29,004 nucleotides of DNA, taken from positions 1 to 29,004 of IMG/VR virus record IMGVR_UViG_3300022074_000272; one strand, given 5' to 3'. Shown piece by piece: positions 1 to 29,004 of this stretch (positions are counted from its first letter, which is position 1; each line of letters opens with the position of its first letter). The notes under the pieces are model-generated. The model had not been told where the DNA came from and searched no databases. It saw only the letters and a list, made by a program, of their open reading frames with translations. This DNA is from a virus. The position numbers and the translations under genes were made by a program.

Positions 1-1
1 C

Positions 2-2050
2 TTGTGTATAGCATTACCTTCGGTAACTAAATTAAATAAAGTAAACAATAAGTGGACAGCAATAGATCTTCCAAAAGAGTTTAAAAATTTAAAAACTATA
101 TTTGATTGGGAAACATATCCTGAACAATTTAAAAACAAATGGTATCCTTATATAGATGAAGAATTTGAAAGAAGGGAAAAAGGTTATTGGTTTAATAATA
201 ACAATGAGCCTACTTATATTACAGGGACTCACTATATGTATTTGCAATGGTCAAAAATTGACGTTGGAAGACCAGATTATAGAGAAGCCAATAGGATATT
301 TTATATATTCTGGGAAGCTTGCAAGGCCGATTACAGATCATATGGAATATGCTATCTCAAAAATAGACGGTCTGGATTTTCTTTCATGGCCTCGAACGAG
401 ACAGTTAACCAAGCTACAATATCTAAAGACGCTAGATTCGGTATATTATCAAAGAGCGGTGCAGACGCAAAAAAAATGTTTACAGATAAAGTCGTACCCA
501 TATCAGTCAATTACCCGTTCTTTTTCAAACCGATACAAGACGGGATGGATAGACCTAAAACCGAACTTGCTTATAGAGTACCAGCAGCCAAGTTTACAAG
601 AAACAGTCTCAGGTCTACCTTGGGGGATAACAATGAGCTTCCGGAGGGATTGGATACAACCATTGATTGGAAAAACACAGGTGACAACTCTTATGATGGA
701 GAAAAGCTTCGCCTTTTAGTTCACGATGAAAGCGGTAAATGGGAAAGACCAGACAATATATTAAACAACTGGCGCGTAACAAAAACTACATTAAGATTAG
801 GTAGCAGAATTATAGGCAAATGTATGATGGGATCAACGTCAAATTCGTTAGATAAAGGAGGTGATAATTTTAAAAGACTTTATGATGATTCAGACGTTAC
901 AAAAAGAAATAAAAATGGCCAGACTAGCTCAGGATTATATTCTTTGTTTATACCTATGGAATGGAATTACGAAGGATACATTAATTCTAATGGATACCCT
1001 GTATTCGATACGCCAAAAGTACCCGAGTCTGATGCAGATGGATTACCAATTGAAACGGGGGTCATAGATTTTTGGCAAAATGAAGTTGAAGGATTAAAAA
1101 ATGACTCTGATGGTTTAAATGAATATTATAGACAATTCCCGAGAACCGAAGAACACGCTTTTAGAGATGAAGCTAAAAATAGTATTTTCAATTTAAGTAA
1201 AATATATGAACAAATTGATTATAATGAAGATTTAGAAAGAAAAGGATTTATTACAAAAGGAAGTTTTCTTTGGGAAAACGGTGTTAAAGATACTAAAGTA
1301 ATGTTTGCGCCAAATAAAAGCGGAAGATTTTTAGTGTCATGGACACCTGATAAAAAGTTAGAAAATAACGTAATAACTAAAAACGGAATTAAACACCCTG
1401 GCAATGAGCACATTGGCGCGTTTGGCTGTGATTCATATGATATATCAGGCACAACCGACGGGCAAGGATCGAAAGGATCTTTACATGGGTTAACAAAATT
1501 TAGCATGGAGGATGCGCCTCCTAATACATTTTTTTTAGAATATATAGCTAGACCACAAACTGCTGAAATGTTTTTTGAAGATGTATTGATGGCATTAGTG
1601 TATTATGGTATGCCAATGCTTGCTGAAAATAACAAACCTCGTCTTTTATACTATTTAAAACGAAGAGGTTATAGAGGGTTTGCAATGAATAGGCCAGATA
1701 AAGTTTGGAATAAACTATCAGTTGCAGAAAGAGAAGTTGGTGGAATACCTAACTCTTCTGAAGACATTAAACAAGTGCATGCGGCGGCAATTGAAACATA
1801 TATACAAAAACACGTGGGTATGAATGATGACGGGTTTGGAAATATATATTTTAATACAACGCTAAATGATTGGGCTAAATTTGATATAAATAAAAGAACT
1901 AAGTTTGATGCTACTATAAGTTCAGGCTTGGCTATTATGGCATGTAATAGACATTTATATCACCCTCGCCCAAAATATGAAAAAAAAGGTTTAGATTTGA
2001 AGTTATCAAGATTTAATAATAAAGGAATGCAGTCGCAAATAATACAATAG
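2..2050 (+). CDS. terL: Terminase large subunit (DNA-packaging ATPase-nuclease), 5' partial
   Basis: This is the motor that hydrolyses ATP to pump phage DNA into the capsid and cuts the concatemer. It acts at the portal. Residue 1 is the codon at base 2. A lambda-type deviant Walker A motif is seen at 120-127 (K-N-R-R-S-G-F-S), where the lysine lies at the front of the loop. Walker B is at about 238-243 (L-L-V-H-D-E), with D242-E243, and a coupling motif G-S-T-S-N is at 277-281. The C-terminal RNase H-like nuclease shows F-G-C-D477-S-Y-D480 and a late acidic residue, D636, in K-F-D-A-T. The reading frame is open to the window edge. The TTG at base 2 is not a convincing start, so the gene very probably begins upstream. 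The stop is followed after one base by the portal ATG. The family call is firm; the N-terminus is missing. Confidence 0.93.
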   Translation: MCIALPSVTKLNKVNNKWTAIDLPKEFKNLKTIFDWETYPEQFKNKWYPYIDEEFERREKGYWFNNNNEPTYITGTHYMYLQWSKIDVGRPDYREANRIFYIFWEACKADYRSYGICYLKNRRSGFSFMASNETVNQATISKDARFGILSKSGADAKKMFTDKVVPISVNYPFFFKPIQDGMDRPKTELAYRVPAAKFTRNSLRSTLGDNNELPEGLDTTIDWKNTGDNSYDGEKLRLLVHDESGKWERPDNILNNWRVTKTTLRLGSRIIGKCMMGSTSNSLDKGGDNFKRLYDDSDVTKRNKNGQTSSGLYSLFIPMEWNYEGYINSNGYPVFDTPKVPESDADGLPIETGVIDFWQNEVEGLKNDSDGLNEYYRQFPRTEEHAFRDEAKNSIFNLSKIYEQIDYNEDLERKGFITKGSFLWENGVKDTKVMFAPNKSGRFLVSWTPDKKLENNVITKNGIKHPGNEHIGAFGCDSYDISGTTDGQGSKGSLHGLTKFSMEDAPPNTFFLEYIARPQTAEMFFEDVLMALVYYGMPMLAENNKPRLLYYLKRRGYRGFAMNRPDKVWNKLSVAEREVGGIPNSSEDIKQVHAAAIETYIQKHVGMNDDGFGNIYFNTTLNDWAKFDINKRTKFDATISSGLAIMACNRHLYHPRPKYEKKGLDLKLSRFNNKGMQSQIIQ

Positions 2051-2051
2051 C

Positions 2052-4472
2052 ATGGCAGAAACAATACTAAAAAGTTCATTTCCTAGTCAAATAGCCTCTG
2101 ATGTTGAGAAGGCTAGCCTAGAGTACGGTTTAAAAGTTGCCCGTGCTGTAGAACACGAATGGTTTAAAAGGGACAGCGGTGCAACAAGATTTTTTTCTAA
2201 TAGAGATGAATATCATAGACTTAGATTATATGCAAGGGGAGAACAATCAGTAAAAAAATATAAAGATGAATTATCTATTAATGGTGATTTATCATATTTA
2301 AATTTAGACTGGAAGCCTGTACCTATAATACCAAAGTTTGTTGATATAGTTGTAAACGGTATGTCTGACAGATTATATGATATAAAAGCTTTTTCACAAG
2401 ATCCTTCGTCTATAAAACAAAGAACTGATTATGTAGAAGCTATTATTGCTGACATGAAAACTAAAGAAATTTCTGATGAAATTGAACAAAAGTTAGGAAT
2501 AAATGTATACAATACAAAAAAAGATAATTTACCTGAAAACGAAGATGAATTATCTTTGCACATGCAATTAGAATATAAACAATCTATTGAAATTGCAGAA
2601 GAACAAGCAATTAATACTATATTTAATTCTAATAATTATGATTTAACACAAAGAAGAATTAATTATGATTTAGCCGTTATAGGTATTGGTGCTTTAAAAA
2701 ATGAGTTTAATACCGCAGAAGGTATAAAATTAAAATACGTTGATCCAGCAGATTTAGTTTATTCTTATACGCATTCGCCTTATTTTGACGATGTATACTA
2801 TATAGGAGAAGTAAGATCCGTAACTATAAATGAACTAAAGCAACAATTTCCAGAATTAACAGATGATGAATTAAAAAATATTTCTCAACAAGGTGTACAA
2901 ACTGCAGCTTCACATAATAGATATGTAAATGAAGATTCAGTTTTAGATGCTAATACAATACAGGTTTTATATTTTAATTATAAAACATATAACAATCAAG
3001 TATTTAAAATAAAAAAGACGGCTACAGGTGCTGATAAAGCAATACCAAAAGATGATCAATTTAATCCTCCAGCTGATAGTGATTTATTTACAAAACAATC
3101 AAGATCTTTAGAGGTTGTATATGATGGTGCATTTGTTTTAGGTACAAAAAAAATGCTTAAATGGGAAATTGCTAAAAATATGGTAAGGCCTAAAAGTGAT
3201 ACTACAAAAGTAATGATGAATTATAATATAGTAGCACCTAGAATATATAAAGGAAGGATAGAGTCTTTAGTTAGCAGAATTACAGGTTTTGCTGATATGA
3301 TTCAACTTACACATTTAAAGTTACAGCAAGTTATGGCAAGAATGATTCCAGATGGAGTTTATTTAGATGCCGATGGCCTTGCTGAAATAGATCTGGGTAA
3401 TGGCACAAATTACAATCCTCAAGAAGCATTAAATATGTTTTTTCAAACAGGTTCTGTAATTGGAAGATCTATGACACAGGAAGGGGATATGAATCCGGGT
3501 AAAGTGCCTATTCAAGAGCTTACATCAAATGGGGGTAATAATAAAATAGGCTCTCTTATAAACACTTATAATTATTATTTACAAATGATTAGGGATGTAA
3601 CCGGCTTAAATGAAGCAAGAGATGGATCATTACCCGATAAAAATGCTTTAGTGGGTGTTCAAAAATTAGCAGCAGCAAATTCTAATACAGCGACAAGGCA
3701 CATATTACAATCAAGTCTATATCTCGTTGCTAAAACAGCTGAAGCTATAAGTTTAAGAATATCTGATGTGTTAGAGTTTTCTCCTACAAGAGAAGCATTT
3801 ATTTCTAGCATTGGAAGATTTAATGTTTCAACATTAGATGATATTAAAAATATGCATTTACATGATTTTGGTATTTTTATTGAATTATCACCAGATGAAG
3901 AAGAAAAACAAAAACTTGAAAATAATATACAACAAGCTTTAGCTAAAGATCAAATATATTTAGAAGATGCTATTGATATTAGAGAAATTAAAAATATAAA
4001 ATTAGCTAATCAGCTTTTAAAAGTAAGAAGAAAAAAGAAAATAGATTTAGATCAAAAACAACAACAGCAAAATATTCAAGCGCAAGCTAATGCAAATTCT
4101 CAAAATACACAAGTTGCTGCTCAAATGGAAATACAAAAAAATGAAGCTATTAATGCACAAAAATCTCAATTAGCTCAAGTTGAAGCGGAATTAGAAATAA
4201 AAAAATTAGCGCAAGAAAAAGAATACAAAAAAGAATTAATGAAATTTGAGTTTGATCTTAATATGGCTTTAAAACAACAAGAAACAGAAATATATAAAAA
4301 CAAAGAAAGTTTTAAAGAAGATAGAAAAGATGAAAGAACAAGAATACAAGCTAGCCAACAGTCTCAATTAATAGAACAAAGAAAAGACAAAAAAGGTGAG
4401 CAAAAATTTGAATCTGCTGGTAACGATACCATGGGGAGCGGATTTAACTTAGAACAATTTGAACCCCGATAA
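2052..4472 (+). CDS. Portal protein, P22/podovirus-like
   Basis: This 806-residue protein is the expected dodecameric portal, the DNA gate at one capsid vertex and the docking site for TerL and the tail rings. The length suits the large P22-like and crAss-like portals. The first ~600 residues are a mixed alpha/beta core, with a conserved-looking stretch near residues 400-520 (A-P-R-I-Y-K-G-R-I-E-S-L, then an R-D-V-T-G-L-N segment) that is typical of the clip/stem region. From about 610 to 785 it becomes a long charged and Gln-rich helix with a Q run near 670, like the C-terminal helical barrel of the P22 portal. It lies directly after terL with a one-base gap and no Shine-Dalgarno sequence, so translation is probably coupled. 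The assignment rests on size, position and composition plus family resemblance. Confidence 0.85.
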   Translation: MAETILKSSFPSQIASDVEKASLEYGLKVARAVEHEWFKRDSGATRFFSNRDEYHRLRLYARGEQSVKKYKDELSINGDLSYLNLDWKPVPIIPKFVDIVVNGMSDRLYDIKAFSQDPSSIKQRTDYVEAIIADMKTKEISDEIEQKLGINVYNTKKDNLPENEDELSLHMQLEYKQSIEIAEEQAINTIFNSNNYDLTQRRINYDLAVIGIGALKNEFNTAEGIKLKYVDPADLVYSYTHSPYFDDVYYIGEVRSVTINELKQQFPELTDDELKNISQQGVQTAASHNRYVNEDSVLDANTIQVLYFNYKTYNNQVFKIKKTATGADKAIPKDDQFNPPADSDLFTKQSRSLEVVYDGAFVLGTKKMLKWEIAKNMVRPKSDTTKVMMNYNIVAPRIYKGRIESLVSRITGFADMIQLTHLKLQQVMARMIPDGVYLDADGLAEIDLGNGTNYNPQEALNMFFQTGSVIGRSMTQEGDMNPGKVPIQELTSNGGNNKIGSLINTYNYYLQMIRDVTGLNEARDGSLPDKNALVGVQKLAAANSNTATRHILQSSLYLVAKTAEAISLRISDVLEFSPTREAFISSIGRFNVSTLDDIKNMHLHDFGIFIELSPDEEEKQKLENNIQQALAKDQIYLEDAIDIREIKNIKLANQLLKVRRKKKIDLDQKQQQQNIQAQANANSQNTQVAAQMEIQKNEAINAQKSQLAQVEAELEIKKLAQEKEYKKELMKFEFDLNMALKQQETEIYKNKESFKEDRKDERTRIQASQQSQLIEQRKDKKGEQKFESAGNDTMGSGFNLEQFEPR

Positions 4473-4502
4473 TAACTTTTAATAATTATATAATATTTTA
4501 TC

Positions 4503-5744
4503 ATGGCAGAAGAAATAAAAGAGGCTGTGCAGGAAGAAACAGTTGATAAAACTGAAGATCAAGCACAACCTAAAACAAAAGAAAAAAAAGAAGAGCCCAC
4601 TCCGTACAAAACACCAGTTGATGAAGACGGGACGCTAAAATTAGATTTACGTAAATTTAAACAAGAAGAAGATGCCGCTAAAGAGCAAAGCACAGATGAG
4701 GTACCTGTACGCGACGAATCCGAAACTAGCGGAGAGGTACAAGAACAAAACATCGAAACAACAAATGAAAAACCTTCCGGAGAAAGCGACACCGATAACA
4801 ATGAGGATGAAGTATTAGAGCTTGTAAATGAGGAAGAAGAAGCTACATTAGCGGATAAAATAAAAGATATTCCTAATAAGCTTAAAGAAAAATCGGAAGA
4901 CGTAAATAATATACAAGAGCCACAACCTGAATTACCTGAAAATATTGACAAATTAGTTGATTTTATGAAAGAAACAGGAGGTACTCTTGAAGATTATGTA
5001 AATCTTAATAAAGATTATGCGGACATGGAAGATATGCAAATACTAAGAGAGCATTATCGCCAAACTAAGCCGCATTTAACAGAAGAAGAAATAAGTTTTT
5101 TAATTGATGACTCTTTTTCTTATGATGAAGAATCAGATGAAGAAAGAGATGTTAAAAGAAAAAAACTTGCTTTAAAAGAATCAATTGCCGAGGCTAAATC
5201 AACTCTTACTAATTTAAAGAGTAAGTACTACGACGAACTTAAGTTAAGTTCTAAGTTGTCTCATGAACAGAAAGAAGCGGTTCAGTTTTACGACAATTAT
5301 AAACAGACGCAAGAAACATCTAAACAACAGAGATCTATATTTGAACAAAAAACAAGCGATTTGTTTTCTGAAAATTTCAAAGGTTTTGAATATAAAGTAG
5401 GCGAAAACAAATATAGATTTAAAGTCAAAGATGTTAATAATGTAAAAGAAAACCAATCCGACATTAATTCGTTAGTCAGCAAGTTTGTTGACAAAAACAA
5501 TAATATGAAAGATGCCGGTGGTTATCACAAAGCATTATTTACAGCTATGAATGCTGATGCTGTTGCAAACCATTTTTATGAACAAGGTAAAGCCGATGCT
5601 GTTAAAGCTAATATGGCCCAATCTAAAAACATAGATATGAACCCAAGGGGTACACATGAAAATGTAACTACTCAAGGGGGTATGCAAGTTAAAGCAGTAA
5701 GTGGTGATGATTTCGAACGTTTACGAATTAAACTTAGAAAATAA
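4503..5744 (+). CDS. Putative scaffolding protein
   Basis: A 413-residue, highly charged protein placed between portal and coat, the usual place of the scaffold that guides procapsid assembly. Residues 1-115 are very acidic and low in complexity (runs of E, K, T, D). The middle (about 180-330) is rich in predicted helix and coiled coil. The end is a basic amphipathic helix (D-D-F-E-R-L-R-I-K-L-R-K), which recalls the coat-binding C-terminus of P22-type scaffolds. No protease catalytic motif is visible. The upstream 30-base gap is entirely A/T-rich and has no Shine-Dalgarno sequence. The role is inferred from position and composition; a head-associated protein of other function remains possible. 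Confidence 0.6.
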   Translation: MAEEIKEAVQEETVDKTEDQAQPKTKEKKEEPTPYKTPVDEDGTLKLDLRKFKQEEDAAKEQSTDEVPVRDESETSGEVQEQNIETTNEKPSGESDTDNNEDEVLELVNEEEEATLADKIKDIPNKLKEKSEDVNNIQEPQPELPENIDKLVDFMKETGGTLEDYVNLNKDYADMEDMQILREHYRQTKPHLTEEEISFLIDDSFSYDEESDEERDVKRKKLALKESIAEAKSTLTNLKSKYYDELKLSSKLSHEQKEAVQFYDNYKQTQETSKQQRSIFEQKTSDLFSENFKGFEYKVGENKYRFKVKDVNNVKENQSDINSLVSKFVDKNNNMKDAGGYHKALFTAMNADAVANHFYEQGKADAVKANMAQSKNIDMNPRGTHENVTTQGGMQVKAVSGDDFERLRIKLRK

Positions 5745-5762
5745 CTTTAAAAATTTAAAAAA

Positions 5763-7235
5763 ATGGGATTATTTAGTACGGGTGGATCGTTTCCAGCAGG
5801 ATTAACGCCTACCCCAACAAAAACGTTGTTTGGTAATAACTACCTAACATTTGACTCTGCTTCTGGTGGAGGAACATTTACACAACAATTTCTACCCGAT
5901 GTATACGAAAAAGAAGTTGAAAGATATGGAAACAGATCCGTAGCTTCTTTCTTACGTATGGTTGGTGCTGAAATTCCTTCCGCTTCGGATCAAATTATTT
6001 GGTCAGAACAAGGAAGATTACACATTGCTTATAATGCAGCATCTGCTAATACTACTTCTGGCGTTGTCACTGAAAACGGACACGCTGTAAGAGTTGGCCA
6101 AACTGTTGCACTTATTGAAGCTGGAACTCACCCTAACGACGGTGTTACTTGGACTGCTGATAAAGTGGTTAAAGGAGTTGTTTCTGCTGTAGCTACTAAC
6201 ACATTTACTGTTAAAGCTTACGGTGGGTCTACACTTACTGCGGCTGGACTTACTTCAGGTTCGTCTGTAACTGTTAAGGTGTTTGTATACGGTTCTGAAT
6301 TTGCTAAAGGAACTGCAGGTATGGCCGGTTCTGTTGATGCTGGTTTCCAAAAATTCTCTAATTCGCCTATCATTATCAAAGATAAATATTCTATCTCTGG
6401 TTCTGATACTGCGCAAATTGGTTGGGTTGAGGTTACTACCGAAAACGGGGCGTCTGGGTACCTATGGTACTTAAAATCAGAACATGAAACAAGGCTTAGA
6501 TATGAGGATTATCTTGAAATGGCTATGGTAGAAGGTGAACTTGCTGCTTCTGGATCTGGCGCTATAGGCGATGGATACAAAGGTACTGAAGGTATGTTTG
6601 CTGCTATTGAGTCAAGAGGGAATATTTATCAAAACTTTAATTCAGGTGAAAATGCACTAGACAATTCTGATGGTGCTGCAAGATCTGGGTTACAAGACTT
6701 TGATGAAATTCTTAAAAATTTAGATAAGCAAGGAGCTATTGAAGAAAACATGCTTTTCCTTAATAGAGCCACTGCACTTACCTTTGATGATATGCTAGGA
6801 GCCGTAAATGCTCATTATAATGGTGGTAGTTCTTTTGGAGTATTCAACAATAGTGAGGACATGGCGCTTAATCTTGGGTTTAGCGGTTTCAGAAGAGGTT
6901 CTTATGATTTTTATAAGACTGACTGGAAATATTTAAATGATGCTACAACAAGAGGACTTGGTGGAAATATCGACGGTGTACTTGTACCTGCTGGAACTTC
7001 AACAGTGTACGATCAATCGCTTGGTAAAAACATTAAAAGACCATTCTTGCACGTAAGATATAGAGCTTCTGAAGCTGATGATAGAAAAATGAAATCTTGG
7101 ATCACTGGATCTGTAGGTGGAGTTTATACTTCTGACGTTGATGAAATGAATGTACACTTCTTATCAGAAAGATGTTTGTGTGTTCAAGGAGCTAATAACT
7201 TCGTATTATTTAAAACTGCCTCTCAGGTAGCTTAA
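5763..7235 (+). CDS. Major capsid protein
   Basis: A 490-residue coat protein, presumably HK97-fold, forming the shell. It starts with a short Gly/Pro/Thr-rich arm, then a F-L-P-D-V-Y-E-K-E-V-E-R-Y-G segment (about 43-57) of the kind conserved in marine podovirus-like and crAss-like coats. A Thr/Val/Ala-rich insertion at about 100-175 looks like an extra surface beta domain. It ends with a conserved-looking E-R-C-L-C-V-Q-G-A-N-N-F motif. Codon use differs from neighbouring genes: more CTT, GCT, GGT and GTT, less exclusive TTA and AAA. That fits the most highly expressed gene in the set. A strong hairpin terminator follows immediately. Size, position after the scaffold and composition support the call; I cannot align it here. 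Confidence 0.83.
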   Translation: MGLFSTGGSFPAGLTPTPTKTLFGNNYLTFDSASGGGTFTQQFLPDVYEKEVERYGNRSVASFLRMVGAEIPSASDQIIWSEQGRLHIAYNAASANTTSGVVTENGHAVRVGQTVALIEAGTHPNDGVTWTADKVVKGVVSAVATNTFTVKAYGGSTLTAAGLTSGSSVTVKVFVYGSEFAKGTAGMAGSVDAGFQKFSNSPIIIKDKYSISGSDTAQIGWVEVTTENGASGYLWYLKSEHETRLRYEDYLEMAMVEGELAASGSGAIGDGYKGTEGMFAAIESRGNIYQNFNSGENALDNSDGAARSGLQDFDEILKNLDKQGAIEENMLFLNRATALTFDDMLGAVNAHYNGGSSFGVFNNSEDMALNLGFSGFRRGSYDFYKTDWKYLNDATTRGLGGNIDGVLVPAGTSTVYDQSLGKNIKRPFLHVRYRASEADDRKMKSWITGSVGGVYTSDVDEMNVHFLSERCLCVQGANNFVLFKTASQVA

Positions 7236-7240
7236 TTTTA

Positions 7241-7291
7241 AAGTAAAGACAAGGGGCATTCTTTTTGAGTGCTCCTTCCTTTACATTTTAT
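7241..7291 (+). terminator. Hairpin terminator after the coat gene
   Basis: An outer stem GTAAAG (7243-7248) pairs with CTTTAC (7279-7284). An inner stem AAGGGGCATT (7251-7260) pairs with AGTGCTCCTT (7268-7277), with two G-U wobbles, around a CTTTTTG loop. It is followed by ATTTTATT. It sits 5 bases after the coat stop. It may act as a partial terminator or an RNA 3'-end stabiliser, so that coat mRNA is made in excess of downstream genes. Confidence 0.75.
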
Positions 7292-7311
7292 TAATTATAT
7301 TATATTATATT

Positions 7312-8076
7312 ATGGCAACAAAACAAAAAGCAACCACCAATGAGTGGGTTGTAAAAGATAGAACATATGCGTTATTAGGCAATAAAATGCCTTTAACACT
7401 TACCCTGGCATCAAAACATCACGGAAGAACACCTCTTATGTGGTTTGATGAAGAAAAAGGGTTTTCAAGAGAATTAAGATATGCTATTAATCAAAAATCT
7501 CCATTTGTTGATGAACAAAAAGGTAGATCTACATTACAGCATATAGTTTTTAAAGATGGCAATTTATTTGTGTCTAAAATTGACCAATGCTTACAAAAGC
7601 TATTGTCTTTATATCATCCTCAAAGAAATGTAACTTATTACGAAATTGATAATGTTGAAGAGGCTAAAGATGAATTAGAAGACATACAATTAGAAATTGA
7701 AGCTTTAAACTTAGCAAGTAAATTAGAGGTTGATCATGCAGAAGCTGTGTTAAGAGTAGAACAAGGCTCTTCGGTTTCAAAAATGACATCTCAAGAAATT
7801 AAAAGAGATTTATTATTATTTGCAAAAGATAATCCTGGATTATTTATAAATTTAGTAAATGATGATAATGTTCAATTAAGAAACTTTACTATTAAAGCAA
7901 CAGAGGCTTCTATTATATACTTAGATCCAGACCAAAGAAATTTCTTCTGGTATAATAATAATAAAAAGCTAATGACAGTTCCTTTTGATGAAAATCCATA
8001 TTCAGCTTTTGCTGCGTATTTAAAAACGGATGAAGGTTCTGAAGTTTATAAAGCAATTGAAAAGAAATTTAAATAG
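7312..8076 (+). CDS. Conserved phage virion-module protein, unknown function
   Basis: A 254-residue protein between the coat and ring-protein genes. I recognise it as a family recurring at this place in marine podovirus-like phages, but I know no function. Near the N-terminus are P-L-T-L-T-L (about 26-31) and W-F-D-E-E-K-G-F (about 44-51). A helical acidic segment lies at about 113-140. A block around 160-180 reads S-Q-E-I-K-R-D-L-L-L-F-A-K-D-N-P, and near the C-terminus are K-L-M-T-V-P-F-D-E-N-P-Y and a K-T-D-E-G-S-E-V-Y motif. No membrane segment, signal peptide or catalytic motif is evident. It is flanked by two hairpins, so its transcript level may differ from that of its neighbours. The start has only an A/T-rich TATAT leader. 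Confidence 0.72.
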   Translation: MATKQKATTNEWVVKDRTYALLGNKMPLTLTLASKHHGRTPLMWFDEEKGFSRELRYAINQKSPFVDEQKGRSTLQHIVFKDGNLFVSKIDQCLQKLLSLYHPQRNVTYYEIDNVEEAKDELEDIQLEIEALNLASKLEVDHAEAVLRVEQGSSVSKMTSQEIKRDLLLFAKDNPGLFINLVNDDNVQLRNFTIKATEASIIYLDPDQRNFFWYNNNKKLMTVPFDENPYSAFAAYLKTDEGSEVYKAIEKKFK

Positions 8077-8083
8077 TCAAACT

Positions 8084-8119
8084 ATAGTGATAGGGTCACT
8101 TAGTGTGGCCCTTCATTAT
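8084..8119 (+). terminator. Intergenic RNA hairpin, weak terminator or processing element
   Basis: ATAGTGA (8084-8090), a bulged T, and AGGGTCAC (8092-8099) pair across a TTAGT loop with GTGGCCCT (8105-8112) and TCATTAT (8113-8119). This gives 15 pairs with two G-U wobbles. It is followed by an A-rich leader rather than a T run, so it is not a standard intrinsic terminator on this strand. It begins 7 bases after a stop and ends 12 bases before the next ATG. Confidence 0.55.
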
Positions 8120-8131
8120 AAATAAAAAAAT

Positions 8132-8812
8132 ATGATTAGCGTAGATACAGTATATCAAAGAGTACAAGCCATTCTTAATAAAGAGAATAGAGGTTATATG
8201 ACTCCACAAGAATATAATCTTTTAGCAAATCAAGCACAGTTAGAAGTGTTTGAACAGTACTTTTATGACCTAAATCAATTTAACAGAACAGGCGAAATAA
8301 CAAATGAGTACGCTAATATAGTTAACAATATTAAAGAAAAAATTAATTTATTTAGAACCACAGCTGGATTGAGTATAGCAAATTCTGTATTTGCTTTACC
8401 ATCAGATATATATAGGCTTGGTACTGTATATTATAACAACACAACAGAGCTTGATGCAATAGATCAAAACGATTTTCTACACATAAATGCATCTAAACTT
8501 ACAAAACCAGATGTTAAAAAACCTGTTTACATTAGAAACGGCAATAACCTTACGGTTTATCCTTCCACAATAACTTCATTATCATGTACTTACATTAAAA
8601 AACCAGCACAAGTTGTTTGGGGATATGTAGAAATAAGTTCAATAGCAAAATATGATTCATCGACGGCAACAGATTTTGAATTGCATGAGTCTGATGAAAC
8701 TACTGTTGTATATAAAATATTAAGTTATGCAGGACTTGTTATAAAACAACCTGAAATAAGCCAGGTTGCAGAACAAAAAGACAATTTAAAAGTACAAAAA
8801 GAAAAATCATAA
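8132..8812 (+). CDS. Head-to-tail connector / ring protein (first)
   Basis: A 226-residue soluble protein resembling the connector or ring proteins of crAss-like and related podovirus-like phages, which stack under the portal and join it to the tail. The N-terminus (about 1-50) carries the family-like V-Q-A-I-L-N-K-E-N-R-G-Y and N-Q-A-Q-L-E-V-F-E-Q-Y-F-Y-D-L-N-Q-F segments. The rest is beta-rich, with an A-L-P-S-D-I-Y-R-L turn near 89-97. No membrane or catalytic motif is seen. It is followed after three bases by a second connector-type gene, and the pair leads into the muzzle gene. The function is inferred from resemblance and order. Confidence 0.72.
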   Translation: MISVDTVYQRVQAILNKENRGYMTPQEYNLLANQAQLEVFEQYFYDLNQFNRTGEITNEYANIVNNIKEKINLFRTTAGLSIANSVFALPSDIYRLGTVYYNNTTELDAIDQNDFLHINASKLTKPDVKKPVYIRNGNNLTVYPSTITSLSCTYIKKPAQVVWGYVEISSIAKYDSSTATDFELHESDETTVVYKILSYAGLVIKQPEISQVAEQKDNLKVQKEKS

Positions 8813-8815
8813 TAA

Positions 8816-9709
8816 ATGGCTTTAGCACAATATACTCCAAAAGAATACTACAATAGTAAGAACCAAGGTTATTATCAATTTATATCAATTGACGATATTA
8901 TAAGTAATTTTCTTGTTTCTTATGTTGGAGATGATAAAATAATAAAATCTGCAAAAAGGACTGAAATTGCATACCATGCACAAAGAACTTTGCAAGAGCT
9001 AAGCTATGACACTATAGATAATGTTAAATCAATAGAAATTGAAATACCACCATCATTATCATTTCCATTGCCACACGATTTTGTTAGTTATGTAAGAATT
9101 ACTTGTTTAGATGATAATGGTCTTGAAAGACCTTTAAAGCCGACTAACAATACTACAGCCCCAACCCCTTTTCTTCAAGATCAAGATTATAATCTTTTAT
9201 ATGATAATCAGGGTAACGTATTATTAGGCAAAGAATCTGAAGCTTCAAAAAGGTTTAAGGCTCAAAACGACAACGCTACAGGCACCCCAGATCTATCAGA
9301 CACCAAATATTTAGAAGAAGGCGGAGGGATTAATGTTGATTTTGGTAAAAGATATGGTATTAATCCACAAGATGCAAATAGAAATGATACATTTATAATA
9401 GATCAACCAAGAGGTGTTATATCTTTTAGTAGCGGTGTTAAAAACAAAATAATAATTATAAAATACGTGTCGGACGGATTAAATGTTGACGGGGATATGA
9501 AAATACATAAGTTTGCGGAAGAAGCTATGTATAAGTCTATAGCATTGGCTATCATGTCTGCAAAAGCAAATATACCTGAATACCAAGTAAATAGATTAAA
9601 AAAAGAAAAGAAAGCTACAATGCGTTCAGCTAAAATTAGATTAGCTAACATTAATATGGAAGATCTCACTCAAACTATGAGAGGTAAATCAAAACAAATT
9701 AAACACTAA
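8816..9709 (+). CDS. Head-to-tail connector / ring protein (second, tail-tubular-like)
   Basis: A 297-residue protein next to the first ring protein and overlapping the muzzle ATG by one base (TAATG), which suggests coupled translation and shared assembly. Family-like segments include Y-Y-Q-F-I-S-I-D-D-I-I-S-N-F (about 19-32), A-Q-R-T-L-Q-E-L-S-Y-D-T (about 54-65) and P-L-P-H-D-F-V-S-Y-V-R-I (about 84-95). The last of these resembles the loop common to T7 gp11-type tail adaptors. A polar loop at about 105-195 and a basic C-terminal helix (K-K-E-K-K-A-T) complete it. It probably forms a ring between portal and muzzle. No enzymatic motif is visible. Confidence 0.72.
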   Translation: MALAQYTPKEYYNSKNQGYYQFISIDDIISNFLVSYVGDDKIIKSAKRTEIAYHAQRTLQELSYDTIDNVKSIEIEIPPSLSFPLPHDFVSYVRITCLDDNGLERPLKPTNNTTAPTPFLQDQDYNLLYDNQGNVLLGKESEASKRFKAQNDNATGTPDLSDTKYLEEGGGINVDFGKRYGINPQDANRNDTFIIDQPRGVISFSSGVKNKIIIIKYVSDGLNVDGDMKIHKFAEEAMYKSIALAIMSAKANIPEYQVNRLKKEKKATMRSAKIRLANINMEDLTQTMRGKSKQIKH

Positions 9710-12700
9710 TGGCAGAACTTAAGCATACTTTTACGTCGGGGAGAATGAATAAAGACCTCGACGACAGGCTTATACCAAATGGTGAATATATTGACGCATT
9801 AAACGTCAAAGTAGCATCGTCTGAGAGTTCTGATGTGGGAGCTATTGAAAATTTATTAGGTAACGAACAACTATCTGATTTTTATTCAAATGATAGCTCT
9901 GCCGTAACAATAGGTAGTATTTCTTATTCTTTAAAAAATAAAATATATTGGTTTGTAACTTCGGATGAAAGTGATGTTATTTATGAATATGATCAAAAAA
10001 CAAAAGAAACAAATGTTGTAATAAAAGATTCTAAAACTACAGAAACGGTAACTTTAGATCAAATAATATTAACAAGTAATGCTGATTCAGAATTAATAAT
10101 TCAAAATTATAATATAAATGAATTAGAAACAGTTATACAAAAACCTATACCTATTCAAATAGGGGAAGAGGTATTAATTGAACATAATATTGACATTACA
10201 TTGGAAGATCCTTATGTTAATATTTCTATTCCAAAAAATACAATATTAAGAAAAGAACAAAATGGTAATTTAGATCAACTTGTTTTTAAAAATATAATTT
10301 ATGATTTTCCTAAATTAGGTAATATATCCCCGACTGTTACATCTGTTAAATTTGGAATATTAAATTTTTCTAAAAAAAATAAAATTACTGGGATAAACAT
10401 AATAGACGATTTATTATTTTTTACTGATGGATTAAATCCTCCAAGAAGAATTTATATACCTAAATTTAAAAAATATTCTTTAAATAATCCTTCAGGAGAT
10501 ACTGAAATAGAATATAAAACAAAAGATGTAAATGGGGTTGTTAAAACATTAACACAACCTTTTACAGAAGAAGATATTTCTGTAGCGAAAAAAGCCCCAA
10601 TGAATGCTCCTGATGTTGAAGTTTTAAACAGTATAGATGGTGGGTTAACAAGCATTCAAGTTTCTTTAAATTTATTTGAAAAAATTACTGGAAATACAAT
10701 TGAAATAACAAATTTACCTCAAAACCCAATATGGCAAAAAGGAGATTCGGTTGAAATATTTTCTGAAGATACTGATATTCAAATACAGGCTACCGTTGTG
10801 AGTATAACTAACGATGTTTCTTTAAGTAAAAGAATAGTTTTAAGAGTCGATACTGTTGAAGACACAACTACGAACAGTTCTTTCCCTTTTGAGATTGAAT
10901 TAATACAGAAAAAACCTTTATATGAATTAAATTTTCCAAGATTTGCTTATAGATGGAAGTATGACAACGGGGAATACTCAACAATATCTCCTTTTTCTAT
11001 TCCCGCGTTTTTTCCAGGTGATTTTAACTATGATGGCAAAGAAGCTTTCAATAATGGGATGGTAAATAACGCTCAAAAAATAATATTAAAAAATTTTGAT
11101 ATAGGTGGTAAAGATATAAAAGAAATAGATATATTATTTAAAGAAACAAAAAACAATAATATATATGTTTATGAAACAAAAAAGAAAATTGATTTTGATT
11201 CATCTACAACGCCTGGAACTGTTGAAATTGAAAAAGAAAAAATTCATTCTATAATTCCTAATGATCAATTATTAAGGGCTTGGGATAATGTGCCTAAACG
11301 TGCTAAAGCTCAAGAAATAACTGCCAATAGAGTTATATACGGTAATTATTATCAAAACTATGATGTTCATACAGAACCAGATTTTAAAATAGGTATTGAA
11401 GAAAGAACCGACGGATTAAATAAAACTATAAAATCAGATAGAAATTATCAAATAGGTGTTATTTATATAGACGAGTATAATAGGCACACACCTGTTTTAA
11501 CCGGAAATAATAGTAGTATTAAAGTTGCTAAAAAAAATGCAATTACAAAAAACAAATTTAATATATCATTAGAAAATCAGCCGCCTGCTTGGGCTAAATA
11601 TTTTAAATATTATATTAAAGACCCCTCTAATGAATATTATAATTTAGCAGTAGATCGTATTTACCAAGATGAAGAAAACGGATTTACTTATGTTAGTTTT
11701 CCATCTGGCGAAAGAAATAAAATAACAGATGAGCATTATTTATTGTTAAAAAAGAAACACGGTGCTGACGAATTTGTAAATGATACTGCTAATAGGTATA
11801 AAATAATTGACATTAAGTCGGACCCGCCGGAGTTTATTACTAATAGAAAAAGAATTGTTTTATCTCTTGGTGATATAGTTTTTACAGATGACTTAGCCGG
11901 TAGTGGAGGTGGAAATCCAATTACAAATAAATCTAATGCTGAAAATAATGCTCCTTTAACAGACTATGCTTCGGTACAAATAAAACAAGCAAATGGCAGC
12001 TCTAATGGTGTAGAATTGACAGATACAGCTCAAATTAAACCCGGTCGGTATATTTCTTTTGAATACTTAGGAAGGGATTCAAAAAAATATCAAATAAAAA
12101 GACTAAGTCAACATCCTGAAGGGGCTAATGAAATAAAAATTGATTTTGAAGACCCTTTTAAAGAAGATGTAGAAAGAATTTATCAAAAAAATGGCAATTT
12201 AGGGGACACAACTACAAATTTTGGTGTTAATATGAATATTTGGGAAGAATATTCTGCAGCTGGCGATAAAGAATTTGATGGAAGATTTTTTGTTAAATTA
12301 AAAACTAATTCTACCCTTTCTTCCGCTATTGCTTCTCAAGACGTGGGCGGTGTTTCTTATTTAGCAAAAGAATCTGTTTCTTTAATAGGCGTCTATTCAA
12401 AAAATGAAGATTCATATAGAAGTAATAATGGTTATGAAAACAAAGCTAGAGGAAGAAACAATGCACATAGAGAGGCTGTAAATCCTTTCGTGCTATCTGA
12501 TGGCGGTTTAAAAACAGTAGGCTCTACTCCAGAAACAGGTAAACGACATAAGCAAGGAAGTATAGAGTATCATATTAGTTTTGAAGCAGCAACCCGTTTT
12601 TTAAATAATGAAGTTCTTAAATTATCTAAGTTAGCTAAAGTTGGAAATTTTGTTAGGTTTGTTAATGCCGACGGAACACCTCATCATGATACTATTTATG

Positions 12701-15700
12701 AAATAGGCAATGTGCTTATAGATGATCACCGAAGAGGTTTTGGAGGAACTAGAAGGAGAACATATAAGCGTATTCATTTTGCATTTATTGATAAAGATGG
12801 AGATCCTATTAAATTTCTTACAGAAAGTGTTTGTAGAAGAGGCCAGGACACTTGGGGAAAAGAACCTAAAATGGAAGTATTACAAGAAGTTGATGATGAT
12901 GTACAAGATTACATAAAAAACCCCGGCATATTTGAAACCGAACCTTTACAAAGCAAAACAGACTTAGACATATATTTTGAAACTCAAAAAGCGTATAGCA
13001 TAGAAGAGCATGGCCAAACTCATTCTTTAGATTGGTATAACGCTATATGTTTTGGCAATGGGGTTGAATCAAATAGAATAAGGGACGATTTTAATGCTAC
13101 TTTTATTGATTTAGGAGTTAGAGCATCTGCGCCTTTAGCTGAACAATTTAAAGAAGAACACAAATTTAACGGACTCATTTGGTCTGGCATAATAAATTCA
13201 AGATCAGGAACTAATCAATCAAACCAGTTTAATGTTGCTAATCCTATAACAAAAGATTTAATGCCATCATATGGTAGTATTCAAAAACTTTTTGCAAGAG
13301 ATAATGATTTAGTTATATATTGTGAAGATAAAATCGTAAGGGCTTTAGCTGATAAAGATATATTATTTAACGCGGATGGTTCTTCAAATGTTATAGCATC
13401 TAATCGCGTAATAGGCAATGTTATACCTTTTACAGGTGAATATGGTATTTCTACTTTGCCAGAATCTTTTGCTTCATATGGTTTTAGAGCTTATAATGCA
13501 GATCCAAAAAGAGGAGTTATAATAAGATTATCTAAAGATGGTATTACAACAATATCATCTAATTATATGAATGATTTTTTTGATGATAGATTAAAAAATA
13601 ATACTGTTCTTTATTCTTCTTATGATACTTCTAACGGCTTATATAATATAACTTTTGATGGATTAGACACAGTTTGTTTTGATGAAAATGTAAACGGGTG
13701 GGTAACAAGAAAATCTTATATACCTGAGAATGCTATTTCATTAAATAGTACATACTATTCTTATTATGCGGGTAATTTGTGGGAACATGGCAGCACTAAC
13801 GTTCCTAGAAACAATTTTTATAATACACAATACAACTCTGCTGTAGAATTTACAATAAATGATAATCCTTCTACAATTAAAAAATTTAAAACATTAGGAT
13901 ATGAAGGCACATCAGGTTGGATTGCTAAAGAAATACAAACAGACCAAGTAACTGGAACAGAAACATCTTTCAAAGATAAAGAAAATAAGTATTTTGCGAA
14001 TATTACTCAATCAGCAAAAACAATATCTACATTAGATCAAAAGAATTTTTCTGCTCAAGGTATTGGAAAATCGGTGGCAGCAGGTGCAAATTCTTACACA
14101 TCGCAACTTGGTAATGTTTCAAATACAACCGCAACATTTAATTTAAATTTAACTCCAAGCACATTAAAATCAACTGTTGTAACTAAAACACAAGCACCAG
14201 GTGAAGCAATTACTAATGTTGTATTTAAAATATTTGCAGCTACTGGATACCAAATAGATAGTAACGATTTTCAAGGTAATAATTTTAAATTTGAACAAGC
14301 AGCCGTAGATCAAGTTGTTGCAACATTATCTTTAAATGTAACACAACCTACATCCGACTCTTCATTTTCTTATGATGTAGTTGGTAAAACTAAAAAATTA
14401 CCTAGTAAAGTTAATGGTAATTATACTATTTCTGGAGATAATTTTAACTTTACAGAATCAAAAACAGGTACTTTTAATGTTCAAGGTACTTTAGGTATTG
14501 AAAAAATTATTAATAAAAGAATAATAACAGCTAAAAATGGATATTTTTTAACTGATTCGAGCTTTCTTTTAAATAATACTGAAATACAATTACAATTAAA
14601 TAGAATATCTGATACTGTTTATGAAATTATTGAAAGCGTTTTTATTTCTAATAATACGAATACATTAGACTACACAATTACAATAACTCCTTCAGAAATA
14701 GTTGTTTTAGATAAACTTATTTATTCTAAAAATATTGATATAACTGTTTTACCTAATGCAGCAACCCAAAGAATATTAACAGTAAAAGGTGAAAAAGATG
14801 CAGAGGTAAACATATTATTTAGTGGTAATGTAACTGGAACAATAACGGATGTTAATATAAAATTAGATAATACCAATAGAAAAGAAATATTTTTAGATTT
14901 TCCAGCGGGTAATACAGCTGAAACATTTACAATATTGTTTAAAAATTTAAAAGGTACAAAAATAGACACTGGATTTGGAAGTAATACAGTAACTATTTCT
15001 AGAGTAGCTAAAGTGAGAAAAAATGCTGTTCTTGCTATTATTCATTCCAGTACAGCTCAAGAATTTTTTGAAATATCAGATTATATAAATACAGCTAATA
15101 AAAGAGATTTTTCAATTGAATTAACTTTGCCTTCAGGCTCTTATACTATAGGTAAGCAACCAACAAATGCAGATGTTGATTTTGGGTCTAATGATAATAA
15201 TGCAGACATTTCGTTTAATCAAATGACTTTTGCCGCTAGCCCCAATACTAATAAAGTTACAGTTTCAGGAACTTTAAAAATTGATGACTTAATTCAAGAC
15301 GAAACATATACTTTAGATATTAGCAATCTTGTAGGTATTAATGTTACAACTACATTTGATTACGATAATAATTCTAAAGATGGATCAAGCTCTGGTAATT
15401 ATACGGCTGTTTCAACAACTTATACTGTTACAGGGGGTGCAGGATTAATATCAACACCATCAGCAACAGAATATTTTTGGACGCTAACACCTGCATCGGG
15501 GTATTTGTTTAAGGATAGTATTGATGCAGATGATTTTGAGTTTTTAGACAGCGGTAATAATAGTGTATTAAATACCTTTGCCGATAGTAATGAATTATTA
15601 CTTAGAAAAGTAAATAGTACTTTAGAGATTGGTTTTAAATCACAAAATTTTACACAACCTGCAACTAGTCAAACATTTACTATTAGACCTAAAAATAGCA

Positions 15701-17742
15701 CAACACTTACAGAAACTAAACCAGCAACTAGTGCTCCCTTTGTCACTTTACAAGTAAGATTTGAAGGTAAATTAGACGATATTGATGCTGCAGAATTTGC
15801 AATACCTACGGCACTCTCTTCTCAATTAAATAATAATCCAACTGGTTTATCAAATCATACTGTTAATGCAAGAGCTACTAATTTACCTCATAATGCAAAT
15901 TATTTATTTCAAGCCGTAATACCCGTAGGTGTATTAAAAGATTATGGAGTAATTGACCCAAATGATTTTTCAGATGCAAGTAAATTTAGGTATACAGAAG
16001 TTCATGGTGCTTCTAAACTTGCACAGCCTTCTGGTTCCGCTACATATAATTTATTTACTGCAAATTCTTCTACACAAGCAATTACAAGTAAATATTCTTA
16101 TAATACAACCACACATGAACTAACTATTAATATATTAGTTAATTTACAAAGCGACGCAACTTCTGTAATGTTAAAAGCTACTATAGAAGGAGTATTACAT
16201 TCTGACAAAAAATACGACGGCACAACTCTTGTTGATAAATATCATTTAGTATCAGCAAAATCAGATGTTGATTGCACTCATCAACCCGGTAATAGCAATG
16301 AAAATGTTAAACAATATTCAACAAATGACGCTACAAATAGCAGCTTCCCAAAATATTGGGTTACAGACAAAACATTACCTGATGGTAGTAAAATATATAA
16401 ACAAGAAAGCGCTAGTGTTGCAAAACCTGGTTTATTATATGGTGCAGGATTATCCACACAATCTTTTATAGTCGCAGGTGATAAAAGTTTATATAATTCT
16501 AATAATGGTGTAATAACTAAAAAAGAAATTTGTCAAATTATTACTAAAAATAGCAGTGGCGTTGTAACAGATCCTGTTGATTTAATGCAATATGATTATG
16601 ATTGGCATCCTGGGTTTTATCAACACAATGTATACAAAGACACTGCTGAAAATTATATTAATATTAAAAGTGAAATTTACAAAGATACCCTTGTAAAAAT
16701 TAAAGGCCGATGGAAAGTACATGATTTTGATGATACTGATCCTTCTTCAGGCATAAATGTTATTTATAATGATTTTGCAACACCTACAATATGGAGTTCC
16801 CAAAACCAAGTTCCTAATGGGAGTGGAAGTGTAGGGGCACTTAATCCTATAATGTCTTCTTTAATTAATTATAATATTGTAAAAAATCAATTGCAAAGTG
16901 AAGCCGGCATATCTAGTGTATTTGTAAATGATAAAATTAAAATTATTTCAGATCCTTATTTAACTAATTATGGTGAATTAGAAGCTACAATATATTTTGA
17001 TAAAGATGGTATAGGCGTATTTCCAGCAGAGGTATATAGAGGCAAAAGAGGTTATAGAATTTATATAGAATTACAAAATGTTCTTGACCAAACATATATA
17101 AGGCTTCGTAAGCTTTTTTTAAGTCAAGGATATAGTTTAGCAAATGCAGAAGCAAAGGCTCGTACTCAAACGCCAGCTATTGGCCAATATGGCATGAGTC
17201 TTTATCCTAGAATAAATTTACAAGCAGTTGCTTTATATAGACCTTTTGTGGATCTTTCTATTGCACTTAGTGTTAGTAATAGTCGTTCAGGAAAAAATAG
17301 AGGACTTTATGCAACACAGGGATATCTTACTCATATAGGAGGCGGTCAATATTCAATTTCAGGTTCTAGTGGTTTTACACAAATAAGCAGCGTACAAAGT
17401 TATTATGGATTAAAAACAGTAAAACTTTTAGCAGGGCCTAGCAGCGGAAGTGTTACACCGGTATACCCTTATTGGGATGGCAATGTAGATTGGCCTTTTC
17501 AAGGATTAAGGCGTGTGGGTGCTGGTACTTATTCAGCTCATGCTATAGATCCGGCTACAAATAAACCTTTATCGGCTAAATTATATTCTATTCTTGGCGC
17601 AAGCACTATATCAACAGGTAAAAGACAAAGTTTATTTTACAATTCATATAGAACCGACATAAGATTAATTAGATCGGAATTACAAGGAGGAGATGGTATA
17701 GCAGCTGAAAATACTGATTATTGGAAATATGAAATTATATAA
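9709..17742 (+). CDS. Giant stabilisation / muzzle (tail) protein with adhesin-like extension
   Basis: A 2677-residue structural protein that should seal the portal and form the distal part of the short tail. The start is marked by M-N-K-D-L-D-D-R-L (about 14-22) and by P-N-G-E-Y and D-A-L-N-V just after, the hallmark of the stabilisation/muzzle family in crAss-like and marine podovirus-like phages. The family-like core seems to end near residue 1425, at a K-D-K-E-N-K-Y-F-A-N motif. About 1430-2150 is Ser/Thr/Asn-rich beta sequence with several loosely repeated segments. About 2150-2677 is a further unrepeated domain with aromatic and Gly/Ser-rich stretches. This extension suggests host binding. 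It overlaps the preceding stop by one base and is followed two bases later by the next gene. Core assignment is good; the extension's role is inference. Confidence 0.82.
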   Translation: MAELKHTFTSGRMNKDLDDRLIPNGEYIDALNVKVASSESSDVGAIENLLGNEQLSDFYSNDSSAVTIGSISYSLKNKIYWFVTSDESDVIYEYDQKTKETNVVIKDSKTTETVTLDQIILTSNADSELIIQNYNINELETVIQKPIPIQIGEEVLIEHNIDITLEDPYVNISIPKNTILRKEQNGNLDQLVFKNIIYDFPKLGNISPTVTSVKFGILNFSKKNKITGINIIDDLLFFTDGLNPPRRIYIPKFKKYSLNNPSGDTEIEYKTKDVNGVVKTLTQPFTEEDISVAKKAPMNAPDVEVLNSIDGGLTSIQVSLNLFEKITGNTIEITNLPQNPIWQKGDSVEIFSEDTDIQIQATVVSITNDVSLSKRIVLRVDTVEDTTTNSSFPFEIELIQKKPLYELNFPRFAYRWKYDNGEYSTISPFSIPAFFPGDFNYDGKEAFNNGMVNNAQKIILKNFDIGGKDIKEIDILFKETKNNNIYVYETKKKIDFDSSTTPGTVEIEKEKIHSIIPNDQLLRAWDNVPKRAKAQEITANRVIYGNYYQNYDVHTEPDFKIGIEERTDGLNKTIKSDRNYQIGVIYIDEYNRHTPVLTGNNSSIKVAKKNAITKNKFNISLENQPPAWAKYFKYYIKDPSNEYYNLAVDRIYQDEENGFTYVSFPSGERNKITDEHYLLLKKKHGADEFVNDTANRYKIIDIKSDPPEFITNRKRIVLSLGDIVFTDDLAGSGGGNPITNKSNAENNAPLTDYASVQIKQANGSSNGVELTDTAQIKPGRYISFEYLGRDSKKYQIKRLSQHPEGANEIKIDFEDPFKEDVERIYQKNGNLGDTTTNFGVNMNIWEEYSAAGDKEFDGRFFVKLKTNSTLSSAIASQDVGGVSYLAKESVSLIGVYSKNEDSYRSNNGYENKARGRNNAHREAVNPFVLSDGGLKTVGSTPETGKRHKQGSIEYHISFEAATRFLNNEVLKLSKLAKVGNFVRFVNADGTPHHDTIYEIGNVLIDDHRRGFGGTRRRTYKRIHFAFIDKDGDPIKFLTESVCRRGQDTWGKEPKMEVLQEVDDDVQDYIKNPGIFETEPLQSKTDLDIYFETQKAYSIEEHGQTHSLDWYNAICFGNGVESNRIRDDFNATFIDLGVRASAPLAEQFKEEHKFNGLIWSGIINSRSGTNQSNQFNVANPITKDLMPSYGSIQKLFARDNDLVIYCEDKIVRALADKDILFNADGSSNVIASNRVIGNVIPFTGEYGISTLPESFASYGFRAYNADPKRGVIIRLSKDGITTISSNYMNDFFDDRLKNNTVLYSSYDTSNGLYNITFDGLDTVCFDENVNGWVTRKSYIPENAISLNSTYYSYYAGNLWEHGSTNVPRNNFYNTQYNSAVEFTINDNPSTIKKFKTLGYEGTSGWIAKEIQTDQVTGTETSFKDKENKYFANITQSAKTISTLDQKNFSAQGIGKSVAAGANSYTSQLGNVSNTTATFNLNLTPSTLKSTVVTKTQAPGEAITNVVFKIFAATGYQIDSNDFQGNNFKFEQAAVDQVVATLSLNVTQPTSDSSFSYDVVGKTKKLPSKVNGNYTISGDNFNFTESKTGTFNVQGTLGIEKIINKRIITAKNGYFLTDSSFLLNNTEIQLQLNRISDTVYEIIESVFISNNTNTLDYTITITPSEIVVLDKLIYSKNIDITVLPNAATQRILTVKGEKDAEVNILFSGNVTGTITDVNIKLDNTNRKEIFLDFPAGNTAETFTILFKNLKGTKIDTGFGSNTVTISRVAKVRKNAVLAIIHSSTAQEFFEISDYINTANKRDFSIELTLPSGSYTIGKQPTNADVDFGSNDNNADISFNQMTFAASPNTNKVTVSGTLKIDDLIQDETYTLDISNLVGINVTTTFDYDNNSKDGSSSGNYTAVSTTYTVTGGAGLISTPSATEYFWTLTPASGYLFKDSIDADDFEFLDSGNNSVLNTFADSNELLLRKVNSTLEIGFKSQNFTQPATSQTFTIRPKNSTTLTETKPATSAPFVTLQVRFEGKLDDIDAAEFAIPTALSSQLNNNPTGLSNHTVNARATNLPHNANYLFQAVIPVGVLKDYGVIDPNDFSDASKFRYTEVHGASKLAQPSGSATYNLFTANSSTQAITSKYSYNTTTHELTINILVNLQSDATSVMLKATIEGVLHSDKKYDGTTLVDKYHLVSAKSDVDCTHQPGNSNENVKQYSTNDATNSSFPKYWVTDKTLPDGSKIYKQESASVAKPGLLYGAGLSTQSFIVAGDKSLYNSNNGVITKKEICQIITKNSSGVVTDPVDLMQYDYDWHPGFYQHNVYKDTAENYINIKSEIYKDTLVKIKGRWKVHDFDDTDPSSGINVIYNDFATPTIWSSQNQVPNGSGSVGALNPIMSSLINYNIVKNQLQSEAGISSVFVNDKIKIISDPYLTNYGELEATIYFDKDGIGVFPAEVYRGKRGYRIYIELQNVLDQTYIRLRKLFLSQGYSLANAEAKARTQTPAIGQYGMSLYPRINLQAVALYRPFVDLSIALSVSNSRSGKNRGLYATQGYLTHIGGGQYSISGSSGFTQISSVQSYYGLKTVKLLAGPSSGSVTPVYPYWDGNVDWPFQGLRRVGAGTYSAHAIDPATNKPLSAKLYSILGASTISTGKRQSLFYNSYRTDIRLIRSELQGGDGIAAENTDYWKYEII
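14100..15720 (+). repeat. Diverged beta-sandwich-like protein repeats in the muzzle extension
   Basis: Several segments share a loose pattern: a short beta strand, then a Gly-Tyr turn, then an Asp/Ser acidic loop and a Phe-rich strand. Examples start near residue 1505 (F-K-I-F-A-A-T-G-Y-Q-I-D), 1601 (I-T-A-K-N-G-Y-F-L-T-D) and 1920 (T-P-A-S-G-Y-L-F-K-D). A weaker copy is near 1799. Thr-rich strands ending in I-T-P or I-R-P separate them. DNA identity between copies is low, so the repeats are old. They resemble immunoglobulin-like modules of adhesins, but no named domain is claimed. Confidence 0.5.
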
Positions 17743-17744
17743 TT

Positions 17745-18068
17745 ATGGCAAACTTAACTATAAACTTTGATAAAAATATAAATACTTCTTTACAGAAAGG
17801 AGATACCGTGCTATTTTTGAAGAATGGTTCTTTAATAGAATTAGGCATATGCCAATCTGTAGCAACAGATAGATTAAGTTTTGTGGTGGATGTTAGTTCA
17901 ACAACGCCTAGACCAGTTATTGGTGATTACTTTATGTTTGCTAAAAATAACGTAATAAATAGTAGTGGACTCATTGGCTATCAAGCCACTATAAAAATGG
18001 AAAATGATAGCACCGATTTTTGTGAATTATACGCTGTGAACAGCGAAACAATGTTTAGTAGTAATTAA
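17745..18068 (+). CDS. Small conserved virion-module protein, unknown function
   Basis: A 107-residue, mostly beta protein. A central D-Y-F-M-F-A-K-N-N-V-I-N-S-S-G-L-I-G-Y segment (about 61-79) and the following E-N-D-S-T and E-L-Y-A-V-N-S-E stretches match a small family I recognise from several kinds of marine phage, always near tail genes. No function is known to me. It lies two bases after the muzzle gene and two bases before the Gly/Gln-rich protein, so it is in the same transcript and probably a small tail or tail-assembly component. No membrane segment or Cys pair is seen. Confidence 0.7.
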   Translation: MANLTINFDKNINTSLQKGDTVLFLKNGSLIELGICQSVATDRLSFVVDVSSTTPRPVIGDYFMFAKNNVINSSGLIGYQATIKMENDSTDFCELYAVNSETMFSSN

Positions 18069-18070
18069 TT

Positions 18071-18748
18071 ATGAGAAATACACCTTTAAAATCAATATTA
18101 GACAATTCTCCTTTAAAACAAGCTGAAGAAGCTGCCGGTGGCGGTGGTGGTGGTGGTGCGTTTGGACAAATTGCAGGCGGACTAGCAGGTATTGCCGGTG
18201 GCATTATAGGCGGCCGTGCTCGAAGAAGAGAACAAAGAGCCGCAAAGGCAGAGCTTGCTCAAAGAAAATCAGAATATGAAAACTTTGAATTTAAAGATCC
18301 ATCAGCAAATCTAACAAATACATTTGAAGATTTAACTGTAAACCAGCAACAAGCAAATTTTGCTTCTCAACAGCAACAACAAGGCCTGGCAGGCACATTG
18401 TCTGGTTTAAGAGGAGCAGCAGGTGGTAGTGGTATTGCTGCATTGGCACAAACACTAGCCCAACAGCAATCTACAAATTTACAACAATCATCGGCAAGTA
18501 TTGGGCAGCAAGAAAGAGCTAACCAAATGGCTAGTGCGAGAGGCCAACAAGGCTTGCAAAGAGCAAGAGCCGCTGGACAGCAAGCAAAAGAAGCTAAAGA
18601 ATTTGGAAGAACGGAACAATTATTAGATGCTGCATCACAAAGAAAAGCAGCTGCGGACGCAGCAAGAAAAGCGGCTACAGAAGGATTAGTAGGCGGTATT
18701 GGAAATGTAGTTGCTGGTGGCGCAAGACTTGCCGCTGGCGGAATGTAA
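18071..18748 (+). CDS. Gly/Gln/Ala-rich putative internal virion protein
   Basis: A 225-residue low-complexity protein. After a short polar start come a run of glycines (about 23-30), a glycine-zipper-like segment (G-G-L-A-G-I-A-G-G-I-I-G-G, about 36-48), a basic patch (R-A-R-R-R-E-Q-R) and a long Gln/Ala/Ser helix-forming region with D-L-T-V-N-Q-Q-Q-A near 90. It ends in another Gly/Ala helix. The D-L-T-V-N-Q-Q-Q and G-S-G-I-A-A-L-A-Q stretches match a family common in marine tailed phages. Glycine-zipper helices can insert in membranes, so a role like the T7 internal core proteins (ejected, helping DNA cross the envelope) is plausible but unproven. It stands just upstream of the other proposed internal proteins. 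Confidence 0.65.
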   Translation: MRNTPLKSILDNSPLKQAEEAAGGGGGGGAFGQIAGGLAGIAGGIIGGRARRREQRAAKAELAQRKSEYENFEFKDPSANLTNTFEDLTVNQQQANFASQQQQQGLAGTLSGLRGAAGGSGIAALAQTLAQQQSTNLQQSSASIGQQERANQMASARGQQGLQRARAAGQQAKEAKEFGRTEQLLDAASQRKAAADAARKAATEGLVGGIGNVVAGGARLAAGGM

Positions 18749-18758
18749 AATTTAAATT

Positions 18759-20186
18759 ATGGCAATTAACGCAAGATTATTAGGATTAGCACAAGGGCCT
18801 GGTATGCCTTTAGATTTAGCCGGTGCAGTACAACCAGCTATAGATAAAATGGAAAAAGCTGCGCTTAGAGAAAGACAATTAATAGCAGCAGAAGGCAAAG
18901 CTTTTAAGGAGGCTATGCAAGAAAGAGAAGCTTTTAGTGTTAAACTAATTAGTCAATATAAAGATCCTGAGTTTAAAGGTGTGCCTTCCCAAGGAGTATC
19001 ATGGTTAACTAGTAAAGCTGCGAAAATAAAACAAAATGTTTACAATATTGCAATGGACTCTTCACTGGGTAATTTGCAAAAAACATTGTTAATAAATGAG
19101 CAAAAAGAAAGTGTAAATGAATTAAAAACATGGGCCGACCAATATAAAGAAGCTGGAGAAAATTTTTTAGATCAAACAGATTTATTAAGTAGTTTAAATG
19201 ATTCTACATTAATAAAGCTTAATAAAATGAGACAAGCAGGTGAATTTTATTTAGTAGAAGATAAAGCTGTTTTTGAAATTGATGGTCAAACTATTATAAA
19301 AGAAATGAAAGATCTTCCAAATGCTTTTGGATTAATAGAACAAGATCATAAATCATATAATGATATATTAGAAAAATTAAATACTACTGCTCAAAAACAA
19401 GCTGCTAAAGGCGAAGGCATGAAGGCTGTTACCTTTGAAATTGATAAAGCAATTGAAGGGTTACAATTAACAGACATACAATATGCAACTCTTGCCGTAG
19501 ATCAATTAGGATATTTAGCAGGCGATGAAGCAGGGGTTTTGTTAAAGCAATTAGGTGTTGAAGCTGAAGATTTTAAACAATATTTATCAGAAGATATTGC
19601 GGATGGAAAAATAGTTGATGATGAAAAAGATGAAGCAGGTGGTGTTGTATTAGAAACTTTAAAAAAGTTTGTTGAGGATAATTTAAAATTAGCAACAACA
19701 GACCATTATAATGCTTATTACAAACGTAGTACAGAGGATCCATCTGAAACACAACAAAATAAAACTACAGTTATAAATGATGCAACAGATTTAATGACAG
19801 GTATATTTAATAAAATGCCTGCTAGTATTAGTGGGACTGCTGCTACTGGGGTTATCGATGAAATGATAACTATAATTAAAAGTGAGCCTATATTTTCTAC
19901 AGAAACTATTACAAATCCACAAACTAAAAAAGAACTTTTTCTTAGTATAATTAAAAAAGAATTACCAAATATAACAAATGAAGAAGCTAATACAGCATTT
20001 GAATCTAAATATCCCGGTAATCCTATGTTTTTTATAGGAGATATAGCTATACTTGATATTAATGGATTATTAAATGTATACAATCAAAAATTACCTTCAG
20101 CAAGAAGAATGACAAATTCCGAAATGAAAGATATATTAAATAATCTTATTAAGGATGAAAATATAAATCAAGACTTTTCACAATAA
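18759..20186 (+). CDS. Putative internal / cargo virion protein
   Basis: A 475-residue, largely helical, acidic protein with no cysteine, no membrane segment and no signal peptide. The N-terminus (A-I-N-A-R-L-L-G-L-A-Q-G) is followed by heptad-like charged helices through about residue 230. The remainder is acidic with a K/D/E-rich linker near 280-295. I recognise no catalytic motif. It sits between the Gly/Gln-rich protein and the 2244-residue cargo protein, with gaps of about 10 bases, in the place where related phages encode packaged internal proteins. The call rests on position and composition only. Confidence 0.5.
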   Translation: MAINARLLGLAQGPGMPLDLAGAVQPAIDKMEKAALRERQLIAAEGKAFKEAMQEREAFSVKLISQYKDPEFKGVPSQGVSWLTSKAAKIKQNVYNIAMDSSLGNLQKTLLINEQKESVNELKTWADQYKEAGENFLDQTDLLSSLNDSTLIKLNKMRQAGEFYLVEDKAVFEIDGQTIIKEMKDLPNAFGLIEQDHKSYNDILEKLNTTAQKQAAKGEGMKAVTFEIDKAIEGLQLTDIQYATLAVDQLGYLAGDEAGVLLKQLGVEAEDFKQYLSEDIADGKIVDDEKDEAGGVVLETLKKFVEDNLKLATTDHYNAYYKRSTEDPSETQQNKTTVINDATDLMTGIFNKMPASISGTAATGVIDEMITIIKSEPIFSTETITNPQTKKELFLSIIKKELPNITNEEANTAFESKYPGNPMFFIGDIAILDINGLLNVYNQKLPSARRMTNSEMKDILNNLIKDENINQDFSQ

Positions 20187-20196
20187 AATTAAAAGC

Positions 20197-23100
20197 ATGG
20201 AAGAAAATGAAATCTATATTGTAGATGGTCAAAAATACGAAGTAAACCCAAAAAGAAAAAATGATTTTTTTAAAAAATATCCGAATGCGGTATTATTTGA
20301 AGAACCAGTAAAGATAAACCCCAATGCTCAGGGTGCGGCTGCGGGAGGGGAACAAGCACCCAATACGGATTCCAATTTGGGAAATGGTTCATTGGTATTC
20401 GAACCACCAAAATATGAACAGCAATTTAAAACTTATTTAGACGGGAAAGAAAAAAATAAAGAACAGCGTTTAGAATTTTTAAATAGCGGGCTTGATGCTT
20501 ATGAACCTAAAATATCTAGTGAGGATGCTCTTTCTTATGCAAACATTCTTACAAATAAAATAGATTTTAAAAATTTAAAAGAAGAAGAAGACATATCAGC
20601 TTCTTTAAATACCTCCTTATCCTCTTTAATAAAAGGAGATGAATATATTCAAAAACATTTATTACCTGATCTTCAAGAAATAATACAACCTAAAATAGAT
20701 ACATTTAAAAAACTATTAGAAGGAAAGTATGATTTAACAGATATTAATGAAGTTCAAGAAGCTAATAAAAAATTAGAGTATTATGCTACTCAATTATATG
20801 GTAAAACTATTAGAAATAACAGAACATATAACAATAGAATAAATACTTATAAAGAGGCTGTTTTAGAATCTTATAATAATAAATTTAAAGATTTATCAGA
20901 CGAACAACGCCAAAAGCTAGTAGAGGCAAAAAGAAAAGAATTAGGCATTGCCGATGATACTATGCTAACTGAAGGTGTTAAAAAAGGATTAAGAAATATA
21001 AGTATTGGAATACAAAAAACAGATTTGTCTTTTAAAAATACAAATATACTTAAGCTACAAAAATCAATTGAAGGCTTAAATGATAATGATTTTGTTACAG
21101 AAGAAAGTGGTGCTCAACCTGGTTTACAAGGCGCTCAATATGCTAAAAGAACAAAAGTTTCTGATATAAAACTTCAAATTGCTCAACAAAAAATTTCATT
21201 AATAAATAATTTTGTAGATTTAAGGGGTGATGAAGCAGAATTAGCTTTTTTTAGAAAAGGAGAAACAGAGGGTTTATTACCTAAAAGTTTTGGTGATTTA
21301 GCTTTTTTAGTTGGTGAACAAATACCTCAATTACCTCTTGCTGTTGTAACTTTTGGGGCTGGAGTATTTGCACAAGAATACGGTAATGCATATTTTGATA
21401 CTATTATGGCAAAAATGGAAGCTAATGGTGAAGAATATACAGAAGAAAGATTTTTAGAATATTTAGATTCAGGAGAAGGTGATGCTGCAATTGCGGCGGT
21501 GTCCGCAACAATACAATCCGCTTTAGAATTTGCCGGAGCTGCAACTATAGTTGGGACTTTGATTACAAAGCCAGGTAAAGCAATTCTAAGAACTCTTATG
21601 AAAGATGGAGTTAAAAAATTTATAAGAGCAGGTGGTTTGCAAAGAGGAGGAAAAAATGTAGCAAGAGGATATTTAACAGAATATTTAACAGAAAGCTTTC
21701 AAACTCTTACTTCACAAATTTCAAAAGGATACTCTATTAACGATATAGATAAATATATTGACTTTGATGAAATACAAAAATCTGGGGCTGCGGGTGGCTT
21801 AGTTGGGTTTTTCTTACCATTTGGCAAACAAGTTGCAACACAAACTATAAGAGAAACAAAAGCTGTGACTAATAATATTATTGCAAAGTTTGATCCTAAT
21901 TCTCAAGCGGCAATTTTAAATAATCTTAAAAAAGAAATTACTGCTGCTGTATTAAGTAAAAAAATTACTGAACAAGAAGGTGAGGCTAAAATCAATGCTA
22001 TAAGTGATATTGAAAATTCAAATGCTACGATACCAAAAATTGTTAAAGGTGAAAAAAGAATTGAAGCTATAGAATTATTAATAGAAAAAAGAAAATTAGA
22101 AAACGAAAACCAAAACATTGATAAAGTATTTAAACCAGAAGAACAAATTCAAGAAATTAATCAAAAATTAGGCAAAATATTTATTGAATCAAAAATATCT
22201 AATGAATTACAAAATCAAATTGTTAAAGGAAAACTTTTTGCAAATGAATTAGAAAGAAAATTAGAAACTATAGAAATTAATTCAAAAGAAGAGTTTGTAA
22301 AAAAAGGAAAAGAGTTGGGTGAAAGTTGGGATTTAACCGATGGCGGAAGAATTACTACAGATAAAAAAACAGGTGAATCTAAAATTTATATAAATAAAGT
22401 TGCAGCTGCTGAAACAAGGAATGTTACTGTAATGGGCCATGAAGTATATCATCACGGGCTATTTTCAATTTTACGCACTGAAGAAAATAAAACTGTAGTT
22501 GTTGAACTTTCTAATTTGTTAAAAGAACATATTAAAACTTTAGATCCTGAAACTTTTGGAGAGGATTCATTTTTAGGACAAGTAATGAAAAAATATGAAA
22601 ATGATCCTAATTATACAGAGCAGATGACAGCTGAAGAATTATTTACTTCTATATCTGATTTGTATAACAATCCTTTTCTTAAACTAGATGAAGGCTTTTT
22701 AACTAGGATAGGTGATTTTATAAGAAGGCTATTACAAGACTTAGGATTTAAAAAAATTAAGTTTGATCCCGAGAATAAAGGTAAAGATATATTTAACTTT
22801 ATTAAAGATTATAGTTATTCTGTAAGGAAAGGAAAAACAAGTGGTGCTATAATTAAAGCATTAAATAAAGGTGTTGCAATAAGTCCTGAAATAGAATCCA
22901 AAGCACAAGCAATAGACGATGTGGTAAGCCAAGCGAGTAAAAGTGTTGAACTATCTGAAAAAGCTACAGAGTTATATAGTCAAAAAGGTATTGAAGCAGC
23001 AGGTGAAATAATAGAGCTATTTGATAAACCGTTAAATAATATAGTACAAAAATATAGAAGTGTTCCAAAATATAATTTTCAAGATTTAAAAGATGCTATT

Positions 23101-26100
23101 TCATTTGATCCTGATAGAGGTTTACTGGGCCTTATAATGAAATATAATCCTGATTCTAATGTACCTATTGCGGCATATATAAACAAATACTTAGCACAAA
23201 GATCTAAAGAATTCGCTCAAAAATTATTAGGTACTGAATTTGAATCTGACGTTACCGAAGCAAGGGGTGTAACTGATACTACTACAGAAGAAGTTACTGA
23301 AACACAAGAAACAAAACCTAAAAAAGATTTAGCAGAACAGCTTAATATAACGGAAAAATTAAAACAAGAAGTTTTGCAAGCAACAGAGGCTACGTTTGGT
23401 ACAAGACTTCCTCAAATAACTTCAAAAGAATTTGCTAAAGAATTGACTAAAAACTTTAGAATAAAGTTACAGCCTAAAATTTTAAAACTTGCGGGCAAAG
23501 GTGTTGCTTATGAAACTTTTTTAAGAGATAACTTTGAAACAATATATAAAATTCTTCCGCAGTCTACTATTAATAAAAGATTCAAACCTTTTAAAGAGCC
23601 TGTAATTGACAAGAAAACAGGCAAGCAATTAAGAGAAAGAACAGCAGAAGGTAATAAAGTTTTTATAAAAAAGAAAATATCTAAAGCAGAATGGGTTAGT
23701 TATTTTTTAGGAACAGAAGTAAAAAGGTCTACACAGGGCACACGTAAAACATCTATAGTTGAAGAAGTGGGGGTTGAACTTGCATTTGATGCTGTAAATG
23801 AAATAGTTAAGGACCCTAGTATAATGAATAAATTTAAAGATATTCAAGAATTACAGGGTAATACTTTAGCGGAAAATTATATTGCGGAAATAACAAAACA
23901 AATAGATAGAAATCCAAACTCAAAAGCATCGAAAGGGTTAACCCCTAGTGAGTTTTCGGATATTGCCTTTGAATTTGCAAAAATATTAAAAGAAGATGAA
24001 GGAGTTTTTGATCGTTTTAATAACTATAGGCCTAAAGGATTTACTGAAGATCAACTTGATTTTGTAAAAGATTTTACTATTAAATTATTTGACAACGGTG
24101 TTATTAAAGGAGATACTTTTGGGGGACTAATTTTTGAAGAAGCGCTTGCAAACCAAATGAAAGAATATGGGTTGCCTGTATTAGGTAGTGGAGCCGGATA
24201 TGATAATAACAGCCCAGATTTACAATTTAAGCAAGAAGGGCAAGAAAAACCTTTTTATTTAGAGGCTAAAAAAAGTATAACAGCCAGAATGGGAGGTGGT
24301 AGTTCTCGAGTTTATTTTTCTGGCACAGATCTTAAAGAAGCTAGAATAGATTTTATACGTAACAAAAAAATAGTTGATAGAAAAGATTTACCAAATGTTG
24401 GATTATTTGAAGCTTTTTTTGAAAGGAACATGCCGGCTGTTCGTGAAGCATTGAATTTTATTAATAAAATGGAAAAAGAAATTAATCCCGGAAAACCTGA
24501 GCAAACTCAATTTCCATTAAAAGGAACTATAAAAAGAGAAACTCTCGAAGCACTAGAAAAACAAGAATTCTATAAAAAAGCGTTTGGAAAAGGTATAAAA
24601 ATTACTGTTACAAGCCTTGAAAAGCATTATAATGATAAAGATAATTTTTATATACATATTGGTAAGGGAAAGGGAACTTATTTTATAGGCCAAAATATTA
24701 AAAATTTACCAGCTGATAGATTTGATGTCGAATTAAAAATGGATTTTTATTTAAAATCGAGTGGGAGTGGGACTAATAAGAATAGAGAAAACAATTTAAT
24801 ATATACTGCTTTTAGAAATGAAATGTCTGTTTTTAACTCAAAAAAAGTAAAGCCTTCTAAATTTAATATAGAAAATAAAATTGATGCGGAAATATTAAAA
24901 GAAAAACTTACGTCTAAAGCATCGAAAGGATTAAGCAGACAGTTTAATGAATTATTACAAGCTACATCAGGTGTACCATGGTATGAAAAGTTTTCACCTG
25001 CAAAAGCACAACTTGTTGGACAATCAAAAGGCAGATTTAAATTCTTTATACCCTATTCAGCTGAAGACTTTATGGGATTATTATATGCTACTCTTGGTGA
25101 AGGAAAACTTGGTAACCAGCAAAAACAATGGTATGAAGATAATTTAATAAGACCATTTTCACGCGGTATACAAGCATGGCAAAGAGAAAAAGAAAATTCA
25201 CTTAGAGAGTGGGCAGCATTAAAAAAAGAAGCAAGTAAAGATGTACCACTTAATCTTACAAAAAAGAACAGTACTGGATTTACAAATCAAGATTCTGTAA
25301 GATTATATATATGGTCTAAACAAGGAATGCCTATTGAAGGTATTCTTAAAAAAGAAATAAATGAAAATATAAAAATTGTAAGAAATGATCCTTTATTAAA
25401 AGCTTTTGCTGAAAGATTAATGGTTTTAAACCCAGAAGGTTATCCTGCTCCTACAAGTAATTGGACTTCCGGCGATATTACAACCGATCTTGTAGCCTAT
25501 GTTAATGATGTGAGAAGAACTGAATTTTTAGAAGAGTGGAGTAACAATGTAGATTTAATATTTACTGATGCAAATAAAAACAAACTACGAGCATTATACG
25601 GAAACGGATATGTTGAAGCATTAGAAGATATTCTTACCAGAATGAAAACCGGTAGAAACAGAAGATCAAGCGCTGGAAAAATTGAAAAAGCATTTTTAGA
25701 TTGGACAAATGATTCAGTTGGAACTATTATGTTCTTTAATACCAGATCTGCATTATTACAAACTTTATCTGCTGTAAACTTTATAAACTTTAGTGATAAT
25801 AATCCTGTTATGGCTGGACTAGCTTTAGCTAATTTTCCACAATATGTTAAAGACTTTACAACATTATTTAATTCAGACTTTTTAAAACAAAGACGATCTG
25901 GTTTACAAATAGATGTAAATGCAGATGAAATTGCTAATTCTGCTAAAACGTCAAAAAATAAAGTAAGAGCAATATTAAGTGCTATTCTTAAATTTGGTTT
26001 TACACCAACACAAATAGCGGATTCATTTGCAATTGCTTCAGGTGGTGCTTCGTTTTATAGAAACAGAATAAATAAATATAAGAAAGGGGGAATGACAGAA

Positions 26101-26931
26101 CAGCAAGCTGAACAGCAAGCATTTTTAGATTTTCAAGAAATAGCAGAAGAGACACAACAATCTGCAAGACCTGATAGAATTTCAATGCAACAAGCAGGTG
26201 GTTTAGGCCGTCTTATATTAGCTTTTGGTAACACCCCTATGCAATATGCTCGTCTTAGTAAAAAGGCTGCATTAGATTTAATTAATGGAAGAGGAGATTG
26301 GAAGACAAATATCAGTAAGATTATGTATTATAGCGTAATACAAAATATTATATTCTCATCCTTACAATCTGCTTTATTTACGCTTCTGTTTGACGACACA
26401 ACAGAAGATGACGAAAAGAAAAGATATTTTAGATTAATCAATCAAAGCGCAGATTCTATTTTAAGAGGTGTTGGTGTTTATGGTGCTGTTGCTTCAACAG
26501 TAAAAAATGTAATATTAGAAATTATAGAACAATCTAAATCAAAAAGACCAGATTATGCAGATGCAGCAATTGAAGCTACTCAACTGTCACCTCCTATTAA
26601 TTCTAAACTAAGAAAATTAATTTCTGCAGGTAATACTTTTACATTTAAACAATCTAAAGAAAAAGTATTTACTGAAGGATTTAGCTTAGATAATCCTGCT
26701 TTTTTAGCTGGTGGTAAAATACTTTCAGTTGGCTTAAATTTACCAGCTGATAGAGTTATTTTAAAATTAGATCACTTATATACTGCAATGAAACCAGAAA
26801 CAGAGCTTTGGCAATCTATAGCTTTAACCCTTGGGTATTCTGAGTGGGATTTAAATATGATTGAAAAACAAACAAAAAGAGATTTTCAAAAAGAAATTAA
26901 CAGAATAGAAAGAATATTAAAAAAATTATAA
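20197..26931 (+). CDS. Giant multidomain cargo (polyvalent) protein with zincin-like and nuclease-like domains
   Basis: A 2244-residue protein that most likely travels inside the virion and enters the cell with the DNA. Visible parts in order: a polar N-terminus; helical region 100-350; a hydrophobic/amphipathic stretch at about 365-480; an H748-E749-V-Y-H752-H-G metallopeptidase-like motif with a candidate third ligand in A-E813-E814-L-F; linker 880-1240; a 331-residue block (1243-1573) with P1340-D1341 followed after 14 residues by E1356-A-K1358, the PD-(D/E)XK pattern; and a C-terminal region (about 1580-2244) resembling the conserved tail of marine phage polyvalent proteins, with a hydrophobic helix near 2041-2065. 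The stop overlaps the next ATG (TAATG). That it is a cargo-type protein is fairly sure; enzyme activities are predicted from motifs only, and cleavage into smaller proteins is possible. Confidence 0.78.
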   Translation: MEENEIYIVDGQKYEVNPKRKNDFFKKYPNAVLFEEPVKINPNAQGAAAGGEQAPNTDSNLGNGSLVFEPPKYEQQFKTYLDGKEKNKEQRLEFLNSGLDAYEPKISSEDALSYANILTNKIDFKNLKEEEDISASLNTSLSSLIKGDEYIQKHLLPDLQEIIQPKIDTFKKLLEGKYDLTDINEVQEANKKLEYYATQLYGKTIRNNRTYNNRINTYKEAVLESYNNKFKDLSDEQRQKLVEAKRKELGIADDTMLTEGVKKGLRNISIGIQKTDLSFKNTNILKLQKSIEGLNDNDFVTEESGAQPGLQGAQYAKRTKVSDIKLQIAQQKISLINNFVDLRGDEAELAFFRKGETEGLLPKSFGDLAFLVGEQIPQLPLAVVTFGAGVFAQEYGNAYFDTIMAKMEANGEEYTEERFLEYLDSGEGDAAIAAVSATIQSALEFAGAATIVGTLITKPGKAILRTLMKDGVKKFIRAGGLQRGGKNVARGYLTEYLTESFQTLTSQISKGYSINDIDKYIDFDEIQKSGAAGGLVGFFLPFGKQVATQTIRETKAVTNNIIAKFDPNSQAAILNNLKKEITAAVLSKKITEQEGEAKINAISDIENSNATIPKIVKGEKRIEAIELLIEKRKLENENQNIDKVFKPEEQIQEINQKLGKIFIESKISNELQNQIVKGKLFANELERKLETIEINSKEEFVKKGKELGESWDLTDGGRITTDKKTGESKIYINKVAAAETRNVTVMGHEVYHHGLFSILRTEENKTVVVELSNLLKEHIKTLDPETFGEDSFLGQVMKKYENDPNYTEQMTAEELFTSISDLYNNPFLKLDEGFLTRIGDFIRRLLQDLGFKKIKFDPENKGKDIFNFIKDYSYSVRKGKTSGAIIKALNKGVAISPEIESKAQAIDDVVSQASKSVELSEKATELYSQKGIEAAGEIIELFDKPLNNIVQKYRSVPKYNFQDLKDAISFDPDRGLLGLIMKYNPDSNVPIAAYINKYLAQRSKEFAQKLLGTEFESDVTEARGVTDTTTEEVTETQETKPKKDLAEQLNITEKLKQEVLQATEATFGTRLPQITSKEFAKELTKNFRIKLQPKILKLAGKGVAYETFLRDNFETIYKILPQSTINKRFKPFKEPVIDKKTGKQLRERTAEGNKVFIKKKISKAEWVSYFLGTEVKRSTQGTRKTSIVEEVGVELAFDAVNEIVKDPSIMNKFKDIQELQGNTLAENYIAEITKQIDRNPNSKASKGLTPSEFSDIAFEFAKILKEDEGVFDRFNNYRPKGFTEDQLDFVKDFTIKLFDNGVIKGDTFGGLIFEEALANQMKEYGLPVLGSGAGYDNNSPDLQFKQEGQEKPFYLEAKKSITARMGGGSSRVYFSGTDLKEARIDFIRNKKIVDRKDLPNVGLFEAFFERNMPAVREALNFINKMEKEINPGKPEQTQFPLKGTIKRETLEALEKQEFYKKAFGKGIKITVTSLEKHYNDKDNFYIHIGKGKGTYFIGQNIKNLPADRFDVELKMDFYLKSSGSGTNKNRENNLIYTAFRNEMSVFNSKKVKPSKFNIENKIDAEILKEKLTSKASKGLSRQFNELLQATSGVPWYEKFSPAKAQLVGQSKGRFKFFIPYSAEDFMGLLYATLGEGKLGNQQKQWYEDNLIRPFSRGIQAWQREKENSLREWAALKKEASKDVPLNLTKKNSTGFTNQDSVRLYIWSKQGMPIEGILKKEINENIKIVRNDPLLKAFAERLMVLNPEGYPAPTSNWTSGDITTDLVAYVNDVRRTEFLEEWSNNVDLIFTDANKNKLRALYGNGYVEALEDILTRMKTGRNRRSSAGKIEKAFLDWTNDSVGTIMFFNTRSALLQTLSAVNFINFSDNNPVMAGLALANFPQYVKDFTTLFNSDFLKQRRSGLQIDVNADEIANSAKTSKNKVRAILSAILKFGFTPTQIADSFAIASGGASFYRNRINKYKKGGMTEQQAEQQAFLDFQEIAEETQQSARPDRISMQQAGGLGRLILAFGNTPMQYARLSKKAALDLINGRGDWKTNISKIMYYSVIQNIIFSSLQSALFTLLFDDTTEDDEKKRYFRLINQSADSILRGVGVYGAVASTVKNVILEIIEQSKSKRPDYADAAIEATQLSPPINSKLRKLISAGNTFTFKQSKEKVFTEGFSLDNPAFLAGGKILSVGLNLPADRVILKLDHLYTAMKPETELWQSIALTLGYSEWDLNMIEKQTKRDFQKEINRIERILKKL
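23923..23940 (+). repeat. Direct repeat, upstream copy (encodes KASKGL)
   Basis: AAAGCATCGAAAGGGTTA, preceded by a serine codon, encodes S-K-A-S-K-G-L at residues 1242-1248. It matches the downstream copy at 17 of 18 bases and lies in the same frame. Confidence 0.8.
23923..24915 (+). other. In-frame inserted nuclease-like module inside the cargo gene
   Basis: The block is 993 bases (331 codons) from one copy of an 18-base repeat to the next, so its loss by recombination would leave the reading frame intact. It encodes residues 1243-1573. Upstream acidic residues sit in G-G-L-I-F-E1314-E1315. The P1340-D1341 ... E1356-A-K1358 pattern follows, then a Gly-rich loop (M-G-G-G-S-S) and an F-S-G-T strand. 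The second half has aromatic beta strands (F-Y-I-H-I-G-K-G-K-G-T-Y-F-I-G). This resembles restriction-enzyme-fold nucleases. Specificity cannot be read from sequence. Confidence 0.6.
24916..24933 (+). repeat. Direct repeat, downstream copy (encodes KASKGL)
   Basis: AAAGCATCGAAAGGATTA encodes the second S-K-A-S-K-G-L at residues 1573-1579, which runs on into the conserved C-terminal region of the cargo protein (S-R-Q-F-N-E-L-L). It differs from the upstream copy only at the third base of the glycine codon. Confidence 0.8.
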
Positions 26932-27092
26932 TGAAACCAATTACAAGTAAAACATCTACCCCTTTAATGAAAGATGCATGCTATAATAAAGTAGTAAGCC
27001 GATACGGACCAAAAAATTCTGCTTATAGAAGCGGTGCAATGGCTAAGTGTAGAAAAGTCGGTGCAGCAAATTGGGGTAATTCAAAGAAATAA
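26931..27092 (+). CDS. Small basic conserved phage protein (53 aa), unknown function
   Basis: A 53-residue lysine-rich protein. Its ATG overlaps the cargo stop by one base (TAATG) and its own stop overlaps the next ATG in the same way. The core D-A-C17-Y-N-K-V-V-S-R-Y and S-A-Y-R-S-G-A-M-A-K-C40-R-K-V-G-A-A-N-W-G-N matches a tiny family I recognise from marine phages and some giant viruses, with two conserved cysteines. No function is known to me. Cysteine spacing (23 residues) does not form a classic zinc finger. Small, basic and late-expressed, it may bind nucleic acid or be packaged. Despite its size, coding is well supported by overlap geometry and family resemblance. Confidence 0.8.
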   Translation: MKPITSKTSTPLMKDACYNKVVSRYGPKNSAYRSGAMAKCRKVGAANWGNSKK

Positions 27093-27352
27093 TGGGATTT
27101 AAAATGAAAGGTTCCCCGCTCATGCAAGTACGCAAAACACAAAAAGGTGCTGCATTAAAGCGATGGTTTAAAGAAGATTGGAGAACACCTAGTGGCAAAA
27201 AAGGCTACGAAGGTGGAGAAAATACATTTAGGCCTACAAAAAAAATATCAAGCAAGACTCCTGCCACGTGGAGTGAACTAACACCGAGCCAGAAAGCTAG
27301 AGCTAAAAGAGAAAAAGACACAAAAGGCAGAGTAAGCAAATATAGAAAATAA
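27092..27352 (+). CDS. Small basic protein, DUF5872-like
   Basis: An 86-residue, strongly basic protein. It has L-K-R-W-F-K-E-D-W (about 22-30), a Gly/Lys loop (S-G-K-K-G-Y-E-G-G), F-R-P-T-K-K-I-S-S-K-T-P-A-T-W (about 45-59) and a Lys/Arg helix to the end. This arrangement resembles the DUF5872 group found in phages and giant viruses, often near the type of gene that precedes it here. The family name is from memory and not checked. The start overlaps the upstream stop and the stop overlaps the next ATG, each by one base. Function unknown; charge suggests nucleic-acid or virion association. Confidence 0.75.
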   Translation: MGFKMKGSPLMQVRKTQKGAALKRWFKEDWRTPSGKKGYEGGENTFRPTKKISSKTPATWSELTPSQKARAKREKDTKGRVSKYRK

Positions 27353-27513
27353 TGGAACCCCTAAAAGTATATGGAATTAACATAACAGCACTATTCACTA
27401 CCATGGCACCCTTAAACCAAATATTACAAGGTATTGTATTGTTTTTAACAGCAATATATACTATTTTACAGATATTAAAACTTATTAAAAACAAAACAAA
27501 TGGCACTTCCTAA
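27352..27513 (+). CDS. Small membrane protein (53 aa), holin-like candidate
   Basis: A 53-residue protein whose ATG overlaps the preceding stop and whose last 14 bases overlap the next gene. After a short polar start (M-E-P-L-K-V-Y-G-I-N) a hydrophobic stretch covers about residues 10-18 and a clear transmembrane helix about residues 27-44 (I-V-L-F-L-T-A-I-Y-T-I-L-Q-I-L). It ends in a basic tail (K-L-I-K-N-K). Size, single strong helix and positive C-terminus fit small phage holins, and it is paired with a second membrane protein at the end of the late module. No endolysin is visible in the window, so lysis is a hypothesis. Confidence 0.68.
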   Translation: MEPLKVYGINITALFTTMAPLNQILQGIVLFLTAIYTILQILKLIKNKTNGTS

Positions 27514-27922
27514 GAATGGCGTAGCGAAGGAATTAAGATCTTATGCTGGGTCACTATTTATATTTTTATTCGTAATTGGTATTATAATTACTTTATTACA
27601 GTTTCCTGTATTGGATGCAAATAAAGAGGTTGTGATGATGTTAATCGGAACAATTGCGGCATCAATTCCGGTTATCATATCCAGTATTACTGGAACCAAG
27701 CCGGATGATGTTACAGCACTTAAAAATGAAGTTGAAAAGAAACAACATTCAATAGATATGCTTGTAAAAGCAAAAGATAATTTAGAAAAAATGGTTATTG
27801 ATTTGCAAAAACAAATGCTTGAAAATCAAGATGCAGTTATGGATAAAATAATATTAAAGGCTGCTATGGATTTTGACGATATACAATACGCTAAAAAACA
27901 TATAAAAGATATAAATGAATAA
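27500..27922 (+). CDS. Membrane protein with coiled coil, possible lysis or envelope protein
   Basis: A 140-residue protein starting inside the previous gene in another frame. It has two likely membrane helices (about 17-36 and 43-63) separated by a short polar turn, then a charged coiled coil at about 70-115 (E-V-E-K-K-Q-H-S-I-D-M-L) and an acidic/basic tail. Two-helix proteins with a soluble coil occur among holins and other phage envelope proteins. No lipobox or signal-peptidase site is obvious, so it is not a clear spanin. It is the last rightward gene: the stop runs straight into the terminator. Confidence 0.72.
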   Translation: MALPKNGVAKELRSYAGSLFIFLFVIGIIITLLQFPVLDANKEVVMMLIGTIAASIPVIISSITGTKPDDVTALKNEVEKKQHSIDMLVKAKDNLEKMVIDLQKQMLENQDAVMDKIILKAAMDFDDIQYAKKHIKDINE

Positions 27923-27950
27923 AAAAAGGGGCCGCAAAGCCCCTTTAATT
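27921..27950. terminator. Bidirectional intrinsic terminator between convergent modules
   Basis: AAAGGGGC (27925-27932) pairs with GCCCCTTT (27939-27946) around the loop CGCAAA. On the minus strand the stem is followed by a run of seven T, so it is a strong terminator for the leftward nrdA transcript. On the plus strand the stem ends in TTTAATTGTTT, giving a weaker one for the late transcript. It fits exactly between the stop codons of the two converging genes. Confidence 0.88.
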
Positions 27951-27952
27951 GT

Positions 27953-28150
27953 TTAAAATATTAACCCTATTAGTATACCTACTATAGGACCAATAACCGC
28001 CCAAGCTTCTAAGAACTTTATTTTTTTTAGTTCTTTTCCAGTAAAAACATTATCTGAAGTATCAAGAATAGCATCACCTGCTTTCTTTTTTAATTCTTCT
28101 TCTAATTCTTTAATCTTAGCTTTAGCATCTGAAAATGTGAATTTTGCCAT
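27953..28150 (-). CDS. Small coiled-coil membrane protein, unknown
   Basis: A 65-residue leftward protein that follows nrdA with a 14-base gap, so it is the last gene of that transcript. Residues 5-25 form a charged coiled-coil-like helix (A-K-I-K-E-L-E-E-E-L-K-K-K). The end (about 49-65) is a hydrophobic, Gly-containing helix (A-V-I-G-P-I-V-G-I-L-I-G-L-I-F) that should insert in a membrane as a tail anchor. I recognise no family. Coding is supported by the tight fit between the nrdA stop and the terminator. Confidence 0.65.
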   Translation of the reverse strand: MAKFTFSDAKAKIKELEEELKKKAGDAILDTSDNVFTGKELKKIKFLEAWAVIGPIVGILIGLIF

Positions 28151-28164
28151 AATATTAAATTTAG

Positions 28165-29004
28165 TTATCCATCGCAGCTTAAACAGTTAGGATCCATAGC
28201 CGCTGCCGCTATATCTCCCCTCAACACGGATTCAGTTCTCATATAATATAAAGTTTTAATCCCGCGCTTCCATGCTTCCATATGAACTTGGTTGATCCAT
28301 CTTGGCGTTGCCTCTGACGGAAATGCTAAATTCAATGAAGCAGATTGATCTATGTAGTCTTGGCGTATTCCTGCCTGTCTTACAAGTTCAAGTTGATTTA
28401 TTTCTTTAAATGTTTTAAAAACATTCTTTATTGATTCCCCTTCTTCTTGGTTTAATCGTCCTCTTTCATCGTAAAACCATCCATCGAGCTGCTTAAGTCC
28501 TTGAACGGATCCACCATCTTCCAAAATTTTGTCCCAAGTTTCTTTGTTATCAATACCAATTTTTCTAAGTGCTTTTTTAAGTTCATTGTTTTTTCTTATA
28601 AATGTACCCTTAGCTGATTGTTCTGTAAATACATTAGCGGCCCACGGTTCAATACCCGCTGAAGTGTTACCAGCTAATTTACTATTAGATACAGTTGGGG
28701 CTGTTGCTCTTAAATGTGTGTTTCTAAATCCTGTTCCAACGCACCAAAGTGGTTCCCCGTATGTTTCCGCTAATGCTCTTGAAGCGCGTTCGGTTTCAAT
28801 TTTTATTTTTGAAAAGATTTCTCGCGTTTTGAATTGTGCTAATAAGCCTTCGAAAGCTATACCATTTTTCTGTAACAGGCTGTGCCATCCAAGGACACCA
28901 AGTCCAAGTGCCCTGCCTTTCTCCGCACTGCGTACAGAGTTCTCGAATCCTTTCATATTCTTTGCCCTCTGAATAAATTCTTCTAGCACACCGTCCAGGA
29001 ACCA
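28165..29004 (-). CDS. nrdA: Ribonucleotide reductase large subunit (class I NrdA), N-terminal part outside the window
   Basis: The C-terminal ~280 codons of the class I enzyme that reduces ribonucleoside diphosphates to deoxy forms for phage DNA synthesis. Evidence includes R-A-L-G-L-G-V-L-G-W-H-S-L-L-Q, N-T-H-L-R-A-T-A-P-T, then S-A-G-I-E-P-W-A-A-N-V-F, and the late S-A-S-L-N-L-A-F-P and R-G-I-K-T-L-Y-Y-M-R-T-E-S motifs. The end C-L-S-C-D-G carries the CxxC pair that reloads the active site from thioredoxin or glutaredoxin. The frame stays open to base 29004 (W-F-L-D-G precede the GTG at 28989), so that GTG is internal and the gene continues beyond the window. It is leftward, the start of an early/metabolic module. 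The small subunit gene nrdB is not seen here. Confidence 0.94.
   Translation of the reverse strand, partial: WFLDGVLEEFIQRAKNMKGFENSVRSAEKGRALGLGVLGWHSLLQKNGIAFEGLLAQFKTREIFSKIKIETERASRALAETYGEPLWCVGTGFRNTHLRATAPTVSNSKLAGNTSAGIEPWAANVFTEQSAKGTFIRKNNELKKALRKIGIDNKETWDKILEDGGSVQGLKQLDGWFYDERGRLNQEEGESIKNVFKTFKEINQLELVRQAGIRQDYIDQSASLNLAFPSEATPRWINQVHMEAWKRGIKTLYYMRTESVLRGDIAAAAMDPNCLSCDG

Follow-up and report, generated by a model that had tools for sequence, protein, structure and literature searches.

The window analysed here, a stretch of 29,004 bases whose source record is a virus, contains a genuine open reading frame of 2244 amino acids (20197..26931, + strand), and its product is a real, modular and widespread polyvalent cargo protein of the crAss type, from a marine crAss-like phage. 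In our preferred reading, to which we give a probability of roughly 0.45, this virion cargo protein is cut by its own zincin at three xSK motifs into four parts. The protein would be packaged in the particle and leave it together with the DNA or ahead of it, and the zincin would cleave the chain at the xSK motifs at residues 912, 1243 and 1574. The parts set free would be (i) the N-terminal helical piece with the zincin, (ii) a module resembling domain 2 of sigma factors, which may bind host RNA polymerase and help to start phage transcription, (iii) a PD-(D/E)xK nuclease, whose target may be the DNA of the host or of a competitor, and (iv) the conserved C-terminal domain (CT), probably a packaging or ejection part. 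The domain make-up, the independent exchange of modules, the junction motif and the link between motif and zincin in the window's clade were computed; packaging, injection, cutting and the roles of the pieces are what we infer.

The cargo protein is encoded by a single open frame downstream of the muzzle gene. The gene order in the window starts with terminase (phrog_6681), portal (phrog_6547), a 413-aa protein and a structural protein (phrog_13704), continues with proteins of 254, 226 and 297 aa and a muzzle of 2677 aa (identified by PF25729, E 1.5e-10), and then proceeds through proteins of 107, 225, 475 and 2244 aa to small ORFs and, at its end, a ribonucleotide reductase fragment on the reverse strand. 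In crAss001, the muzzle gp44 is followed by gp45, gp46 and gp47, and since the genes behind the muzzle are arranged in the same way, the 2244-aa protein occupies the slot of gp47, i.e. it lies after the muzzle and inside the structural block, as is characteristic of Crassvirales cargo genes. According to the available sections of the crAss001 study, virions were found to contain gp45, gp46, gp47, gp49 and gp50, the channel is expected to consist of gp45 and gp46, gp47 is a 262-kDa cargo, and gp47, gp49 and gp50 are called RNA-polymerase-associated (PMC10172136). Besides its position, the window protein shares with gp47 a similar size (2341 aa in gp47) and an HExxH motif (at 2157 in gp47); profiles of the CT, the zincin and the sigma-like module gave no trustworthy match to gp47 (best per-domain value 0.092, with the zincin profile), and BLAST gave none. 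Because gp45 and gp46 are expected to form the channel in crAss001, the proteins in the corresponding positions of the window, of 225 aa with a glycine-rich stretch (18071..18748, + strand) and of 475 aa (18759..20186, + strand), are likelier channel parts, the latter being a candidate for an ejection or channel part. We consider packaging of the 2244-aa protein in the virion probable.

Searches with the whole protein against Pfam (two weak, unrelated matches), PHROGs, PDB sequences and, by tblastn, phage records, from which records close to the window were possibly excluded, gave nothing usable. A first scan for relatives yielded nine loci. With a profile of the last 671 residues, at least 538 relatives were confirmed within a single collection, which places the protein in a common phage group; 80 loci were retained, and together with the first set they provided 81 full ORFs of 1878 to 3432 aa, 67 of them without near-copies. 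Among the first seven relatives, residues 976-1200 were conserved in four and poorly so in three, and residues 1-900 and 1276-1575 were variable. Scanning with the N-terminal 964 aa yielded no confirmed match, although L011, which was found via the CT, is 52% identical to the window protein in this part. For structural comparison, two models were made, each covering about half of the protein: residues 1-1200 (mean pLDDT 59.6) and residues 1201-2244 (mean pLDDT 57.4).

The INDEPENDENTLY modules swap independently, as the tree of the CT (67 rows) conflicts with that of the MID block (aa 965-1240; 23089..23916, + strand; its start overlaps the sigma-like module; 22 rows). Five members lacking HExxH form one clade by MID (support 100/100) and occupy five separate places in the CT tree. 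The identity between the window protein and its sister by CT, L011, also changes along the chain, from 68.6% in the N-terminal tag (aa 1-70; 20197..20406, + strand), which is one of several exchangeable types among the relatives, to 53.7% (71-600), 49.2% (601-903) and 52.7% (907-1242), and on to 87.0% in the slot (1244-1573) and 78.7% in the CT. The original prediction had proposed one injected polypeptide with several separable activities, comparable to polyvalent toxins, and this fits well with modules that are bounded by motifs, are exchanged independently and, in one relative, are distributed over two genes. Several of its individual parts were borne out as well: in the model of residues 1-1200 (mean pLDDT 59.6), helices make up most of the N-terminal part, the HExxH region was confirmed at 748-752, the nuclease-like insert is real, with a D...ExK pattern and a PD-(D/E)xK-like fold in the model, and so is the strongly conserved C-terminal domain. 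Missing from its list were the sigma-like module at about 916-1012 and the three junction motifs. Polyvalent proteins and their proposed self-processing are already known; in the sections of the survey at hand, unrelated enzymes are joined in one large phage protein, the zincin is the commonest domain, and processing by this zincin is proposed (PMC5512222, Iyer et al. 2017). The window protein likewise combines unrelated domains in one phage polypeptide, namely zincin, sigma-like module, nuclease fold and CT.

The zincin-like domain (about aa 690-870; 22264..22806, + strand) is very likely present. It contains HExxH at residues 748-752 (H748, E749 and H752; 22438-22452, + strand), a motif that recurs upstream of the CT in 62 of the 67 non-redundant relatives, and a downstream glutamate, E814 (22636-22638, + strand), which is located in the model helix 808-822 (model of residues 1-1200) and is invariant in 28/28 aligned members; as these members were selected for HExxH, E814 alone is informative. 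In Pfam, Peptidase_M78 was touched by 7/28 members (best E 7e-4) and SprT-like by 2/28 (best E 0.012); the window's own domain matched no peptidase family in Pfam and nothing among PDB sequences. The metallopeptidases of polyvalent proteins are described, in the sections available, as having HExxH plus a glutamate in the following helix (PMC5512222), and this arrangement, which is common and not required, is seen in the window protein.

A module resembling domain 2 of sigma-70 (about aa 916-1012; 22942..23232, + strand) is very probably present. The model of residues 1-1200 matches sigma factors across about 909-1013, with sigma chains in 39 of the 50 structure rows and a best match to 6ca0_F (Z 9.8; 90 residues aligned at rmsd 2.6, 17% identity); outside this region, the model matches coiled coils best (Z 8.4), and the pLDDT in region 921-1010 is 69 to 86 by ten-residue blocks. 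Since chance matches between helical bundles can score this high (according to the structure tool, a Z below 13 for helical folds is possibly chance), sequence tests were run. A profile termed A10, comprising 33 of the 47 rows of a wider profile, A8, and selected after the A8 result was known, matched four sigma factors of E. coli, aligned in register with region 2, with a probability of 80.7 (E 1.3e-5), ten sigmas, six of them from the relatives' contigs, with 84.0 (E 7.6e-6) and the six phage sigmas alone with 21 (E 0.001). An unrelated profile in place of A10 reached a probability of 0.2, and in a control rerun the real profile scored 31.5, the reversed one 18.4 and 20 shuffles at most 14.9. 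A8 itself drifted in iteration (probability 11.5, E 0.0026); Pfam Sigma70_r2 was found in 1/47 of its members (E 0.15) and was beaten there by unrelated families (GDC-P in 2/47, best 3e-5). No sigma was among the matches of the module to PDB sequences, plain Foldseek gave no significant sigma row (all at E 0.9 or worse), and Pfam detected no helix-turn-helix of sigma region 4 in the MID of six members. The structure match and the profiles find in the module the domain 2 fold and the sequence of regions 2.1-2.2. Because the Trp pair of region 2.3 is missing (YATWW of RpoD and RpoS aligns with YINKY or similar), we do not class the module as a full sigma factor.

To our knowledge, phage-encoded sigma factors are separate proteins. 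The module shares with them the domain-2 fold; unlike them, it has no Trp pair and is fused into what is presumably a virion protein. A separate sigma gene was also matched on all 12 tested contigs of relatives, 11 times above the cut-off, in frames of 243 to 265 aa, and the six of these genes that we read contain region 2 and an apparent region 4. In the accessible part of a review on jumbo phages, sigma factors are treated as separate phage proteins (PMC7824862); the word "sigma" is absent from the text of a Crassvirales review (PMC10136315) and "sigma factor" from the text obtained of PMC5512222, and in the open-licence literature we found no virion cargo protein described as having a sigma-like module. 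Unlike crAss001 with its RNA-polymerase-associated gp47, gp49 and gp50, the relatives' 12 contigs, which are possibly fragments, yielded no polymerase: none by the DFDGD pattern, none by PF00623 (controls 14/14; crAss-type polymerases diverge), none by PF00940, to which the controls were silent too, and none with crAss001 gp50 as query, a search that had no positive control. The phages of this group may depend on the host polymerase, and an injected sigma-like module is a candidate answer to how transcription starts in crAss-type phages without a recognised RNA polymerase. That a self-cutting, virion-delivered polyprotein brings its own sigma-like subunit, and that host RNA polymerase is seized before any phage gene is read, is unlikely in our estimate; if true, the injected subunit would replace the virion RNA polymerase of gut Crassvirales.

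The zincin, the sigma-like/MID block, the slot and the CT are separated by xSK motifs at three junctions: J1 (QASKSVE, aa 912; 22930..22950, + strand), J2 (KASKGLT, aa 1243; 23923..23943, + strand) and J3 (KASKGLS, aa 1574; 24916..24936, + strand), which lie inside the low-confidence model stretches 878-917, 1208-1245 and 1573-1577, respectively. Upstream of the CT, FSK occurs 120 times in 67 proteins compared to a shuffle mean of 31 (24 to 49), partly reflecting shared ancestry. In order to compare the junctions, we used those members of the window's clade in which the MID is clear, 23 in all, 17 with the zincin and six without (L001, L015, L025, L029, L059 and L092), and a rule devised after inspecting the data, with a strict motif [FALEY]S[KR] and a loose motif [FAELQVY]S[KRLS]. 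The strict motif was present at 45/51 junctions of members with zincin (J1 14/17, J2 15/17, J3 16/17) and at 0/18 of members without, and the loose motif at 51/51 and 1/18 (VSS at J3 of L001), respectively, the background in 11-residue windows being 3.4% for the strict and 7.7% for the loose form. Because the zincin-less members of the clade have a single MID origin, their losses at J1 and J2 are to be regarded as a single event. Near misses in these members are SSK at J1 of L025 and L059, and LSK or LSR a few residues beyond J3, within the CT, in L015 and L029; elsewhere, a broader form of the motif matched zero times or once per zincin-less protein. L025 has a HAD slot similar to that of zincin-bearing relatives, yet its junction reads QAKKPAKSL where L046 has QAKVQFSKSL. 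Restricted to the register, the count at J3 over all 68 proteins was 45/62 with HExxH and 0/6 without (Fisher p 0.0009, kinship ignored); the first, unrestricted form of the rule also matched two of the six zincin-less members, which we take to be L015 and L029. The ends of aligned blocks lay near motifs in moderate excess in zincin-bearing members (152/1666 vs 81.7 expected) and at 2/123 vs 1.6 expected in zincin-less ones.

The register-restricted rule was written down before the unseen relatives were fetched, which comprised 157 new ORFs and, after removal of 69 near-copies, 8 partial and 4 short or odd ones, 76 non-redundant proteins. Among the 72 with HExxH, the motif was again enriched, 31 carrying the strict and 44 the loose form (strict background 3.2%), leaving 41 without the former and 28 without the latter. 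The prediction that none of the HExxH-less relatives would carry the motif failed, as all four did. In all four, the zincin-like domain was detected by profile (E 4e-17 to 3e-8), with HExxxH in L220 and Glu in place of the first His in L161, L171 and L235; the same profile gave no match in the six zincin-less members of the window's clade. As these four motif-bearers keep the domain, the motif is tied to the zincin domain and not strictly to an intact active site. The link between motif and zincin is loose in distant clades, and together with the four HExxH-less motif-bearers this lowers our confidence in self-cutting; for cutting by the zincin at xSK, we consider the odds to be even.

These findings bear on a second reading, which we regard as somewhat unlikely, namely that the chain is packaged, ejected and working in one piece, the zincin being an effector or structural domain and xSK marking flexible linkers or boundaries of domain shuffling. 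The frequent absence of the motif in distant clades despite HExxH, and the three members that retain it despite an altered zincin site, speak for an uncut chain, as does the virion RNA polymerase (vRNAP) of N4, which has an HExxH domain and is described in the accessible sections as packaged unprocessed (PMC5512222, PMC12633501). J2 and J3 of the window also speak for it, being identical at 19 of 21 bases, as would be expected from a recent duplication. In the window's clade, however, the motif goes with the zincin domain, and elsewhere the serine codons differ between copies: among 115 copies of [QKR]FSKx in 68 proteins, the same codon was used in 20/68 within-protein pairs, against an expected fraction of 0.261. 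Since the copies share serine codons no more than expected, it is the peptide and not the DNA that is conserved, and a DNA-recombination site as the sole cause of the motif was rejected on this ground, the nearly identical J2/J3 of the window notwithstanding.

That the CT can exist as a separate polypeptide, which also speaks against the uncut reading, is shown by L250, a zincin-less relative set aside as short from the 76, which is split into two genes at J3. The first gene (a frame of 1307 codons with the first ATG at codon 5) contains the MID (E 2.7e-71) and the sigma-like module (E 1.1e-37), no zincin and four stray matches to [FALEY]S[KR], and it terminates in an ATGA overlap with a gene of 702 aa that starts with MTCFKKKGRPKSLSRQFNEIL and corresponds to the CT from J3 onward. 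In this single case, the CT is parted at the J3 boundary by another means. L065, in which the CT is an own ORF as well, was rejected as a gene fission: it is a near-copy of L064 with a frameshift in the HAD region.

The same data on motif and zincin would fit a maturation protease that trims the protein ahead of packaging and leaves only a part of it to enter the virion, as is proposed for DdrB of P1 in the available part of PMC5512222. Cutting before packaging and cutting after injection agree equally with the present data, and we consider this third reading quite unlikely. Among known proteins, the nearest worked example is the N4 vRNAP, gp50, which in the sections at hand is likewise a giant ejected protein with a helical N-terminus, an HExxH domain and a large helical C-terminal domain (PMC12633501); gp50 has a T7-like polymerase, whereas the window protein has the sigma-like module and the nuclease slot, in a different order. 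Compared to the polyvalent proteins in the part of PMC5512222 available, where no cutting site is named, the window protein has a candidate site motif in addition to the sigma-like module, and the open-licence literature contained no description of a cutting motif for such proteins. The motif thus gives a concrete and testable site to the zincin self-cutting already proposed there; natural variants exist that lack both the protease and the sites, as does one whose gene is divided at the boundary. In the unlikely reading of a self-cutting polyprotein that also delivers a sigma-like subunit, xSK would count as a first candidate site of processing in polyvalent proteins, and enzymes (nuclease, HAD-type and others) would be swapped like cartridges in the slot that two such sites enclose.

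The CT (aa 1574-2244, 670 aa; 24916..26928, + strand), which is defined by conservation, trees and structure matches, is 56 to 74% identical to that of the window in the eight other members of alignment A1. The best matches of the model of residues 1201-2244 among viral structures are uncharacterised relatives (E 1e-37 or better); further ones are proteins annotated as ART-PolyVal-like or large polyvalent protein associated (E 9e-8 to 2e-2), the "Structural protein" of Tenacibaculum phage Gundel_1 (E 2e-7) and, weaker, a structural protein of Flavobacterium phage elemoC (E 0.013), all with large rmsd and with labels as deposited. LPD38 (PF18857) was found on 0/12 of the relatives' contigs, the controls being equally silent. 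Hydrophobic stretches near both ends had been suggested to form part of a trans-envelope DNA conduit. Such stretches exist, at aa 368-386 (21298..21354, + strand; Kyte-Doolittle 1.41) and in a helix at aa 2047-2065 (26335..26391, + strand; 1.55) that is conserved across A1 and modelled with pLDDT < 50, and a third 19-residue peak of 1.44 is located at 2092-2110; they are modest, and no segment of the protein reaches 1.6 in 19-residue windows, the usual cut-off for membrane segments. At the N-terminus, the hydrophobic maximum has a median of 1.415 in 134 HExxH-bearing relatives (97/134 at 1.3 or more) compared to 1.36 in shuffled N-termini (n=59; 33/59 at 1.3 or more), and by this measure it appears hardly above chance. 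The conduit proposal therefore finds no footing in these values, and the membrane-spanning channel segment of an ejectosome of the T7 gp16 type has no counterpart at 1.6 or more in the window protein, where the model is of low confidence.

The slot between J2 and J3 very likely contains a PD-(D/E)xK nuclease fold (about aa 1303-1573; 24103..24915, + strand). D1341 (24217-24219, + strand) and E1356-A-K1358 (24262-24270, + strand) are predicted on or adjoining the model strands 1342-1344 and 1353-1358, i.e. as the D...(D/E)xK pattern on neighbouring strands of the core fold. For this part of the model of residues 1201-2244, the structure search has in its first eight rows the Holliday-junction resolvases 1ob8, 2wcw, 2wiw, 4tkd, 2wiz and 2wcz (Z 5.4 to 6.6), I-Ssp6803I (Z 6.5) and a SPARDA chain (Z 5.1), all of which we take to share the PD-(D/E)xK fold. 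According to the structure tool, a Z under 8 can reflect a common arrangement; since the catalytic pattern D...ExK is present, the match exceeds this. The slot thus resembles Hjc-type resolvases and PD-(D/E)xK nucleases in its predicted fold and catalytic pattern and, unlike Hjc-type resolvases, is embedded in a cargo protein, with a Z of only 5.1 to 6.6. The labels GNAT-like and ART-like, given by eye to slot parts of L002, L006 and L009, had no support in Pfam. The content of the slot differs among the relatives: PD-(D/E)xK is found in the window and L011, profile relatives of the window slot in L050, L085, L056 and L069 (E 5e-10 or better), and weaker, partial matches in L001, L061 and L009. 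In 19/67 relatives, the slot contains a motif block that we presume to be of the HAD type, given its motifs and weak matches of L003 and L086 to DUF2608, which lie under the cut-off.

The 2244-aa protein (20197-26931, plus strand) and its relatives begin with short N-terminal tags of several unrelated types (20197-20406 in the window), and in many members the tag is followed by a similar low-complexity linker resembling GKTxPTxPGAVVEETAAP. The relatives L059 and L019 have tags that agree at 83%, yet the modules that come next differ. These short tags might serve as address or packaging signals. Further into the N-terminal part, a long helical hairpin is predicted for residues 253-375 (20953-21321). 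In structure comparisons, the modelled hairpin matched a pre-ejectosome chain of cyanophage A4 (9k2v_a; Z 7.0) and likewise prefoldins, a likeness of the model that may reflect a common arrangement only.

In the exchangeable enzyme slot of the relatives L006 and L009, an insert splits the HAD-type block. By eye, this insert looks ADP-ribosyltransferase-like; Pfam gives no support for that label. The L065 protein (L065 positions 4741-9930 and 9914-11983), a near-copy of L064, has its ORF broken by a frameshift within the HAD region. An extension past the conserved C-terminal domain carries a second HExxH motif in L040, L041, L042, L044, L045, L049, L051, L053, L055, L056 and L068.

The upstream muzzle-like protein (9709-17742) has 2677 aa and is about twice as long as the crAss001 muzzle protein gp44 (1371 aa), with its match to Pfam crAss_MUZ_C lying in the middle, at 1366-1433. 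Close to the record end, the opposite, minus strand encodes a ribonucleotide reductase large-subunit fragment (28165-28989; phrog_84 positions 544-795).

Follow-up and report, generated by a model that had tools for sequence, protein, structure and literature searches.

The 2244-residue protein encoded by the phage DNA analysed here has a slot between its conserved N-terminal part and its C-terminal domain, and in homologues this slot carries alternative, unrelated modules. The modules are exchanged by recombination, and the exchange seams concentrate at a short sequence motif that also marks other domain joints of the protein. We consider it reasonably likely that residues 1249–1572 form an exchangeable nuclease cassette in a giant, polyvalent-type virion-cargo protein that is injected and cut at its junctions.

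The giant protein and its gene neighbourhood

The window, which is the whole stretch of DNA analysed, is a complete IMG/VR record of 29,004 bp and represents a fragment of a podovirus-type genome. The genes are ordered as terminase, portal, structural genes, muzzle-like tail protein (PF25729), three small genes, and the 2244-residue open reading frame, which closes the structural block downstream of the muzzle-like gene (Table 1). The terminases nearest to that of the window are from an environmental podovirus, Flavobacterium elemoviruses, and Cellulophaga phages. The muzzle-like protein (window positions 9709–17742) is unusually long, with 2677 residues compared to 1470 in elemovirus elemoA. 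A partial gene for the large subunit of ribonucleotide reductase is located at the edge of the record (28165–29004, minus strand).

The gene of the giant protein is the positional equivalent of elemovirus gp21, which is annotated as "structural protein"; sequence similarity between the two proteins is absent. The giant protein is probably packaged, as judged from the synteny with a gene annotated as structural, and probably injected into the host. The cargo proteins of crassviruses, whose large cargo-type genes likewise follow a muzzle-type gene (PMC10172136), provide an analogy only, and, unlike them, the protein of the window has no similarity to any phage record found in the searches. The C-terminal domain gave nothing above the cut-off in Pfam.

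Table 1 Positions and supporting evidence of features in the gene of the giant protein
Feature	Window position	Strand	Basis
Giant multidomain protein, 2244 residues, probable virion cargo (polyvalent-type)	20197..26931	+	Open reading frame and translation; synteny
HEVYH, residues 748–752, active-site motif of zincin-like metallopeptidase domain	22438..22452	+	HExxH alignment of 17 seed homologues
QASKSV, residues 912–917, degenerate junction motif after zincin domain	22930..22947	+	KFSKS/RFSKS at aligned position in relatives
N-side junction motif SKASKGL, residues 1242–1248, first repeat copy	23920..23940	+	Aligns with FKFSKSL of homologues
Exchangeable cassette, residues 1249–1572, predicted PD-(D/E)XK-type nuclease	23941..24912	+	Homologue swaps, L025 identity block, invariant residues, model
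E1314, invariant helix glutamate of predicted active site	24136..24138	+	E66 of alignment A3
D1341, invariant aspartate (D of P-D)	24217..24219	+	D93 of alignment A3
E1356-A-K1358, invariant E-x-K	24262..24270	+	E108 and K110 of alignment A3
C-side junction motif SKASKGL, residues 1573–1579, second repeat copy	24913..24933	+	Aligns with KFSKSL-type C boundary in homologues
Conserved C-terminal domain, residues 1580–2244, no known family	24934..26928	+	Query basis for homologue searches

Exchange of modules in the slot

Starting from the C-terminal domain, 22 loci were found, and profile searches added many others, which resulted in a set of 153 distinct proteins from IMG/VR. No relatives were found with the first 1248 residues as the query. 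The cassette of the window is shared closely only by L024/L025, which are one contig. In the other members of the window's clade, the N-terminal part aligns to approximately residue 1245 and the C-terminal domain from approximately residue 1576, whereas the slot between them is variable in sequence and between 289 and 573 residues long. Sorting of the modules of 83 classified proteins with iterative HMMs identified the PD-(D/E)XK-like module in 11 and an unrelated module, with a Glu and a His as its only invariant residues, in 60; the remaining 12, some of which are partial, have neither. Modules differ even between proteins with C-terminal domains that are 96% (L023 and L014), 92% (L051 and L046), or 91% (L041 and L045) identical. 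The swappable slot suggested in a preliminary description of this DNA is thus borne out by unrelated domains at the same point in homologues.

Comparison of the window with L025 indicates how far an exchanged block extends. The DNA identity is 65–67% in the N-terminal part, 89% in the cassette, and 77–78% in the C-terminal domain, and third bases of the codons at conserved residues are 87% identical within the cassette compared to 60–72% outside it. The fitted breakpoints are at residues 1252–1259 and 1568–1592, close to the repeats; as had been proposed, the block between them was transferred as a whole. In other swap pairs, the DNA similarity stops at DLQFSKT, DIIQFSKS, DIIQF, or TIKFS, and is regained at or close to the FSK or YSK copy that follows. 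Among 30 disjoint phage pairs, 27 of 60 exchange seams (45%) are within five residues of the motif x-[F/Y/A]-S-K, compared to 6.2% of random positions (binomial p of about 3e-17); for about half of the seams, the position does not coincide with any recognised copy of the motif.

In the pairs examined, no downstream gene switches together with the module in the manner of an immunity gene, which argues against a classical toxin–immunity pair. In the L051/L046 pair, the DNA similarity runs unchanged past the end of the gene, and between L084 and L086 it extends over 5.2 kb starting inside the HAD domain.

The slot module is often followed by a HAD-like domain. The Glu-His module, the commonest in the slot (L012:7933–8982 and 24 relatives, alignment A4), has a confident, mostly helical AlphaFold2 model (pLDDT 87), for which a fold search of the PDB gave no match; it is possibly a new enzyme family, and an HNH-like reading of it is unproven. 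In L002 (7255–9015) and also in L007, the Glu-His module is preceded by a DUF6934-like domain, and each joint carries a KFSL-type motif; the slot can therefore hold two domains in series. L017 and L023 contain an ART-like domain of approximately 140 residues, with a weak match to PF18760 (ART-PolyVal), which is absent from the close relative L014. It is inserted within the HAD-like domain, after NVLYTMP and before NKLDAEQFAK, a site that is a second exchange or insertion point without the FSK motif at its edges.

The predicted nuclease module

The module of the window is very probably a metal-dependent nuclease of the PD-(D/E)XK type, as predicted because of its residue pattern and the topology of its model. 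The P1340-D1341 and E1356-A-K1358 residues named in the preliminary description are present between the repeats, and an alignment of 11 modules, which apart from L025 are approximately 20% identical, has five invariant residues: E1314, D1341, E1356, K1358, and Y1478. In the AlphaFold2 model (pLDDT 77, pTM 0.75), the first four of these are placed on a helix and strands in the order expected for the superfamily, that is, a helix Glu, D, and E-x-K. The nuclease-like appearance noted earlier is thus supported at the level of prediction. The module differs from the superfamily in an additional conserved C-terminal part containing the invariant Tyr, and from its solved members in having no significant sequence or fold match to any of them. 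Searches of the modules against Pfam, PADLOC, and PDB sequences provided nothing decisive, and the module of the window has neither a Pfam match nor a significant fold match in the PDB.

A fold match was identified in BFVD to Q58MG2, a 225-residue protein of phage P-SSM2 (E 1e-10), and at the sequence level the HMM of the module family matches two cyanophage proteins, PSSM2_192 and PTIM40_181, which are encoded near uvsX, gp41, and mazG. PSSM2_192 (Q58MG2) is homologous over most of the module of the window (E 4e-25 against a set of three sequences); it differs in being a single-domain gene in a replication cluster, outside any giant protein. It is encoded at L092:6001–6678, and like other cyanophage relatives it is unannotated and stands alone in the uvsX-gp41-mazG cluster of T4-like cyanophages.

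The absence of both a PDB fold match and a curated family match would be expected if the module were inactive or a non-nuclease domain resembling PD-(D/E)XK enzymes in its motif only. This is improbable, since the residues invariant among the 11 divergent sequences are of the catalytic type and are kept in the stand-alone cyanophage relatives. The predicted nuclease could serve the phage's own DNA metabolism, for example in branch resolution or end trimming, rather than act as a weapon against the host or other phages. The position of the cyanophage relatives among replication genes, a weak match of the L008 module to a PHROG annotated as Holliday junction resolvase (E 0.023), and the lack of an immunity gene switching with the module all point in this direction. 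However, replacement by an unrelated module between close relatives would fit conflict effectors better than core replication enzymes, and we regard a role in DNA metabolism as a credible but less favoured option.

The junction motif and its possible processing

Both 18-base repeat copies (23923–23940 and 24916–24933) encode SKASKGL in the same frame, and they are identical at 17 of 18 positions and 993 bp apart, exactly as originally reported. The gene contains three same-frame pairs matching at 17 or more of 18 positions; codon-shuffled versions of it average 0.53 such pairs, and 42% of these versions have one or more. Because shuffling yields pairs as good at this rate, the DNA repeat alone is weak evidence, near chance. 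The repeat owes its significance to the motif pattern in homologues: the DNA match by itself is compatible with chance, but the conservation of the motif is not. The statement that the gene has no such repeats elsewhere was not quite right, since a third, degenerate relative, QASKSV, is located upstream.

At both slot edges, SKASKGL aligns with FKFSKSL of homologues and is, by this alignment, the version of a motif of approximately K/Q-[F/Y/A]-S-K-[S/T] found in the window's lineage. Upstream of the C-terminal domain, the strict pattern [KRQ][FY]S[KR][STAN] was counted 89 times compared to 4.1 times in shuffles, which overstate independence because the homologues are related; the test of seams in disjoint pairs is the least affected. 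Inside the C-terminal domain, the pattern is at shuffle level (2 compared to 2.4). The motif definitions were refined after inspection of the data, and the different analyses relied on several regular expressions that were not equally strict. In most motif-bearing homologues, copies flank the slot whichever domain fills it. The motif also precedes the HAD domain and is present at joints without seen exchange, for example after the zincin domain. Copies within one gene often differ at synonymous sites, so that conservation is greater in amino acids than in DNA, and the amino acids of the two copies vary together across the window's clade. The phages' other open reading frames contain the strict pattern only three times in 102,000 residues; such a background level does not support a general phage maturation-protease site. 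Our literature searches found no publication describing the motif, and one may nevertheless exist.

The near-identical DNA of the two copies flanking the module had suggested that a nuclease domain was inserted once at a single motif, which it duplicated. This model is largely refuted and retains very little probability: copies of the motif flank unrelated modules in other homologues and sit at other domain joints, an equally good DNA repeat is near chance in the gene, and no homologue in the set was found to combine an empty slot with a single motif, the shortest slot in the window's clade being 289 residues long. The single K-x-S-K-G-L running into the C-terminal region, mentioned in the preliminary description, corresponds to the C-side copy, although a second copy is usually present upstream. 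From the alignments, the repeats are better read as conserved junctions, two members of a junction family that changed together, than as the scar of one insertion.

The domain that might act on these junctions is located upstream in the same protein. HEVYH at residue 748 has the HExxH pattern with a downstream conserved Glu, aligned in 17 seed homologues, and most homologues have a zincin HExxH upstream. Sixteen proteins of the window's clade contain HExxH; at the C boundary, 15 of them conform to [KRQ]xS[KR], two in degenerate form (KESKSL and RESKSL), and the sixteenth, L029, has KFSSSK; all five proteins of the clade without HExxH also lack the C-boundary motif. A single transferred block, instead of five independent losses, may account for the link within the clade. 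It is weaker across all lineages (Fisher p 0.004, without correction for relatedness): among the 143 full-length proteins, the exceptions are eight that retain the C-boundary motif despite lacking HExxH and 39 that have HExxH but no such motif, and a strict rule that the motif accompanies the zincin holds only partly. Autoprocessing by embedded zincins was proposed for polyvalent proteins by Iyer et al. 2017 (PMC5512222). Here the zincin domain may likewise process the junctions of its own protein, a reading that the sequence comparisons support in part.

According to the proposed mechanism, the giant protein would be packaged in the virion and injected into the host, and the zincin domain or another protease would cut at the junction motifs. 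The nuclease would be freed as a separate enzyme and could act on DNA early in infection. We tentatively propose that the phage protein is a polyprotein that cleaves itself, with a single short site as both cleavage signal and exchange seam. We give similar weight to the motif being a mere recombination seam or flexible linker, an in-frame homology or permissive joint read by no protease. The concentration of seams at the motif, its retention in some lineages without any HExxH, and the joint change of both copies in the window and L025, as under gene conversion between repeats, would all fit a seam. The higher conservation of the motif in amino acids than in DNA, its presence at joints without seen exchange, and its absence from the five HExxH-less proteins of the window's clade speak against this reading.

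Polyvalent proteins, as described in the available parts of PMC5512222, are likewise giant, multidomain, and probably injected, with an embedded zincin metallopeptidase. They combine several disparate activities per polypeptide, as do the zincin-motif domain and nuclease-like module of the window, and HAD-like and ART-like domains of homologues add to a polyvalent-type mix; the ART-like domain, a PolyVal hallmark, is a weak match in some homologues. Unlike polyvalent proteins, the protein of the window has no match to a Pfam polyvalent (LPD) domain, and a defined exchange slot with a recurrent junction motif was not found described in those parts of PMC5512222.

Polymorphic toxins of the CDI, Rhs, and MuF types (compare PMC3482391 and PMC5576092) likewise have a conserved carrier, a conserved junction motif, and exchangeable catalytic modules, unrelated putative nucleases among them. 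They differ from the protein of the window, in which the module lies within the chain and not at the C-terminus, no immunity gene downstream changes along with the module in the pairs examined, and the carrier is a phage cargo-type protein.

The cassette protein is a new variation on the polyvalent-protein theme, and it resembles the tip exchange of polymorphic toxins without a switching immunity gene. If it is a self-cleaving polyprotein, any domain flanked by the site could be swapped without loss of the reading frame and would become an independent effector on release in the host. The conserved carrier, the exchange slot, and the sequence-readable junction motif provide a testable rule for how phages may re-arm their injected proteins. 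The motif aids the prediction of domain boundaries in giant proteins beyond the reach of family searches and flags numerous candidates for early effectors. It also makes the autoprocessing by zincins that was proposed for polyvalent proteins testable at named residues.
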